Part shown: piece by piece, positions 1 through 64,000 of the stretch
How positions within the stretch are numbered: position 1 is the stretch's first letter
Layout of the letters: every line of letters begins with the position of its first letter
Virus record (IMG/VR): IMGVR_UViG_3300042567_000999
Coordinates: 1 to 64,000 of that record
Origin: a virus
Direction: 5' to 3' (one strand)
DNA: 64,000 nucleotides
Notes under the pieces: generated by a model
The model's database searches: none
What the model saw: only the letters and a program-made list of their open reading frames with translations
What the model was told of the DNA's origin: nothing
Made by a program: the position numbers and the translations under genes

Positions 1-572
1 TGGAAGGTGATTGTATGGAAGGCGACTACATGGAAGGCGACTACATGGAAGACGACTACATGGAAGACGACTACATGGGTGGTGAGACTACAGAAGCATC
101 AAGAACAATGACTTACAGAAGAAGAGCAGAAAGAGACCGTGTTTCGGCACCGAGTCAAGTGAGAAATGAATCAGTTAAAAAAGAACTTAATTTATTAAGA
201 GAGAAAAATGAAGAGTACAAAAAGGCTCTTGATTTCTTTAGAAATAAATTAAATGAAGTTGCAGTATTTAACTCAAACTTGGCATATTCTACTAGATTGT
301 TCACTGAACACTCAACAACAAAACAAGAAAAAATAAATATACTTAGAAGATTTGATAACGTAGAAACAATTAAAGAATCTAAGTCACTTTACAAATCAAT
401 TAAATCTGAATTAGAAGGAGGAAATAATAGTAATGAAATTGTAACTGAATCAGTTCAAAGAAAACTTATTAGCACACCTTCAAATGGTTCAGCATCTAAC
501 TTGATTGAAAGTAAAACTTATGAAAATCCACAATTCTTAAGAATGAAGGATTTGATGGGAAAAATTAAATAA
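1..572 (+). CDS. Prohead scaffold/core-like protein, C-terminal part (5' end outside window)
   Basis: The reading frame is open at the left edge, so this is the C-terminal part of a longer protein; the ATG at 15 lies inside a repeat and is probably not the start. It opens with acidic pentapeptide repeats (E-G/D-D-Y-M). A basic stretch follows, then a helical, Lys/Glu-rich segment with coiled-coil character (about residues 50-100), and a Ser/Asn-rich tail. It sits directly upstream of the major capsid gene. In T4-type phages the scaffold gene 22 occupies that place, and the charged helical composition fits a scaffold. The scaffold role rests on position and composition, not on a recognised motif. 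Confidence 0.5.
   Translation, partial: EGDCMEGDYMEGDYMEDDYMEDDYMGGETTEASRTMTYRRRAERDRVSAPSQVRNESVKKELNLLREKNEEYKKALDFFRNKLNEVAVFNSNLAYSTRLFTEHSTTKQEKINILRRFDNVETIKESKSLYKSIKSELEGGNNSNEIVTESVQRKLISTPSNGSASNLIESKTYENPQFLRMKDLMGKIK
3..77 (+). repeat. Five in-frame 15-bp tandem repeats
   Basis: Five consecutive 15-bp units (3-17, 18-32, 33-47, 48-62, 63-77) of the type GAAGRCGACTACATG encode E-G/D-D-Y-M pentapeptides. The first unit differs at three bases and the later ones are nearly identical, which suggests recent expansion. The array may continue to the left of the window. Confidence 0.9.
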
Positions 573-605
573 ACAATAAATAAACTCAAATTAAAAAAAA
601 ATAAA

Positions 606-2402
606 ATGGGAGCATTATTAGAATCAGGTCTTGTTGGTAACATCGGGTTAAAACACCTTAAAGTTATCAAAGAAGATACAATCAACAAATGGGATAAATT
701 AGGATTCCTAGACGGTCTTAAAGGACACATCAAAGAGAACATGGCACAGTTATATGAAAACCAAGCATCTCACCTAATCAACGAAGCGGCTTCTACGGAT
801 AGCTCAGGTTCTTTCGAAACTGTAGTTTTCCCTATCGTAAGACGTGTATTCTCTAAATTGTTAGCTAACGATTTAGTATCTGTACAAGCTATGAACTTAC
901 CTATCGGTAAATTGTTCTACTTTGTACCTAAAATCCAAAGTTATGCTTTAGGTTCTAACGAACATTTTGCACCAATCGGAGCTCAAAACGGACCAACAGT
1001 TGCTCAAGCACAGGCAGGTTACGGAGCAAATGACAAAAACCTTTACGATAGATTTTATGAAGGTACTGAACCAGGTTTAGACCCGGCAGGTTTGTTTGAT
1101 TATTCAAAAGGTATGTATTCTGCAATCACTAAGTCTGCAGTTACTGTATCTTTTGTTAATGGAGTATTAACAGAATCGTCGTATGCTGCTGGTGAGAATA
1201 GAAAAGTTCTTTTAGTACTTTCTGGATTTACATCAGGTGGTGCTGGAAAATTAATTGGACCTGACGGACAAGAAATGGATAATGAGGCATTCTTATCTGA
1301 TTTAAGAGTTAACGCATTAACAGGAGTAGGTGCTCCTCAAAGAGCGTTCTCAGGAGCAGGTACTTCTGATTTATTATTTAGAGTTGTTACTCAAAAATAC
1401 GGTAAAGGTATTGTACAATACGGAACTCAAACAACAACATCTTTCCCTTCAACAGGTAATGGTGGTTCTTATGACAACATTTGTTCACAAGATGGTTTAA
1501 TCTACTTAGAAGTTGACTTACAAACACCATGTTCTATCGGAGCTAACTCAATTGACGGTTATTCAGGTTTAACTACAACGTTTGCAGCACCTTCTACAGG
1601 TCAGTTTACTTGTACTTATAGAGTATACCAAGAGTTAGAATTCGAAGACAGAATTGGTGAAGTTTCTTTTGACCTTGAGTCAGTTACTGTATCTGTTACA
1701 GAAAGAAAATTAAGAGCACAATGGTCTCCTGAATTGGCACAAGACGTTTCTGCATTCCATAACATCGATGCTGAAGCTGAATTAACAGCTTTATTATCTG
1801 AGCAAGTGGCAGCAGAAATTGACCGTGAAATTTTACGTGACTTACGTAAAGGTGCGGCTTGGAACTTACGTTGGGATTACAACGGATGGAAAAGAGGTAC
1901 TTCAGCTAACCCATTAACTCAATACACTCAAAAAGATTGGAATCAAACTTTGATTACAGCAATCAACCAAATTTCAGCACAAATCCACAAATCTACATTA
2001 AGAGGTGGAGCTAACTGGATTGTTGTATCTTCTGAGATTTCTGCTATCTTTGACGATTTAGAATACTTCCACGTATCTAACGCGTCTCCTGAGCAAGACC
2101 AATACAACATGGGTATTGAAAGAGTTGGTACATTAGCTGGTCGTTACCAAGTTTACCGTGACCCTTACTTCCCAGCAAACACAGTATTGTTAGGACACAA
2201 AGGTTCTTCATTGTTAGACACAGGTTACGTTTACGCACCATATGTTCCTCTACAATTAACACCTACAATGTATAACCCATTCAACTTCACACCTATCAAA
2301 GGTATTATGACACGTTACGCTAAGAAAATGGTTAACAACCGTTTCTACGGACGTATCACAGTTGATGGAGTTAGAACATTTGATTTAAGAGAATTGAGAT
2401 AA
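606..2402 (+). CDS. gp23: Major capsid protein, T4 gp23-like
   Basis: A 598-residue protein with the T4 gp23 layout. A charged helical N-terminal propeptide comes first, then the sequence LINEAAS at residues 57-63, which matches the T4 prohead-protease rule (I/L-x-E before A/G/S) and predicts cleavage after Glu60. The shell domain follows, with VRRVFSKLLANDLVSVQAMN-type sequence near residues 77-96 corresponding to the gp23 region after the cleavage site. The C-terminal half ends in an RYAKKMVNNRFYGRITVD-type stretch. T4 gp23 is 521 residues, so this one is somewhat longer. The start at 606 follows an A-rich leader with no Shine-Dalgarno sequence. A terminator closes the unit. It forms the icosahedral shell. 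Confidence 0.9.
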   Translation: MGALLESGLVGNIGLKHLKVIKEDTINKWDKLGFLDGLKGHIKENMAQLYENQASHLINEAASTDSSGSFETVVFPIVRRVFSKLLANDLVSVQAMNLPIGKLFYFVPKIQSYALGSNEHFAPIGAQNGPTVAQAQAGYGANDKNLYDRFYEGTEPGLDPAGLFDYSKGMYSAITKSAVTVSFVNGVLTESSYAAGENRKVLLVLSGFTSGGAGKLIGPDGQEMDNEAFLSDLRVNALTGVGAPQRAFSGAGTSDLLFRVVTQKYGKGIVQYGTQTTTSFPSTGNGGSYDNICSQDGLIYLEVDLQTPCSIGANSIDGYSGLTTTFAAPSTGQFTCTYRVYQELEFEDRIGEVSFDLESVTVSVTERKLRAQWSPELAQDVSAFHNIDAEAELTALLSEQVAAEIDREILRDLRKGAAWNLRWDYNGWKRGTSANPLTQYTQKDWNQTLITAINQISAQIHKSTLRGGANWIVVSSEISAIFDDLEYFHVSNASPEQDQYNMGIERVGTLAGRYQVYRDPYFPANTVLLGHKGSSLLDTGYVYAPYVPLQLTPTMYNPFNFTPIKGIMTRYAKKMVNNRFYGRITVDGVRTFDLRELR

Positions 2403-2422
2403 TCAATTAAAAACGGAATAAG

Positions 2423-2453
2423 AAAAAGGTCAGAGAAATCTGACCTTTTTTAT
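2423..2453 (+). terminator. Intrinsic terminator after major capsid gene
   Basis: A perfect 12-bp stem (2423-2434 with 2439-2450) closes on a GAAA tetraloop and ends in a T-run. It lies 20 bases after the capsid stop codon and before the next gene. Confidence 0.9.
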
Positions 2454-2461
2454 TTTATAGA

Positions 2462-2468
2462 TATTTAT
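2462..2468 (+). promoter_or_regulatory. TATTTAT motif before gene 2473
   Basis: TATTTAT lies four bases upstream of the ATG, directly after the capsid terminator. It matches the first half of the recurrent TATTTAT-N2/3-TAAAA motif. If it acts as a -10 element the transcript would be nearly leaderless. Confidence 0.4.
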
Positions 2469-2472
2469 AGTT

Positions 2473-3180
2473 ATGGATAGAAAAATAAATGAAGCGACAT
2501 CCACGGGCGGTTCTAGAGGTAGTTATATAGCACCATTAATACCAGGTGAACGATATTTTAAAAAAAATGTTATGGGACCTTTTACTGAGCCTGTTTCTAA
2601 ATATAAAAGTCCTGATTTAGCATATGATTCATATGACGGTAAAATGGAAAGAAGTAAGAAACAAAGAAAAAAAGAGGAAAATATTGCAAATAAAATTTAT
2701 AATTTTATAAAATTTCATCCCGATGCAACTTTTAGTGATGTCGAAGGTAACCCTATAAATCAATTTCCAGGTAAAAATACTAAAATAGTTCCTATTAAAG
2801 AATGGATTGAACTAGATAAGATTAATTTAAACGAGGATTTAGCGGTTTGGTTTGGTACAAAGAAAAAACCAAAAGGCTCCAAACAACCGAAAGGTCCGTG
2901 GGTTAATATTTGTAGAAAAGTTGATGGTAAACATCCTCCATGTGGTAGACCTGATACGTCAAAAGGTGCATACCCAAAATGTAGAGCTGCGGGGGTTGCA
3001 GGAAAAATGAGTGATTCGGCTAAAAAAGCAGCCTGTACCCAAAAAAGAAAGGCTGAGAAAAAAGATACTCAAACCGGAAAAGGTCAAAAACCTGTAATGA
3101 CTTCATACAAACCAAAAAAGAAAAGGACCCAAAATGAGTCCTTAGAAAAAATTATAAAAAATATTTTAAGTTCACTTTAA
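2473..3180 (+). CDS. Conserved phage protein with Cys/Lys-rich DUF5872-like domain
   Basis: 235 residues. The first ~110 residues are poorly conserved-looking. Residues ~130-200 carry the recognisable pattern KPKGSKQPKGPWVNICRK, then DGKHPPCGRPD, YPKCR and a final AACTQKRKAEKK stretch. I associate this with the DUF5872 family found in aquatic phages and giant viruses. The four ordered cysteines could bind a metal, but no function is established. The C terminus is strongly basic and ends in a short amphipathic helix. The gene follows the capsid terminator and carries its own promoter-like motif. Its last four bases overlap the convergent gene at 3177. A nucleic-acid-binding or virion role is possible but unproven. 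Confidence 0.65.
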   Translation: MDRKINEATSTGGSRGSYIAPLIPGERYFKKNVMGPFTEPVSKYKSPDLAYDSYDGKMERSKKQRKKEENIANKIYNFIKFHPDATFSDVEGNPINQFPGKNTKIVPIKEWIELDKINLNEDLAVWFGTKKKPKGSKQPKGPWVNICRKVDGKHPPCGRPDTSKGAYPKCRAAGVAGKMSDSAKKAACTQKRKAEKKDTQTGKGQKPVMTSYKPKKKRTQNESLEKIIKNILSSL

Positions 3181-3650
3181 CAATAAGTTCCTGAACATCT
3201 CTTTTGACCATCTAAACCTTTAATTTTACCTTTACATACTTGAATTGCAAAACCGTTAGCGTAAGCACTTGGGTAAACGTCGTATTTAGCCTTAGCAGCC
3301 GCTTTACCTCGAGCACATAATTTAGTACCTGTTTTTTTTCTACCTTCACCCATAACCATATCTTTGTCATCGATATTCATAGACATCTCCATACCATCTT
3401 TTTTTGATTCATTCATTAAAAAATCGAATACTTGGTCCATATTATTTTTTGCTTCGGCAATGTGGTCTTGAGCCCAATCGTGACCATCTTCTAAAATACC
3501 CTCGACCATAGATTGGTCTAAGTCTAATAGTAAATCACATTGTCTTCTCATTTGTTGTAGGTTAGAAAAGAACATATATCTATTTGACCTCATGTTTTGG
3601 TCTTCTTTTAAAACTTTTTTAATAATTGCATCTAAATTTCTCATAATCAT
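3177..3650 (-). CDS. Conserved phage protein with YPSAYAN motif
   Basis: 157 residues. The N-terminal ~100 residues are helical and acidic. The C-terminal part contains LCARGKAAAKAKYDVYPSAY, then ANGF, VCKGK and a final pair of cysteines. This C-(x)3-GKAAAK-...-VYPSAYAN-...-VCKGK block recurs in many marine phage virion-associated proteins, but I know of no proven function. Its ATG overlaps the stop of the upstream gene (ATGA), so the two are translationally coupled. A second in-frame ATG two codons later is an alternative start. Confidence 0.6.
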   Translation of the reverse strand: MIMRNLDAIIKKVLKEDQNMRSNRYMFFSNLQQMRRQCDLLLDLDQSMVEGILEDGHDWAQDHIAEAKNNMDQVFDFLMNESKKDGMEMSMNIDDKDMVMGEGRKKTGTKLCARGKAAAKAKYDVYPSAYANGFAIQVCKGKIKGLDGQKRCSGTYC

Positions 3651-5125
3651 TTTTTATTAACTATTTGGAACTGAAGTTCTCTTTTATATGTATCCGTATT
3701 TCTATCCGAAACTACTTTTATATCGATAAAATATTCATTTGGTATTTTGTCTATTGTATTAAAAATAAAATAGTAAGAATCAGGTGTTTTATTTATTCTT
3801 GTCCAGTCTTGAACTTGAACTTCAGTACTCCCTCCTTCTTTAACATAAACCCTATAATATGCTTCAATATTATCCAATACTTGGTTTGTTGAATATGCTT
3901 TTTTAATTGTGACGTTAACCTTCCTAATATCTGTATTAAGAATTTGCTCACTTTGTTTAATACCATCAAATGAAAATCCATAAATTTTTGGACTATTAGT
4001 GGTTGACCCTATTTGGTAGTTACCATTTTTAGTTAATAAAACAAATTCATTTTGAACATTCGTTATCGATGTAGAGTTAATTGACAACCCTTTCCATAAA
4101 TCATAATATAAACAAGGGATTGTTGTACCCGTCAATCCACTCACAACTACCTTATAAACCCCTTTAGTGACTTGACATGTACTTAATCCTGTAAAACCTG
4201 ATACAGGGTCCTCGTTACTATCTAAAATGTCTACAGTGGGGTTAGAATCCAAATTAACTGCATTTCCATTTTGATACACATAAAGATAAAGGTCATTTAT
4301 ATTTCCCGAGTAAAAAGTATTTCTATCATCATCAATAAAATCATTATAGTTTGTTTCTAAAAATGGTTCATAGAATGTTTGTGTATGTGGAGAAAAGAAC
4401 CCAACTGAATAATTTTCAGTAAGTCCTGATATATTTTCTACTTGTGGAAAATATGAAATAATCCACCCTGCAGGTGCTGATGTCCCGCCTGTTAAAATAG
4501 AATTTATTTCATGAGACATATCGAACTCAATGTTCTCATTACCAAATTCAAAGTGTTGTGTATCTACTACCGTAAGTGCCGAATAGTTTAAACCGGTTAA
4601 ACCTGTTAATGAGTTTGTATTATTGTAAATACCTGATGTTGACCATCCTGATATTGTCGTCGATTCATACCAATTTGAAGGTCTTGTTGAAAATGCTCTA
4701 TCGTTTAAATTGGTTATTTTAAAATCGTAATAATCATAACCAACACCACTATCCCATGTTTGAGTTGCTCCTGTATTACCTGAATATCTCGGGATTCTTA
4801 ATAATTGTAAATCAAATGAGGTTGCTCTTCTTCTTCCTTGACTTGTTTTATCGTTTAATAATTCATTATCAAAAAAAGAAGTATTAGTCATACGAAGTGT
4901 ATGTGTTATATTTCTACTACACCCTGTTGTAATTACTTTATCAGTAAAGTTTGTTGTAAGACCCGATAAATCGATATTGAAAATATATCTACTAAATCCC
5001 GTAGGTGTTGCAGAATTACTTAAATTACCATAAAATAATTCAACAATAGGGTTTCTACCCGTGTTGGTATAAGAGTTATACAATATAGTATTTGACTTAC
5101 TGAAATAAGACCTATAAATTGACAT
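3647..5125 (-). CDS. Putative virion structural protein (beta-rich, unknown)
   Basis: 492 residues, rich in Ser, Thr, Asn, Gly and Tyr, with no long helix, signal peptide or membrane segment. Short SGLTGL/GLTG-type motifs recur through the middle, as in beta-structured phage fibres. The C-terminal ~100 residues look like an immunoglobulin-like or fibronectin-like sandwich (alternating beta strands, YYRVYVKEGG and FIDIKVV). It lies between the spike-like gene 5147-6712 and the YPSAYAN gene and has a full bipartite promoter motif 12 bases upstream. A fibre, decoration or baseplate component is likely. No family could be named. Confidence 0.5.
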   Translation of the reverse strand: MSIYRSYFSKSNTILYNSYTNTGRNPIVELFYGNLSNSATPTGFSRYIFNIDLSGLTTNFTDKVITTGCSRNITHTLRMTNTSFFDNELLNDKTSQGRRRATSFDLQLLRIPRYSGNTGATQTWDSGVGYDYYDFKITNLNDRAFSTRPSNWYESTTISGWSTSGIYNNTNSLTGLTGLNYSALTVVDTQHFEFGNENIEFDMSHEINSILTGGTSAPAGWIISYFPQVENISGLTENYSVGFFSPHTQTFYEPFLETNYNDFIDDDRNTFYSGNINDLYLYVYQNGNAVNLDSNPTVDILDSNEDPVSGFTGLSTCQVTKGVYKVVVSGLTGTTIPCLYYDLWKGLSINSTSITNVQNEFVLLTKNGNYQIGSTTNSPKIYGFSFDGIKQSEQILNTDIRKVNVTIKKAYSTNQVLDNIEAYYRVYVKEGGSTEVQVQDWTRINKTPDSYYFIFNTIDKIPNEYFIDIKVVSDRNTDTYKRELQFQIVNKK

Positions 5126-5130
5126 GTTTG

Positions 5131-5145
5131 TTTTATATATAAATA
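5131..5145 (-). promoter_or_regulatory. Bipartite late-promoter-like motif
   Basis: On the minus strand the sequence reads TATTTAT-ATA-TAAAA, then seven bases to the ATG of the 492-residue structural gene. It fills the only gap between that gene and the one upstream. Confidence 0.5.
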
Positions 5146-5146
5146 C

Positions 5147-6712
5147 TTAGTTAAGTCGAATATTGCTATTCAAAACTTTTTGATAAGCATTAAACATATT
5201 AGAAAGTAACTCATCACTAGATAAACCGTCTACAGTTACAGGGTTTGGTGGCATACCTGGATATGGATGAACGTGTGTAATACAAAACCTAACAATTAAT
5301 TGAAGTAACTCCAAAAGTTCTTCACCTCTAACCATAGATGAGGTATTAGGTTCAATATCGTTTACAATAGCGTCCTGCTCAATTCCATAAATACTATTGT
5401 CAAAATCTATTTTTTGTTTTCCTGGTATTTCCGTCTCGTTGGATAATAAATATAATTTATTGGCCCCAAGTAATGCCGCAGTATTTTCTGAAAGTTGTGT
5501 GGTGGACGGCGCAAACGCGGAACTTTGAAACTCAAAAGGAATATTTGGTGATAATTTATAGTCCAAAACTAAACCATAACCAGGTGTGATATCTGCAGTT
5601 GAAATCTTTACTAATGACATTAATTTAGACATATTGGCAGAGGCTATAAAATAACCTGTCGTTGGTTTTGTTACTAAATTATATAGTTTACTTGATGGTC
5701 TATAGTAAAAAGGGTATTGTTGATTTTTTTCAACCGTAGGTGATAAAAGTGCTATTGAGGGGTTAGTAATAATAGTTTTTAAAGTTTGATTAATCTGTAA
5801 TGATAGGTCATCTAAATTTAACCCTATTGGAAAATTAACCATTCTAATCAATTGAACACCATCAGTCGCTCCTGTGGTATCTAATTGTGTATTTACATTA
5901 AAGTTCCCCGTTAAAGTTTTTTCAGATTGTTTTTCTGTTCTTAATTGGTAAATGTATAACATACCCGTAAATGCTGAAAATTGATTTTCAGGATTTAAAA
6001 CATCATACTCAATCAAGTACTTTATTGGTTTCTTATTTTGTATTAATTTTTTTCTAAATTTAGCATCGCCAAAAGTTATATCACTTTCATATTTTGAAAG
6101 TTGTAAAAAGGCTCTCTTACTATCGGATTCAGGTATTTGTCCTGTTGCGAAGTTTTTGTGTTTTCCAGCTCTTAATAAAACATCTTTTTCTTTTAAAATA
6201 AAGTCAGCACTATCCCTACCACTTATTGATATATCTACAGGCTCCGGAAATACCCCTTTATTTTTATCATTTTTAAAAGTTCCATTTTGGTTTTTAATCG
6301 GTGGTAATTTTTCAGTTGAGTTACCGTACCCCGAATTTAACCTTGTTTGTGACGATGAACCATCCTCAAACTTAATAGTTGTTGGTGAAGAATAGGTACT
6401 TATCATGTAGAATTTATTTCTACCTGTTTTTGTGTTTGTGTTGTAATAAAATATCATTACTTTTTCACCCACTTTTGGAACTTGATTAACAAAGTAAGGT
6501 AGTAATGGTAAATAAACAAATGGGTCTACAGGTGACCATTTTCCATTTTTATTTGGGTTTGTCGAATTTGGGTTAAATGTTGAGCTTGAATTTTGTAGTG
6601 CGGTAATGTTCATAGACTCAGGCTCAACCCTAACTCTACCTAACATTAATGGGTCATCGCTATCAACACATTTACCAAAAAATATCTGTTGTCCGTCTAT
6701 ATAATCAGCCAT
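5147..6712 (-). CDS. Baseplate spike/hub protein with gp5-type OB-fold N terminus
   Basis: 521 residues. The N terminus (IFFGKCVDSDDPLMLGRVRV, residues 10-29) is the typical start of the gp5/gpV OB-fold, and a proline-rich PFVYLPLLPYF loop and a PKVGEKVMIFYY strand follow. In the middle, DISISGRDSADFILKE and VLLRAGKH resemble the segment entering a spike. Near the C terminus ITHVHPYPGMPPNP resembles the T/HVHP segment often seen in spike proteins. There is no lysozyme-like domain, unlike T4 gp5. It probably joins the hub to the membrane-puncturing tip. Genes on both sides are structural-looking, and its start overlaps the small gene at 6705. Confidence 0.6.
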   Translation of the reverse strand: MADYIDGQQIFFGKCVDSDDPLMLGRVRVEPESMNITALQNSSSTFNPNSTNPNKNGKWSPVDPFVYLPLLPYFVNQVPKVGEKVMIFYYNTNTKTGRNKFYMISTYSSPTTIKFEDGSSSQTRLNSGYGNSTEKLPPIKNQNGTFKNDKNKGVFPEPVDISISGRDSADFILKEKDVLLRAGKHKNFATGQIPESDSKRAFLQLSKYESDITFGDAKFRKKLIQNKKPIKYLIEYDVLNPENQFSAFTGMLYIYQLRTEKQSEKTLTGNFNVNTQLDTTGATDGVQLIRMVNFPIGLNLDDLSLQINQTLKTIITNPSIALLSPTVEKNQQYPFYYRPSSKLYNLVTKPTTGYFIASANMSKLMSLVKISTADITPGYGLVLDYKLSPNIPFEFQSSAFAPSTTQLSENTAALLGANKLYLLSNETEIPGKQKIDFDNSIYGIEQDAIVNDIEPNTSSMVRGEELLELLQLIVRFCITHVHPYPGMPPNPVTVDGLSSDELLSNMFNAYQKVLNSNIRLN

Positions 6713-6905
6713 TTAATCTTTTTCTATATTCATCATAAACTTTATTATATTCTTTTTCGACACCATCTAAATGATGCGTTAATTTGATAATAAGGTCTTT
6801 AGTTTTATCAAAATCTTCCTTCAAAAAATCCATAACTCCAACCAAATCTTTGTTTGGTTTATTTTTATGGTTTTTTAATATTTCTTTTATTTCTTCCGCT
6901 TCCAT
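6705..6905 (-). CDS. Small acidic/basic coiled-coil protein
   Basis: 66 residues, almost entirely charged helix with heptad-like spacing, and no cysteine or membrane segment. It overlaps the start of the OB-fold spike gene by eight bases and follows the 666-residue gene by two bases, so it sits within a structural operon. It may be a small assembly or chaperone protein. No family recognised. Confidence 0.5.
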   Translation of the reverse strand: MEAEEIKEILKNHKNKPNKDLVGVMDFLKEDFDKTKDLIIKLTHHLDGVEKEYNKVYDEYRKRLNG

Positions 6906-6907
6906 AA

Positions 6908-8908
6908 TTAAAACGATTTACCAAATCCTTTTGAAAATTTTGTAACGCCAGGTCCCGCACCAAAAGGAGGCACAACAACAGTTAATGGTGGTATAAACAC
7001 TTCAGTTTTACCATTTTCCGCTTGTTCTTTATTCATACCATCTATAATACCTTTAAATGCATTATTCATAAAATTTGGACTTCCGTCTGGTAAATCTCCA
7101 GTTGGTAACCCCGATTTTTGTAAATTTTCTATTACATTCGACAATGCTCTTGTATCCGATATACCACTTAAAAGTTTTGAAGCTGCTAATGCGAATGTTG
7201 GTAACCCAATATTTAATTGACTAATACCTAAATTCAATAATTTTAATATTTCATCAATCACACTTTTACAATTTCTAAAATCAATTAATGCTTCACCGGC
7301 AATTAAAAGGGCGTAAAGAATGGACGAATACATTTGTAGTTGTTTATTTTTTGCTTCTTTTACTATATCAAGTAAAATCCCCTCAACAAATCTTTTAATG
7401 TCTCTTTTTATTATTAAAAACAATTCCTCAACAAACAAAGAAAAAATTCTTTGTATAAAATTTACATTAAATTTTCTAAATGTCTTCATAAAGTTGGTTA
7501 AATCGTCGTATGCTCCGTCTAAGGTATTTGCCAAATTGTTATTCAATGCTTTAACCATAATTAAAAAACCTAACATCACTTTAGGTGATAATACCGTTCT
7601 GTAAATAACTTTGGCCATTTGTGAAATTACTTTAAAATCGATATCGCCTTTAATGTCTAAATTAAATCCTATACCCGGTATTTGATTACTCCAATTTGGG
7701 TCTTTTGATAATTCATCTAAACCACTTTCAATTAAATCAATTTGTTTTGACGGGTTCGTTTCAGTAATAACTTGGTCTAATGAACTAAACATAGCATTAG
7801 GGTTAATAGGTAACTTAACCCCTTCACATGATTCAAATTCTACTAAACCTGAAATGATATTATTAATGTCATTTTCAATCCCTCTTAATTCTTGATTAGT
7901 TACTTCAAAAAAACTTTCATCAATTAAATCTAAATCATTTAATTTAGCGTTACCACTAACATCAATATTTTTAGTTGGGTCAGAACAAACTCCCATAATT
8001 CTTTTAATGATTAAATCGAATTTTTTCTCTTCTCTCATTTTGTCGGTAGACAGACTCAATTTAAAATCAAAACCACCAAAAAGTTGATTTAGTAATTCTG
8101 TGTAAATTGAGTTTAAACCAAATATTTCAATACTATTGTAATAATCAAATAAGAAATCTGTAACTGAAGTCGTATTATTTAATTGTGGTTTTAAATTAAT
8201 TTTGTAAAAATCACCAAAGTTTGTTGGGTTATTACTTGGGTAAGATTGAACATACTCAATGTTAAAAAGTTCTTGTCCTGATGCCCCGTAATATGAAGTT
8301 CCGTATTCAGTTTCATAGGACTGACCTAAGTTTTGAATTCTATTATAAAGTTCCCTATTCAAACTATATGGTGTTATACCATTTGGGGTTTTTTTAATTT
8401 CGTAATAGTATTTCGCGGTTTCATCATCCGGTGAGTATATTAACTTTTTAAATAAATCAATTTGACCTACTTTTATATAAATGTCTTGATTCACTTTATC
8501 TTCATAGGACTGTTCTTCTGAACAACCTATGGTTGAGACTATCTCTTCGATTAATATACTTTTTACTTTTTCTTTTGTGTTTTGTGTTGCTTCTAAAAAA
8601 ATCCTCCTAACCGTATCCATAGATTTGTTTTCTGATGGTGGGAATGTTTGTTTAAATAATTCTAAAAGTTGTTCTAATTGATTTTTAACCTCACTTTTAA
8701 TTTCATTTTTTTGTTTGCTTACAAAATCTTTAGCCTTGTTTTCTAATTCACTTATTTGTTTAACCGTATCACTTTTCTTTTTATCTAAAGAAGTTTGTGC
8801 CTTTTCTTTTGACTTTAAAAGGTTTGCCTTTTTGGTTTCGGCAGTAGTTTTGTAAGCGTTAATTTTACTTTTAGCCTTTTCGTAATCATTTTGTAAATCT
8901 AATCCCAT
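6908..8908 (-). CDS. Putative baseplate/tail structural protein with N-terminal coiled coil
   Basis: 666 residues. Residues ~5-95 form a long Lys/Glu/Gln-rich coiled coil. The middle is mixed and Asn-rich. Residues ~440-620 are helical with two strongly hydrophobic stretches (VMLGFLIMVKAL and SILYALLIAGEALI) that could be buried helices or membrane-interacting segments. The C terminus turns Gly/Pro-rich (FIPPLTVVVPPFGAGPG), a composition seen in structural tail proteins. It sits in a minus-strand run with the OB-fold spike gene. I do not recognise the family; a tail-tip or baseplate role is inferred from position. Confidence 0.5.
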   Translation of the reverse strand: MGLDLQNDYEKAKSKINAYKTTAETKKANLLKSKEKAQTSLDKKKSDTVKQISELENKAKDFVSKQKNEIKSEVKNQLEQLLELFKQTFPPSENKSMDTVRRIFLEATQNTKEKVKSILIEEIVSTIGCSEEQSYEDKVNQDIYIKVGQIDLFKKLIYSPDDETAKYYYEIKKTPNGITPYSLNRELYNRIQNLGQSYETEYGTSYYGASGQELFNIEYVQSYPSNNPTNFGDFYKINLKPQLNNTTSVTDFLFDYYNSIEIFGLNSIYTELLNQLFGGFDFKLSLSTDKMREEKKFDLIIKRIMGVCSDPTKNIDVSGNAKLNDLDLIDESFFEVTNQELRGIENDINNIISGLVEFESCEGVKLPINPNAMFSSLDQVITETNPSKQIDLIESGLDELSKDPNWSNQIPGIGFNLDIKGDIDFKVISQMAKVIYRTVLSPKVMLGFLIMVKALNNNLANTLDGAYDDLTNFMKTFRKFNVNFIQRIFSLFVEELFLIIKRDIKRFVEGILLDIVKEAKNKQLQMYSSILYALLIAGEALIDFRNCKSVIDEILKLLNLGISQLNIGLPTFALAASKLLSGISDTRALSNVIENLQKSGLPTGDLPDGSPNFMNNAFKGIIDGMNKEQAENGKTEVFIPPLTVVVPPFGAGPGVTKFSKGFGKSF

Positions 8909-8910
8909 GA

Positions 8911-9279
8911 TTAAAGTTGGTAGTTTTGACCTTTATTATTATCAACATCTTTTTGTATTAACGATTGTAAAGTATCTTCATCCATATCAGATAAACTAAA
9001 ACTATCTTCCTTAGCGTTGTTAGATTTTTCCCAAATACCTGATTGTAATTTAGAAAGAGTTAACTTCTTTTCGATAGTATCGTTAATTATTTTTTGTTGT
9101 TCTTTTATAACAGGACCAATAAGAGTCATGTCCTCAGGGTCCTTTAGAAGTGCTAACATTTTATTTTGTATTCTTATCGCAGTTGCACGTTGTTCAACTA
9201 ATTCATTGTAAATCTCCTGCATTAAACTTAATACCGAGTCTTTGTTTAAACTAATTTCTTTTTTTCTTGCTCTATTCAT
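8911..9279 (-). CDS. Hypothetical helical protein
   Basis: 122 residues, predicted mostly helical, with a basic start and an acidic C-terminal third (SLSDMDEDTLQSLIQKD). It stands two bases upstream of the 666-residue structural gene and has a TATTTAT motif three bases upstream of its ATG. Size and place would fit a small baseplate assembly protein, but no motif supports that. Confidence 0.45.
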   Translation of the reverse strand: MNRARKKEISLNKDSVLSLMQEIYNELVEQRATAIRIQNKMLALLKDPEDMTLIGPVIKEQQKIINDTIEKKLTLSKLQSGIWEKSNNAKEDSFSLSDMDEDTLQSLIQKDVDNNKGQNYQL

Positions 9280-9283
9280 ATCA

Positions 9284-9290
9284 ATAAATA
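9284..9290 (-). promoter_or_regulatory. TATTTAT motif before gene 8911-9279
   Basis: The minus strand reads ATATTTATTGAT immediately before the ATG at 9279. Only the first half of the bipartite motif is present. Confidence 0.35.
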
Positions 9291-9295
9291 TTTAA

Positions 9296-10048
9296 TTATT
9301 GATTATGTATCTTTTTTAAAGTTTCTAAATAAAGAGATTTGTATTTTTTTAAGTATGTTCTAATTTCTTTAGTATTAAGATTTGTCATCTCCCTTAATGT
9401 TAATAACACAATGTTTTTATTAAACTTATTATTATCATTTCCAATAAAGATATTACCGTAATCGTCAAATAATTCTATAAGTGCGTACCCAAGTTTACTT
9501 TCGTTTTCTTGAAGTTGCGAATTCATGACGTAGTCTTTTAAATCTATTAAAAATTTATCTATTATTTTTTCTGCATCTATTTTTTCAAATTCCAAATAAT
9601 AAACCATGTCTGGTCTATTTTCTAATGCGCTTGAGATATCTTCGTATGATACTTTTCTATTTGTTTCTTTTTGGTCTTTTAAAATTTGACCCATTAAATA
9701 ATTCTTACAAATTGTACCAAAATATGAATATGCTTTTTTATTTTTTGCTGGCTTAAACTTATCCACTTTGGTCATTAAGAATGAGTGTGCGTCGGTATGA
9801 ACGTCGTTATAGTCCATATCTTTACGATATAACTTATAACGACGTATAATCGATTCAATCATCTTATCAAGAGGGTATTTTAAAAACTCATTATAAATGA
9901 GGTCTTTTTCTATTTTTGTTTCGGCTATTAAATATGCCTTTACCGCCTCTTCTTCACGAACATCAAAATAATTATTTTTTTTAATTTTTTTATCCGTCTT
10001 ATTCGTTTCGTAAGTAACTTCAGTTATAGTTCCTGACGATAATATCAT
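9296..10048 (-). CDS. gp55: Late-transcription sigma factor, T4 gp55-like
   Basis: 250 residues. The centre (about residues 75-120) contains DAHSFLMTKVDKFKP followed by KAYSYFGTICKNYLMGQIL, a sigma region-2-like core-binding and -10-recognition helix typical of the gp55/sigma-70-like late factors of T4-type phages. The C terminus is helical with LNTKEIRTYLKKYK, possibly the end that contacts the sliding clamp. In T4, gp55 replaces host sigma at late promoters together with gp33 and gp45. Here it probably directs the structural genes. It starts inside the stop codon of the upstream glycosyltransferase (TAATG), behind an unusually good AGGAGG. Confidence 0.75.
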   Translation of the reverse strand: MILSSGTITEVTYETNKTDKKIKKNNYFDVREEEAVKAYLIAETKIEKDLIYNEFLKYPLDKMIESIIRRYKLYRKDMDYNDVHTDAHSFLMTKVDKFKPAKNKKAYSYFGTICKNYLMGQILKDQKETNRKVSYEDISSALENRPDMVYYLEFEKIDAEKIIDKFLIDLKDYVMNSQLQENESKLGYALIELFDDYGNIFIGNDNNKFNKNIVLLTLREMTNLNTKEIRTYLKKYKSLYLETLKKIHNQ

Positions 10049-10854
10049 TATACCTCCTGTGGTTCATATTTTATATTTCTATCAGAAGTGAAAAAATGTT
10101 CTTTTTTTGCCGACTCAATCCAAAATGCAACCTCATCATCTGAAATTCTATTTTGACCATTTTTATAATTCCAAAATATTGAACCTTCTCTAAAATTCAT
10201 GTGCTTATAACCGATTCTTGGAATGGTCATAATTTGTACTGAATTATATGTTAATCTTAATAAAAATTCATAAACAAAAGTAAGTTTGAAGGATGGTTTT
10301 AAACCTCCGTTATCTAAGTACGTAGATTTTTTAATAACCATCCCACTTGTTTGAAAATTTTGGTAATTCATTAAAACTTCATTTGTTAGATACCCAATTT
10401 CTGTGTTCAAACTCGCAGCGAATGTGGCTTCGTTAGTAAACCCAACAAACATACCTTTTTCATCGGTATCCACAACCAATGGTAAAAACGTTTCAACTTC
10501 AGGATACGCTTCAATATATCTTTTTACATTTTTAAACCAAATTGTTGAGTATTCGTCGTCAAACTCAAGAATACTAATATAATCAGATTTAGCGTTTTCA
10601 ACACCTAAATTTATCTGTGATGAAAAATCTACTTTACCTTTATTTTCTATAAAGTTTACTGTTAATCCACTATAGTCAAAAGTTTCTAATTTTGTTTTTA
10701 ATCCATCTTCATCTGAATGTACAATTACAACTTCCGATGGTTTAGTGTGTTGAATTTGTATAGATTTAATCGCTCTATCAAAGTATGTATCAAAATCTCT
10801 GTTTTTGAAAGAATTGATTGGTAATATAACCGATACGTTTAAAATATTTTCCAT
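10048..10854 (-). CDS. Family 2-type (GT-A) glycosyltransferase
   Basis: 268 residues from the start chosen at 10854 (MENILNVSVILPIN). An upstream in-frame ATG would overlap the preceding gene by 80 bases and adds a non-conserved leader. The N terminus VSVILPIN, then AIKSIQIQHTKPSEVVIVHS, and the LEFDDEYS segment near residue 100 follow the GT-A order with an acidic DxD-like site. The middle has a TSGMVIKKSTY stretch typical of GT2 acceptor regions. No membrane helix is present, so it is likely cytosolic. It is the last sugar gene of the island before the late sigma factor. Confidence 0.7.
   Translation of the reverse strand: MENILNVSVILPINSFKNRDFDTYFDRAIKSIQIQHTKPSEVVIVHSDEDGLKTKLETFDYSGLTVNFIENKGKVDFSSQINLGVENAKSDYISILEFDDEYSTIWFKNVKRYIEAYPEVETFLPLVVDTDEKGMFVGFTNEATFAASLNTEIGYLTNEVLMNYQNFQTSGMVIKKSTYLDNGGLKPSFKLTFVYEFLLRLTYNSVQIMTIPRIGYKHMNFREGSIFWNYKNGQNRISDDEVAFWIESAKKEHFFTSDRNIKYEPQEV
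10053..10058 (-). promoter_or_regulatory. AGGAGG Shine-Dalgarno-like sequence for the sigma gene
   Basis: The minus strand reads AGGAGG, four bases before the ATG of the gp55-like gene. Nearly all other starts here have only A-rich leaders. It also encodes the last codons (Gln-Glu-Val) of the upstream gene, so it may be coincidental. Confidence 0.4.
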
Positions 10855-10858
10855 AATA

Positions 10859-11926
10859 TTAATTTGTTTCTTCTGTAATTTTAAGTTTATCAAGTTGTTC
10901 TTGGAATGAATCTTTTCTTGTTGTGAAATATTCATCAAATAATTCTAAAACAGTCGAATTAAATTTTTCTTTGTTTTTATAGGTAGAAGATGTTGACGAC
11001 ATATTATCATATAATGTTTCTGAAATATTATCCTCCAACCAATTTTGGATAAAGTTCGCAATCACATCTACCATCTCATTTAAGTTATTAATCCAAACTC
11101 CATTTTCTTCATTCATCCATACTGGTTGCATGTTTGGGACTTTAGCGATTACCGGAGTTCCGCTTGACATAGATTCTAAAGGGTATGTACCAAATGCCGA
11201 CTCATTATCAACCCAAACACTTAAAAAAGAATCTTTTAAAAATTTAGAAAAATCTTTAATGGTAATACCTCTCATATCTCTAAATGTAATCCATCGATAT
11301 TGTGGGTATTTAAGATAAAAAGTTTTAATGATTTTTGCGGTATCTCTAGGTTCTCTTGTGTGAATAGAAATAATCGGTTTAGATGGTTTTTCCTTTTTAG
11401 TAAATACCTCGTCAATATAAGGTTCTAAAATATCAAAACTTACACTTTTCATTATTTCTGAAATATATTCTTTTTGTTTTTCAGATGTTGTAATACATTT
11501 ATAGATACCTAATTGAGACCAAGACACCCCTGGAGGTAATGTCTCGAACATGTGGTCGTAAGCTTGACATAGTACAATTTTCCCACAAGGTAAATTTTTA
11601 ATTTGTTCCATTACGTGACCATAAAGTTCAGGTAAAACAATAATATCTTCAGGTGAAATTGCAAGATTTTGACCATCAATTGATTGGTGAGGTAAGTCAT
11701 CATATGACTCATCTAACCAAGATGATACCCCCTCATATTCTTTAGTTTCGTGAATAATAATAGGGTTATAATTATTATTTTTTAATGTTTTAGCAATATC
11801 GTAAATATATTTGATACTTGCCTTTGGGTTACCTTTAGTGTCTTGTACTAAAAAATAAACTCTTGCACTTCTATCTTCTAAATTTTTAATAGAACCTTCT
11901 ACTTTTTGTATTTTTTCTAAATCCAT
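10859..11926 (-). CDS. GT-B fold glycosyltransferase (family 4-like)
   Basis: 355 residues with two Rossmann-like halves. The N-terminal half has VYFLVQDTKGNPKASIKYIY and IIVLPELYGHVMEQI. The C-terminal half has PIISIHTREPRDTAKII followed by SVWVDNESAFGTYPLESMSS and GTPVIAK. That last E-(S)-x-G-x-P-L-E-S-M-S-S-G-T-P-V pattern is the nucleotide-sugar-binding EX7E-like motif of GT4 enzymes. It is separated from the GT2 gene downstream by four bases. Donor and acceptor cannot be told from sequence. Confidence 0.7.
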   Translation of the reverse strand: MDLEKIQKVEGSIKNLEDRSARVYFLVQDTKGNPKASIKYIYDIAKTLKNNNYNPIIIHETKEYEGVSSWLDESYDDLPHQSIDGQNLAISPEDIIVLPELYGHVMEQIKNLPCGKIVLCQAYDHMFETLPPGVSWSQLGIYKCITTSEKQKEYISEIMKSVSFDILEPYIDEVFTKKEKPSKPIISIHTREPRDTAKIIKTFYLKYPQYRWITFRDMRGITIKDFSKFLKDSFLSVWVDNESAFGTYPLESMSSGTPVIAKVPNMQPVWMNEENGVWINNLNEMVDVIANFIQNWLEDNISETLYDNMSSTSSTYKNKEKFNSTVLELFDEYFTTRKDSFQEQLDKLKITEETN

Positions 11927-11929
11927 TTT

Positions 11930-12211
11930 TTAAAATTTTTTGATTATTTTATTTAATAATAGTGTATTAAAAGATAATTTAAATGGTATTGTTAGAGCTT
12001 TTGCTCCATGCAATCCTAAATTTTCATCAACTTCTTCCCTTTCTGATAATACCACATCTAATAAAAGTTTAAATGTTTCGTATCTGGTAACACTTATTTG
12101 TTCCGTTTCTGTTTCACCTGATAGCGGTAAAACTTTAGAGTTGGATAAACTTACTTGATTCTCAAGTTCATCAACATCAATGTAATAGTTTTCACCTAAA
12201 AATGCAATCAT
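11930..12211 (-). CDS. Hypothetical protein
   Basis: 93 residues, acidic in the middle, with a hydrophobic-basic C terminus (LLLNKIIKKF). No recognised motif. It overlaps the HAD-like gene upstream by four bases (ATGA-type) and is followed after three bases by the GT4-like gene, so it is part of the same transcript. Confidence 0.45.
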   Translation of the reverse strand: MIAFLGENYYIDVDELENQVSLSNSKVLPLSGETETEQISVTRYETFKLLLDVVLSEREEVDENLGLHGAKALTIPFKLSFNTLLLNKIIKKF

Positions 12212-12861
12212 AATTTGATTTGTTTAATTAATTCATCAAAGTCTCCCAACTTATCTATTTTATATTTGTTATCTATATTTTTGTTATATTCAGTAACATA
12301 TTGAACCAAAACCTTATTATCGGGGTGTGTTGTTATAAGATTTGGATTTGATGTTAATAATATGTCAATTGTATCCCACATATTATCTAATGTGGAGTTT
12401 GAATAAAACTTTATGTTCTCTATTAAACACCCAAACTTTGAAAGAAAGAATAGAGTGGATGGTTTAGATTTGCCAATCTCATCTGATACAATAAAAATTT
12501 CATATTCATCTCTATTTTTAGTATAAAAATTATTCAGGTCATTAAATGTGAATGTTTCAGTAGACCCAGCGTGACCAAATATTTGCATAGGAAAATCATT
12601 AAACATAAAATCATATAATTCCTCATCTGACTTAAATTTAAAATGATTTTTTAATTCAAATGTATCAATAGGTTCAATAATTTCGTATGTAAATTCATTC
12701 TCAACACCATCAAGTGAAGTGTTACCAGATATATCCATAGTGAACGTTTGATTGGTATTTTCAGACTCATAGTTTTCAATCATATGTTTTTCATATATTT
12801 GTCTAAACTTACCAAAAGTGTCTCTTAATACACCATTAACCTCAATTCCTATTCTCTTCAT
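12208..12861 (-). CDS. HAD-like fold protein with degenerate catalytic site
   Basis: 217 residues. The start GIEVNGVLRDTFGKF imitates HAD motif I (DxDGxLxD), but both catalytic aspartates are replaced (E-V-N). Further on come FIVSDEIGKSKPSTLFFLSK (motif II/III-like) and TIDILLTSNPNLI (motif IV-like). The fold is therefore probably kept while phosphatase activity is doubtful. It starts within the end of the PhoH gene (20-base overlap) and overlaps the next gene by four. A binding or regulatory role is possible. Confidence 0.5.
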   Translation of the reverse strand: MKRIGIEVNGVLRDTFGKFRQIYEKHMIENYESENTNQTFTMDISGNTSLDGVENEFTYEIIEPIDTFELKNHFKFKSDEELYDFMFNDFPMQIFGHAGSTETFTFNDLNNFYTKNRDEYEIFIVSDEIGKSKPSTLFFLSKFGCLIENIKFYSNSTLDNMWDTIDILLTSNPNLITTHPDNKVLVQYVTEYNKNIDNKYKIDKLGDFDELIKQIKL

Positions 12862-13579
12862 CGTATTTTTCTAATATTTTACTTATTAGTGGGTTCCTTA
12901 CATTTTTTGCATTTCTAAAATCATAGATACCAACATCAGATATATCTTTAAATCTTTGTAGTGCATCGTATAACCCCGATTGTTTTTTATCTTTATATCT
13001 ATCAGTTTGTTCTAAGTCGCCCGATATAAAGAACTTACTATTAAAACCAATCCTTGTCAATAGTAATTTCATTTGATTTGGTGTTGCGTTCTGACCTTCT
13101 TCAAAAATTAAAATCGAGTTATCGATGTTCATTCCTCTCATATATGCTAATGCAAAAACTTCGATAATTTCAGCTTCTTTAAGTTTTTCTCTCGCCTCTT
13201 TTCCAATAATTTTATTTAAAAGATAATATGATGGGAAAATGTATGGGTCTAATTTCTCCTCTAAATTACCCGGTAATGAACCAAGTTTTTCTTCAGCTTC
13301 AACAGCCGGTCTAACAATAATAAGTTTTTCATAAGAGTTGTTTGGGTCCATTAAAAGGTCAACTGCCGCTCTCATAGAAATAAAACTTTTACCAACACCC
13401 GCGGGACCTGAACATATAGTTATTTGATTAGAAATCAATAGGTCATAATACTCTTTTTGGTTGTCAGATAAGAATTTATTTTTTTGTTTTCTTTTAATAA
13501 CTGAGTTTATGAAATCCTTCTTAGTGATTGTTTTAGGAATTACAGGTTCCTCTGGTTGAGTTATTTTTCTTCTCGTCAT
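12842..13579 (-). CDS. phoH: PhoH-like ATPase
   Basis: 245 residues. Walker A is GPAGVGKS, near residue 58. The Walker B-like element ILIFEEGQNAT has Glu where PhoH proteins usually have Asp (DEAQN). FISGDLEQTD follows, a sensor-like element, and the end has a VRNPLISKILEKY stretch, all in the standard PhoH order. PhoH ATPases are very common in T4-like phages of aquatic bacteria and in Bacteroidota phages; their biochemical role (RNA helicase-like or phosphate-linked) is unsettled. It stands between the GDP-mannose dehydratase and the HAD-like gene and breaks the sugar gene run. Confidence 0.9.
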   Translation of the reverse strand: MTRRKITQPEEPVIPKTITKKDFINSVIKRKQKNKFLSDNQKEYYDLLISNQITICSGPAGVGKSFISMRAAVDLLMDPNNSYEKLIIVRPAVEAEEKLGSLPGNLEEKLDPYIFPSYYLLNKIIGKEAREKLKEAEIIEVFALAYMRGMNIDNSILIFEEGQNATPNQMKLLLTRIGFNSKFFISGDLEQTDRYKDKKQSGLYDALQRFKDISDVGIYDFRNAKNVRNPLISKILEKYDEENRN

Positions 13580-13586
13580 TTAATTA

Positions 13587-14564
13587 TTATTTATTTTTAT
13601 AGTGGTCCACCCAATATTCAATCATTTCATCTAACATTGATTCAAAAGTATATTTTGGTTTCCAATTTAATTCATCTCTTAATTTTGATGAATCTCCCTT
13701 TAAATCATATAACTCTTCAGGTCTAAAATGTTTTTCATCAATTACTATGTAGTCACTATAGTCTAAACCTAAAGAACTAAACACATAACTACATAAATCT
13801 TGTACAGAATGAGAAACTCCTGTCGAGCACACGTAATCTTCAGGTTTATCTGATTGTAACATTAACCACATGGCTTCAACATAATCTTTAGCGTGACCCC
13901 AATCTCTTGTCGCGTATAAATTACCTATATTTAATTTTTCTTGTAAACCCAAACTAATTCTAACGGCAGCTTTGACTACTTTATTAGTTACGAAGTTTGT
14001 CCCTCTTCTTGGTGATTCGTGGTTAAACAAAATACCATTCCATATTTTCATTCCATATGAATTACGATAGTTTCTACAAATGTTATATGAGAATACTTTT
14101 GCGCAACCATAAGGTGATACGGGATTTAATTGAGTAGTCTCTCTTTGATATCCATCATCATCAATAGTATTACCAAACATTTCAGATGAGGAGGCTTGGT
14201 ATATTTTTATATCTTTGTTTAATAATTTTACCGCCTCTAATAAATTAAGTGTTCCAAGACCTGTTACATTTGCGGTATAAATTGGTTGGTCAAAAGAAAT
14301 TCTTACGTGTGATTGTGCCGCTAAATTATAAATTTCAACGGGTTTAACTTCTTGTATTACTCTTGTGAGTGAAGATAAATCGGTTAAATCTGCATAATGT
14401 AAATGTAATTTATCAAATACATTATCCAATCTACTTGTTTGATTTTCTGACACTGAATTTCTTTTCAAAGTCCCATGAACTTCATAACCTTTTTCTAAAA
14501 GGAATTCTGCGAGATATGAACCATCTTGTCCATTAATCCCTGTTATAAGTGCTACTTTTTTCAT
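13587..14564 (-). CDS. gmd: GDP-mannose 4,6-dehydratase
   Basis: 325 residues of an extended short-chain dehydrogenase. TGINGQDGSY (8-17) is the NADP-binding motif with the QDGSYL signature of Gmd. RNSVSENQTSRL binds the cofactor. SSSEMFG (126-131) and YGCAK (Tyr152, Lys156) supply the catalytic residues. NHESPRRGTNFVT and LNIGNLYATRDWGHAKDYVE are further Gmd signatures. It makes GDP-4-keto-6-deoxymannose in the cytosol. It overlaps the ColD-like gene by four bases, and the reductase lies just beyond, so the three act in sequence. Confidence 0.95.
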   Translation of the reverse strand: MKKVALITGINGQDGSYLAEFLLEKGYEVHGTLKRNSVSENQTSRLDNVFDKLHLHYADLTDLSSLTRVIQEVKPVEIYNLAAQSHVRISFDQPIYTANVTGLGTLNLLEAVKLLNKDIKIYQASSSEMFGNTIDDDGYQRETTQLNPVSPYGCAKVFSYNICRNYRNSYGMKIWNGILFNHESPRRGTNFVTNKVVKAAVRISLGLQEKLNIGNLYATRDWGHAKDYVEAMWLMLQSDKPEDYVCSTGVSHSVQDLCSYVFSSLGLDYSDYIVIDEKHFRPEELYDLKGDSSKLRDELNWKPKYTFESMLDEMIEYWVDHYKNK

Positions 14565-15709
14565 TCGTTAATTATAGATACGATAGTTTGGATTTCATCG
14601 AAAGTCAACCCTTGATGGTTTGGTATGTAAAATCCGAACTTGTTTATTAATTCGCAATTTTTTAATTCAACAGGACCATATTTTTTTACCCACATTGGTT
14701 TTTTTGACATGTCTCCAGCTATTAAAGGTCTAACCTCAATATTCTTTTCTAATAGTTTATTAACTATCTCATTTCTTTTTTCATTGATAATTGGGTATGC
14801 AAAGTTTGATACAAAATCACCTTCGTTTTCACCCAACATTATTTTATTATCACCAACTAGTGATTTATAGTTTTTAAAATTTTCATTTCTTTTTTTACTA
14901 TACCCATCTAATTTATCAATTGCCATTAAACCAATAAACGCCTGTAAATCTGTCGCTCTTAAATTGAATCCTGGTAAATAAAAAGTGTATAAAGAGTCGA
15001 ACTCATTTACATTATTTTCTTCTCTTAACTTTTCTTGTATGTGTGTAGGTAAATCTCTATCCCACCCATGACTTCTCATCATTAATAATGAGTAATAAAA
15101 ATCCTCATCGTTTGTGTTTATAAACCCACCCTCAATTGTACTTAAGTGATGTCCAAAATACATTGAGAAGAATGATGCAAAACCAAAAGAACCTAAATAT
15201 TTTCCTTGATATTTTGACCCCATACTTTCACAAACGTCTTCTAATAAAATAACATTGTATTTTTCACACAATGAAATCACTTTTTCCATGTTAGGTACTA
15301 AACCTAATGGTGAGACTAAAATCATACAAGATGGGTCATTTGTCTTAAACAACTCCTCTAAATGTTCTAAATCACAAGACAAGTCTTCTAAGTTAGAATC
15401 GCAAAGTATTGGTTCCATTCCTAATAACATTGGTGAACTTACATCGGTTGCCCAACTTAATCCTGGAACAACGACTTTATTATTCCTCAACTTATCTGTG
15501 TGTAATAATGCGGCTAACGCTAAAAGGATGGCTGAGGACCCGGAGTTAACATATACCGAGTATTTTGTCCCAATTTTTTTTGCCCATTTAGATTCTAATT
15601 CCCAAGTTAAATCTCCTTTTGTGAGTCTTGGTATTTCATCTTGATTTAACCACTCAATTAATTTATTGATGTCGTTTTTGTCAATTGTGTCTTTAACTAA
15701 TTTTACCAT
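14561..15709 (-). CDS. colD: GDP-4-keto-6-deoxymannose 3-dehydratase (ColD-like)
   Basis: 382 residues of the DegT/DnrJ/EryC1 fold. NSGSSA (55-60) binds the cofactor phosphate, and LLEDVCESMGS contains the ring-stacking Asp. In sugar aminotransferases the next motif carries the PLP lysine. Here it reads YFGHHLSTIEGG, with His187-His188 instead. That substitution is known from ColD and the E1-type 3-dehydrases, which use pyridoxamine phosphate to remove the 3-hydroxyl. No extra cysteine cluster for an iron-sulfur centre is seen, which favours ColD. FYLPGFNLRA and EVRPLIAGDM also agree with ColD. With Gmd beside it, the product should be GDP-4-keto-3,6-dideoxymannose. Confidence 0.85.
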   Translation of the reverse strand: MVKLVKDTIDKNDINKLIEWLNQDEIPRLTKGDLTWELESKWAKKIGTKYSVYVNSGSSAILLALAALLHTDKLRNNKVVVPGLSWATDVSSPMLLGMEPILCDSNLEDLSCDLEHLEELFKTNDPSCMILVSPLGLVPNMEKVISLCEKYNVILLEDVCESMGSKYQGKYLGSFGFASFFSMYFGHHLSTIEGGFINTNDEDFYYSLLMMRSHGWDRDLPTHIQEKLREENNVNEFDSLYTFYLPGFNLRATDLQAFIGLMAIDKLDGYSKKRNENFKNYKSLVGDNKIMLGENEGDFVSNFAYPIINEKRNEIVNKLLEKNIEVRPLIAGDMSKKPMWVKKYGPVELKNCELINKFGFYIPNHQGLTFDEIQTIVSIINE

Positions 15710-16613
15710 AATATGAATTATATACTAATTTTATACCTTCACTTAAAGGTGTGAATTTAAAATTTGGAAACAAATTTTTAAATTTATCTATTGATACGTC
15801 TTTTCTAAATTGACCATTTGGTTTGGTTGTATCCCAATTTATTTTTATGTTTTGATTATTTGTGACTTTTAATGCTATTTCAGCCATATCTTTAATTGAT
15901 AAGTTTTCTTCTGTTGCAACATTAAAACTATCGTTCACACCACTATCAATTGTCATTTTTATAATTTCAGCAAAATCACCTGCAAACATAAATTGACGTA
16001 ATGGAGTTCCGTCACCAAAAAGAGTTATATCATCTTTTTTATTTTTTTTTGATGAGTGTATTTTTTTTATAAGGGATGTTAAAAAATGACTTTTATTTTC
16101 ATCATCTTTATCTTCTTCACCGTATAAATTACAAGGTATTAGGTATTGATAGTTTAAATTGTATTGTTGGTTGTATGCGTCTATTTGTGCCCCCATTGAA
16201 CGTTTAGAATACCCATATGAAAAATTTGTTATAGTTGGTGGTCCGTCATGTAACATTGACTCATCCATCGGATATTTTTTTGCGATGTCAGGATAGATAC
16301 AAGTACTTAAAATACCTATAAATTTTTTTACTTTAAAAATTCTAGAATACTCAACTAAAAGAGTATTCATTAAAACGTTTTGTGTGAAATATTCCGCAGG
16401 GTGCTCAATATTATCAATTATTCCCCCAACCCTAGCGGCTAAATGTATTACAATATTTGGTTTGTGTTTTAAAAACATCTTTTGAACACCATTTTCTGTA
16501 GTTAAATCGTAATCTTTAGATGAGATATATACGGCATCAGGTAATATTTTTTTTAGATACTTCCCAACTAACCCAGAACCTCCGGTTACTAATATTTTAT
16601 TTTCATTATTCAT
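15693..16613 (-). CDS. colC: GDP-fucose synthase / ColC-like epimerase-reductase
   Basis: 306 residues. TGGSGLVG (10-17) binds NADPH, and AARVGGIIDN matches the family signature. STCIYP contains the active-site cysteine, SYGYSKR the Tyr133/Lys137 pair, and ENKSHFL the conserved histidine. This family covers both GDP-L-fucose synthase (Fcl) and ColC, which both epimerise C-5 and reduce C-4. Sequence alone cannot separate them here. The adjacent ColD-like gene argues for ColC, and thus GDP-L-colitose. It overlaps the ColD-like gene by 17 bases. Confidence 0.8.
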   Translation of the reverse strand: MNNENKILVTGGSGLVGKYLKKILPDAVYISSKDYDLTTENGVQKMFLKHKPNIVIHLAARVGGIIDNIEHPAEYFTQNVLMNTLLVEYSRIFKVKKFIGILSTCIYPDIAKKYPMDESMLHDGPPTITNFSYGYSKRSMGAQIDAYNQQYNLNYQYLIPCNLYGEEDKDDENKSHFLTSLIKKIHSSKKNKKDDITLFGDGTPLRQFMFAGDFAEIIKMTIDSGVNDSFNVATEENLSIKDMAEIALKVTNNQNIKINWDTTKPNGQFRKDVSIDKFKNLFPNFKFTPLSEGIKLVYNSYYGKIS

Positions 16614-16617
16614 AATC

Positions 16618-17391
16618 TTAATTTAAATGCCAAACATGGAAACTCAATGATTCCAAATCTTTATTTCTTTCAATAAGAGTTTTAATATCATCATCTGTAA
16701 ATTTTTCTGACCTACCATCCCTACCATGTAATTCGTATGTAACATTTTTTGTTAAAAATTTATCATTATGATGTTCATAAACAAAATTTCCATATATTTC
16801 GTAGTCCGCAGGAACACAGTACTCAGAAATGTTTTTGTAAACAAGTTCTAAAAAATCTTCAGGTGTATTACAATTACATTTCAATAACATGTCTTTTATT
16901 ATTTTTTTATTATACATCATGAATTCACAGACAAATGAATGATTAAAACGCTCATTTAACCCCAAAACATTTTTATTGAATGTAAAATACGGTTCATGTA
17001 TGTAATCTCTTCCCAAATAGAAAATGGTTTTTCCATCTTCAAAAAAGTTTAAAGGTTTTAATATTACAGAATCCGCCTCTATAACTAAAAAATTATCATT
17101 TTTAGTTACATTTTGAAACAATTTTAAAAATATCTGATATGTCCAGTTAGGTCTATATTCCAAACGAGACCTATCGATTTTTAAAACATCAGTTTCATTG
17201 TGTAAGTATATTGGTTTTTTAGTGATACCTTTTAAAATATCAAGGTCATTAAAAGGTTCTCTTTCACTCAATATTAAGTGTATAGAATCAAAATTTAAAT
17301 TATACTCAGATTGTTCCACTATAAATTTTATGTGTGAAAAATCTTTTTCATGAGCAACAATTACTAAATCATATGAGGGTTCATTATTCAT
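16618..17391 (-). CDS. Glycosyltransferase-like protein (DUF6492-type)
   Basis: 257 residues. The start SYDLVIVAHEKDFSHIKF, then NFLVIEADSVILKPLNFF (a D-x-(V/I)-(L)-containing donor-site stretch), and YIHEPYFTFNKNVLG resemble the DUF6492 group of GT-A-like enzymes in polysaccharide clusters. The C-terminal YELHGRDGRSEKF and SFHVWHLN are typical late motifs. It overlaps the small HAD gene by four bases and follows the ColC-like gene by four. The sugar transferred is unknown. Confidence 0.6.
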   Translation of the reverse strand: MNNEPSYDLVIVAHEKDFSHIKFIVEQSEYNLNFDSIHLILSEREPFNDLDILKGITKKPIYLHNETDVLKIDRSRLEYRPNWTYQIFLKLFQNVTKNDNFLVIEADSVILKPLNFFEDGKTIFYLGRDYIHEPYFTFNKNVLGLNERFNHSFVCEFMMYNKKIIKDMLLKCNCNTPEDFLELVYKNISEYCVPADYEIYGNFVYEHHNDKFLTKNVTYELHGRDGRSEKFTDDDIKTLIERNKDLESLSFHVWHLN

Positions 17392-17687
17392 TCGTTAAAA
17401 AAAAAATTATCATTTATTCCTTTATCATCAATAAAAACATCTGCATGAACCTTTTTACCAACAATTAATTTATCAAAATTTACACCCCAACTACGTAATT
17501 GATTTTCTGTTAAATCGTACCAATCGATACCTGTTGTCGCTCCTCTTGCGGTATCAATTATAATTTTATTACCATTTTCATGTAACTCATTTACTTTTTT
17601 TATTCTTTTTAAAAATGGCTCAGCATTTTTATAATCTCCATTAGTGTTGGTACACAGAGTACCATCTAAATCAAAACAATATATCAT
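17388..17687 (-). CDS. Small HAD-superfamily phosphatase (capsule-type)
   Basis: 99 residues. FDLDGTLC is an intact HAD motif I. IIIDTARGATTG gives motif II, GKKVHADVFIDDKGIND motif III/IV with the double Asp. Such minimal HAD proteins without a cap are frequent in capsule and O-antigen clusters and are predicted sugar-phosphate phosphatases. It is coupled to both neighbours (four-base overlap with the DUF6492-like gene, one-base overlap with the GT-B gene). A substrate such as a nonulosonate 9-phosphate or heptose phosphate is possible but not shown. Confidence 0.7.
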   Translation of the reverse strand: MIYCFDLDGTLCTNTNGDYKNAEPFLKRIKKVNELHENGNKIIIDTARGATTGIDWYDLTENQLRSWGVNFDKLIVGKKVHADVFIDDKGINDNFFFNE

Positions 17688-18646
17688 TATATTATATTTA
17701 TTATTTTTTCTTTTGAGAATACAATCTCTTGTGGTCTTATATTATTAATGATGTTTTGGTATATATCCTCATCACTTAACCCAACCAAAGAGATTGTTTT
17801 ATTTGTTTTTTTAGAATCAATTAAACTTATAGAAACTTGTTTATTTGTAACTGACCATTCTTCACTCATAATGTAAAAATCAACATTGCTACCATAGTGT
17901 GTTACAAATCCACCCGCATCTGCTGCCATCATAACTCCAGACGATAAGTAAAATAAAGAAATTAACTCATCTTGTGTTAGGTTATCATTTATTTCGATAT
18001 AATTAGAATTTTTGATATCAAAAGATTTTGGAGGGAACCCAATATTTACTATTTTTATACCATTATCAATTAGATGATTTAAAGTTTTTTCTAAATAAGG
18101 TAAAGTATTTGCCGTATTATGAATATTCGCTTTATTGGTGAAATTACGAGTTAGGACAATTATGGTTTTGTCATTGAATAGGTTACCGTATTTTTGTTTT
18201 ACGGACCCAAATATTTTTTTTGTTGGAGTTATTGTTAGTCCATCATCAAAAAATTTTTTAGCGTATTCAAAAGATTTACGATAATATTCTAATGGTGGTT
18301 TGTTAATTTCATCTACAACACCAATGTCATAATCAGTATTTTGCCAACTTTTAATATCTATATTTTCAGAACCATATTTTTCAAAACAAAACTTCACACA
18401 TCGATTTAAAAAATCGTCATTTCTTCTTGTGTCTAATTTTTCTAAAATTGCGGGATATGAAAATAAATCACCATCTTTAATAGTAATTATTTCATCTGCC
18501 TCAGATATTACAATATTACCTTTATATGGAACTACAGCAATAACATATTCATAACCATTTAATTCTTTTAAATTTCTTATAAAAGAATTAAATGGTAATA
18601 ATTGATTCCATTCATCTGGATGGGTTATTGCTAAAAGTTTTTTCAT
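17687..18646 (-). CDS. Putative GT-B glycosyltransferase
   Basis: 319 residues from the ATG at 18646 (MKKLLAITHPDEW). An ATG six codons further upstream overlaps the NeuB gene and is less likely. The C-terminal half has IIVLTRNFTNKANI, then IVNIGFPPKSF and MMAADAGGFVTHYGSNVDFY. That last motif resembles the donor-binding D-x-G-x-x-H-x-A/G element of heptosyltransferase-like (GT9/GT-B) enzymes. There is no membrane segment. Its place between the small HAD and NeuB suggests a role in assembling the same glycan. Confidence 0.55.
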   Translation of the reverse strand: MKKLLAITHPDEWNQLLPFNSFIRNLKELNGYEYVIAVVPYKGNIVISEADEIITIKDGDLFSYPAILEKLDTRRNDDFLNRCVKFCFEKYGSENIDIKSWQNTDYDIGVVDEINKPPLEYYRKSFEYAKKFFDDGLTITPTKKIFGSVKQKYGNLFNDKTIIVLTRNFTNKANIHNTANTLPYLEKTLNHLIDNGIKIVNIGFPPKSFDIKNSNYIEINDNLTQDELISLFYLSSGVMMAADAGGFVTHYGSNVDFYIMSEEWSVTNKQVSISLIDSKKTNKTISLVGLSDEDIYQNIINNIRPQEIVFSKEKIINII

Positions 18647-18647
18647 A

Positions 18648-19484
18648 TTATGAAATAATATCATTAACTTTTCTTAATTTTTTTGCGATTGGTTTTTCAG
18701 TTTCAAATACAACCTTTATACCATCTCCTAAAACCGTTTCCATTTTACGAATTCCTGACACTAAATCCCCAACATTTTCAATAGACGCTGATTGGTCAGA
18801 ACCGTACATTGTTCTATCTTTTGTGATGTGAAATTCAACACACTCAGAACCTAAAGCCACTGCTCCAAAACAAGGAATCATTCCACTTGCGTGGTTAGAA
18901 AACCCAATCTTATATTGTGGGTATTTTTCTTTTAAAGTTTTGATATAGTTTAAATTAATTTCTTCATCTTTTGTTGGGTATGTGCTAGTACACGCTAAAA
19001 CGTATTCTACATTATTTAAAATATTAATAGCCGCATCAACTTCTTCCTCTGTTGACATACCAGTAGAAACAATAATTGGTTTACCTGTTGAATTTAATTT
19101 CTCTAAAAATGATTTATCAGTTAATAACGCTGATGCAATTTTATGGTATTTCACGTTTAGATTTGATTCGATTAAATCAACACTTTTTAAATCCCAACAA
19201 GAAACGATAAAATCTAAACCTAAAGCGTTTGAGAATTTTTCTAAGTCTTTGTATTGTTCAATACTAAACTCTAATCCCATCTTTTGTTCACGATTAGTTG
19301 TTCCCCAAGGAGATTCTCTTTGAGTGTCTAATTCTTCTTTAGTGTATACTGATTCAATATCTCTTTTTTGAAATTTGACAGCGTCACATTCGTAAGTTTT
19401 AGCCATTACGATAAGTTCTTTAGCTAAATCAAGGTCACCATTATGGTTGATACCTATTTCTGCAATTACATAAGTTTTTTTCAT
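18648..19484 (-). CDS. neuB: NeuB-family nonulosonate synthase, lacking the SAF domain
   Basis: 278 residues. AEIGINHNGDLDLAKELI (8-25) is the NeuB signature. AVKFQKRD, GLDFIVSCWD, KIASALLTD, PIIVSTGMST, CTSTYPT and IGFSNHASG are the TIM-barrel motifs that bind PEP and metal. VEFHITKDRTMYGSDQSAS is the C-terminal barrel signature. Full-length NeuB is about 340 residues with a C-terminal antifreeze-like (SAF) domain, which is missing here. The enzyme condenses PEP with an aldose (or its 6-phosphate) into a 3-deoxy-2-keto acid. It lies next to a SIS isomerase. Confidence 0.85.
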   Translation of the reverse strand: MKKTYVIAEIGINHNGDLDLAKELIVMAKTYECDAVKFQKRDIESVYTKEELDTQRESPWGTTNREQKMGLEFSIEQYKDLEKFSNALGLDFIVSCWDLKSVDLIESNLNVKYHKIASALLTDKSFLEKLNSTGKPIIVSTGMSTEEEVDAAINILNNVEYVLACTSTYPTKDEEINLNYIKTLKEKYPQYKIGFSNHASGMIPCFGAVALGSECVEFHITKDRTMYGSDQSASIENVGDLVSGIRKMETVLGDGIKVVFETEKPIAKKLRKVNDIIS

Positions 19485-19490
19485 TTTTTA

Positions 19491-20066
19491 TTATTTAAAC
19501 ATTTTATTTTCTACTATTTCTAAAATTGTATGCCCAAGTAGTGTGTGACATTCTTGTATTCTTGCGGTGTTATTTGAGGGTATAATTAAATTATAATCTG
19601 ATATATCTTTCATTTCCCCACCATCATTACCAATAAAGGATGCGATAATCGCTCCCTTGTTTTTAGCGACTCCAATTGCTTTAATAACATTTTTTGATTT
19701 ACCTGAGGTTGAGAAACAAATTAGAATATCACCTTCTTTTACTGATGATTTAATTTCTCGTGAGAAGATATCTGAATATGAGTAATCATTTCCTACCGCA
19801 GTTAAATAAGAAACATTGGCCGCTAATAAAACAACTTCTAACGGGTCTCTATCAAAATAGAATCGACCACTTAATTCTGCTGAAAGGTGTTGTGCATCAG
19901 CAAAACTTCCACCATTACCACAAAAGAATACTTTATTACCGTTTTTATAACACTCGATGATTTTTTCTGCAATCGTATTTGAGTTGTTTATAATCTCTTT
20001 GTCATTCAATAGTTCAGTCTTCAATTTAATTGACTCCTGAATATTCTTTATAACCATTTCTACCAT
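19491..20066 (-). CDS. gmhA: SIS-domain sugar isomerase, GmhA-like
   Basis: 191 residues. FFCGNGGSFADAQHLSAELS is the GmhA signature, with STSGKSKNV and FIGNDGG following, and IQECHTLLGHTI supplies the C-terminal catalytic Glu/His. GmhA turns sedoheptulose 7-phosphate into glycero-manno-heptose 7-phosphate. No other heptose-pathway gene (bifunctional kinase/adenylyltransferase or epimerase) is nearby, so the product may instead feed the NeuB reaction. An RBS-like GGAGGG eight bases upstream is also coding for the SDR gene. Confidence 0.85.
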   Translation of the reverse strand: MVEMVIKNIQESIKLKTELLNDKEIINNSNTIAEKIIECYKNGNKVFFCGNGGSFADAQHLSAELSGRFYFDRDPLEVVLLAANVSYLTAVGNDYSYSDIFSREIKSSVKEGDILICFSTSGKSKNVIKAIGVAKNKGAIIASFIGNDGGEMKDISDYNLIIPSNNTARIQECHTLLGHTILEIVENKMFK

Positions 20067-20878
20067 ACTGTTTTCCCTCCGTCTATTACAACATTCGAAC
20101 CTGTCATATATGAACTTGCGTCAGAACACATAAACACAATCGCACCTTTATATTCATCAATGTGAGCCATTCTACCCATCGGTATAATATTAGATAACTT
20201 AGTTACAAAATCAACAGGATGGTCGTTATAAACACCTGTCGGACTTAAACAATTTACTCTAATATTATTTTTGGCGAAATATGTAGAAAGATATTTTGTC
20301 ATACCAATTACAGCCCATTTGGCTGCCGAATATGTAATTGGTTTTACATTCTGTTCGTTTTCAGATTTTGTTTCATCTCTGTAGATTCTTTGGTCAGGTG
20401 CAATCACACCCAAATCAGACGAAATGTTTAATACAACACCACCACCCGTTTCTAACATTTTATTACAAATTACTTGTGAAGTAATAAAAGTTCCGTTTAT
20501 AATTGCATCAATACCTTCTTTAAAATACGATTCAGTCATCACCTCAAATCTTGTTTCAGGCGTTAAACTTTTATCGTCTTTTGTGACTTTTGGGTCTTTA
20601 GCCGCGTTATTAATAAGGATATCGATTCTTTCATATTTGTTTGACACCTCATTTACACTTTTTTTGTCTGTAACATTCATGTATTCCATAAACACATTTT
20701 CTTCCCCATAAACTGAAGAAAGTTCTTTGTGTTTTTTAGATAACATATCCATGTCGACATCTGTAAGAATTACTTTAGCCCCATATTCTAAAAGAGCCTC
20801 GGCGTGTTTTGGACCTAATAATCCACCCGCGCCGGTAATTAAAGCAACCTTACCATCTAAATCAAATAAGTTTCTCAT
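20060..20878 (-). CDS. Short-chain dehydrogenase/reductase
   Basis: 272 residues. TGAGGLLG (N-terminal glycine motif), NNAAKDP, NISSDLG and YSAAK (catalytic Tyr/Lys) are in classical SDR order. The C-terminal GSNVVIDGG is typical. No substrate can be assigned. It is coupled to the GmhA-like gene (seven-base overlap) and the TIM-barrel gene (four-base overlap), so it very likely oxidises or reduces an intermediate of the same sugar pathway. Confidence 0.8.
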   Translation of the reverse strand: MRNLFDLDGKVALITGAGGLLGPKHAEALLEYGAKVILTDVDMDMLSKKHKELSSVYGEENVFMEYMNVTDKKSVNEVSNKYERIDILINNAAKDPKVTKDDKSLTPETRFEVMTESYFKEGIDAIINGTFITSQVICNKMLETGGGVVLNISSDLGVIAPDQRIYRDETKSENEQNVKPITYSAAKWAVIGMTKYLSTYFAKNNIRVNCLSPTGVYNDHPVDFVTKLSNIIPMGRMAHIDEYKGAIVFMCSDASSYMTGSNVVIDGGKTVW

Positions 20879-21642
20879 AATAATGTTTTGATTTTTTGGT
20901 ATGTATTTTTTATGTAATTTATTTCATCACCATCCACATCTCTTGCAAGTTGCAATATGATGTTATCAGTGTAATTAATATTTTTTAATGAATCAATTAT
21001 AGTTTTAAAATTGGTATCGCCTAACCCAAAATGTTTTGTTTCACCATTAAAAGTTCTATCTTTAAAATGAACATTTTTTATTTTTGACCCGAAGTAATTT
21101 ATTAATTCTTCATGGTCTATTTTTTCTTTATATGTTGAGGTGAAATTACCGGTATCATAGGTAATAAAAAAATTGTCTTTATTATTTACGACATCCATCA
21201 CAATTTCTTTATCACATTCAAATTCAAAACAAAAATTAATTGATGGATATTTTTCAGATATTGGAATTATGTTTTTTAAAAATTCATATCTGATATATTC
21301 ATTTTCCACTGAACTATCTTCTAAAAGTGGTATTACTATTTTATTCAATTTTAGTTCTACCATTTTATCTAAAACAGGTACTAAATTTTGATTCATAAAT
21401 TCATCTTTGTAAAATGAATTATTAACCATAGTATCTACACAAACCGATAAGATGTTAGTGGGTAAATTAGATTCAATAAATAATGGATTATTTAAGTTAT
21501 CGTTTGGAGTTATTAACCATTCGATACCACTCAACTCGATATGATTTAAAACATTAAATTCGGATTTCCAGTTAAGTGGAAACTCTTGCATTTTTTTATT
21601 GACCGGCTCACTAAGACGACCTTGTAAAACTCCTACTATCAT
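20875..21642 (-). CDS. Sugar isomerase/epimerase-like TIM-barrel protein
   Basis: 255 residues of the xylose-isomerase-like (AP endonuclease 2) fold. VGVLQGRLSEP opens the barrel. INFCFEFECD, FFITYDTGNF and IKNVHFKDRT supply the usual metal-ligand acids and histidine. QLARDVDGDE closes it. It overlaps the VOC and SDR genes by four bases each. A role in epimerising the sugar-acid precursor is plausible. Confidence 0.7.
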   Translation of the reverse strand: MIVGVLQGRLSEPVNKKMQEFPLNWKSEFNVLNHIELSGIEWLITPNDNLNNPLFIESNLPTNILSVCVDTMVNNSFYKDEFMNQNLVPVLDKMVELKLNKIVIPLLEDSSVENEYIRYEFLKNIIPISEKYPSINFCFEFECDKEIVMDVVNNKDNFFITYDTGNFTSTYKEKIDHEELINYFGSKIKNVHFKDRTFNGETKHFGLGDTNFKTIIDSLKNINYTDNIILQLARDVDGDEINYIKNTYQKIKTLL

Positions 21643-22052
21643 AATAACTCAACAAATTCTATAATATTATTTTCTGGGTCCGAACCAAAAAAAACTTTAA
21701 CCGTTTTTTCATCAGAAATTGTCGGAGTATTAATGATAGGTAAATTATTATCAATAAACTTATCGTAAAGAGTTTTAACATTATCTATAGTAAATGCAAA
21801 ATGAGTGTACCCGTTTTCAAAAAGACTTTTTTTATTTATTTCACAACTTCCAAAATAAAGCAATTCAACTATTGTTTTATTATCTTTACCCAATTTAATA
21901 ATTCTTGGAGATTTATTAACAGAATTAAGTATATGATTTAAAAACCGACCTTCTTCTATTTTATCATAAAGAATTTCCAATCCAATTACATCTTGATAAA
22001 ACCATTTCATTTTATCCAAGTCGTTTACGACTATACCAACGTGCCTAAACAT
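21639..22052 (-). CDS. VOC-family (glyoxalase-like) protein
   Basis: 137 residues. RHVGIVVNDLDKMKWFY at the N terminus and GYTHFAFTIDNVK, FGSDPENNIIEFVE further on give two beta-alpha-beta-beta-beta modules with the metal-binding His and Glu of the vicinal-oxygen-chelate superfamily. These enzymes act as epimerases, dioxygenases or lyases, so no single reaction can be chosen. It is embedded in the nonulosonate-type genes, with overlaps of four (TIM-barrel) and 22 (aminotransferase) bases. Confidence 0.75.
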   Translation of the reverse strand: MFRHVGIVVNDLDKMKWFYQDVIGLEILYDKIEEGRFLNHILNSVNKSPRIIKLGKDNKTIVELLYFGSCEINKKSLFENGYTHFAFTIDNVKTLYDKFIDNNLPIINTPTISDEKTVKVFFGSDPENNIIEFVELL

Positions 22053-23365
22053 TCTATCAAACTTTCTTTTAAAACTCCAATACCTTCAATTAACGCATCA
22101 TCATCAATAGTTAATGGAGGACCTATTTTTAATGTTCCTGATTGTGTCCTAATTGATAATAAACCTTTTCTCATTGCAACTTCTATTATCATATCAACAA
22201 AATCAACGTCATTTCCATTTGGTGATTTGATGAAAACCCCCGCCAATAATCCTTTACAGTTTATTTTTTTTACATAATCAGGCATTTCTTCTTTCCACTT
22301 TAATAATTCCGTTTCCATTATCTTACCTTTCCGATATGATTCGTTAATCAAATCATTATCTAAAAGATATTCTACAGAAGCTTTTGACGCGGCAACCGCA
22401 ACAGGGTTACCCCCATGTGTGCTGTTGTATGACATATCGTTGTTAATAATTTTATTATTAGTTATTACGCAAGATAATGGTAATGATGATGAAATCCCTT
22501 TAGCACAAACAATTATATCGGGAGTAATATCAAAATGTTCATAAGCGAATAATTTACCTGTCCTACCAAACCCTGATTGTATCTCGTCAATTATTAATAA
22601 GACGTTATTATGTTCACACCATTTTTTTAATAATTTAACATATTCTTTTGACGCAAATTCGGCTGACCATCCTTGATATGGTTCCATGATTACTGAGGAA
22701 TACTCAGAAGGATTTATATCTTTAAAATATTTTTCAAAAAGTTCTTGTGGTAACAACCCTTCTTTTTCTAATGTAATAGTATCAGGGTAAGGTAAATGAG
22801 TTACATATGTTTTAACGGGTATCCATTCTTGTGATTTAAATTTACCACCTGCCATTGCCGACCCCATAGTTTTGCCATGATAACCATTATTGAATGAGAT
22901 GATTTTGTTTTTACCTGTATGTTTAATTGACATTTTAATTGCACACTCAACAGACTCAGAACCGGTAGATAAAAATAAAACTTTGTCTAAATTTTTAGGT
23001 GAAACATTAACTAATAGTTTAGAAAATTCAGACCTTTCTTTGGTTGGGTAATAATAAGCGTTTAATAAATTTTTATTAGTCGTAGAGATAATAGCTTCTT
23101 TTACTTTTGGGTTTGAGTGCCCTACATTTGTGACAAATATTGATGAGGTAAAATCTATCCATTTATTACCTGATATATCATAAATTGAATAATTTAATGC
23201 CGAATCCCACACTACGGGTAGTTGGTCATTCATTGAATTTGGCTCATACTTGATACAATTATTTAAATACTCTAATGATTGTGGAGATGGAATTGATGTT
23301 GTAATGTTTCTATAACGTGTTTTTACAGAATCACATTTAACCGGTGTTAACTGGAACTTATACAT
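22031..23365 (-). CDS. Class III PLP-dependent aminotransferase
   Basis: 444 residues. STGSESVECAIK and NNGYHGKTMG form the phosphate and ring sites, IIDEIQSGFGRTG holds the conserved Asp, CAKGISSSLPLS the PLP lysine, and STHGGNPVA the C-terminal loop. It matches the acetylornithine/glutamate-semialdehyde type. In glycan clusters such enzymes aminate a keto-sugar or isomerise an amino group. The NeuA-like gene lies directly upstream with an eight-base overlap. Reaction not determinable from sequence. Confidence 0.85.
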   Translation of the reverse strand: MYKFQLTPVKCDSVKTRYRNITTSIPSPQSLEYLNNCIKYEPNSMNDQLPVVWDSALNYSIYDISGNKWIDFTSSIFVTNVGHSNPKVKEAIISTTNKNLLNAYYYPTKERSEFSKLLVNVSPKNLDKVLFLSTGSESVECAIKMSIKHTGKNKIISFNNGYHGKTMGSAMAGGKFKSQEWIPVKTYVTHLPYPDTITLEKEGLLPQELFEKYFKDINPSEYSSVIMEPYQGWSAEFASKEYVKLLKKWCEHNNVLLIIDEIQSGFGRTGKLFAYEHFDITPDIIVCAKGISSSLPLSCVITNNKIINNDMSYNSTHGGNPVAVAASKASVEYLLDNDLINESYRKGKIMETELLKWKEEMPDYVKKINCKGLLAGVFIKSPNGNDVDFVDMIIEVAMRKGLLSIRTQSGTLKIGPPLTIDDDALIEGIGVLKESLIECLGTLV

Positions 23366-24026
23366 TTTTTTTACTTAAAATATACTCAATATAATTAAAA
23401 TCATCAATAGTGTCAATTTCATAAGTTTTATCAGTAATAAATGAATAAATTTTATCACCATAAAAACTATCTGAATCCATAAAAATTTCAGGGGTTACTA
23501 TATCAACATATCCGTTAGGTGAATATGTTTTAGGATAACTTTGTCTAGGTAAATTAGTATCCATAGTATCAACTATAGGTTGCCAAAACTCACCATTTTT
23601 TGTATAAAACTTATATACAGATTCTGAAGTTTCATGTGCAGACCTAAGACTTGTTATGTTTTTTTTATTTTTTAAAAACACTTCAATAGCGTTATCAATG
23701 ACTAATGGATTTACTAAAGGGGTTGTTGCTCTTAAATGTATTATTGGTTCAGTATGGTTTAATTCTTTGCAAAAATGTCTAAAAGAATCTATATCTAAAG
23801 ATGTGTCAGTTGACAATTCATTAGGTCTTACAATGATTTTACATCCTAGATTCTTTGAGATTTCAATTATCTCCTCATCATCAGAAGAAACATATACATC
23901 TGTAATTTTTTTTGATTCTTTAGCCGAAGTAATTACATACTCAATTAAAGGTTTACCCATTAATTGTTTTATGTTTTTTTTTGGAACGCCTTTACTTCCA
24001 CCCCTTGCTAAAATTAAGGATATCAT
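23358..24026 (-). CDS. neuA: Acylneuraminate cytidylyltransferase (NeuA-like)
   Basis: 222 residues. ILARGGSKGVPKKNI (N terminus) is the CTP-binding signature. VSSDDEEII, HLRATTPLVNP and SYPKTYSPNGYVDIV follow in NeuA order, and YEIDTIDDF closes. The enzyme couples a nonulosonic-acid-type sugar to CMP. With the NeuB-like synthase in the same run it should produce the activated donor, which the Maf/DUF115-like protein two genes away could use. KdsB was considered, but the ending fits NeuA better. Confidence 0.85.
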   Translation of the reverse strand: MISLILARGGSKGVPKKNIKQLMGKPLIEYVITSAKESKKITDVYVSSDDEEIIEISKNLGCKIIVRPNELSTDTSLDIDSFRHFCKELNHTEPIIHLRATTPLVNPLVIDNAIEVFLKNKKNITSLRSAHETSESVYKFYTKNGEFWQPIVDTMDTNLPRQSYPKTYSPNGYVDIVTPEIFMDSDSFYGDKIYSFITDKTYEIDTIDDFNYIEYILSKKNV

Positions 24027-24721
24027 TTTTTTTCCGCTTTACAAATTAACATTGCCTCTTTTGAGAATCTAATAATCTTGTTTGTTTTTTTACCCCATAA
24101 TACTTTTTCAAATGGTGAGTATGGTAATGGTAATTTTTGAATGATGTATCTAAAAATGTTTAAAAATGAATATTTCCATGTTAATGGTAACTGATAAAAA
24201 TATTCACACTCAGAAACAAACCCAGATAGGTCACAAGCGGTTTCTAATGAATATCTAGTGAAAGGTGTAACATGTGTGTGGTCAATATAGAAAGCCTCCT
24301 TATACGAATGTTTCCAACTCGGAGCCATACAAATTAATACGCCACCCTTTTTTAACATTCTATATGATTCATCTAATAAAATATCCGGATTTTGTAGATG
24401 CTCAACAACAGATTTTGAAAAAATAAAATCAAATTTTTCATCTTTAAACGGATATTTTTTTTCGTTTAAATCATAAGATTTAAATTTTTTTGACGGTATG
24501 TTTTCTTTTGAGGAATTTGATATGTCCATTCCATAAGCATCTATACCACATTCAATAAAACATTTTGTTATTACTCCATCACCACATCCAATATCTAAAA
24601 TCTTAGCCCCTTCTTTTATGTTATATTTTTTTATAATATAGTTAACTAACTTTTTTGGGTAATCTGATTTATTTTCTTTATATGTTTTTTGAACATAATT
24701 AGGATTAAATATTGAACTCAT
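24023..24721 (-). CDS. Class I SAM-dependent methyltransferase
   Basis: 232 residues. ILDIGCGDGVITKCF is motif I, YGMDIS motif post-I, FDFIFSKSVVEHL motif II and LKKGGVLICMAPSW motif III. The C-terminal part is hydrophobic-aromatic with no clear helix through the membrane. Such enzymes methylate sugars or lipid-linked intermediates in O-antigen clusters. It is coupled to the NeuA-like gene and the DUF115-like gene (four-base overlaps each). Confidence 0.8.
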   Translation of the reverse strand: MSSIFNPNYVQKTYKENKSDYPKKLVNYIIKKYNIKEGAKILDIGCGDGVITKCFIECGIDAYGMDISNSSKENIPSKKFKSYDLNEKKYPFKDEKFDFIFSKSVVEHLQNPDILLDESYRMLKKGGVLICMAPSWKHSYKEAFYIDHTHVTPFTRYSLETACDLSGFVSECEYFYQLPLTWKYSFLNIFRYIIQKLPLPYSPFEKVLWGKKTNKIIRFSKEAMLICKAEKK

Positions 24722-25437
24722 ATTTTTTCAGTTTTTAAAATTTCACTTAGACGTGAATCTACACTTGTGTTTATTATCTCAACCCCAATTTTTTTAGCAC
24801 TATCGTTAATAATTCTAAAATCATTTAACATATTAGGTATAGTTGAGTCAAATTCCGTTGCCGATATTGGGGCCATATAAGAACCAAAATAACCTTTTTT
24901 ATAGTCTAAATCTACCCCTGATACGTATATTTTTTTACACCCCAATAATATAGATAGTGCTAACATATGTACAGCAACAGTATCCCCTGCACTATATTTC
25001 TCATCATTACCTGTAAATTTTTGTAACTCTTCTTGTATTGTTAATCTATCACTAATAAAATTTTGACATCCGTTTGCACAACTATAACAGGTTTTATTAT
25101 CAAAGTGTCTTTGGTCGTAACCCACATAATTTAAATTTCCTAAATTTTTTTCAATCCACCATCTAGGTGTTGAGTCTACTGAGTCTGCATGTACAAGTGA
25201 TGTGTTAGGCATTCTTTTTAATCTATCAATTAAACTACCAACTTGTTGCGTATTCGCCCAAACCCAATAGTTAGGTTGTAAATCACTTATCAAATCAATA
25301 TCGTTACAAGAAACTAAAACTATATTTTTCCTTTCTTTTATAATGTGTCCTATAGTGTCCGAAAGAGAAGGACCTAAACCACAAACAAATGATGTTTTGT
25401 CTTTCTCAAGGTTTATAATATCTTTTAAATTTTTCAT
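24718..25437 (-). CDS. Maf/DUF115-like putative nonulosonate transferase
   Basis: 239 residues. SFVCGLGPSLSDT (17-29) and VLVSCNDIDLISDLQPNYWV resemble the GxGPSL...N...P-D/N pattern of the DUF115 (motility-associated factor) fold. YSAGDTVAVHMLALSILLGC and IYVSGVDLDYK match its second half. Maf proteins transfer nonulosonic acids from CMP to flagellin, and the related fold includes other CMP-sugar transferases. Neighbouring NeuA and NeuB-like genes agree with a CMP-donor. The acceptor is unknown. A four-cysteine stretch (CYSCANGC) is unusual. Confidence 0.6.
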   Translation of the reverse strand: MKNLKDIINLEKDKTSFVCGLGPSLSDTIGHIIKERKNIVLVSCNDIDLISDLQPNYWVWANTQQVGSLIDRLKRMPNTSLVHADSVDSTPRWWIEKNLGNLNYVGYDQRHFDNKTCYSCANGCQNFISDRLTIQEELQKFTGNDEKYSAGDTVAVHMLALSILLGCKKIYVSGVDLDYKKGYFGSYMAPISATEFDSTIPNMLNDFRIINDSAKKIGVEIINTSVDSRLSEILKTEKI

Positions 25438-25445
25438 AATATTTT

Positions 25446-27092
25446 TTATATTTCTAAAGTAAGTTTTTTGTAAATAATATCATCTGGTAACAAATATTTT
25501 TTTGATTTATTAAAATTATTTTTAATACTTTCTAGTCTTTTTATATAGTCATCTATAGATAAATTATTTACGATGTCCACTAACTCCTCAACATTGTCAA
25601 AAATAATCATACCGTTAGTGTCAAAAAAATCACCTATTGAAGGACACCCCCAATAAATTGGTACTGTTCCTGTCACAAAACAATCAATTAGTTTCTCAGT
25701 AAACCAATAATCTCTTTTAGTGTTTTCCACCACAATGTGAAATTTATATTCTTTTAGTCCGTCAAGTTTATAATCTATTGGGTTGTAAGTTCTACCGTAT
25801 ACATCTATTTTACCATTTAATTGGTTAATAATGTCGTGTCTTAATCTATGACCATTTGTTTGAGTCTTATTTGATGATATTATACTTATCATTTTTGATT
25901 TATTGTAAATTTTTTGGTCCTCAGGTTTTATCCAACAACATCCGAATGGTAATAATTCATAATTTCCACCCTTGTCTAATAGTGACTTTTCATGTGTGAA
26001 TACTTTTTTAAATTTATTATTGTTATTAACAATAAAATCATAGGTATATGGTGCGATTTCTTTTGGTTCGATTAACCAAGCAATTGAATTATGGTTATTT
26101 GTGACTTCCCCCAATCTCGCATCGGTGTAAACAACAAAATCATTACCATTTTTATTAAAATTTTCTCTTTTCCATTTAAAAAATAATGAGTCTTGGTAAT
26201 CACTACAGTAACCTATTTTTGAGTGTGAGAATGTTGAGTCTATTAGATTAATAGTGTCGTTTTTTGTTTTTACTAATAACCCATTATTGTAATTTACGTT
26301 TACTTTAATCCATCCATCTACATATATGTTATCGTAATCTTGAAATCCTTTAGGTCCAAACCACATACTTGGGCATAAAACTTTTTTATTTTCATTTTTA
26401 TTTAAAAAGGCTGACCACCATGAAAATGTTGAGTTTGATATTACGTTATTTTCACATAAACTCATCATCCATAAATCTTCATAATCTTGTAACTGGTCAA
26501 CAAAAACCACTTTAGAAGATTTAATATTATTTTTAACCCAATTAATATCATCACTAAAAACATAAAATACTTCAGTTAAGTCATCTAAAAGATTTATACA
26601 ATAATCAATATAACTTAAATCTACAGATGGTAGTATATCGTTTATAGTTAGATAGTCACCTCTTCTAATGTGTATCGAAGTAGATTTTTGATTTTTAAAA
26701 TTTGGGTACAAAGATTTTAATTTTGTAATAAAATTATCATCAGGACCGAACATTTCTTTTATGTTTTCATCATACCCTAAAAAATTGTTTAGACTTTGGT
26801 AATACCCATAGAATTCTATATTACTATCCCAAGAAAAATTTAAATTAGGTTTATTCCAGGTTTCTTCAGAAACTCTTTTTTTGTTAATAATTTTATCAAC
26901 AAATTTTACATTTTTAAAAATATTGTCAACATAATGAGTAGTTTGTTTAGATTGTGACATTGGGGTGTAAGACACGGGTTCAAAAACACTTTCTTTATTA
27001 TTTTTTAATCCTTGACAAACCGCATGTGCGATTTGAAACATTTGGTTACCTAACCCACCCATTAAATAGGCTGTTGAATAAACATTTTCCAT
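25446..27092 (-). CDS. Fusion of GT11 (alpha-1,2-) and GT10 (alpha-1,3-) fucosyltransferase-like domains
   Basis: 548 residues in two recognisable halves. Residues 1-265 have the GT11 motifs GGLGNQMFQIA (12-22), IHIRRGDYL (140-148) and SNSTFSWWSAFL (219-230). Residues ~285-510 end in the GT10 donor-site pattern, with HIVVENTKRDYWFTEKL (452-468) and GTVPIYWG (475-482). The two domains are normally separate proteins that use GDP-fucose or related GDP-deoxysugars. The Gmd, ColD- and ColC-like genes lie in the same run and would supply GDP-colitose or GDP-fucose. There is no stop or frameshift in the linker. Both domains keep their key motifs and look active. Confidence 0.8.
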   Translation of the reverse strand: MENVYSTAYLMGGLGNQMFQIAHAVCQGLKNNKESVFEPVSYTPMSQSKQTTHYVDNIFKNVKFVDKIINKKRVSEETWNKPNLNFSWDSNIEFYGYYQSLNNFLGYDENIKEMFGPDDNFITKLKSLYPNFKNQKSTSIHIRRGDYLTINDILPSVDLSYIDYCINLLDDLTEVFYVFSDDINWVKNNIKSSKVVFVDQLQDYEDLWMMSLCENNVISNSTFSWWSAFLNKNENKKVLCPSMWFGPKGFQDYDNIYVDGWIKVNVNYNNGLLVKTKNDTINLIDSTFSHSKIGYCSDYQDSLFFKWKRENFNKNGNDFVVYTDARLGEVTNNHNSIAWLIEPKEIAPYTYDFIVNNNNKFKKVFTHEKSLLDKGGNYELLPFGCCWIKPEDQKIYNKSKMISIISSNKTQTNGHRLRHDIINQLNGKIDVYGRTYNPIDYKLDGLKEYKFHIVVENTKRDYWFTEKLIDCFVTGTVPIYWGCPSIGDFFDTNGMIIFDNVEELVDIVNNLSIDDYIKRLESIKNNFNKSKKYLLPDDIIYKKLTLEI

Positions 27093-27093
27093 A

Positions 27094-27822
27094 CTATTGT
27101 GGTTTATATTTTTTTAAGTTTCTTATTATGTTTGCGCATCTTTGTTGTTCCATTTGACCCGCTCTGGCGTTTTCTTTATGTTCGTTATGTGGATTTTCTT
27201 CATTATAGACTAAAAGTATTTCCGGTATAAATTCGTAATGTTTATCACCACACATCTCAATCATAGGGTATGAATATGCGACATCCGGAGCGGCTTTAAA
27301 GTATTCTCCATTTTCATCGGTAAACGACGACTCATCAATATTACGCCAAAGATGTACTTTCCAAGTTCTTAAATGTGAAAAGGCAAAAATATCCGTTCTT
27401 ACGGTTTTATAATTAACTCTATTAGAAAAACCAATCATACCATTTGAATAAACAAAGCTACCGTTAGTTAACCATAAATTTTTATTTTTTTCGTATTTGT
27501 CATTAATAAACCCTAAGACTTTATCATTATACAACCAATCGTCACCATCTAATTCAATAATAATATCATCATCGTCAAATAAAGATTCATCCATCAATAA
27601 ATCATCCATATTTTTTAGTTTATACTTTTTTACTTTATTTTCTATTAGTATAAACCTATCATCACCATCGATTAGTTTTTTTATTTGCTCCACTGTTTTA
27701 TCAGTGGAAACATCATCAACCAAATACATTTTGAAATTTTTATGTAATTGATTTTTAACTGAATTAATACATTTCTCAATATAGTTTTCGGCATTCCAAA
27801 AACAACTAACAACTTTAACCAT
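27094..27822 (-). CDS. Family 2 glycosyltransferase
   Basis: 242 residues. VVSCFWNAENYIEKCINSV, VDDVSTDKT and IIELDGDDWL (DGDD metal site) are the GT2 motifs in order. DVAYSYPMIEMCG fits the acceptor-side loop. It is a soluble GT-A enzyme. It follows the two-domain GT gene with an eight-base overlap and precedes the GT11-GT10 gene by one base. Confidence 0.85.
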   Translation of the reverse strand: MVKVVSCFWNAENYIEKCINSVKNQLHKNFKMYLVDDVSTDKTVEQIKKLIDGDDRFILIENKVKKYKLKNMDDLLMDESLFDDDDIIIELDGDDWLYNDKVLGFINDKYEKNKNLWLTNGSFVYSNGMIGFSNRVNYKTVRTDIFAFSHLRTWKVHLWRNIDESSFTDENGEYFKAAPDVAYSYPMIEMCGDKHYEFIPEILLVYNEENPHNEHKENARAGQMEQQRCANIIRNLKKYKPQ

Positions 27823-29455
27823 TTAAAATTTTAATATATTCCTCTTTTATTTTTTTAGCAACTTCAATAGAGTTAAACTTGTAAACGTCAGACGGAACTT
27901 CATGTTTATTTTTGTTTATAATATTACCACTATTATCGACATTGTAAATCCATCCTGATTTACCACATAACCAACCCTCAATTGTTGTTCTACCTAAAAG
28001 AATACCTGCAGTCTCACTACAGTTTTTAACATATTCTTCAACTTTGTTAGTTGCTGGAAAATGTTTAACATGAGAAAATTCTAATAATTCCGGTAGGTAG
28101 TTTGATTTGTTTTCACCAACTAACCAAAGTTCTTTATTAATGGATTTTGAATACTCAACTAAGTCCCTAATTGTTTTTTCTCTCAGGTAGTCTATTGTCC
28201 CAACAAATAAAACGTAAGGGTAATTTTTTATGTTATTAGTGTTAAATCTTTTTGTGTCGATTGGGTTATAAATAACTTCAGTGTCAGACCCAACTACGTT
28301 AAAATTCGTTACAACATGTTTTTGAATTTCAGGCCTGATACAGATATATTTTTTAATTGAGTCGTCTATATAAGGATTTTCTAACTCTATTACTTCAGAA
28401 TGTATTGTTGAAATTTTTGGTATGTTTGGGTACATCTCACATATTTGTTTCGATATTGGGTTGTGTTGAACGTGAGCAATATCAAAATTAACATCTGACA
28501 TTTTATACATCATATTTGGTTGACTAGCGATTACACCTTCTGGCGTGTTAAATCCCCACTTACCATCACCTAATTTATAACCCGGTGGGTTAGAGAATGG
28601 TAATGTTTTAATTCCTTGTTGATTTGCAATTTTAGATAAAGGACCTTCGATATCTGAAAGAACGGTAACATCACAGTTTAAACTTTTTAACCCTCTTGCT
28701 AATTCATAAACATACATTTCAGAACCTGTAAAAGTTTTAAAAAATAATGAAGATAGTAATACTTTAATTGGCGATTCTAAAGTAAGATTTCTTTTAATTT
28801 TAACGGGAAGATTATCTTTATGTTTTTCTGCAAACTTAATTCTGTTTTGCTCCCATTGGTCGTTTGTTTGACCTATTGATTTGTGAGTAACTCTGACATC
28901 ATAGATAACGCCAATTTTCACATCTTCAATAAAGTTTCTAAATGAAAAATCTACATCATAAAAGTGAAACCCTTTAATTTCTTCGTTAAATGTTTGTTTA
29001 ATATTTTTCTTATTCAATACAACAAAAAGACCATCAACCAAAACGACATCATCAATCTGATTACCTAAACTTGCAGAATATTTGGATTCCCATTTTTTAC
29101 CTTCATGTTCGTGATTAACAATACCTTTCATTTTTGAAAAGTCTTCCCACCACTTTGCAGATTCTGGTAATTGGGTAGAACCTGCAAGCCCTAAAATTCC
29201 ATACTCAGGACTTCTTTTAAAATGTTTTAATATTTTACTACCCCAATTCTTACTATCAAAATAGATATCATCATGACACAACACAACAATATCGTTTGTT
29301 GCTTGTTCTAAAATCATATTGTAAGCTTCAGGTAATGAATATTTACCCTCATTTTCTATTGGGATTATTTGTGGGTTTGATACTCCACATGATTTTTTTA
29401 ATAGTTCAACAAAACTACTATCAATTTTTCTAGTTGAGAATCCTATTGTAATCAT
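27815..29455 (-). CDS. Two-domain glycosyltransferase: GT-A (GT2-like) plus GT-B (GT4-like)
   Basis: 546 residues. Residues ~1-225 have a GT-A domain with DIVVLCHDDIYFDS as the metal site and a YDVDFSFRNF acceptor-side element. From about 230 a GT-B domain starts with KVLLSSLFFKTFTGSEMYVY and continues with IAHVQHNP, VEVIYNPIDTKRF-like sequence and VLFVGTIDYLREK. LLGRTTIEGWLCGKSGWIY corresponds to the EX7E donor site. A double transferase like this could add two sugars in succession. It lies upstream of the GT2 gene, which it overlaps by eight bases. Confidence 0.75.
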   Translation of the reverse strand: MITIGFSTRKIDSSFVELLKKSCGVSNPQIIPIENEGKYSLPEAYNMILEQATNDIVVLCHDDIYFDSKNWGSKILKHFKRSPEYGILGLAGSTQLPESAKWWEDFSKMKGIVNHEHEGKKWESKYSASLGNQIDDVVLVDGLFVVLNKKNIKQTFNEEIKGFHFYDVDFSFRNFIEDVKIGVIYDVRVTHKSIGQTNDQWEQNRIKFAEKHKDNLPVKIKRNLTLESPIKVLLSSLFFKTFTGSEMYVYELARGLKSLNCDVTVLSDIEGPLSKIANQQGIKTLPFSNPPGYKLGDGKWGFNTPEGVIASQPNMMYKMSDVNFDIAHVQHNPISKQICEMYPNIPKISTIHSEVIELENPYIDDSIKKYICIRPEIQKHVVTNFNVVGSDTEVIYNPIDTKRFNTNNIKNYPYVLFVGTIDYLREKTIRDLVEYSKSINKELWLVGENKSNYLPELLEFSHVKHFPATNKVEEYVKNCSETAGILLGRTTIEGWLCGKSGWIYNVDNSGNIINKNKHEVPSDVYKFNSIEVAKKIKEEYIKILNG

Positions 29456-29477
29456 TAAATTATTCTATATAATATTT

Positions 29478-30095
29478 TTAAAGTCCTGTTGAACCAAAAC
29501 CGTTACTATTTCTATCTTTTTCTTTGATTTCCGAAACTTTAACTAAGTCTACCCATCTACCCCCAATTACAGGACAAAGAACTGCCTGAGCAACTTTTTG
29601 ACCTTTTTCAATTTTTACTTTTTTGTTTGTGGTATTAAAAAGTATAACTTTGATTTCACCTTGATACCCACTATCAACAGTTCCTGGTGAATTTAATACA
29701 AACAAACCTTGATTTAGGGCTAAGCCACTTTTAGACCTAACTTGGACTTCGTAGTTTTCACCAATATCTAATCGTATTCCTGTTGGGACTAATGCCCTTG
29801 AATTAGGTTGAATCCAAACTTCTTCAGACGCTCTTAAATCAAATCCTGAATCAGATGGGTAAGCGTAAGAAGGATTTTCATTATCAGAGTCATTAACAAA
29901 GTTTAAGTTGACTTTAGTAAACTCAACTTCATTTGACTCGTGCAAATTTTCAAAATGGGTGTTTAAATCATCAAGATTAACCCCCATTGATTTTAAAAAT
30001 TCTGATGGGTTATTCATATCTACATCTCCTAATTTGGATTGTAGTTCTTTTAACATTTTAAATTGGTCTTTAGCCTCTCTTATTCTATCAAACAT
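29478..30095 (-). CDS. dut: dUTPase with N-terminal extension
   Basis: 205 residues. The dUTPase core starts near residue 62. SGFDLRASEE is motif I, RSKSGLALNQG motif II, SPGTVDSGYQGEIK motif III, KGQKVAQAVLCPV motif IV and RNSNGFGSTGL motif V. The ~60-residue helical N-terminal extension is not part of a normal trimeric dUTPase and resembles a small helical assembly or DNA-binding module. It hydrolyses dUTP to keep uracil out of phage DNA. It is coupled by one base to the exonuclease gene, so it belongs to nucleotide or DNA metabolism, not to the sugar island around it. Confidence 0.9.
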   Translation of the reverse strand: MFDRIREAKDQFKMLKELQSKLGDVDMNNPSEFLKSMGVNLDDLNTHFENLHESNEVEFTKVNLNFVNDSDNENPSYAYPSDSGFDLRASEEVWIQPNSRALVPTGIRLDIGENYEVQVRSKSGLALNQGLFVLNSPGTVDSGYQGEIKVILFNTTNKKVKIEKGQKVAQAVLCPVIGGRWVDLVKVSEIKEKDRNSNGFGSTGL

Positions 30096-30823
30096 TATTT
30101 TAAAGATTTTAATTGTAAAATTGCGTTTATTAATACATCTACATCTTTTTCACAGTATTCTGCGATTTCTTGTAGTCTGTTGTGGTTCCAATAAGCTTCA
30201 TGAACCATTCCACCATTAATTGGTCCGTCTTTAGGTGTAGGTATATCTAAACACGTACACATTAAATCTAATGAGCCAATTGCCGTATATGCTCCATATT
30301 GCCAAATTTCTTTTGTATCGATGGCTTTAATTTCCCAAGGCTTCGTATCGTATGAAGGAAGAATCTTAGATGGCATAATCCCATTGATAATCATTCGTTT
30401 TGCCAACATGGGGATATCAAAGTTTTTAAGGTTATGACCACAAAGATAAAAATCCAATTTATGACATCTATTCAAAAGGTCTCTTACTTCTAATAATAAC
30501 TTGTGTTCGTCATCGTTAGAAAAAGTTTGTTTTTTAATCTCACCATTATCTAAAACAAATGCCATAGACACACAAACTATCTTAGCAAATTCAGGAACCA
30601 AGGCTGTTCGCTTAGCATAGACATCATCCATTTTTTGCATTTCTTCTTCAAGACCATTTGTTTCAACATTGTCTTCAGGAAACCTTTTTAAGAACCAATC
30701 AAAGTATTTAACAAATTGTTCAGCAATTTTAGGATGACTTTGTTGACAAGAACGCCAGTCTTTACATAGACCAACAGTTTCAATGTCAAGGAAAAGTATT
30801 TTGTTAATAGGTATGTTTATCAT
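30095..30823 (-). CDS. DEDD-family 3'-5' exonuclease
   Basis: 242 residues. FLDIETVGL is Exo I (Asp-x-Glu), CGHNLKNFDIPML is Exo II with the catalytic Asp, and EYCEKDVDVLI is Exo III of the DEDDy type. It belongs to the stand-alone 3'-5' exonucleases related to family-B polymerase proofreading domains. It may act in replication, repair or host DNA breakdown. The DNA polymerase of this window has its own exonuclease motifs, so this is an extra activity. It is coupled to the dUTPase and the GT4 gene. Confidence 0.8.
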   Translation of the reverse strand: MINIPINKILFLDIETVGLCKDWRSCQQSHPKIAEQFVKYFDWFLKRFPEDNVETNGLEEEMQKMDDVYAKRTALVPEFAKIVCVSMAFVLDNGEIKKQTFSNDDEHKLLLEVRDLLNRCHKLDFYLCGHNLKNFDIPMLAKRMIINGIMPSKILPSYDTKPWEIKAIDTKEIWQYGAYTAIGSLDLMCTCLDIPTPKDGPINGGMVHEAYWNHNRLQEIAEYCEKDVDVLINAILQLKSLK

Positions 30824-32034
30824 TTTATTAAGGATTTGTATAGTTCTGCTCTGTCTCTTGTAACTTTATTTAAATCGTAAGTGTCTTTAACGGTTTCATA
30901 TAATCTTTGACCTAAATCGTAAGCCCAATTAGGATTATCAATTAATTTTTTCATGTATTTTGCCCAATCACTATGACTTCTCGCCTCATCAACTAATAAA
31001 GCATTACCGTCTGTAAATTCACCATTTTTCATCGCATGTTTTAAATCTACAGTGTAAGGACCAACGTTAGACGCTATGATTGCCTTTTTATAAAAACCTG
31101 CTTCAATTACTTTTAATTGTGATTTAACTCTGTTAAAAATATGGTTTTTAATTGGTGCTAAAGATACGTCAAACCATTTGTAGTTATTAGCGTAACTTGT
31201 TACGGGTTTAGTCCAAACACGATTGTAGAATGGATTTGTATCTGAAATATAATCCTCTTGTGAGAATTTCATTAAATAGTCTTTATGTTTATCGTCAACT
31301 AATTTATAGTTGTCGGTAAAAATTTCCTCATAACGAGCCCAAACTGTTTCTTCAGGTTTAATATCTCTTTGTTTTTGTTCTCCCGTTTGTTGATTAATTT
31401 CGGTCACAGTCCCTCTAATATCAAAACCACAAAGATACATACTAAATTTATCTTTTAGTGGAGTTAACTTATTCATAGTACCATCTAAAAGTTTAAGGTC
31501 ATGTAAGTGAGATGAACCACCTAACCAACCAAATCTTAGTTTATCTGAAGGTTCTGTTTTGGAGTTAAATTGTGATTCTTTTGGATTAATTGCGTTTGGT
31601 AACACATAAACATTTTTGTTGAATTTTGATATTTCATTAACAAAAAATGATGTAGTAGTTGTTACGTGACCCGCAACTTTTAAGTTCTCAATAATTTTTT
31701 TGTGTAATTGTGTTTGAATTACCATTTGGTGAACGGGGTGTTCTTTTGTTGGTAACCAATAATCATCTAAGTCCATTATCGTTACAATTCCTAATTTATT
31801 TAATCTTTGGATTAAATTAACTGAATTATCATAGTCATGACCAATGGTTCTATGGAAATGAACTATATCATAATTTTTCCAATAATTTAAATCATTTACC
31901 TTTGGTTCATAATCTATATCGACATGGAATTCATCTGAGTGGTTATTTTGTAAACAAACATGCGGGTCCACACTTCTAAATTTACCCACTCCCGTTTTGT
32001 CTGATGGTAATACTAAAACTTTTATTTTATTCAT
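30820..32034 (-). CDS. Family 4-like glycosyltransferase
   Basis: 404 residues of GT-B fold. IKVLVLPSDKTGVGKFRSV at the start, YDIVHFHRTIGHDY and TIMDLDDYW, VYVLPNAINP, then RFGWLGGSSHLHDLK and SQLKVIEAGFYKKAIIAS form the GT4 order. A ~60-residue insertion near residues 205-265 (containing QQTGEQKQRD) is unusual. It is first in the island run, with a terminator just upstream. It overlaps the exonuclease gene by four bases. Confidence 0.75.
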   Translation of the reverse strand: MNKIKVLVLPSDKTGVGKFRSVDPHVCLQNNHSDEFHVDIDYEPKVNDLNYWKNYDIVHFHRTIGHDYDNSVNLIQRLNKLGIVTIMDLDDYWLPTKEHPVHQMVIQTQLHKKIIENLKVAGHVTTTTSFFVNEISKFNKNVYVLPNAINPKESQFNSKTEPSDKLRFGWLGGSSHLHDLKLLDGTMNKLTPLKDKFSMYLCGFDIRGTVTEINQQTGEQKQRDIKPEETVWARYEEIFTDNYKLVDDKHKDYLMKFSQEDYISDTNPFYNRVWTKPVTSYANNYKWFDVSLAPIKNHIFNRVKSQLKVIEAGFYKKAIIASNVGPYTVDLKHAMKNGEFTDGNALLVDEARSHSDWAKYMKKLIDNPNWAYDLGQRLYETVKDTYDLNKVTRDRAELYKSLIK

Positions 32035-32073
32035 TTGATACTTTTTACATAAAAGTAAGATATATAAAATAAA

Positions 32074-32101
32074 AAATCCACCCCTTTTCAGAAGTGGATT
32101 T
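32074..32101 (-). terminator. Intrinsic terminator upstream of the sugar island
   Basis: On the minus strand a 12-bp stem (32101-32090 with 32085-32074, two G-U pairs) closes on GAAA and is followed by a T-rich tail. It ends the run that includes gene 32122-32718 and separates it from the glycosyltransferase below. Confidence 0.85.
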
Positions 32102-32121
32102 ACATTAGAATAAATTTTATT

Positions 32122-32718
32122 TTATTGTAATTTTTTAATTTTCGTAACTTTACCAACAAACAAATGATTACCTACTTTAAATTGTAATGTATCGTTTGAA
32201 TTACTTGTGGACTCAACTAACATACCCGCTTCTTTTAATTCTTCTCTAACTACATCTTTAACCGTATCTCTAACGACATCACGTATCATATTTTTCATTT
32301 CGTTCATGTCAAAATTCTGTGTAGTTTTTTGTGTTTTTACCGTTTCATTAACAACCTGTGGTTGTTGTTTTGAACCCATACCCATTAATCTTTGGGCTCC
32401 CTCAATAATATCATTACTAATTACAGAACCCCCATTCATAGAACTTGGTTGTACTATCGGTTGTTCTATCATTAATCTTTTGATTTCATCGGGTAGTTTT
32501 GAGTTTTTAATTCTACTTTCTTCTAAAGGTTGTGTTGGGTCAAAATTTGGTCTTTCTTGAGCAACTTCACCCATATATTCTTGTGGAATGTTGTATGATG
32601 CGTTTGGTGTATCAAAATTTTCTAATACTGGATTGGGAGCTACCGAACCTCTGTTAATACCACTATGGGCATCCATAATTTTTTTTGAAATTGCTAATTT
32701 TTGCATTAAATCTGACAT
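32122..32718 (-). CDS. Conserved phage protein, coiled-coil and Pro/Asn-rich
   Basis: 198 residues. The N-terminal half is rich in Asn, Pro and Gln without helices. From residue ~135 the segment NEMKNMIRDVVRDTVKDVV is a continuous amphipathic helix, followed by a short beta-rich end with FKVGNHLFVGKV. It ends at the minus-strand terminator. Function unknown; composition resembles minor capsid or core components of large phages. Confidence 0.5.
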   Translation of the reverse strand: MSDLMQKLAISKKIMDAHSGINRGSVAPNPVLENFDTPNASYNIPQEYMGEVAQERPNFDPTQPLEESRIKNSKLPDEIKRLMIEQPIVQPSSMNGGSVISNDIIEGAQRLMGMGSKQQPQVVNETVKTQKTTQNFDMNEMKNMIRDVVRDTVKDVVREELKEAGMLVESTSNSNDTLQFKVGNHLFVGKVTKIKKLQ

Positions 32719-32719
32719 G

Positions 32720-33118
32720 TTATGCTATATTTTCTGTGTTGTCGAATACTGCGTTTAATATCACACTCGACATTAGTTTATCACCATTAGGGTTGTAATT
32801 AGGTCTCATTTCATAAAACGTATCACCTTGCGGTTGATAAGTCAATATCTTTACTAATTTAAAAAACCTCCAACCAGGAATTGGGTTATCTCTTGTGACC
32901 TTTGAATGTGAAGACCCCTGTATTTCCCAAGCTCGTAATACTAACTCACCTTTTTTAGAATACCCAACACAAACAGGTTCGATATCACGATAACCTTTAC
33001 CATACTCATCACCATCGTAGTTAATTGTAATTACTTTTTTATTTCTAATACTATCCTGAACCACATCTAGATTAGCGGCTTCAAGTATAAGTTGAGAAAG
33101 GTTATTTAATAACTTCAC
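32720..33118 (-). CDS. WYL-like domain protein
   Basis: 132 residues. After an N-terminal helix, VITINYDGDEYGKGYRDIEP, VCVGYSKKGELVLRAW and GWRFFKLVKI follow the outline of a WYL (SH3-like ligand-binding) domain without a DNA-binding helix-turn-helix. Such minimal WYL proteins occur in phages with no assigned role. It is coupled to the next gene (four-base overlap) and sits two bases from gene 32122-32718. Confidence 0.55.
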   Translation of the reverse strand: MKLLNNLSQLILEAANLDVVQDSIRNKKVITINYDGDEYGKGYRDIEPVCVGYSKKGELVLRAWEIQGSSHSKVTRDNPIPGWRFFKLVKILTYQPQGDTFYEMRPNYNPNGDKLMSSVILNAVFDNTENIA

Positions 33119-33408
33119 GATACCGAGTAATATGGGTTATTTGGTGAAAATTTATTTATTTTTAAATCGTCTTTTCTTTCTGCAATATCTGTAGAAGTTC
33201 CCGCGGCTTGGTTATAAACATCTAACTCACCACCTGTACCTCTACCAATTTTATCACCATTTGCGATAGCATCGGGGTGAACTGTTGAATATTGGTCTGC
33301 AGGATTAAAATCATTTCTTGGAAATAACTTTTTTCTTTGTTCTTCCGCAATCTTACTTAATTGATTATCAGGTTGCGAAAAATCCATTTTATCTGATTGG
33401 ACTGCCAT
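33115..33408 (-). CDS. Hypothetical protein
   Basis: 97 residues, hydrophilic, rich in Asp, Asn and Gly, with an N-terminal charged helix and a disordered-looking C terminus (NKFSPNNPYYSVS). It overlaps the WYL-like gene by four bases and the upstream gene by one. No family recognised. It may be a minor virion protein. Confidence 0.45.
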   Translation of the reverse strand: MAVQSDKMDFSQPDNQLSKIAEEQRKKLFPRNDFNPADQYSTVHPDAIANGDKIGRGTGGELDVYNQAAGTSTDIAERKDDLKINKFSPNNPYYSVS

Positions 33409-33872
33409 TATAATATTTTTTGATATAGTTTATTCATTAATTTTATTTCTTGTTCCACCCTTACATCAATGTCACTATTTGTTTTTGAGTGACTATCTAA
33501 AGGATTTTTAATAAGTTGGTCTTTTGTGTGATTATCAATAAATTGGTTTTGCATCCCTGCATCCATCTTTATTTTTTTACCACTACTATCGTTGTCTCTC
33601 CAAACTCTTAAAACCTCATCACACCAACCCTTCATTCTATCACCACCGTTTAAAATAAAAGGTGCGTCTTCTTTATTACCACTATAACTTTCAAACCAAC
33701 TTTTAATTCTTTTTATTTGTTGGTATGTTGCTTGTTTACCTTTTCTTAATTGTTGGTTTCTATTATACCCTTCCACATTTTGATTCCCTTCGACTGAATT
33801 AAAACAATCATTAAGGTGTTTTACCAATGAGTCTGGTATTATTGCAATTCTATTATATAAGTTACTATTCAT
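33408..33872 (-). CDS. Hypothetical protein
   Basis: 154 residues. A helical, basic segment near residues 45-70 (KGKQATYQQIKRIKSWFESY) precedes APFILNGGDRMKGWCDEVLR. It overlaps the gene upstream by eight bases. I recognise no family, though the WCDEVL core looks conserved. Confidence 0.45.
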   Translation of the reverse strand: MNSNLYNRIAIIPDSLVKHLNDCFNSVEGNQNVEGYNRNQQLRKGKQATYQQIKRIKSWFESYSGNKEDAPFILNGGDRMKGWCDEVLRVWRDNDSSGKKIKMDAGMQNQFIDNHTKDQLIKNPLDSHSKTNSDIDVRVEQEIKLMNKLYQKIL

Positions 33873-34605
33873 CTTTAATAATTTGAATTAATTCTTTTAC
33901 GGAAATACCGTGTTCTTTAGCCAATTTTTTAATTGATTTAATGTTTCTTACTAATAATGGATTGATTAAATCTTTTATTCTTCTTTTTTCGGTATCGTCA
34001 TCTTTATTTTTATCCATGATAACATCCTCACCAATTTCCTTTTCTTTTAAGATAGGTCTTCCTACAAATCCTTTTTCATTTTTGTACGGTGATTTTTTAT
34101 CTCTTTCAGGACTTTTACCAAATTCATCTTCAACTCTTTTTTCTGCCGACTCATCATCCATTTCTAATTCATCTTTGAAATAATCCAAGGTTTCTTCGGC
34201 ATCCATATTCATAGTGTCCTTATAACCAAAAGCTTTAGACATGTCAGTTTCTTTAACATATCCTTCACCATAGTACCCATACCAACCTCTTAACAATGGG
34301 TCTCTTGGGTTTCTTGCTGCAGGTATAATTTGGTCAGTAGTTTTAGTTCCGATACCAGCACTTGCCGGTGAAAGAATAGGAATATCAGATGATAACCACG
34401 TTCCGTCGTCATCAACAAGCTCAGTGACTTCCTGTTCTGTAGGTTCATCTTCAGAAGATTTTAATTTTTTTAAAAATATTTCGTGGGACTTGCAAGGCAT
34501 GTATTTTCTTTCACCATCTTCGTTGTGATAGTGAGAGCCAACACATCCCAAAGTTTTAGCAACTCTTTCCGCCCTTTCTTCTGTAGAGTATTTATATGTC
34601 TTCAT
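33865..34605 (-). CDS. Conserved phage protein with GC-G-HxH...YMPC motif
   Basis: 246 residues. The start EERAERVAKTLGCVGSHYHN, followed by ERKYMPCKSHE, has a Cys/His pattern that could bind zinc and that recurs near the N termini of several phage proteins. The middle is acidic (DEETLDYFKDELEMDDES-like). The C-terminal IKKLAKEHGISVKELIQII resembles a small helical binding domain. It starts divergently from gene 34657 behind a full bipartite promoter motif and heads the operon down to 32122. Function unknown. Confidence 0.55.
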   Translation of the reverse strand: MKTYKYSTEERAERVAKTLGCVGSHYHNEDGERKYMPCKSHEIFLKKLKSSEDEPTEQEVTELVDDDGTWLSSDIPILSPASAGIGTKTTDQIIPAARNPRDPLLRGWYGYYGEGYVKETDMSKAFGYKDTMNMDAEETLDYFKDELEMDDESAEKRVEDEFGKSPERDKKSPYKNEKGFVGRPILKEKEIGEDVIMDKNKDDDTEKRRIKDLINPLLVRNIKSIKKLAKEHGISVKELIQIIKDE

Positions 34606-34610
34606 TGAGC

Positions 34611-34626
34611 TTTTTACCTATAAATA
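34611..34626 (-). promoter_or_regulatory. Bipartite late-promoter-like motif, leftward
   Basis: The minus strand reads TATTTAT-AGG-TAAAAA, five bases before the ATG at 34605. It faces away from the matching motif for the gene on the other side. Confidence 0.5.
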
Positions 34627-34638
34627 CTCCAAACAAAG

Positions 34639-34654
34639 TATTTATCATAAAAAA
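34639..34654 (+). promoter_or_regulatory. Bipartite late-promoter-like motif, rightward
   Basis: TATTTAT-CA-TAAAAAA, two bases before the ATG at 34657. Together with the leftward motif it makes a compact divergent control region of about 50 bases. Confidence 0.5.
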
Positions 34655-34656
34655 GT

Positions 34657-37098
34657 ATGCCAACTCAAAATTTAAATACATATTATTATCCTAAATACAG
34701 AAGTTTATTAAATACGGGACAATATTTTGATTTAACATTGGTTGCGGATGAAAGGGATTATGATGAGGAAGTGGTCTTTTCAACGGACATTATTGCAGCA
34801 AATGACGGAACAAGATTACCAATACGTTTAGATTTAAACGATACTAACTCCTGTCCGCAACTTTCTATGTCTTTCGATGTTTTTTACACGGGGGCAACAC
34901 TTGTGTCAAAAAATTATTACAATCCAAATAATTTAGATTTATCTTGTTTATCGGCATTTACGGGAACTTGTGATATTGGGTTAACAGCGACGGATAATGG
35001 TTTATATACGGGATTGACTGGTGAAACATTATACTATACAATGGGTGTGAGAGACGATTATAAATTTCACCCACATTATTATGATAGAAGGATGAAATTA
35101 CACATGGTGACAGGTTATACGACACCACCTAATACTGTGTTTTCAGGTAGACCAAAAAATGCGATATATAATATAGTTTCTAAAAACCAACCAACAATAG
35201 GGTATTACCAAGAACTATATGGTGGATTTTATCAAGGATTTTATAAATTATTTGGTTATGATTACGAGGTTTTTCCTGAAAGATTAAACAAGGGTTGGAC
35301 TATGGAGACGGTTATCAAACCAAGAATAACCGATGAATTTTCAATTAGTGCTTCAACTGAAGAATATTTAAACACTCGTTATCCAAAAAATGCTGGAACT
35401 TTCTTTTATTTTGGAACAAGAGCTGAAAACAAATATTATCATTTTGCCGATGGTCATCCTGAAAGTAATAGTGGGTATACCAGAGTAACGTCAGGATTAA
35501 CAAGTTTAAGTAGTTGTACGTGTAATGAAACTGGATATACGAATGCAAATTGTGTAAGTCTTTATCCGTCAAGCGCAACAACGGCATATCACAATATTGG
35601 TTGTGGTTGTGGAGCTTGTACAGAACAATTACCAATACCACCTTTGGACCCCAAGTTTGATGTGTTATCAAATGCATTATCAATAAGGTTTAGTGGGTGT
35701 GCTGCGGACCCAAGATTATGTGTTAAAACAATTGTTATTACCGGAGATTGTGTCACAACAGGAAGTTGTTCGACGACAGGATTAACATTTCAAACAGGTT
35801 ATACTATAACTGAAGTTTGTAGTCCTCCGATATACGACGTATGTGATTACATATGTTCTGCGATTACAGAGGATAGATGGGTGATGGTTACCGCAGTATT
35901 TGAAAGGTACACAACGATAGAAGAATGTGATTTACTAAATTTAGGTGGATTAAATGACATTAGACAAGTCACATACCAATCAATATTAAATAACACCTCA
36001 TACAATCTAATAATGCCACCTGAAACACATTCGGGAGGAACTAAAGAAGATAAGGTTTATCGTGTGGTGTTTGATAGAAAATGGTTTGACGATGCTTGGT
36101 ATAGACTCGGTAGATTGAAAATTTATATAAATGGTTACTACTTCATGGTGATTGAAAACTTTGAGGAGATTATACCAAGAGAATTGAATTGTGAAAAAGA
36201 AAAACAACTTGGTGTGCCATTTAACATATCGTGGGGTGGTGGTTCTCAAGGTCTTCACGACCACTTAATATTCAAAGAGTGTTCCACTTGGGATTGGTCT
36301 GTTGGTAATATTGATACCGATTTAATTTATACCGCTTGTAGTGGAAACGTTATAACTCTCACAGGGTTGACAGGACAATCAGGAACAATTTATACTAAAT
36401 TTGATACAACACCGTATTTTACATCAGCATCAACCGCTAGTACGTTAACTTATACCGGAAACTACGTACCATTAGAAGGACCATACGGTCAAGACCCTGA
36501 GTTATTTCCAAATGAAATACTTTCAGCAACAACATATAGTGGTTTAACAACACAAATTTTAATGGAACAGAATTTTGGTGGAACCTTTATGGGTGGATTA
36601 TCACAATTTAGAATGTATACCGAAGCGTTTAATAGTTCACAGGTTCAACATAATTTTAGAATTTTAAAAGATAGATTTAATCTTTTTGATTTTTGGTGCC
36701 CAAATTGTTTAATACCTACACCACCAACTCCGACGCCAACTCCAACACCTACCGCAACTCCGACGCCAACTCCTACACCGACTCCTACACCAACACCAAC
36801 ACCGACTCCTACACCAACACCGACAGGTCAATTTTTAGCGGCGTTAGCAAGTTGTAGTAACCCAAGTCAACCAACACAATCTATGTTATTACCATTATCT
36901 TATCAACCTGTTACTTCAGGTGCGTTTTCGACTTGGTATACTTATGCGGTTAGAGACACATTAGGTAATTGTTGGACAATTACAGGAACATACTTTAATA
37001 CCCCATCAACACCAACTTTAACTTGGAATGGAAGTAACACATTAAATTTAATAAACAACTTTGGTTCTGGTACTTACTCAGGATGTACATCATGTTAA
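34657..37098 (+). CDS. Large fibre-like virion protein with Thr-Pro linker
   Basis: 813 residues, rich in Thr, Gly, Tyr and Cys (several C-x-C pairs), which is unusual for a cytoplasm-assembled protein. The middle, with ITEDRWVMVTAVFERYTT and LKIYINGYYFMVI, has the order of a concanavalin-like or LamG lectin sandwich. Residues ~687-723 are a nearly pure Thr-Pro linker. The last ~90 residues form a separate small beta domain ending in GTYSGCTSC. The linker presents the last domain away from the body, as in receptor-binding fibres. It starts a plus-strand unit behind a good promoter motif. Confidence 0.55.
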   Translation: MPTQNLNTYYYPKYRSLLNTGQYFDLTLVADERDYDEEVVFSTDIIAANDGTRLPIRLDLNDTNSCPQLSMSFDVFYTGATLVSKNYYNPNNLDLSCLSAFTGTCDIGLTATDNGLYTGLTGETLYYTMGVRDDYKFHPHYYDRRMKLHMVTGYTTPPNTVFSGRPKNAIYNIVSKNQPTIGYYQELYGGFYQGFYKLFGYDYEVFPERLNKGWTMETVIKPRITDEFSISASTEEYLNTRYPKNAGTFFYFGTRAENKYYHFADGHPESNSGYTRVTSGLTSLSSCTCNETGYTNANCVSLYPSSATTAYHNIGCGCGACTEQLPIPPLDPKFDVLSNALSIRFSGCAADPRLCVKTIVITGDCVTTGSCSTTGLTFQTGYTITEVCSPPIYDVCDYICSAITEDRWVMVTAVFERYTTIEECDLLNLGGLNDIRQVTYQSILNNTSYNLIMPPETHSGGTKEDKVYRVVFDRKWFDDAWYRLGRLKIYINGYYFMVIENFEEIIPRELNCEKEKQLGVPFNISWGGGSQGLHDHLIFKECSTWDWSVGNIDTDLIYTACSGNVITLTGLTGQSGTIYTKFDTTPYFTSASTASTLTYTGNYVPLEGPYGQDPELFPNEILSATTYSGLTTQILMEQNFGGTFMGGLSQFRMYTEAFNSSQVQHNFRILKDRFNLFDFWCPNCLIPTPPTPTPTPTPTATPTPTPTPTPTPTPTPTPTPTPTGQFLAALASCSNPSQPTQSMLLPLSYQPVTSGAFSTWYTYAVRDTLGNCWTITGTYFNTPSTPTLTWNGSNTLNLINNFGSGTYSGCTSC
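36715..36825 (+). repeat. Thr-Pro-coding hexanucleotide repeat
   Basis: About 37 codons of ACN-CCN alternate to give a Thr-Pro linker with one Ala interruption. The six-base units would expand or contract in frame by slippage, so linker length may vary among phages. Confidence 0.9.
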
Positions 37099-37108
37099 AA
37101 TTAAAAAA

Positions 37109-37462
37109 ATGGAATTTTTTATAAAACAAAATACAACTTTACCGATAGTCAAAATGGATGTAGTTTTTGACGGTAGAACTAATGCGGGTGAAGAATTTTA
37201 CTCAATAATGGATAATGCGACTTTAAGATTTTCTATGATTAATGAAGATAATGGAATTCCAAAAGTTAGTATGAAACAAGCATATATTGTTGCAAAAGAT
37301 AAAAGAAATCCTGACGCACCATGGGAATACTACATTTACTATAAGTGGGGAGCAAAAGACACAAACAAGAAAGGTAGATTTTTAGGTCAGTTTTTAGTTG
37401 TATTAGAAAGTGGAGAATTAATTTCACCGATTAGAGAAAATCTTTACATCAATATTATTTGA
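37109..37462 (+). CDS. Hypothetical small structural-type protein
   Basis: 117 residues from the ATG at 37109 (MEFFIKQN), ten bases after the fibre gene; an upstream ATG would overlap the fibre gene and gives no conserved sequence. TTLPIVKMDVVFDG at the start and YYIYYKWGAKDTNKKGRFLG later suggest a beta sandwich. It resembles small receptor-binding or baseplate accessory domains (BppU-like), but this is weak. It probably travels with the fibre gene. Confidence 0.5.
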   Translation: MEFFIKQNTTLPIVKMDVVFDGRTNAGEEFYSIMDNATLRFSMINEDNGIPKVSMKQAYIVAKDKRNPDAPWEYYIYYKWGAKDTNKKGRFLGQFLVVLESGELISPIRENLYINII

Positions 37463-37483
37463 CATTAACACAACTCATTTTTA

Positions 37484-37520
37484 TATTTATTGAAAAAGGG
37501 AAACCACGACTTAGTTCGTG
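37484..37520 (+). promoter_or_regulatory. Candidate promoter and leader hairpin of the DNA polymerase gene
   Basis: TATTTAT at 37484-37490 is followed by an A-rich stretch. Then CACGA (37505-37509) and TCGTG (37516-37520) form a five-base-pair hairpin with a six-base loop, about 33 bases before the ATG. T4 DNA polymerase represses its own translation by binding a small leader hairpin; whether this one does so is unknown. Confidence 0.35.
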
Positions 37521-37553
37521 AGAACAATAACCCAAAACTAAAAAATATAAAAT

Positions 37554-40382
37554 ATGGTTCCACAAGAAGAAATTGAACGCTTCCTATTAGGCGAAGACGA
37601 CGAAAAATATATCGTATCACTCGAATACGATTACAAATCCTCAAAGATTTATAAAGTAATACAAGACCCTATTAAGGGTAAAATGTTACGTCCCGACACA
37701 TTTATTCCATTTGCTTGGGTTGGTGACTTGAAAGGTAAAAACTTTTACAAGAACGATAAACACGCACAAAAACGTGCGATGAGTGAAAATGGTATTATCA
37801 TAGAAAGGCTTGATACTCACGGTGATGAACGTTTAGAGAACGGATTGAAGTATTTGGTTAAAACAACAAAATCGTATTCCAATCTTGTAAACTTTTTTAA
37901 GGGGGGTGGTTTAGACCCGTGGGGTAGAGACAACACAGACTCAATTCAGATATTATCGCCAGTTGAGCAATACTTAATTCAAAAAAGTAAAAGACTTTTC
38001 AAAGGTTTTGATGAGTATGATGAAATCCACAGGTTTGTATTCGATATCGAGACCACAGGTCTTGACCCCAAAACAAGTAAGATATTCTTGATAGGGATGA
38101 AAGACAATCGTGGTTTTCTAAAATTATTATCAGCACAAAATGAAGATGAAGAAAGACAAATGATTGTCGACTTCTTTAAGACTATTGATGAGTTAAAACC
38201 ATCTTTGATTGGGGGTTACAACTCAGCATTCTTTGACTTCCCGTTTATTTTGAAAAGAGCGGAAATATTAAATTTAAACATTAAAAAAATATCAAAGACC
38301 TTACATCCTGATTACACATTGAAACAAAAAGATGGTATCCTAAAGTTAGCAAACGAAATGGAACCATACGTTCAGACTCAGATGTGGGGGTATAACATTG
38401 TGGATATTGCTCACGCAGTTCGTAGAGCACAAGCGATTAACTCAGACATTAAGAGTTGGTCTTTGAAGTATATTACCAAATTTATTGAAGCGGAAAAACC
38501 AAATCGCGTTTATGTTGAAGGGGATAAGATTGGTAAAATCTATTTTGATAATCTTGAATATTGGATGAACAAAGAAAACGGAGCTTACAAAAAAGTTGGG
38601 TTTGATTCAAAAATAGATGAGGTCTGTAAAAGAAGAGATGATGTTTATAAACTAGTTACGGGTTCAAAAATTATTGAGGACTACTTGGACGATGACCTTT
38701 ATGAAACGATGATAGTTGATGAGCAGTTTAATCAAGCAAACTTCTTGTTGTCTAAACTTGTACCAACAACGTATGAGAGACTTTCAACTATGGGGACCGC
38801 AACATTATGGAAAATGATTATGTCCTCATGGTCATATAAACATAACTTGGCATTACCAAGAAAATTAGAAAAAAGAAAGTTTACAGGAGGACTTTCTCGT
38901 TTGGTTCAGGTTGGGTTCTCTAAGAACGTATTGAAACTTGACTACTCTTCACTATACCCATCTATTCAGTTGGTTCACGACGTATTCCCTAAATGTGACG
39001 TAACAGGAGCGATGAAAAGTATGTTAAAGTATTTCCGTGATACTCGTATTAAATATAAGAACTTAGCAAGTGAATATAAGTCTATTGACCCTAAACTTGC
39101 AATTTCTTATGACCGTAAACAATTACCAATTAAAATCTTTATCAACGCATTCTTTGGTTCATTATCAGCTCCACAAGTATTTCCATGGGGTGATATCGAT
39201 ATGGGTGAACAGATTACTTGTACGGGTAGACAATATTTAAGACAGATGATTATGTTCTTTATGAAAAGAGGTTATGTTCCACTTGTAATGGACACGGATG
39301 GTGTAAACTTTGAAACCCCAGAAGATAGAGAAGAATATAAGTATATTGGAAAGGGATTGAATGGATTGGTTAAAGAAGGTAAGGAATATATTGGAGCAGA
39401 AGCGGATGTTGCCGAATATAATGATTTATTTTTAAGAGGTGAAATGGGATTAGATATTGATGGGGTTTGGCCTTCAACAATTAATGTGGCTCGTAAAAAC
39501 TATGCTCTTCTTACAGATAAGGGTAAAGTAAAACTAACAGGTAATAGTATTAAATCTAAAAAACTTCAAACCTATGTTGCTGAATTTTTGGATAAAGGAC
39601 TTCGAATGTTATTAGATGGTAAGGGTGGTGAGTTCTTGGATTTCTACTATGAGTATGTTGACAAACTTTATAACCGACAAATCCCTTTGGCTAAAATCGC
39701 AAACAAAGCTCGTGTTAAACAATCAATAGATGACTACAAAGTTCACATTACTAAAACCACAATAGCTGGTAATATGATGTCCCGTCAAGCACATATGGAA
39801 CTTTTAATTAAAGAAGGTAAAAATCCCGGTCTTGGTGACACAATCTTTTATGTTAATAATGGTGAAAAAAAATCACATGGTGACGTTCAAAAGAAAAAAG
39901 ATGAATTAGTTTTAAATTGTTATATGATTGACGAACGTGATATTGAAATGAATCCAGACTTATTGGGTGAGTATAATGTTCCAAGATATATTGCAGCATT
40001 TAACAAAAGAATCGAACCATTACTTGTTGTTTATAGACCTGAAATCAGAAAAGACATTTTAATCGAAGACCCAAAAGATAGACCTATCTTCACTAAGACT
40101 CAAACTGAATTAGTACGTGGGTATCCTATGAAAGAGGTTCACCAAGACACATTAGAAGAAGTATTAACGTTATCTGATACAGAATTAACGTTTTGGAAGA
40201 ATGTGGGCATTGACCCTTACTATATGTATTTGGATGGAACGGTAGATTTAGTAGATACCAAATGGGTTGAAAATAACAGAGTTTTAATGGAGAAATATGT
40301 TCAACAACAAAAGAAAGTAGACGCTGATGAGTATTATGAATTTGATGTTGATGGTGATTTAATGGCTCTTAGTTTCGACTAA
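37554..40382 (+). CDS. gp43: DNA polymerase, family B (T4 gp43-like)
   Basis: 942 residues. FVFDIETTGLDP (~161-172) is Exo I, GYNSAFFDFPF Exo II, and YLDDDLYETM a possible Exo III, so proofreading looks intact. LDYSSLYPSIQ (~462-472) is palm motif A, DRKQLPIKIFINAFFGSL (~520-537) motif B with the lysine, and VMDTDGVNF (~578-586) motif C. In most family-B polymerases motif C is DTDS; Gly replaces Ser here. The protein is slightly longer than T4 gp43 (898). It replicates the phage genome. It lies between a fibre unit and minus-strand structural genes, and its last four bases overlap the convergent gene. Confidence 0.95.
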   Translation: MVPQEEIERFLLGEDDEKYIVSLEYDYKSSKIYKVIQDPIKGKMLRPDTFIPFAWVGDLKGKNFYKNDKHAQKRAMSENGIIIERLDTHGDERLENGLKYLVKTTKSYSNLVNFFKGGGLDPWGRDNTDSIQILSPVEQYLIQKSKRLFKGFDEYDEIHRFVFDIETTGLDPKTSKIFLIGMKDNRGFLKLLSAQNEDEERQMIVDFFKTIDELKPSLIGGYNSAFFDFPFILKRAEILNLNIKKISKTLHPDYTLKQKDGILKLANEMEPYVQTQMWGYNIVDIAHAVRRAQAINSDIKSWSLKYITKFIEAEKPNRVYVEGDKIGKIYFDNLEYWMNKENGAYKKVGFDSKIDEVCKRRDDVYKLVTGSKIIEDYLDDDLYETMIVDEQFNQANFLLSKLVPTTYERLSTMGTATLWKMIMSSWSYKHNLALPRKLEKRKFTGGLSRLVQVGFSKNVLKLDYSSLYPSIQLVHDVFPKCDVTGAMKSMLKYFRDTRIKYKNLASEYKSIDPKLAISYDRKQLPIKIFINAFFGSLSAPQVFPWGDIDMGEQITCTGRQYLRQMIMFFMKRGYVPLVMDTDGVNFETPEDREEYKYIGKGLNGLVKEGKEYIGAEADVAEYNDLFLRGEMGLDIDGVWPSTINVARKNYALLTDKGKVKLTGNSIKSKKLQTYVAEFLDKGLRMLLDGKGGEFLDFYYEYVDKLYNRQIPLAKIANKARVKQSIDDYKVHITKTTIAGNMMSRQAHMELLIKEGKNPGLGDTIFYVNNGEKKSHGDVQKKKDELVLNCYMIDERDIEMNPDLLGEYNVPRYIAAFNKRIEPLLVVYRPEIRKDILIEDPKDRPIFTKTQTELVRGYPMKEVHQDTLEEVLTLSDTELTFWKNVGIDPYYMYLDGTVDLVDTKWVENNRVLMEKYVQQQKKVDADEYYEFDVDGDLMALSFD

Positions 40383-40711
40383 GAGTCCTTCAATCCGTCA
40401 GATGAAAGAATATACCAAAAGTCACCTATTTTTCTGTATTCAACACAAGCACCTTTATCTAACTCAATAACGTCAAATTCTTCATCAATTAAAGAATCGG
40501 CACTAACGTTTACAACTGTAAGTGCCTTTATAACTATATGGTCTGTTGTTTTAGAATCTAAAAATAATTCACAAGAATCAACGTCTTTTATAACAATTGC
40601 AGATTCTCCGTTTGTTGAATAAGTTTTATTAGTTACTACCGCAACATCTGAAGTCACAATTTCATGACCATTAATTATTCTTTTTGATGGAATTGACCTA
40701 AATACTGACAT
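40379..40711 (-). CDS. Hypothetical small beta-rich protein
   Basis: 110 residues, beta-rich, with repeating V-V/I-I patterns and no cysteine cluster (one or two isolated Cys). The end IGDFWYILSSDG resembles the edge of fibre head domains or the small tail proteins that carry YWYI/L-type strands. It stands five bases downstream of the gp13-like neck gene, so a head-tail role is possible. No family recognised. Confidence 0.5.
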   Translation of the reverse strand: MSVFRSIPSKRIINGHEIVTSDVAVVTNKTYSTNGESAIVIKDVDSCELFLDSKTTDHIVIKALTVVNVSADSLIDEEFDVIELDKGACVEYRKIGDFWYILSSDGLKDS

Positions 40712-40716
40712 AAAAA

Positions 40717-41838
40717 TTAAATTACTGTGTATGGGCTTTGGAAAGCTCTTAACTTTAATAATTTGTTTAAGTTCTCCGCTTGTAAAGCCTTTTGTTCCAT
40801 CATTTTTTCCGGACGTAATCTTTCGAGTCTTGTTTTAAGTTCTTCCCACAACATAGCCTTTTCATCTTTCGCTTCTGTAGCCAAAGACGTATAATCCATA
40901 GTTAATTCAGAGTCAGGTGTTTTAAGATTACCACTGAACTTACCTCTAACTCTACCTAAAGTTTCTTTACAATATGCGGTAAACCATCTCCTAACCCACG
41001 TTTGTGCAGGTGGATTAAGTTTATCCCATCTCATTTTATCTAATGGGACATCAGATGGGAGTCTTACTACGTCTGGATTTTTTGCTAAACAATCTTCTCT
41101 ATCAAACGTATCATAATACCAATACCAAACTCTATTACGATTTCTTCTCATATTACCAAAATCAAATTTACCTCCAGGAACATTCATTAAGTGAATCGCC
41201 TTTTTTCCTTCAGGTAACGCTGTAATTCTATATGTTAAATCACCTGTAATAATTCTTCTTTTAATACTGATGTCTGACATCCTTAATAAGATATCAAATG
41301 CTGGAGTAATGAAATAGTTACCCGTAGTCCCGAGTTGTGAAAACCCAGCACCACCACCTAAACCAATACCACCCATACCCCCAAATCCACCCATAAATGG
41401 GTCAAAGTATGCCGCATCTAATTCTGAACGAGCAAACCAAAGAAGTTCATTTATTTCTCTACCTGCAGGTATTTCATAAATTTGTTGGTTATCAATTAAT
41501 TCAATATAATCTTTCTTTAAAACCCAATCACCACCAGCTTGTAAACCCACGATTTTTGAATACGCATATGTGTATTGAGTTTCCCAATCCATACTACGAG
41601 TGGATAATGCTCTTGTAATTGATTGTTCATCAAGGTTTAATCCATAAACAGAAGACCACTGAGATTCTATTAACCAATCTTGGACGTGCTGTTCATAATC
41701 TTCGATTGAAAGTTCTAATAAAGAATCCATCATTTCGTCCTCTAACTCTACAGAACGTAATGGTGCCCCTAAAAGATTTCGTATTCTTTTATAAAGTTTA
41801 CTTCTGTCGGGCTCATTTATGATTACAACGTTTGACAT
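40717..41838 (-). CDS. gp13: Neck protein, T4 gp13-like
   Basis: 373 residues. The C-terminal half has the stretch WVRRWFTAYCKETLGRVRGK followed by NLKTPDSELTMDY and LWEELKTRLERLRP, which I associate with the gp13 family of T4-like phages. Residues ~145-168 are a Gly/Met-rich loop (FDPFMGGFGGMGGIGLGGG) that looks like an insertion. It probably forms the neck ring between portal and tail. The gp15-like gene lies across the helicase on the other strand. A full promoter motif is just upstream. Confidence 0.6.
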   Translation of the reverse strand: MSNVVIINEPDRSKLYKRIRNLLGAPLRSVELEDEMMDSLLELSIEDYEQHVQDWLIESQWSSVYGLNLDEQSITRALSTRSMDWETQYTYAYSKIVGLQAGGDWVLKKDYIELIDNQQIYEIPAGREINELLWFARSELDAAYFDPFMGGFGGMGGIGLGGGAGFSQLGTTGNYFITPAFDILLRMSDISIKRRIITGDLTYRITALPEGKKAIHLMNVPGGKFDFGNMRRNRNRVWYWYYDTFDREDCLAKNPDVVRLPSDVPLDKMRWDKLNPPAQTWVRRWFTAYCKETLGRVRGKFSGNLKTPDSELTMDYTSLATEAKDEKAMLWEELKTRLERLRPEKMMEQKALQAENLNKLLKLRAFQSPYTVI

Positions 41839-41841
41839 AGA

Positions 41842-41857
41842 TTTTTTAATATAAATA
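41842..41857 (-). promoter_or_regulatory. Bipartite late-promoter-like motif for the gp13-like gene
   Basis: The minus strand reads TATTTAT-AT-TAAAAAA, three bases before the ATG at 41838. Confidence 0.5.
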
Positions 41858-41875
41858 TCTTATAAATTATTTATG

Positions 41876-42964
41876 TTACGATTTTCTAATTTTTAACTGA
41901 GTAGTGTATAGGTCATTTACAAACCCCCAATTCACAACTTTCCAAAAATTTGAAATGTATTCATCTCTTTTATTTTTGTATTTTAAGTAATACGCATGTT
42001 CCCATAAGTCTAAACCTAATAATGGGTATCCATTTTCTTTTTCGGTATTCATTAAGGGATTGTCTTGGTTGGATGTTGTAACAATTTTTAATCTATTATT
42101 TTTTGTTAAAATTAACCAAGCCCATCCTGAACCAAATTTAGTTTTTGCTTCTTCACTAAATTGTTCTTTGAATTTTTCAAATGAACCAAAATCTTTTTCT
42201 ATTTTAGAAAGTATTGGGCCAGATATTTCTTGTTTTTTTGGAGATAACATTTTCCAAAACAAAGCGTGGTTAAACGCACCACCACCATTATTTTTAACTA
42301 CCTTATTAAATTTAGAAATCTTTTCTATAATTTCCTCAAGGTCTAAATCCTTACCTTTAACTTTTTCTAATTCAACATTAAGTTTTTCAACATATCCTTT
42401 GTAGTGTTTGTTGTAGTGGGTTTTCATCGTTTCACTGTCAATAAATCTTTCTAACTCATCATAATTGTAAGGTAGTTTATCGATACTTATTTTTTTTATT
42501 TCACTAATTAACGTTTCTTTGGAATTAAACTCAACCTCCAACAAAGATTCAATCTCATTAATTTTTTTTGAAAAAGGTTTGTATATTGATTTTTCTTTTG
42601 ATTTATTATTTTTCTCAAACTTTTTCATTTCTTGTGATGCTTGTGCACTTGCTTCATCTTCATTTTTTCCACCGATATCTTTTCCTTTTTTTCTTTTCAA
42701 AATAGTTCTTTGGTGTTCATGTGACCATTCATGCGCCAATGTTCTTAAAACATCTCGATTCAATCTACCTTTAACTAAAATTTTAAGTTTGTTTTTGTTG
42801 GTTCTTGAACCAGTTGTCATTTCGCCAGTTCTTTTATTTTGAAATAGAATATCAATATCATCCTTTAATGGATAATTTTTTTTTAGTTGAGTTATAAAAT
42901 CGTCAATTAATACTTTATCACCCTTTGTAGGTTCAACTCCAATATATTCAATATTCACTTCCAT
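41876..42964 (-). CDS. Fusion: HExxH metalloprotease-like domain plus Mn-type superoxide dismutase
   Basis: 362 residues. Residues ~1-115 have a zincin-like domain: LRTLAHEWSHEHQ gives His78-Glu79-x-x-His82, followed by GKDIGGKNEDEASAQAS, where an acidic residue could be the third ligand. A helical linker runs to ~160. From 164 a superoxide dismutase begins with LPYNYDELERFID. Ligands align as His183 (in KTHYNKHYKGYV), His233 (NGGGAFNHALFW), Asp319 and His323 (LGLDLWEHAYYL). The GGG before the second histidine and Gln300 in SNQDNPLM point to Mn rather than Fe. All four ligands are kept. It overlaps no gene, but a promoter-like motif lies directly upstream. Confidence 0.85.
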   Translation of the reverse strand: MEVNIEYIGVEPTKGDKVLIDDFITQLKKNYPLKDDIDILFQNKRTGEMTTGSRTNKNKLKILVKGRLNRDVLRTLAHEWSHEHQRTILKRKKGKDIGGKNEDEASAQASQEMKKFEKNNKSKEKSIYKPFSKKINEIESLLEVEFNSKETLISEIKKISIDKLPYNYDELERFIDSETMKTHYNKHYKGYVEKLNVELEKVKGKDLDLEEIIEKISKFNKVVKNNGGGAFNHALFWKMLSPKKQEISGPILSKIEKDFGSFEKFKEQFSEEAKTKFGSGWAWLILTKNNRLKIVTTSNQDNPLMNTEKENGYPLLGLDLWEHAYYLKYKNKRDEYISNFWKVVNWGFVNDLYTTQLKIRKS

Positions 42965-42965
42965 G

Positions 42966-42976
42966 ATAAATAAATA
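42966..42976 (-). promoter_or_regulatory. TATTTATTTAT motif before the SOD fusion
   Basis: The minus strand reads ATATTTATTTATCATG; the ATG is the start at 42964. Two overlapping TATTTAT copies lie in the 12 bases between the helicase stop and this start. Confidence 0.35.
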
Positions 42977-44740
42977 TCATCGGATGCCGGAAATCATATT
43001 TAACATTTCTTCTATTGAAGATGCCTCATCAAACATATCATCACCCATTACTGTTGAAATGATTTTCTTTTTTCTATTTAATATGTCGTAAATGGCTCCT
43101 TCTATTGTGTTTTCAAATAAAGGGTAATAAACTGATGTTGAATTTTTTTGACCAATACGGTGTGACCTATCTTCGGCTTGCGAATGTTCGGCAGGAACAA
43201 AAGATAAATCATTCATAATTACGGCTTCCGCTGAGGTTAAAGTGATACCAACACCAGCAGCTTTAAGGTTACCAACAAATACTTTGATTTTATCGTTTGT
43301 TTGAAATTCATCAACAGAATTTTGTCTGTGAAACTTAGAACAACTACCATCTAAATAAACTGCAGATTTACCAAAATGGTTATAGATTTCATTTAATGTG
43401 TCCGTGAAGTTTGTAAATATGATAACTTTTTTACCTTGCTCTATAATGTTTTCCGCTAACTCGATTGTGTTTTTAATTTTTTCTTTAGCGATTACTTTTC
43501 TTACTTTCATTAGTTTTGAAAACTGAATGGTAAGTGATGTCGACTCTTCAGGGTTTTGGTCATACCAATCAAAATATTCACCAACTAACTCTTCGTAGTC
43601 TTTTGATTTTAGTCTTAAATAAACGGGAGTAATAATTTTTTCAGGTAAATCCAAAACCTCTTCTTTTAATCTTCGTAGAATATGTGTTTGGGTTCTTTCC
43701 CTTAACTCATCAAGATTAGATGCTCCTGTAACATTCCATACCTTTCTTTTCCCAACACTAAATTGGAATCCGTTACAATACCTTTTAGCGTAAGCCATCC
43801 AATTCATTGCTACGGGACTATCAACAAGGTTTAATAAATTATAATAGTTCATAGGTCGAGAAGTCATTGGTGTTCCCGATAATAACCATACTCTATTTGA
43901 TTTACTTGCAATGTCGTTAGCGATTTTTGTTCTTTGTGCTTGTGGATTAGAAATCATATGTGCCTCATCCATGATTACCAAATCAAAATTAATTTTCATT
44001 ATTTCTGACTTTTCGGTTTCTTTAGCGTCATGGAAATTTTTTAAGATGTCGTAGTTAACAATAACAAAATCATGTTCATCTGAAAATTTCTTACCTTCTG
44101 CAATATATACGGTTCTATCTGAATAATTTGCAATCTCCCTTTCCCAATTTATTTTTAAAGATGCTGGACACACAATCAAAACTTTTTTGGCTCCCGTTTC
44201 TAAAGCTGCGATGATTGTTGATGTAGTTTTACCAAGACCCATATCATCCGCCAAAATAAACTTTTTATTTTTTACAAGTTTCTCAATTGCTTCTTTTTGG
44301 TGTTCCATAGGTGGTCTATGGGTATATTTTTCATAATCGATAGAAATGTTTTTGACTTCGTTATCTTTTAGTAATGCAGATTTTGGCATCCAAAAGTCGT
44401 GTAAAGTTTCTCCCGAAAAGATTTTACCCCAAATATGATAAGCCTTATCCTTTTCAACTAACAACTTCTCGACATAAATTTCTGATGGTTCTTTGGTATA
44501 CATCTTATCTTCCATCAGTTTTTTACCAAAATAAGAGTCTAACTTGACCCATTTTTTAGCAACTTTTGGTTGTAGGGTGTGATAATTATTGATGTAATCC
44601 GCCTGAGGTCTTGTAGGTACAAAAGACTTACTATTTTGTTTTTTGTGTTTTAAATTAAGGATGTAGTTATTTGACCCTTCATAATCGTCTAATATTAAAA
44701 GGGCTTTTGATTCGGGTGTTTTAGGCACAAAATCTTCCAT
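42977..44740 (-). CDS. SNF2-family helicase
   Basis: 587 residues from the ATG at 44740 (MEDFVPKTPESK). An in-frame ATG at 44926 would run through the divergent promoter and into the next gene and is rejected. MEHQKEAIEKL is motif Q-like, DDMGLGKTT (165-173) Walker A, MDEAH (257-261) Walker B, LSGTPMTSRP motif III. The C-terminal half has VIIFTNFTDT, LDGSC and AEDRSHRIGQ, the SNF2 motifs IV-VI. It is closest to SMARCAL1-type annealing or fork-remodelling helicases. Such enzymes stand in for T4 UvsW in some phages. Confidence 0.9.
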   Translation of the reverse strand: MEDFVPKTPESKALLILDDYEGSNNYILNLKHKKQNSKSFVPTRPQADYINNYHTLQPKVAKKWVKLDSYFGKKLMEDKMYTKEPSEIYVEKLLVEKDKAYHIWGKIFSGETLHDFWMPKSALLKDNEVKNISIDYEKYTHRPPMEHQKEAIEKLVKNKKFILADDMGLGKTTSTIIAALETGAKKVLIVCPASLKINWEREIANYSDRTVYIAEGKKFSDEHDFVIVNYDILKNFHDAKETEKSEIMKINFDLVIMDEAHMISNPQAQRTKIANDIASKSNRVWLLSGTPMTSRPMNYYNLLNLVDSPVAMNWMAYAKRYCNGFQFSVGKRKVWNVTGASNLDELRERTQTHILRRLKEEVLDLPEKIITPVYLRLKSKDYEELVGEYFDWYDQNPEESTSLTIQFSKLMKVRKVIAKEKIKNTIELAENIIEQGKKVIIFTNFTDTLNEIYNHFGKSAVYLDGSCSKFHRQNSVDEFQTNDKIKVFVGNLKAAGVGITLTSAEAVIMNDLSFVPAEHSQAEDRSHRIGQKNSTSVYYPLFENTIEGAIYDILNRKKKIISTVMGDDMFDEASSIEEMLNMISGIR

Positions 44741-44784
44741 GATATAATATAATATAATAAAATTAAACAAAAAATCAATCAAAG

Positions 44785-44791
44785 TATTTAT
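44785..44791 (+). promoter_or_regulatory. TATTTAT motif before gene 44796
   Basis: GTATTTATAGGTATGG places the motif four bases before the ATG at 44796. It is read rightward for this gene; its complement (TATAAATAC) faces the helicase. Confidence 0.4.
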
Positions 44792-44795
44792 AGGT

Positions 44796-45311
44796 ATGGC
44801 AGATAATAGAGTTCCAATAACCAGACTTAATAAGTTTTTCTCTGAAGAAGACTTTAACTTAGATATTTCTATAGGCGACGAATGGTTAGGTGGAGATATG
44901 AATTTTACCCTTGTTTTATACCGCATCGATAGACAAAGAACTATTAGTGATGATGTGTACGGTGAAACATTAGAAGACGGAATTCAATTCTTACCACCTA
45001 TTGAGTTTAAGGGGTATGTTCAAATTGAAGCTTCAACTAATGTTGATTACGGGTCATCAAGATTATCACAATCAGAACCTGGAAATCTTAAAGTTGGTGT
45101 TTATCAAAAACAACTTGAGGAGTTGGATATTGATATTAATTTTGGAGACTATATTGGTTATTATGAAACAGAAGATAGAGTTAGATACTATACTGTTGTG
45201 AATGATGGTCGTGTGTTAAGTGATAATAAACATACATACGGGGGGTATAAACCTTTCTATCGTTCCATATTGGCTTCTCCTGTCACAGACAATGAATTTA
45301 AAGGATTATAA
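44796..45311 (+). CDS. Putative neck/head-tail connector protein
   Basis: 171 residues. The stretch DDVYGETLEDGIQFLPPIEF with FKGYVQ following resembles the D-x-Y-x-E-D...ie-gY pattern of T4 gp14-type neck proteins, and DYIGYYETEDRVRYYTVV follows. The sequence is short compared with T4 gp14 (256 residues), so this is tentative. It is two bases upstream of the gp15-like gene and leads the sheath-tube module. Confidence 0.45.
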   Translation: MADNRVPITRLNKFFSEEDFNLDISIGDEWLGGDMNFTLVLYRIDRQRTISDDVYGETLEDGIQFLPPIEFKGYVQIEASTNVDYGSSRLSQSEPGNLKVGVYQKQLEELDIDINFGDYIGYYETEDRVRYYTVVNDGRVLSDNKHTYGGYKPFYRSILASPVTDNEFKGL

Positions 45312-45313
45312 TA

Positions 45314-46354
45314 ATGGCATTACCATCAAAAGTTAAAAAAAATTTACCATTAATACCTGAAAAAGTAGGTAGAGAAAGACGACAAGAAATGTTGGACGAC
45401 ATTACTGACTATGGAACTTTTTTACCTAAAGGTGTGTTACATGCCGATTTAGATTTGGGTATGTTGGATTTTGTTAAAGAAAGACTAAAATTGGTTGTAA
45501 CAGAAAAAACAGTACCAACCGTTGATAAAATTATAACAACTCAAAACTGGTCTCAATTTACTGAGACTTGGAACTTTCAAGATTTAGATAAAAACATTTC
45601 ATTACCTTTTATTGCGACGGTAAGAACACCTGAAGTTAAATATGGAACTTTTCAAGGAGGTGCAGCAAACATACCAAATAGAAGGCAATTCTTTTATTAC
45701 ACTGTTCCAACTTGGGATGGTCAAAGAAAAGGTGCTGATGTTTACACGATACCCCAACCAATTCCTGTTGATATAACTTACAATGTAAAATTATTTTGTA
45801 ATAGGATGCGTGAACTTAATGAGTTCAATAAAATTATAATGCAAACTTTTACATCAAAACAGGCTTACACACAAATCAAAGGTCACTATATTCCAATTGT
45901 TATGGAAGGTGTTGCCGATGAGTCTGTTAAAGAATTAGAAAAAAGAAAGTATTACATCGCCAATTATACCTTTATTATGAAAGGTCTGTTAATAGATGAA
46001 GCCGAATTTAAAGTGTCACCCGCAATTACAAGACAAGTGTCTTTATTTGAAACTGAAACTAGAACTTCTTCTAAACGAGTTAAAATAGAACCACCAAGAC
46101 CTGACAATTTTGATTTAGATTTATTGTTTGTTGCAGGAAACAATCAATTAACTGAAACATTTAGATACACCGTAGATTTAAAAGTTACTGAAATTGAAAA
46201 CATAAGTTCTTATGACATCTATTTAAATTCAAACTATGTAGGTAGTGGTTTAACAACAATACAAATAAATGATGGGGACACTTTTTTAATCGTTGTGACC
46301 AAATCAAATTTAATTTTAGAATCTAAAATAAAAACAGTAGCTTATTTGGTTTAA
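45314..46354 (+). CDS. gp15: Tail terminator / sheath-stabiliser, T4 gp15-like
   Basis: 346 residues. The middle (residues ~150-235) has VDITYNVKLFCNRMRELNEF, YIPIVMEGVADESVKELEKR and YYIANYTFIMKGLLIDEAEF, which follow the order of T4 gp15 (yel-ifTrye-d.. and RRIEWSLTFEVNG-type). The last ~75 residues form an extra small beta domain not present in T4 gp15. gp15 closes the distal end of the tail tube and binds the neck. It lies before the sheath gene, as in T4-like maps. Confidence 0.6.
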   Translation: MALPSKVKKNLPLIPEKVGRERRQEMLDDITDYGTFLPKGVLHADLDLGMLDFVKERLKLVVTEKTVPTVDKIITTQNWSQFTETWNFQDLDKNISLPFIATVRTPEVKYGTFQGGAANIPNRRQFFYYTVPTWDGQRKGADVYTIPQPIPVDITYNVKLFCNRMRELNEFNKIIMQTFTSKQAYTQIKGHYIPIVMEGVADESVKELEKRKYYIANYTFIMKGLLIDEAEFKVSPAITRQVSLFETETRTSSKRVKIEPPRPDNFDLDLLFVAGNNQLTETFRYTVDLKVTEIENISSYDIYLNSNYVGSGLTTIQINDGDTFLIVVTKSNLILESKIKTVAYLV

Positions 46355-46516
46355 CTACTCTCCGTAGATATCTTTTGTTTCTTTACAATTTTCCATAATT
46401 AACTTTTCTAAAAACTTGTAAATTTTTAAACCGTTTTTATCACAATATTTTTTTAACTGATTGTGTATTTCTGAATCAATTTTTAGGTTTTTTATTTTCT
46501 TAACAGGTTTTTTCAT
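46355..46516 (-). CDS. Small ribbon-helix-helix-like protein
   Basis: 53 residues. The start MKKPVKKIKNLKIDSEIHNQ gives a basic tail and a beta-strand, and the helices LKKYCDKNGLKIYKFLEKLI form the ribbon-helix-helix outline, ending in KDIYGE. Such small proteins bind DNA as dimers and often regulate phage genes. It is convergent with the gp15-like gene, its stop codon directly abutting that gene's stop. It sits in the gap before the sheath gene. Confidence 0.6.
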   Translation of the reverse strand: MKKPVKKIKNLKIDSEIHNQLKKYCDKNGLKIYKFLEKLIMENCKETKDIYGE

Positions 46517-46598
46517 AGTAGGTAGAAAAAAGGCAGAATTTATTCTTACTCCCTAATAAATATTATAGGAATGTAAAGTTTTTTGTTATTTGGCGATG

Positions 46599-46615
46599 TA
46601 TTTATATATAAAAAA
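46599..46615 (+). promoter_or_regulatory. Bipartite late-promoter-like motif for the sheath gene
   Basis: TATTTAT-ATA-TAAAAAA, 24 bases before the sheath ATG at 46640. The intervening leader is almost free of G. Confidence 0.55.
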
Positions 46616-46639
46616 TAAATTTAAAATACTTTTATTGAC

Positions 46640-49600
46640 ATGGCATCATCTAATAAGGTTTTCGTTTCTCCAGGTGTTTACACATCAGAAAGAGACTTAA
46701 CGTTTGTGGCTCAGAGTGTTGGTGTAACTACTTTAGGTGTAGTAGGTGAAACCCTACAAGGACCCGCATTTGAACCTATTTTTATAACAAATTTTGACGA
46801 GTTCCAAACTTATTTTGGAGGAACAAGTCCTGAAAAATTTGTTAATACACAAATTCCAAAATACGAATTGGCATATATTGCTAAATCTTACTTATCACAA
46901 TCAAATCAATTATTTGTGACAAGAGTCTTAGGTTTATCAGGTTACGACGCTGGACCATCTTGGTCTATTGTAACAATAGGTAACGTTAACCCCGCAACTA
47001 TACAAGTAACTGGAACAACAGGACCTGTTACTGTATTATTCTCAGGAAATACAGGAGGAACCGTAACATTATTGTCAGTCCCATCAACACTTAATGTTAA
47101 TGGTAATTTTTATTTACCTTACACGGAATTTAATGGGGGAACCTCAACAATAGCATCAGATTTACAAACTTATATTTCCAGTCAAATAAATCTTTACTCT
47201 ACAAGTGCCGCAACTTCAGGTTCAACTTCAGTATTCTGGGGGACAGTAACCGCATCAACATTTACTAGTACAACCGGTGTAACATTAAATGGTACTGGTG
47301 TAGTAACATCTTACAGTGAAAACTTTGGTGTTGGAAATATAACGGGAGCAACAGCATCATCATTAAGTGCTCAAACAGTAAATGACTCATGGTATTATGG
47401 GTTATTTAATTACTATCAAGGTACAAATGACGTTAACACATATTTTGGACAAGGTATGGGGGCAACTATGTCAACAATATCAGGTAGTTCATCAACAGGT
47501 GTATATTCAGGTTCAGTAAGTTTCTTTACTACATCTTATTCAGGGGCACCTTACACAACATACGATGATATGGTTGTTGCAACTTTAAGGTCAAGAGGGG
47601 TGTCTACATATAGTAGTACAATAAAAGGACCTTCCTATCAAGTATCAGGTTTAACTGACGTTACTATGAATTGTACGGGAGCTTACTCGGCAGTAACTAA
47701 AAACCCTTATGAAACATTCCAAATTAGTGGTGTGACATATGACGGTAATGATTTCTCTTTTGAAACTTCTATGTTATCGACATCTAAAAATTATTTACGT
47801 AATGTATTTGGAGCAACTAATTTTGGTAAAAACAGAACTGAAGTTCCTTTATTTATCGAAGAGACATATCCCGCACTTTTACAAACAGGATATAGAGCAG
47901 GTCAAATTAGAGGTTTATATTGTGAATTAGTTGATTTACCTGGTGTTAGATATTCACCAACTACAGAATCAATTGCATTCTATTTAGAACAATTCCAAAC
48001 TCCAGAAACACCTTTTGTTGTATCTGAGTTAAGAGGTAATACAGTTTATAAATTATTTAAATTTGTTCTTATTTCTGACGGTAATTCTGCTAACACATAC
48101 GTTAAACTTTCAATCGGAAATGTATCATTTGCTAATGGAACATTTGATGTGTTTGTAAGAGACTTTTTTGATAACGACCAAAATGTTAGAGTTTTAGAAA
48201 GTTTTACAAATTGTTCATTGGACCCAACTCAAAATAATTATGTTGCTAATAAAATTGGAACATCTAACGGTGAATATGAAGTTAAGTCTAAATATATAAT
48301 GTTAGAAATGAGTGATGAAGCTCCTACAAACGCACTACCTTGTGGATTTGAGGGTTACATTATGAGACAATATGCTAACGCAACTCCACCATTTGTACCT
48401 TACAAAACTAAATACTACACAGCAGGTGAAGTTATCTATAACCCACCATTTGGTTCGACGAGTGGAGGTGATAACCCAGTTATCTCAAGTGGTGAAAATA
48501 AAAGAAGAGCATACTTAGGTATATCTAATATATCAGGTTTTGACTACGACTTCTTTCAATATAAAGGAAAACAAATACCAAATAATATCGCTACTGATAC
48601 AACAGGACCATCTTGGGGTTATTTAACTAAAGGATTCCACATGGATAGCGGAGCTACTGTTGTAACGGTATCAAGTTCATATGTAACTTCAGGTCAATCG
48701 GCATTTGAAGTAGGTGCGGGGTCATTTAATTCTGAACCTAGTGATAATACTAATCCATACTACAATTTAATTTCACGTAAATTTACTTTATTAGCATATG
48801 GTGGATTTGATGGTTGGGATATCTATAGAGAATATAGAACTAATAGTGACACATTCGCATTAGGTCAAACAGGATTTAAATTTGGGGCAGCAAGTTCAGT
48901 AACATTCCCAACAGCAACAGGATGGGGGGCGTTCAAACAAATTTCAGGACCTAACCAAGAAACTTGGGCTAATACTGACTACTACGCATACAAATGGGGT
49001 CAATCAACTTTTGCAAACCCTGAATCAACAAACATCAACGTATTTGCAACACCTGGTATTGATTATGTTAATAACTCAAACTTGGTTGAAGATGCTATTG
49101 ATATGATTGAAACAGATAGAGCAGATTCAATTTACATTGCAACAACACCTGACTTTAATATGTTCTTACCATCTTACCAAGACATCTCTGAAGGTTTAAT
49201 TTACCCACAAGAGGCGGTAGATAATTTAGATACAACAGGTATAGATTCAAATTACACAGCAACTTACTATCCTTGGATTTTAACAAGAGATACAGTTAAT
49301 AACACACAAATTTATATTCCAGCAACTTCAGAAGTTGTTAGAAACTTAGCGTTAACTGATAACATAGCGTTCCCTTGGTTCGCATCAGCGGGTTACACAA
49401 GAGGTTTGGTAAATGCTATTAGAGCAAGACGTAAGTTGACACAAGAAGATAGAGATGTATTATACAAAGGTAGAATCAACCCAATTGCAACTTTCTCTGA
49501 TGTGGGTACAGTGATTTGGGGTAACAAAACAATGCAAGTTAGAGAATCTGCACTTGACAGAATCAACGTAAGAAGATTGTTACTACAAGCACGTAAATTG

Positions 49601-49867
49601 ATTTCAGCGGTAGCCATCAGATTGTTGTTCGAACAAAACGATAACAAAGTAAGACAAGACTTCTTGGATTCAGTTAACCCAATCTTAGACCAAATTAGAA
49701 GAGATAGGGGTTTGATTGACTTTAGAGTTCAAGTATCTAACACACCTGAAGATTTAGATTCAAATACATTGACAGGTAAAATCTTCTTGAAGCCAACAAG
49801 AGCGTTAGAATACATCGACATCGAGTTTGTCATTACACCAACAGGCGCGTCTTTTGACAATATCTAA
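46640..49867 (+). CDS. gp18: Tail sheath protein, T4 gp18-like, with large insertion
   Basis: 1075 residues, far larger than T4 gp18 (659). The N terminus FVSPGVYTSERDLTFVAQSV (8-27) and FITNFDEFQTYFGG are sheath-specific. The C-terminal ~250 residues (AFPWFASAGYTRGLVNA, LYKGRINPIATFSDVGTVIW, RRLLLQARKLISAVAI, VSNTPEDLDSN) form the conserved contractile handshake core. In between, residues ~110-350 are Ser/Thr/Gly-rich and look like an exposed insertion. It forms the contractile outer tube. A terminator follows. Confidence 0.92.
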   Translation: MASSNKVFVSPGVYTSERDLTFVAQSVGVTTLGVVGETLQGPAFEPIFITNFDEFQTYFGGTSPEKFVNTQIPKYELAYIAKSYLSQSNQLFVTRVLGLSGYDAGPSWSIVTIGNVNPATIQVTGTTGPVTVLFSGNTGGTVTLLSVPSTLNVNGNFYLPYTEFNGGTSTIASDLQTYISSQINLYSTSAATSGSTSVFWGTVTASTFTSTTGVTLNGTGVVTSYSENFGVGNITGATASSLSAQTVNDSWYYGLFNYYQGTNDVNTYFGQGMGATMSTISGSSSTGVYSGSVSFFTTSYSGAPYTTYDDMVVATLRSRGVSTYSSTIKGPSYQVSGLTDVTMNCTGAYSAVTKNPYETFQISGVTYDGNDFSFETSMLSTSKNYLRNVFGATNFGKNRTEVPLFIEETYPALLQTGYRAGQIRGLYCELVDLPGVRYSPTTESIAFYLEQFQTPETPFVVSELRGNTVYKLFKFVLISDGNSANTYVKLSIGNVSFANGTFDVFVRDFFDNDQNVRVLESFTNCSLDPTQNNYVANKIGTSNGEYEVKSKYIMLEMSDEAPTNALPCGFEGYIMRQYANATPPFVPYKTKYYTAGEVIYNPPFGSTSGGDNPVISSGENKRRAYLGISNISGFDYDFFQYKGKQIPNNIATDTTGPSWGYLTKGFHMDSGATVVTVSSSYVTSGQSAFEVGAGSFNSEPSDNTNPYYNLISRKFTLLAYGGFDGWDIYREYRTNSDTFALGQTGFKFGAASSVTFPTATGWGAFKQISGPNQETWANTDYYAYKWGQSTFANPESTNINVFATPGIDYVNNSNLVEDAIDMIETDRADSIYIATTPDFNMFLPSYQDISEGLIYPQEAVDNLDTTGIDSNYTATYYPWILTRDTVNNTQIYIPATSEVVRNLALTDNIAFPWFASAGYTRGLVNAIRARRKLTQEDRDVLYKGRINPIATFSDVGTVIWGNKTMQVRESALDRINVRRLLLQARKLISAVAIRLLFEQNDNKVRQDFLDSVNPILDQIRRDRGLIDFRVQVSNTPEDLDSNTLTGKIFLKPTRALEYIDIEFVITPTGASFDNI

Positions 49868-49880
49868 AAAATAAAATGAG

Positions 49881-49902
49881 TGGGGGGTAGAAATATCCCC
49901 CA
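49881..49902 (+). terminator. Terminator after the sheath gene
   Basis: A nine-base-pair stem (49881-49889 with 49894-49902, mostly G-C) closes on GAAA. The following T-run is weaker than in the other terminators. Confidence 0.75.
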
Positions 49903-49925
49903 TAAATTATTTAACACATAAAACT

Positions 49926-50063
49926 ATGAAAATAGAAAAAAAATTAATCAAAGAATCTTTAGGATATAACACTAAAGGAAAACAAACTTTTGCTGATAAA
50001 AAACAAAATATTATCATTACAGAATCACAATTAGAAAAACTTTTAGAAAAACTTAAAAAATAA
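49926..50063 (+). CDS. Small Lys-rich protein upstream of HAD-like gene
   Basis: 45 residues (MKIEKKLIKESLGYNTKGKQ at the start), Lys-rich, ending in an amphipathic helix ITESQLEKLLEKLKK. The stop codon overlaps the next ATG (TAATG), which argues that it is translated and coupled. Function unknown. Confidence 0.5.
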   Translation: MKIEKKLIKESLGYNTKGKQTFADKKQNIIITESQLEKLLEKLKK

Positions 50064-50935
50064 TGAGAATTAAAAAAGTTATAGAAGATTTCATAAGAGT
50101 CAAAAGATTGAATGAAGGGTTTAATGAAGAAGGTAACCCCGACACGAAATACTATGCATTTGATTGGGATGATAATATAATGTTTATGCCGACATCAATC
50201 ATAGTTCTTAGTGAAAACGACGAAGAAGTACCGATGTCTACTGAAGACTTTGCAGACCACAGACACCAAATAGGAAAAGAACCTTTTAGTTATAAGGGAA
50301 CTACTGTTGTAGATTTTGCACCAGACCCATTTAGAAATTTTGGAGTTAAAGGTGATAAGAGATTCGTATTGGATGCAATGGTTGCGTCTGTTGGACCATC
50401 TTGGAATGATTTTGTTGAGTGTATTAATGGAGGTTCCATTTTTTCAATCATCACAGCAAGAGGTCACAACCCAAAGACTTTAAAAGAAGGTGTTTATAAT
50501 TTAATAATGGCTAATAAGAATGGTCTTAATAGTAGAACATTAGCTGAAAACCTTTATAGATATAGAAATATTGGTAATGAAGTTACTGGTGAAAACAAAG
50601 CAAAGGCTCTGACACCAAAAGAATTACGTGAGTATTTGGACCTTTGTAGATTTTATCCTGTGTCTTTCGGTGAGGGGTCTGCGACTAATCCTGAAGAGGG
50701 GAAAATCAAAGCGATGAGGGAGTTTATATCTTACTGTAAAGAAATGGCTCAAGAAATAGGTGAAAAAGCATTTTTCAAAAATGATGTAGAAAACAATGAA
50801 ATACTACCAAATATAGGTTTTTCTGATGATGACCCTAGAAATATAGATAAGATGAAAGAATTTTTAGATGATGAAGATACTGAAAAACTAGTAAAAACTT
50901 ATTTAACTAAAGGAGGAGAAAAAAAGGAAATCTAG
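50063..50935 (+). CDS. HAD-superfamily phosphatase-like protein in the tail module
   Basis: 290 residues. YYAFDWDDNIMFMPTSI (HAD motif I: DWDD), FSIITARGHNP (motif II region) and NIGFSDDDPRNIDK (motif IV) are kept, so catalysis is possible. A large helical cap is inserted between. The protein lies between sheath and tube genes, an unusual place for an enzyme. Its substrate and any role in tail assembly are unknown. Confidence 0.65.
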   Translation: MRIKKVIEDFIRVKRLNEGFNEEGNPDTKYYAFDWDDNIMFMPTSIIVLSENDEEVPMSTEDFADHRHQIGKEPFSYKGTTVVDFAPDPFRNFGVKGDKRFVLDAMVASVGPSWNDFVECINGGSIFSIITARGHNPKTLKEGVYNLIMANKNGLNSRTLAENLYRYRNIGNEVTGENKAKALTPKELREYLDLCRFYPVSFGEGSATNPEEGKIKAMREFISYCKEMAQEIGEKAFFKNDVENNEILPNIGFSDDDPRNIDKMKEFLDDEDTEKLVKTYLTKGGEKKEI

Positions 50936-51002
50936 AAATACTTATAATGCAAGAATAATTTTTAAATATTACAAAGTAAATAGAAAAAAATTTAGTTGGA
51001 TA

Positions 51003-51017
51003 TATTTATAATAAAAA
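51003..51017 (+). promoter_or_regulatory. Bipartite late-promoter-like motif for the tube gene
   Basis: TATTTAT-AA-TAAAAA, 26 bases before the ATG at 51044. The leader between them is A-rich and ends GACATGGC, as for the sheath gene. Confidence 0.55.
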
Positions 51018-51043
51018 TAAAAGAAACAAAAAAATAAATAGAC

Positions 51044-51532
51044 ATGGCTGATTTGTTAATGAAAATGCCCTTTCAATATGAACCTAAAAGAAAAAATAGG
51101 TTTATTATAACTTTCCCATCTTCTTTGGGAATTAATTCTTGGTATGTTGAAAGTGCTTCAAGACCAAAAATTGAAATTAAAGAAGTTCCAATTCCGTTCT
51201 TAAATACTGAAACATATGTTGCAGGTCAATTTAAATGGGGTTCAATAGATGTTACATTCCGTGACCCAATTGGTCCTTCTGCATCACAAGCACTTATGGA
51301 ATGGGTTCGTTTACATGCTGAATCAGTAACAGGACGTATGGGTTATGCTGCAGGTTACAAAAAAGATGTTGACCTTGAAATGTTAGACCCAACTGGTGTT
51401 GCTGTTGAGAAATGGATTTTACAAGGATGTTTCTTAACAAATGTTGATTTTGACTCATTAGGTTATAGTGAAGATGGTTTGATTACTGTTAAAGCAACAT
51501 TGAGACCTGATAGATGTATCTTGGTATACTAA
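51044..51532 (+). CDS. gp19: Tail tube protein, T4 gp19-like
   Basis: 162 residues, close to T4 gp19 (163). KRKNRFIITFPSSLGINSWY near the N terminus, IPFLNTETYVAGQFKWGSID, FRDPIGPSASQALMEWVRL and the C-terminal VDFDSLGYSEDGLITVKATL match the gp19 fold. It forms the inner tube. It has its own promoter motif and terminator, as expected for an abundant protein. Confidence 0.92.
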   Translation: MADLLMKMPFQYEPKRKNRFIITFPSSLGINSWYVESASRPKIEIKEVPIPFLNTETYVAGQFKWGSIDVTFRDPIGPSASQALMEWVRLHAESVTGRMGYAAGYKKDVDLEMLDPTGVAVEKWILQGCFLTNVDFDSLGYSEDGLITVKATLRPDRCILVY

Positions 51533-51553
51533 AAACAAAATAAAATATTATTT

Positions 51554-51582
51554 AATCCCATCTATTTTAGGTGGGATTTTTT
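51554..51582 (+). terminator. Terminator after the tube gene
   Basis: A ten-base-pair stem (51554-51563 with 51569-51578, one G-T wobble) with a five-base loop is followed by a run of T. Confidence 0.85.
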
Positions 51583-51625
51583 ATTTACATAAGATAAAGT
51601 CAAGTTATTTTTAAAGAAAAAAACT

Positions 51626-52384
51626 ATGGACCAAAGTACACAATACGGACAAATGGATTTCAATCTTCCACATGATATAGTTAAATTACCTAGTGGTGGT
51701 GAATCTTATAAGCCTAAAAAAGAATCATTAAAAGTTGGTTATTTAACAGCTTCTGACGAAAATTTAATTCTTTCTCAAAACACCGCTAAAGAAGGTTTAA
51801 TATATAATTTATTAAAAAATAAAATTTATGAGCCGGGTTTTGACATTAGTCAATTAATAGATAGTGATGTAAAGGCGATATTATTATTTTTAAGAAATAC
51901 CGCATTTGGTTCAGACTATACATATTCACTATCCGACCCTAAAACAGGTGATAGATTTGAAGTTACCCTTTTATTTGATGAAATTAATTACATATACTCC
52001 GCACATAAAAAAAATTCAAATGGAAATTTTGAATACGTTTTACCTAAAACAAATAAAAAAGTTGAATTAAAACTTTTAACATTATCTGACACTAGAGAAT
52101 TAGATAAAATCAATGAACAATACCCTATTGGTATGGTAGTTCCAATAGTAACTAAGAGAATAGAAAAACACATCATATCAATAGAAAATGACACCGATAG
52201 AGAAAAAATATCTAGATTCGTTAATCAAATGCCAATTTCAGACTCTAAATCATTAAGAAAATTTATTAATGAATGTGAACCTAAATTAGATGTTAAAAAA
52301 ACAGTAATAGCCCCGTCAGGAGAAAAGGTAAGCGTTGAGTTAGCCTTTGGGGCTGAATTTTTTCGGCCTTTCTTTACAATATAA
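51626..52384 (+). CDS. gp26: Hub-assembly/tail chaperone protein, T4 gp26-like (zero frame)
   Basis: 252 residues. HDIVKLPSGGESYKPKKESL, KVGYLTASDENLILSQN and SDVKAILLFLRNTAFGSDYT follow the T4 baseplate protein family (gp26, PF12322). The last codons GAEFFRPFFTI meet a stop, but a second frame opened just before it would extend the protein by 50 residues (see the next entries). The gene stands between tube and tape measure, the usual place of a tail assembly chaperone. Confidence 0.7.
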   Translation: MDQSTQYGQMDFNLPHDIVKLPSGGESYKPKKESLKVGYLTASDENLILSQNTAKEGLIYNLLKNKIYEPGFDISQLIDSDVKAILLFLRNTAFGSDYTYSLSDPKTGDRFEVTLLFDEINYIYSAHKKNSNGNFEYVLPKTNKKVELKLLTLSDTRELDKINEQYPIGMVVPIVTKRIEKHIISIENDTDREKISRFVNQMPISDSKSLRKFINECEPKLDVKKTVIAPSGEKVSVELAFGAEFFRPFFTI

Positions 52385-52517
52385 ACAAATTGTTTTAGAT
52401 GAAATTTTCTTTTTAGTTAAGTATGGTAATTTTTCATATTCTGATATAATGAAAATGCCTGTTTTTGAAAGGAAATATTTTGTTGAAAAGTTATTAGATT
52501 CATTCAAAAAATCTTAA
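52344..52517 (+). CDS. Frameshift extension of the gp26-like gene
   Basis: In the +1/-2 frame an open stretch runs from the overlap to the TAA at 52515-52517, with no usable start codon for the conserved part. It reads GLSLQYKQIVLDEIFFLVKY, then NFSYSDIMKMPVFERKYFVE and KLLDSFKKS. The DEIFFL...MPVFERKYF pattern resembles C-terminal tail-chaperone/gp51-like pieces. If ribosomes shift at 52361-52364 the product is 296 residues. Confidence 0.6.
   Translation, partial: PLGLNFFGLSLQYKQIVLDEIFFLVKYGNFSYSDIMKMPVFERKYFVEKLLDSFKKS
52358..52366 (+). promoter_or_regulatory. Candidate programmed frameshift site
   Basis: The zero frame reads GAA TTT TTT CGG. The Phe tRNA on TTT can slip forward to TTC, after which GGC opens the extension frame. 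CGG is uncommon in this AT-rich genome and could pause the ribosome. A -2 slip at the T-run would give the same frame. Confidence 0.55.
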
Positions 52518-52522
52518 ATAAC

Positions 52523-52539
52523 TATTTATAAATAAAAAA
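52523..52539 (+). promoter_or_regulatory. Bipartite late-promoter-like motif for the tape-measure gene
   Basis: TATTTAT-AAA-TAAAAAA, two bases before the ATG at 52542. Confidence 0.5.
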
Positions 52540-52541
52540 TT

Positions 52542-54344
52542 ATGTTTTTTATAGACCAATCTACCGATACCACCTCAGCTGGTAATGCATCAGAATACAC
52601 TGGCGGTAGAGACGTATTAGACCAAATTAACCAATTAAAAGATGCGGTAACTAATTTTGTTGGACCAAACGTTAAAACAGTTTTTGAAAATGTTTCCCAA
52701 CAAATAGTTTCAATGGAAAACTCTGCAAAGAGTTTACAAAGAAGTATGGGGGGAGTCGCCTTCAACTCTGCAAATTTTAATCAACAACTTTACGAAGCAT
52801 ATAAAACAAATTTAGATATTGGCGCCACATTCAAAGACTCACTAGATGTTATACAAGGAATGTCAGGAGAAATGGGTAGAATGGTTGGAAGTAGTACTGA
52901 AAATATTTCAAATATGGTTCAGTTTTCAAAATTGGCGGGGATGACGGCAGAATCAGTTGGAAAAATGGTGGCCGAAATGATTAGATATGGTGGAACCCAA
53001 CAAGAAGCATTAGAAGAAATGAACAAAATGCGAAAGGAGGCTATAAAACTTGGTCTTAATGCTAGTAAATTTATTGGTGAAGTTAACACTAACTTAAAAA
53101 AATTATCTGGTTTTGGTTTTAAAGACGGGGTAGAAGGTTTAAGTAAAATGGTTAAACAAGCTCAAATGTTAAGAACATCAATTCAGGACATTGGTGCCGC
53201 ATCATTACAAAGTAAAGTTTTGGACCCTGAGGGTGCTATGCAAGCTGCAGCAAGTTTTCAAATGCTTGGTGGGGCTGTTGGTAAATTAGGAGACCCATTC
53301 CAACTTCTTCACATGGCTCAAACAAATATGGAAGGGTTACAAGAAGAATTAGTTAAATCGACAAAATCCGCATATGCGTTTAATAAAAGTACAGGTCAGT
53401 TTGAGGCGTCAACACAGGATTTATACAGATTACGTGAACAGGCTAATATTGTTGGTGGTGATTTTGAAAAAATGGCAGAAGCGGGTAGAGAAGCTGCAAA
53501 ATTAGAATTTATTGAAAATGCGATTGACTTATCAAAGGTTTCTGAGGAAAGTAAAGGATTATTAGCAGGTCTTACAACCATACAAAAAGGTTCTGGTAAA
53601 ATTATGGTTGATGTACCCGGATTTGACACACAAGGTAAAACTCTTGATGAAATTCTGAAAGATACAGGTAAAAAAGCCGAATTAGACAAAGCTCTTGCTG
53701 AGTATCAAGAAAAAATGAAAATGGATGATAAACAATTAGCCGTAGACCAACTTACTATAGCTGAAAACCAAGCTATTGATATTAGAACGATTAAAGAAAC
53801 AATAATGAAAAATCTTTCTCCACAAGAAAGAAAAGATTTAGAAGAAAAAATTAAAAAAGGAAGTAAAGGTGCGGGTGAAGTGGCAACAACTAGTACCGAC
53901 GCAGTTACCCAAAGTGTGTCAGATATTGCAGATTATTATGCAAACAAAGATTTTAAGGAAAATAAGTCCCCTCAAGATATTGCCGACGAGGCTACAAAAA
54001 AATCGGAGTCAGAAAACGAGGCTAAAGTTAAAATTAAAACAAAAGATTTATTATATGGCGCAACTGGTGACGCCCCACAATTATTAGCTAAAGGTAAATT
54101 ATATGAAGGGATTGTTGGGGATGAAGTTGCTATGGGTACTAATTTAACAGATGCACTTAATAAAGGTGGTGGTGGAGGTATTGGTGGTAAAATAGATATA
54201 AATATTAATCTGACTGGCTCTATTGGTGGAGACCCGGGACAAATAACAAAAATGTTTAATTCACCACAAGTCCAAAAACAAATAATGGATACGGTCCTTT
54301 ATAAGATGAATGAATATAAAAAACAACAAGGGGTTCTATCCTAA
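52542..54344 (+). CDS. Tape-measure-like tail protein
   Basis: 600 residues, close to T4 gp29 (590). It is mostly alpha-helical. KLAGMTAESVGKMVAEMIRY and SFQMLGGAVGKLGDPFQLLH are typical of minor tail/tape-measure proteins. The C-terminal third is Lys/Glu-rich with GGGGGIGGKIDININLTGSI before the final helix. It follows the tube and gp26-like genes. Tail length normally scales with this protein, so a tail near T4 length is expected. Confidence 0.65.
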   Translation: MFFIDQSTDTTSAGNASEYTGGRDVLDQINQLKDAVTNFVGPNVKTVFENVSQQIVSMENSAKSLQRSMGGVAFNSANFNQQLYEAYKTNLDIGATFKDSLDVIQGMSGEMGRMVGSSTENISNMVQFSKLAGMTAESVGKMVAEMIRYGGTQQEALEEMNKMRKEAIKLGLNASKFIGEVNTNLKKLSGFGFKDGVEGLSKMVKQAQMLRTSIQDIGAASLQSKVLDPEGAMQAAASFQMLGGAVGKLGDPFQLLHMAQTNMEGLQEELVKSTKSAYAFNKSTGQFEASTQDLYRLREQANIVGGDFEKMAEAGREAAKLEFIENAIDLSKVSEESKGLLAGLTTIQKGSGKIMVDVPGFDTQGKTLDEILKDTGKKAELDKALAEYQEKMKMDDKQLAVDQLTIAENQAIDIRTIKETIMKNLSPQERKDLEEKIKKGSKGAGEVATTSTDAVTQSVSDIADYYANKDFKENKSPQDIADEATKKSESENEAKVKIKTKDLLYGATGDAPQLLAKGKLYEGIVGDEVAMGTNLTDALNKGGGGGIGGKIDININLTGSIGGDPGQITKMFNSPQVQKQIMDTVLYKMNEYKKQQGVLS

Positions 54345-54361
54345 AAAAAACTAAAACAATC

Positions 54362-54376
54362 TATTTATCATAAAAA
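54362..54376 (+). promoter_or_regulatory. Bipartite late-promoter-like motif for the giant hub gene
   Basis: TATTTAT-CA-TAAAAA, six bases before the ATG at 54383. Confidence 0.5.
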
Positions 54377-54382
54377 GGCTGA

Positions 54383-57300
54383 ATGGAGAGTCCACTATCA
54401 TTTAATTCAAGTGAAAATTTTAGAAAAAAACTTTTGGTGCGAAATCTTCCACCATATAAGATAGAGAATGCCTTTTCACAAGATGGAAAACCTGGCTCTA
54501 ACGAATTTAATATAAATGATTTAGTACCGATAGATTCCCCAAGTGTTGAACAAATAGGAAATCAACAAGAAAAAGTTTTATTACCAATTAATCAATATGG
54601 TCCACAAACCAATGCAAAAGATTATGGCGATATAGTCCCAATCAATAATAATAAAAATTATAAATCAAATGAAGGTGAGTATGGTTATCCTGATTCAATC
54701 GGAAGTGATTTAGAAGTTATTGGAAACAACACCGAAAAACAAATTATTATTAAAAATGTTTATAGACCTGAAAACGGATTATCCGATTTTGGCTCAACCG
54801 CATGGTATATAAATAACGATAAAGTAATTAGTACTATTGGTGAGGGTGAGTATACAGTTCAAGATACGGTTGGAGGTGGTTTAGAAACTACCGCTAATTT
54901 AGATAGACCTTCATTGATATCTAATAACCAATATGGTCCTGAGATACAAACAAACACTCAAGTACCAATCAACAATAATCTTCAAACAAATCCAAATGAA
55001 GGTGAGTATGGTTATCCTGATACGGTAAATAGTGAATTAGAAAATAAAGGTGAAACTGATAGACCGGTATTATTTGCTATAAATCAATACGGACCCGATA
55101 ATCTACCAAACACGTCGGTAGTAATTAACCAAAATTTACAAACAAATTCAAATGAAGGTGAGTATGGTTATCCTGATACTGTAGATAGTCAGTTGGAAAT
55201 GGTTGGTGTTGATGAAAGAAAACCAAACTTTTTACAAAATCCATGGGGTCCCGAAGGAAGTCAAAGTACCGAAGAGGTAGACCCTTATAGAAAACAAAAA
55301 AATTTAATAATACCACAAGGAAATTATTTAGATGAAACCGATACGTATGGTAATGAATTAGAGTTTGTAAGTGGAGTAAAAGAAACACAAGCATACCTAT
55401 CTAACAAATACGCAACAGGGGACGGTGAATATGACCCTACTGAGTTTAAAACACTCCAAACGGTAGCTTTACAATTACCTTATGCTAATTCAGATAATAC
55501 ATTTATATTCTTACCTTCAACATATACTCCATATAGTATTTTATTAAGTGATAACCCTTCAGGGTCTGATGGTTCATTAACACAAGATTCTGATTTGGCT
55601 AATATTGGCGCAAAAAGTTTAAATAAAGAGTTCAAACATAGAGTCGCATTAGAACTGTACCAACAGACGTTAGGTCAAATAAATTTATTTAGTGGTAACG
55701 TTAATCCTGAAACGGGTGAAATATCGGCAAAACCAAACACAGACCCGTTTAACGCTATTGGATTGCTTACGGGTAATGTGCCAATAATTGCTAGAAAATA
55801 TAATATCACAACACCCGACTTTTTATTTGGTCAAGGTATTAATTTTGCAGCGAAACTTGCAGGCCTATATTCACCGTATTCATATATACCTGGTGAAATT
55901 TTTGACTACCCTGACCCGATAGGTAATGGACCATATGAAAATCCATTATCTTTAATTGGTGGGGCTTTAGGTTCTTTGTTTAGTGCATTACAACCTGCAA
56001 ATCAATCATCTTCAGAATTACTTGTTGAATATACATCAATAGCTACAAGAAAACTTCTTTATGACCAATTAAAATATAACCCATATAGGCCAAATTATAA
56101 AATTGGTAACAACCTACTAGCACCTGCTGGTGTATTTTATATTGGAGATAGAAAAAATCACATTATAGAGTTAGTTTCTCCGGCTTCAGAATTACCATAT
56201 GCGAAAGACGGAAAAACCTCAGCAATGGGACCTGTTCTATCTTACTCAAGTATGGGTAAACTATATGAAGGTGACCAGTTAGATGAAACACAGTTTGGTA
56301 TAAATACTAGAAACTTTTATGGTGCTGGTGCTAATAAAGATGGTGTAAAATGGATTGGTGCTAGCATTTTTGGAGGTTTAACTTGGACGGGTAGTAAAAG
56401 TCCTGAAAAAGATAATAATCCTGGTATTGGTAAATTAGTAGGTCGAGGAGGTGAACAATTTGAAGATAATAGTGAATTTAATTTTGGTAGTTTAGTTGGA
56501 TTTGATAGTAGTAAATCAACTAGTAAGAGTTTTACTCCGGGGTCTATTTTAGATGTTACTCAAAAATTAGTAGATGCGGGACAAAGAAGTACAAAACCCC
56601 AAGAACACGTTGGTACGGCAATCAATCAGGTATCTAAAGTATTTAATGACGGGTATCAAGAATTAACAAAAGGTTCAAGAGTTGTGAGATATACCACACC
56701 AAATTCTAAACCACAAGGAACTAACACACCACAAGGTTATGAATATTGTAGAGTCTTTACAAAAGATAGACCATACTACACTTACGACGAACTTCAAAAA
56801 CGTGATGGAAACATTAGAGGTTATGGAAATTCAGTTTTAGATAATACTTGGAATTTAAATATTGCGCCTGTTGATGGGTATAGTATTAAAGATGGTCGTG
56901 TAAAAAAATACATGTTATCATTAGAAAACTTAGCATGGAGAACATCAAATAAAAAAGGTTACACTTATGATGATTTACCGGCTTGTGAAAAAGGTCCTAA
57001 TGGTGGTAGGATTATGTGGTTCCCGCCTTATGACTTATCATTTAATGAGAATATTTCAACAGGGTGGAAGGACAATACTTTTTTAGGTAGAACTGAACCA
57101 ATATACACGTATACTAATTCAACAAGAAAGGGTAATGTAAGTTTTAAAATAATTGTTGACCACCCATCAATAATGAATTTATTGGTTGAAAAAGAATTAG
57201 CAAATGTTTCAAATAACGGAGAAATAACTCAAATTATTGATTCTTTCTATGCTGGATGTACAAAATACGATTTATGGGATTTAGTTACTAAATTCCCTAT

Positions 57301-60300
57301 GTTTACACCAAACGATATTTTTGAAGCGCAAATACTAACCACTGAAGACATTGTTACTGTGGTTGAGGAAAATAATTTTTCAATAATCGAACAAGAAGTT
57401 GATATTAACACCACAACTACAACAACTACAGTTGTTGACGATTGTATAGAATATAATTATAATATCGGTGCATCAACAGGGGCTACTTTAAATTACACGG
57501 GTTGTGGTGAAACAAATGTTACCATTACACTTTTAACTTCAGGTAAAACGGGAAGTTTTTGTTCGGTTACAAAATCAAAACCATTCTTTCAGATAAGTGA
57601 CACATCAAATACCTTAATACCAACAGGTAAGGCATGTAAAAAGACTACAACATCATCAAGTACCACAGATGATAATGAAACACCAACAACTATAAAAGAA
57701 AAATATAAAGATTTAGCATTTTATTTTGATAATAATTTTCCAGATGGTACAAGTACTTACGATACAACAGTAAGTAACGATTATAAATATTGGTATGACC
57801 TTTACATTGGTTCTAAAAACAAATACCTAAATGATGGTAATGGTTCAAAATACGCAAAGGCGTTAAATAAAATATTTGCATATAATGATTCTGCTAAGGT
57901 TGATAGAACATCATATGTATTAGGTAGTGGTTTAACTGAAAACGCTAAAATAAAATATTTGTCAGATTTTATTGATACTACAAAAGAAAATGTAGAAAAA
58001 TTCTTTAATTACATTGAAGAAAATTACACACTATTAACAAATTTTGTACAAGATATTGGTAAACTTTTAGATGAAGGTAGAGATGTTTCGTTTGATTTAG
58101 AAGCGAGTGCGTCTTCGGTTAATAGTAGTGCAAATAATTATAACTTGAATTTATCAAAAAGAAGAGGTGATAGTGTTTTACAATGGTTATATAAACAAAA
58201 AACGCCACAAGGAAAATCATTTAACGACTTTAAAGGGACTAAATTAAAAATTACAGAAAAATATACAGGGAACAATGTAGAAATCCAAGATACAAAATAT
58301 AAATTTGTTGATTGTAATAAGCCATTTGAGACTACAAAAGAGGAAGGGACCGTTTCTGTAAACGCTATGGCTTGCCGTAGAACAAAGATTTCAAATATAT
58401 TACCAAGTGAAAATATATCACAAACACAAAATCCACCTGAAGAAACCCCTAATACGCAAACCAACCAAGAATTATCTGGCCAAGATTATCAAGTAACGGG
58501 TCAAGTAACTGAAACAACAACTACGACTACAACACCACAACAACCAAATGTTTCTACAGACCCTAGAGTTAATCAACCGGAGAATTCAACACCATCTTCT
58601 AATACCCCACCTAATACAAGGGAACAAGAAGTACAAACACAACAATTACAACAAAGAAAAGATATTACAAAACGATTAGCAAGAAAATTACTTACAGAGT
58701 GCAACTATTTTGAATATATAAAACAAACGGACCCAATGGTTTATGATGGTATTAAATCTAAAATTAAAGGGTTTCATCCGGCTTTCCATTCAATAACACC
58801 TGAAGGGTTAAATGCTAGATTAGTATTCTTACAACAATGTATGAGACCTGGTGATACAATACCTACAGTTTCTCAATCGGATAGTGGACAACAAAGTTTA
58901 TTATATAATGATGTATCGAATAGTGCATTTGGGGCTCCACCTATTTGTATTTTAAGAGTTGGTGACTTTTTCCATACAAAAGTGGCTATTGATTCGATAA
59001 GTTTAAAATATGACGATGGTAAGTTTGACTTGAACCCTGAAGGTATAGGTATACAACCAATGATTGCATCTGTGGACATTAGTTTCTCATTTATTGGTGC
59101 TCATGGCTTAGCGGGACCTGTTGCAAAATTACAAAACGCATTATCGTTTAATTATTATGCGAATACAGAAATGTATGATGAAAGGGCTGAAGCTACTGAT
59201 AATTTAGATTTAAGTGTTTACGATGCTCAAGTTTTAAGTCAAGTAAGAGATGAATTAAATGTTATTGATACAAAGGCCCCAAGACCCGAAATTAATAATG
59301 GTGGTGTTACTATTGGTAAAACGTTAACGAATGTTTTAAATATAGATACAACACAAACTACGGGTACGATTGAATATAAAGATGTGATGACAGAATTTGC
59401 AAACATATCTAAATCGTATTTTGAAACTACAACCGCTACGTTATCTAAAGTTAATGATGACTTTTTACTTGGAGGTCTTCAAATTCTTACAAAAGATAGA
59501 AAATTTACTGAAGGTTATTTTAATAGTTTAGGCGGTAATCTATCGAATACTGCAAATATTTTTGGTTACTCAGATTCATTTCAAACAAAAATTGAAAATT
59601 TAACAACCCAAACTAAAAATGATGTTGATAATGGCTTATGTCCATTATTAGCAGGTTTAAATAATGAACCATTTATTGACGTACAAATAAGAAAGATTAA
59701 AAGACAAATTAAAATTGAAATCGATAATAGAGCTCAAGTTATTGCGTATGAGTTACAAGGATATTCAGACCAAATATCCACTAACGAATTAACTCTTGTA
59801 AGTTTAATAGATAAAATTAATTATGTTTCCAATTCACATGACGGGTTTATTAAAAAGAATAATTCTGTAATTGTATATAATGTATCAGGAACAACTGAAG
59901 TGACCCAACCAACAACTGCGGTCGATACACTACAAGAATTAATTCAAGATTCTTACCTCATCAAAGATGATTTAAATACTTATTACCAAAAATTAATAGA
60001 CTTTGGGTTAATACCGACGGGGGTATATGATTATAGCGATAACTTTACACAAGACATGTACTTACCAAATAACAACACAACACAGAATGAAACAAGATTC
60101 TTTATGATGTTCGGTAAACCAATATGTGATGACCCCGATAGTTTTGCCGATATTATTATAAATGAAGCGTTACCAAACGCGAACTCTGAAGATAAGGGTA
60201 AATGGAAAACATTCTTTGATAATAAATTAAAATCTCCCGAAACGGGATTACAATCTATTTACTTAACATCTAAAACAATAGTTGATAAAAATGTAGAGGA

Positions 60301-60487
60301 TTTTAAAACTCAATACTTTAATTCTACATTTACTAATTATAAGCCTTATAATATAGATAAGCAAAGATTAATGTGGTATGAATCTCAAGTACCGGCAACG
60401 TCTCCATATGACAGGGATTTAACAAACATTTACTCTAGTAGAAACTCATCAGGTGATAAATTTAACTTGAAAAAAAAATTTAATTAA
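54383..60487 (+). CDS. Giant hub/baseplate protein with OmpA-like insertion
   Basis: 2034 residues. Residues ~50-300 contain four to five ~50-residue repeats with NQYGP and NEGEYGYPDTV elements. Around 900 comes TFLGRTEPIYTYTNSTRKGN, and near 1500-1600 PPICILRVGDFFHTKVAI and GAHGLAGPVAKLQNALSFNY, both tube- or hub-like motifs of myovirus baseplates. Between them, flanked by Thr-rich linkers (near 1011, 1090 and 1375), lies a segment with LAFYFDNNFPDG, NYNLNLSKRRGDSVLQWL (~1252-1269) and MACRRTKI, the order of an OmpA-like peptidoglycan-binding domain. The last ~400 residues are helical. It likely forms the hub near the tail tip. Its stop touches the next ATG. Confidence 0.6.
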   Translation: MESPLSFNSSENFRKKLLVRNLPPYKIENAFSQDGKPGSNEFNINDLVPIDSPSVEQIGNQQEKVLLPINQYGPQTNAKDYGDIVPINNNKNYKSNEGEYGYPDSIGSDLEVIGNNTEKQIIIKNVYRPENGLSDFGSTAWYINNDKVISTIGEGEYTVQDTVGGGLETTANLDRPSLISNNQYGPEIQTNTQVPINNNLQTNPNEGEYGYPDTVNSELENKGETDRPVLFAINQYGPDNLPNTSVVINQNLQTNSNEGEYGYPDTVDSQLEMVGVDERKPNFLQNPWGPEGSQSTEEVDPYRKQKNLIIPQGNYLDETDTYGNELEFVSGVKETQAYLSNKYATGDGEYDPTEFKTLQTVALQLPYANSDNTFIFLPSTYTPYSILLSDNPSGSDGSLTQDSDLANIGAKSLNKEFKHRVALELYQQTLGQINLFSGNVNPETGEISAKPNTDPFNAIGLLTGNVPIIARKYNITTPDFLFGQGINFAAKLAGLYSPYSYIPGEIFDYPDPIGNGPYENPLSLIGGALGSLFSALQPANQSSSELLVEYTSIATRKLLYDQLKYNPYRPNYKIGNNLLAPAGVFYIGDRKNHIIELVSPASELPYAKDGKTSAMGPVLSYSSMGKLYEGDQLDETQFGINTRNFYGAGANKDGVKWIGASIFGGLTWTGSKSPEKDNNPGIGKLVGRGGEQFEDNSEFNFGSLVGFDSSKSTSKSFTPGSILDVTQKLVDAGQRSTKPQEHVGTAINQVSKVFNDGYQELTKGSRVVRYTTPNSKPQGTNTPQGYEYCRVFTKDRPYYTYDELQKRDGNIRGYGNSVLDNTWNLNIAPVDGYSIKDGRVKKYMLSLENLAWRTSNKKGYTYDDLPACEKGPNGGRIMWFPPYDLSFNENISTGWKDNTFLGRTEPIYTYTNSTRKGNVSFKIIVDHPSIMNLLVEKELANVSNNGEITQIIDSFYAGCTKYDLWDLVTKFPMFTPNDIFEAQILTTEDIVTVVEENNFSIIEQEVDINTTTTTTTVVDDCIEYNYNIGASTGATLNYTGCGETNVTITLLTSGKTGSFCSVTKSKPFFQISDTSNTLIPTGKACKKTTTSSSTTDDNETPTTIKEKYKDLAFYFDNNFPDGTSTYDTTVSNDYKYWYDLYIGSKNKYLNDGNGSKYAKALNKIFAYNDSAKVDRTSYVLGSGLTENAKIKYLSDFIDTTKENVEKFFNYIEENYTLLTNFVQDIGKLLDEGRDVSFDLEASASSVNSSANNYNLNLSKRRGDSVLQWLYKQKTPQGKSFNDFKGTKLKITEKYTGNNVEIQDTKYKFVDCNKPFETTKEEGTVSVNAMACRRTKISNILPSENISQTQNPPEETPNTQTNQELSGQDYQVTGQVTETTTTTTTPQQPNVSTDPRVNQPENSTPSSNTPPNTREQEVQTQQLQQRKDITKRLARKLLTECNYFEYIKQTDPMVYDGIKSKIKGFHPAFHSITPEGLNARLVFLQQCMRPGDTIPTVSQSDSGQQSLLYNDVSNSAFGAPPICILRVGDFFHTKVAIDSISLKYDDGKFDLNPEGIGIQPMIASVDISFSFIGAHGLAGPVAKLQNALSFNYYANTEMYDERAEATDNLDLSVYDAQVLSQVRDELNVIDTKAPRPEINNGGVTIGKTLTNVLNIDTTQTTGTIEYKDVMTEFANISKSYFETTTATLSKVNDDFLLGGLQILTKDRKFTEGYFNSLGGNLSNTANIFGYSDSFQTKIENLTTQTKNDVDNGLCPLLAGLNNEPFIDVQIRKIKRQIKIEIDNRAQVIAYELQGYSDQISTNELTLVSLIDKINYVSNSHDGFIKKNNSVIVYNVSGTTEVTQPTTAVDTLQELIQDSYLIKDDLNTYYQKLIDFGLIPTGVYDYSDNFTQDMYLPNNNTTQNETRFFMMFGKPICDDPDSFADIIINEALPNANSEDKGKWKTFFDNKLKSPETGLQSIYLTSKTIVDKNVEDFKTQYFNSTFTNYKPYNIDKQRLMWYESQVPATSPYDRDLTNIYSSRNSSGDKFNLKKKFN
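54668..55177 (+). repeat. 27-bp direct repeats inside the giant hub gene
   Basis: AATGAAGGTGAGTATGGTTA plus seven more bases occurs perfectly at 54668-54694, 54995-55021 and 55151-55177, with a degenerate copy near 54840. They code for the NEGEYGYPD motif of the protein repeats. Confidence 0.85.
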
Positions 60488-60804
60488 TGGATTACTATAA
60501 CAGATATAAAGATTTTTTAATTAATGGGCAACAAACTGTAGTCCCATTTTTATCTATTCCACCAAGAGTATCGGACCAACAATATCTTTATAGAACAGGT
60601 AAAAGTAGATTAGATAAAATAAGTTTTGAAAAATATGGAACACCATATTTTGGTTGGTTGATTTTAGCCGCAAACCCGATGTATGGTGGATTGGAACAAA
60701 ATATTCCTGATGGAACAATTTTAATTATACCTTTCCCATTAACCGCATCACTACAAGATTATAAAGCGGCTTTAGATACACACATTTTCTATTATGGCCG
60801 TTAG
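60487..60804 (+). CDS. gp53: LysM-like baseplate wedge protein (gp53-like)
   Basis: 105 residues. SIPPRVSDQQYLYRTGKSRL, DKISFEKYGTPYFGWLILAA and IPDGTILIIPFPL follow the pattern of small myovirus tail proteins of the gp53/LysM type. These bind the wedge ring to the hub. It shares one base with the giant hub gene and overlaps the next gene by 11 bases. Confidence 0.65.
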   Translation: MDYYNRYKDFLINGQQTVVPFLSIPPRVSDQQYLYRTGKSRLDKISFEKYGTPYFGWLILAANPMYGGLEQNIPDGTILIIPFPLTASLQDYKAALDTHIFYYGR

Positions 60805-63800
60805 ACAAAGACAAAATAAAAAAATATTTATTGAAACCGAATACGATAATATAGTTATTGTTAATCCTAATGAAGTCTATAATTCAGAAGGAAAGAATGA
60901 AGAACGATTGGTTGACCATGAAGATTTGGTTTATTACGCCAATTTAGAAACTTTTATTATACCTAGAACAAAATTAGCTATAGGTCAAAGTTTTACCGAC
61001 CCTGTAGTTAATACAACCATTGCAACTATTTTTGGGGGTGAAGAAGATTTAAAAATTAATTTTTTAAAACCAAGAGGGAAGTCTGATTTTGACACTAGTT
61101 GGTCCAACCAATTAACCGGTGAAGGTTCAAGACAAGGTGTTGCAATTAATCAAAACAAAGAAAAAGTTGTAAATTTTGAAGGTAGAAAAACATTTGAACG
61201 TTCTGTTGGGAAATACGAAGACACCCAATTATTAGGGATTAAATCAATTAAGGTTAATATAAAAGGAACTGGTGTCCCTGAAGTTAACATCGAACTTGTA
61301 GACATACAAGGAAGGTCATTATTTGAACAAGGTGAAAATTCTTTATATTCTGCATTTTTTAATTTTCCATACCCATTATTTTATTTAACACTTAAAGGTT
61401 ATTACGGAAAGGCCGTTAGATATAGATTATCTCTTATGTCTTTTAATGCGTCATTTGATGCTGATAGTGGGAATTATAATATTTCATTAAAGTTAATTGG
61501 TAAATTTACTGCATTACTTTTTGACACTCCATTGGCGTATGCTGTTAACGCACCAAAAATGTATAACACACAAATAACGGTAACAGAACCCAATGGTAAT
61601 AAAAGTTTTTTTAACACATATAAAGGTAGACAAAAGTTAGATGAGGTTTATAAAATATATAAAAGAAAAGGGTTATTACCTGAAACCTTTCCACATTTAT
61701 CAATTGAGGATTTTGTTTTAAAAGTTGAAAATTATAAAACAGCACTAAAAGCGGATTTAACTAAACAAGAAGATTTTACTAAATTAAATGATTTACAAGA
61801 TTTTTCTGAAAACTTAAGTAAACTTAATAAAGAAGTTTATGAGTATGCGTTATCAACGGTGTGCGATAGAACTAGTTACTACGTTGCCGGTGGGGAAATC
61901 TACTACCCTTTTAGAAAAGATGTTACATTCCAATCAAGAGAAGATTTTAAAACTAAGATTAAAGCAAGAATTGAAAATTATACAAATAATTTAAAAAATA
62001 ACGCATCATTTGGTGAAAATGCAAATGCTAAGTATCAAATTAATACTTTAATAAAAAACCAAAAAGACGTTATTAAAAAATTAGATTTTAATATTTGGCA
62101 AAAAAATCAAACAGATGTTAGAGACACATACTTTGCTAGGTATAATAGACAACTATCAACTACAAATAGTGACGAGTATCGTAAATTTTTGAGTGATGAA
62201 ACATTAACTGCAGTTTTTGAAACTAAAGTCCAAGATGAAAATGGGCAATGGGTTGAAGATACTCCAGATTATTTAGTTTTTGGTGATAAAACTATTGGTG
62301 ATGGAACCTATGTAAAAAATTCTTACTTAGATAAGTTAGACTCCATGAATAAGAGTTTAGAGGCTAAACAAAAAGTCATTGAAGATGAATTAACTAAATT
62401 TTACGCACAACAACAATTAAAAAGCCCGGCATCAGGAGGTTTAGGGTTTAAACCAACAATTAGAAATATTTTTGCAATTATACTAGCCGGTGCGGATGCG
62501 TTCTATCGTTTAATGGATGAAACACATACAGACGCTTGGAACGTAAAATCTAATAAAAATAGATTGTTAGCTGTTATTCCTGAAAATAAAAACTTTTCAG
62601 TTGACGCTCAAAAAGCATTACAAAAATCTAGTACGGAACTTAATAGTGATAATGTTGTTTATCCTTGGCCATTATATTTTACTTTAGAAAAACAAGAAAA
62701 TAATTCAGAATTGTATGTAATACAATACCCTGGAGACGCTAGATACATTCAACAGACAAATGCGTATGATTATAAAATTTGGCCTGAAGTTGGTTTTGTT
62801 GAGTCGTATATTAAAGCTAGTTTGGAAAAAGAAAAACCAACAAGTAATTACTCATATGACAATCCTTCAGACGTTACAAAATACGTACCATCAAGTACTG
62901 TTGAGTTTCCCTTCAAACAGGCACCATACCAAGATTTAAATGCTATTAAAATATTTTATGAATTATTTGAAAGAACTTTTATAAGTTCACACTACGGAAA
63001 TATACCAACAGACGCGGCAACCAAAAATCAAGTGGATAAATTTTTTGGAGATATAGAGAGTTTAAATTTAAGTTTAATTGCTCCTGAAGATATTACAATA
63101 AATCAGAATTTAAAAAATTTCAAATACACATTTACTAAGTTAGTTGAATACATGAAACAGATTTCAAATGACGGACAAGGTGAAAGTTGGCAAAGGTATA
63201 TAAGAGATTTTTATAATACTGAATATTTGATTAATGAGTTAAAAAATGATAATGAAATATATTCTATAGATACAATATCATCAGAATCTAAGAAAATATC
63301 GGCAGATTTACCTTTAGTAAAAAATGTAAAAGAATTTTTAAAAGATAGCCAAACTTCAGAAAAAAACACATTAGATACATACCCATTTACCGATTTAACT
63401 TGGTTGAAAAATAACATGGCTAATGGGGAATCTATCGGGACTTACGAAGATTTTAATAATACAACGAATACATATTCTTTTATTGAAGATAAAAAATTAA
63501 TTGGTAGGGTTACAACTTCTGAAAATTATAGTAATATTAAACTGTTTACGAAAAACACAGTTTTTAATACTACTGCTCAAGCTTATCTTTCTAATGAAAC
63601 GTCAGAAAGACCTACTCCAATCAATTCAAGGCTATCACTTAAAAATTATTTTGAAAATAGAAAATCTAAAAATTTATACTTAACTGAATCATACATAAAT
63701 TATGGTAACAGCTATAGTGGAAATATAGGAACATTTATTCAGACTACATCATTATTGAATACCCCATATTTTGTTAACTCAATTATAGATGGAGTTAAAA

Positions 63801-64000
63801 AACAAAAAGCATTTAAAAAAAATCCATTTGTGTCGTTAGGATATTTGTTTTTAAATTCACTACCACTTATTACTACAAAAGAAAAAATTAAAGATTTTAC
63901 AGATGACCAAACATTAACCGATTTAGATTATTTGGCATCATCACTAAATAAGTTTTCATCTATACACCAAGTCCCTTATGCTTGGGTTTTAAAATACGGT
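60794..64000 (+). CDS. Giant baseplate-like protein, N-terminal part (3' end outside window)
   Basis: The frame from ATG 60794 (MAVRQRQNKKIFIETEYDNI) stays open to the right edge, giving at least 1069 residues; I followed it through without finding a stop. GTGVPEVNIELVDIQGRSLF and LFYLTLKGYYGKAVRYRLSL near residues 150-220 and GGGEIYYPF-like sequence (AGGEIYYPFRKD) later suggest a hub or wedge protein with a tube-like beta domain. Long Lys/Glu helices follow from ~300. Together with the preceding genes it belongs to the baseplate run. No family could be named with certainty. Confidence 0.6.
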   Translation, partial: MAVRQRQNKKIFIETEYDNIVIVNPNEVYNSEGKNEERLVDHEDLVYYANLETFIIPRTKLAIGQSFTDPVVNTTIATIFGGEEDLKINFLKPRGKSDFDTSWSNQLTGEGSRQGVAINQNKEKVVNFEGRKTFERSVGKYEDTQLLGIKSIKVNIKGTGVPEVNIELVDIQGRSLFEQGENSLYSAFFNFPYPLFYLTLKGYYGKAVRYRLSLMSFNASFDADSGNYNISLKLIGKFTALLFDTPLAYAVNAPKMYNTQITVTEPNGNKSFFNTYKGRQKLDEVYKIYKRKGLLPETFPHLSIEDFVLKVENYKTALKADLTKQEDFTKLNDLQDFSENLSKLNKEVYEYALSTVCDRTSYYVAGGEIYYPFRKDVTFQSREDFKTKIKARIENYTNNLKNNASFGENANAKYQINTLIKNQKDVIKKLDFNIWQKNQTDVRDTYFARYNRQLSTTNSDEYRKFLSDETLTAVFETKVQDENGQWVEDTPDYLVFGDKTIGDGTYVKNSYLDKLDSMNKSLEAKQKVIEDELTKFYAQQQLKSPASGGLGFKPTIRNIFAIILAGADAFYRLMDETHTDAWNVKSNKNRLLAVIPENKNFSVDAQKALQKSSTELNSDNVVYPWPLYFTLEKQENNSELYVIQYPGDARYIQQTNAYDYKIWPEVGFVESYIKASLEKEKPTSNYSYDNPSDVTKYVPSSTVEFPFKQAPYQDLNAIKIFYELFERTFISSHYGNIPTDAATKNQVDKFFGDIESLNLSLIAPEDITINQNLKNFKYTFTKLVEYMKQISNDGQGESWQRYIRDFYNTEYLINELKNDNEIYSIDTISSESKKISADLPLVKNVKEFLKDSQTSEKNTLDTYPFTDLTWLKNNMANGESIGTYEDFNNTTNTYSFIEDKKLIGRVTTSENYSNIKLFTKNTVFNTTAQAYLSNETSERPTPINSRLSLKNYFENRKSKNLYLTESYINYGNSYSGNIGTFIQTTSLLNTPYFVNSIIDGVKKQKAFKKNPFVSLGYLFLNSLPLITTKEKIKDFTDDQTLTDLDYLASSLNKFSSIHQVPYAWVLKYG

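Follow-up and report, generated by a model that had tools for sequence, protein, structure and literature searches.

In the 64,000-nucleotide stretch of viral DNA analysed here (the window, part of an 83,426-base virus record), a single gene joins a predicted zincin-type metalloprotease domain, through a linker, to a full Mn-type superoxide dismutase (SOD). Among its relatives the SOD is the conserved part of the protein, while the zincin comes and goes. We propose that the gene encodes a late-expressed multi-enzyme protein of the polyvalent type, in which a catalytically complete, Mn-preferring SOD core carries an exchangeable N-terminal gluzincin, a reading that we regard as about equally likely to be right or wrong. 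The features of the locus are given in Table 1.

Table 1. Features of the fusion gene and of the genes on either side of it, in window positions.
Feature	Position	Strand	Basis
Fusion gene, 362 aa: zincin, linker, Mn-type SOD	41876..42964	-	ORF from ATG to stop; fused relatives
Predicted mini-gluzincin domain, residues 1-120	42605..42964	-	AlphaFold2 model and zincin structure matches
HEWSH, residues 78-82: predicted zinc ligands H78 and H82, predicted catalytic E79	42719..42733	-	Invariance in relatives
E102, proposed third zinc ligand, in the next helix	42659..42661	-	Invariance; model helix 100-119
Linker, residues 121-160	42485..42604	-	Alignment; kept in SOD-only relatives
Mn-type superoxide dismutase, residues 161-354; ligands H183, H233, D319, H323; Q300 and G317 at Mn-type positions	41903..42484	-	
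Late-promoter-like TATTTAT, 5 nt before the ATG	42970..42976	-	Enrichment in the window; conservation in relatives
SNF2-type helicase, upstream neighbour	42977..44926 as listed	-	PHROG 62 DNA helicase, E 4.5e-116
Head-tail adaptor-like (neck) protein, downstream neighbour	40717..41838	-	PHROG 211, E 1.8e-10, C-terminal 60 residues

The original prediction placed both domains in one protein, and a single open frame indeed spans them at exactly the coordinates then claimed. When the same architecture was sought in other phages, scanning IMG/VR with the full-length protein returned at least 600 candidate stretches, a relative being encoded in 566 of those listed, and scanning it with the zincin profile returned 473, of which 462 encode a relative. 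Among 396 viral loci on IMG/VR contigs, 320 ORFs are fused and 310 of these are complete (some contigs were fetched by several queries and hence counted more than once), giving 119 distinct complete sequences. Zincin-only ORFs number 36 (22 distinct, 3 ending at a contig end) and SOD-only ORFs 38 (32 distinct). The two parts are thus not separate genes, and the fusion is not an assembly error, since it recurs in 119 distinct complete sequences. Both halves are under purifying selection: over 74 pairs each, the median dN/dS is 0.165 in the SOD and 0.339 in the zincin, and over 60 pairs it is 0.438 in the linker. The full-length fusion is absent from 50,697 named phage records, none of which covers 80% of the protein; the SOD part is matched in 28 of them, some being bacterial-looking contigs filed as phages. 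PHROGs and PADLOC gave no help on the function of the window protein.

Both Pfam domains of the Fe/Mn SODs are matched above their cut-offs, namely: Sod_Fe_N (PF00081) at residues 161-241 (E 7.5e-23) and Sod_Fe_C (PF02777) at residues 249-350 (E 9.7e-42). Residues 161-354 match solved Mn-SODs (best 5n56, E 4.4e-60), the closest structures being bacterial SODs, and NCBIfam places superoxide dismutase [Mn] first (E 2e-60), though its 204 bits fall short of the curated cut-off of 363. The four metal ligands and the Mn-type Gln listed in the original prediction all read out as claimed, and H183, H233, Q300, D319 and H323 are identical in 46/46 non-redundant members. In a wider check of 136 distinct matched sequences, conservation is 112/113 for H183, 111/112 for both H187 and Y191, 110/110 for H233, and 109/109 for each of Q300, G317, D319, E322 and H323; a single odd row (L209) departs at positions 183, 187 and 191. 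A C-terminal Gln and a small XD-2 residue are described as going with Mn preference, 78% of the tested enzymes with a C-terminal Gln being Mn-preferring in that account (PMC10172142). The SOD half is a complete Fe/Mn SOD, predicted from Q300 and G317 to be Mn-preferring, and the conserved active site argues strongly for its catalytic competence.

The N-terminal domain of the window protein carries the zincin signature HExxH-19-E. H78, E79, H82 and E102 are identical in 46/46 non-redundant members, the window copy included, and the zincin residue set is identical in 115/115 in the wider check. An AlphaFold2 model of residues 1-150 built from 40 sequences (pLDDT 88.9, pTM 0.81) places HExxH in a helix spanning residues 70-87 and E102 in a helix spanning residues 100-119. 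The best structural matches of this model are the catalytic domains of M1 aminopeptidases (5ab2; Z 9.5, rmsd 3.0, 112 residues aligned); YbeY (1oz9; Z 9.3, rmsd 2.8, 108 aligned) and Wss1 (5xbv; Z 8.4, rmsd 3.2, 108 aligned) are matched as well. Model and matches bear out the placing of the HExxH helix in a zincin fold, with a Glu ligand predicted in the next helix. Among the matches listed, no curated sequence family scored above its cut-off. Weak matches to DUF6055 were seen for 27/40 members at E <= 1 (best 0.00046, among the matches listed for 25 of 48 families), and the other weak zincin matches listed are to Peptidase_M78 (5), SprT-like (5) and DUF4344 (4 of the 40 members). The best sequence match of the zincin profile to a solved structure has an E of 0.37 only. 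That the zincin is an ordinary host gene was rejected for the sampled genomes: just 2 of 395 Bacteroidia genomes match, one (L162) at the edge of a MAG contig and the other (L362) weakly (E 9.8e-6). A scan of genome contigs for the zincin gave 1 relative among 21 candidate stretches.

The phage SODs are consistent with a single capture. In a tree that also holds 30 Bacteroidia and 5 other rows, the 35 phage SODs fall in a single clade (100/100) set off by a long branch. The root of this tree is not fixed; it samples only the best Bacteroidia matches and excludes the divergent L368 (PA5oct) and L369 (Vibrio phage). A related SOD is already present in 117 of 119 sampled Bacteroidia genomes, and the need for a phage copy is therefore not obvious.

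The fusion carriers are a group of uncultured T4-like phages. The head protein is of the T4 type (PHROG 138, E 3.9e-66), and the nearest named relatives, each below 60% identity, include the uncultured phage LR756508, Microcystis phage Mel-JY01, Flavobacterium phage immuto and Rhodothermus phage RM378; the host of the window phage is likely a member of the Bacteroidota. The gene order is fixed as SNF2 helicase, fusion and head-tail adaptor, with the helicase upstream and/or the adaptor downstream in every fused locus tabulated; past the neck gene, where the sequence extends, lie a small gene and then a DNA polymerase on the other strand. The fusion does lie among structural genes, as had been stated. 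At E 1e-5 no named phage matches the neck protein, and comparison with L071 suggests that the true start of the helicase is probably near 44740. Elsewhere in the window, a sugar-biosynthesis block (13587-24721, minus strand) has matches, all below NCBIfam cut-offs, to GDP-mannose 4,6-dehydratase, GDP-fucose synthase, N-acetylneuraminate (NeuB) or pseudaminic acid synthase, a PseF-type cytidylyltransferase, phosphoheptose isomerase and aminotransferases, and the phage may make a nonulosonic-acid-type sugar. An 813-residue protein encoded at 34657-37098 (plus strand) has a long TPTPTP repeat close to its C-terminus.

The constancy of the SOD was examined at loci anchored on the neck gene, 80 for the window clade and 80 for a sister clade; both anchors cover the loci nearest to the query, and more distant phages could differ. 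In the window clade the SOD is present at 80/80 loci, 53 with the zincin, 26 without it and 1 ending at a contig end. In the sister clade it is present at 78/80, arranged as zincin-SOD-extension (44), zincin-SOD (23), SOD-extension (9) or SOD (2); the remaining 2 have neither SOD nor zincin. In these two (L427 and L435), other genes lie between the SNF2 helicase and the neck gene, and the slot in L427 holds a stand-alone gene resembling a nuclease-like module. On a tree of 80 SOD sequences the zincin state changes 11 times (10-12 in the bootstrap; well supported branches force 8 or more of these changes), and that of the extension 6 times. Sister pairs differ in the zincin (L143/L284, L283/L292 and L298/L291), and in L282/L284 the start of the zincin is joined to its end, that is, by an in-frame deletion; outside these pairs and deletion cases, loss and gain of the zincin are indistinguishable. 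A search for the zincin anywhere in 9 records found it missing from 7 (up to 291,867 bases), L299 being itself fused and L282 holding a remnant.

The C-terminal extensions of the sister clade (37 distinct) comprise three families with no relation to one another, plus one fragment, to which neither Pfam nor PHROGs gives a name. The largest family (X1), absent from the window protein, carries D...QxK, with D158 and Q172-x-K174 invariant in 11/11. The most frequent structural matches of its model (pLDDT 72.5) are PD-(D/E)XK nucleases at middling scores, the best being SPARDA nuclease chains (Z 7.3, rmsd 4.0, 119 aligned), with I-Ssp6803I at Z 6.2 and EcoRV at about 4. By this model, one extension type may resemble PD-(D/E)XK nucleases.

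The timing of expression is suggested by TATTTAT, which resembles the T4 late promoter. The motif is found in 12 of the 56 upstream regions of the window vs. 0.78 expected, the sheath, tube and neck genes being among those it precedes, and just 5' of the gene in 67/69 fused and 17/17 SOD-only distinct upstream regions. The promoter-like motif noticed earlier is thus real, and together with the neighbouring genes it gives moderate support to late expression of the fusion gene. TATTTAT ends about 4-5 nt before several start codons (upstream of 2473, 41876, 44796 and others), and late transcripts would be nearly leaderless if it works like the T4 late promoter. In some sister phages a terminator-like hairpin is found in front of the gene.

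A multi-enzyme protein built on an SOD core could act as follows. Motif and neighbours suggest late transcription, driven by a TATTTAT element of its own and concurrent with that of the head and tail genes. The protein would be made during head assembly and some copies would enter the virion, possibly to be packaged and delivered with the DNA as for the chlorovirus SOD. Given the conserved active site, the SOD would convert superoxide to H2O2 and O2, by which the incoming genome, iron-sulphur enzymes and the infected cell's respiration would be protected. The zincin, and the nuclease-like or other C-terminal domains of the sister phages, would have proteins or nucleic acids of the host as their targets, and such modules would be gained and lost with host change while the SOD stays. 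Several results count against this proposal: two sister-clade loci have no SOD, most of the sampled Bacteroidia genomes already encode a related one, the window protein has neither a targeting-type peptide nor a canonical head-protease site in its linker, and no published polyvalent partner domain was found in it. A bolder form of this proposal, which we put forward tentatively and consider unlikely, makes the SOD the constant chassis of a virion-delivered protein with swappable cargo: a peptidase is lost or regained in front, nuclease-like and other modules are swapped behind, and the linkers that join them resemble the N-terminal peptide of the stand-alone relatives (MKxIxxESQ). On infection the SOD would then neutralise a host response based on superoxide, and the modules would be directed at host targets that change.

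Alternatively, the protein might be a late metabolic helper that stays in the cytosol and is never packaged, its SOD sustaining respiration during particle production and its zincin being a late protease or a passenger. We give this alternative some credence without favouring it. The consensus site of T4-type head proteases is [LI]xE[AG]. The window gene has the late-type motif, yet its protein lacks a targeting-type peptide at the N-terminus and an [LI]xE[AG] site in its linker. Putative Microcystis viruses have also been suggested, in the account given in PMC12542629, to carry an Fe/Mn SOD as an auxiliary metabolic gene. A cytosolic role would, however, leave unexplained both the fusion with exchangeable enzyme modules and the N-terminal peptide motif of the stand-alone relatives of the C-terminal modules, and the chlorovirus precedent, as described in PMC7019647, is packaged.

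The linkers bear on a further alternative, namely that the zincin serves in processing, cutting the linker to release the SOD, as autoprocessing has been proposed for some polyvalent proteins, whose zincins are the suggested agents (PMC5512222). It would fit a linker rich in [LIVMF]xE (165 vs. 115 in shuffled sequences for extension-free proteins; 168 vs. 94 for those with the extension), but helix periodicity and common descent could account for the motif, and stand-alone zincins occur without an SOD. Moreover, the linker is kept without the zincin at 26 loci of the window clade and 11 of the sister clade; the zincin is therefore unlikely to be present mainly to process its own protein, and we judge this alternative improbable.

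Processing of the linkers by the head protease is just an idea, because the motif excess on which it is based could also stem from helix periodicity and shared descent. The motif was counted in 52 proteins without the extension (the window's kind) and 37 with it, groups that are not tree clades. In the 37, the zincin-SOD linkers contain [LI]xE[SNQAG] 54 times vs. 13.0 in shuffled sequences and the SOD-extension junctions 53 times vs. 7.5 (0/1000 shuffles as high in either); in the linkers of the 52 it occurs 28 times vs. 18.2 (17/1000). The T4-type consensus itself is above shuffles in the SOD-extension junction (7 vs. 2.0; 5/1000 as high) and not clearly so in the zincin-SOD linkers (4 vs. 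1.8, 90/1000; 5 vs. 3.6, 296/1000). By eye, the head protein has INE|A near its N-terminus.

A motif is also found at the start of several proteins of these phages. Relatives of two extension modules stand alone in the slot and start with MKYIFTESQ or MKFIMSESQ (L400 and L402). Start positions of [ILMVF]x[TSN]E[SQ], counted in 1387 distinct ORFs whose rows are related, fall 22 times in residues 1-10, 13 times in residues 11-20 and 0 to 8 times in later ten-residue bins, and 5 families carry the motif near their start. Unrelated proteins start with an MKxI[ITMS]xES/E-type peptide (L400, 3875-4969; L402, 3785-4960; L161, 3133-3927), which is perhaps a shared targeting or processing signal.

Finally, that the domain pairing is an assembly or frameshift artefact or a decayed, functionless fusion can be dismissed as next to impossible, the former being ruled out by the 119 distinct complete fused sequences and both being opposed by invariant active sites and a dN/dS well below 1.

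The reading of a late multi-enzyme protein with an SOD core matters for what it says about infection. The SOD is kept in nearly every sampled member of the group while its partner enzymes turn over, and this indicates that superoxide matters to these infections. Whether reactive oxygen is a bacterial weapon against phages, and whether phages counter it, becomes testable with one protein, and SOD would join the repertoire of multi-enzyme phage cargo proteins.

Compared with known systems, the SOD half shares with bacterial Mn-SODs the PF00081 and PF02777 domain pair, the four ligands, the C-terminal Gln and the XD-2 Gly, and the best of the Bacteroidia matches listed are 44-53% identical; it differs in being a piece of a larger protein and in forming its own clade on a long branch. 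The zincin half is the same domain as the stand-alone mini-zincins of uncultured phages, such as L161 (59% identity to the window zincin) and A0A6J5L9U4 (34% identity, TM 0.78/0.91), which are not joined to an SOD. The genes that border the fusion are absent from the available flanks of the 33 stand-alone zincins listed, and an SOD match is absent from the 10 such records searched.

Among viral SODs, that of the chlorovirus PBCV-1 is virus-encoded like the window SOD, but of the Cu/Zn type; it is described as a late gene product packaged in the virion (PMC7019647), and SOD is named among the virion enzymes of giant viruses (PMC9405923). The SOD-like proteins of PA5oct (gp223) and Vibrio phage 2.275.O show 26-29% identity and are SOD-sized genes without a zincin by annotation. 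PA5oct gp223 (L368, 2956-3504), from a Pseudomonas jumbo phage, is 26% identical and annotated as hypothetical with the record note ESI-MS/MS, and is a lead for a virion-borne phage SOD.

In architecture the fusion resembles the polyvalent proteins of phages and conjugative elements. These are described as joining unrelated enzyme domains in one chain, most commonly a zincin with HExxH and a Glu in the next helix, and as being delivered with the DNA (PMC5512222). The fusion likewise has at least two unrelated enzyme domains per chain, zincin and SOD, with variable partners around a zincin hub and a third domain from three families in its relatives. It differs in that the main text of PMC5512222 does not contain the word superoxide, and the Pfam matches of the window protein and of 8 extensions include none of the published partner domains (ArdC-N, MuF and others). 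The literature covered on phage SODs or such fusions yielded no paper on a zincin-SOD fusion. Taken together, Mn-SODs, mini-gluzincins and multi-enzyme phage cargo proteins are each known, and the use of an SOD as the fixed core of such a protein appears to be new.
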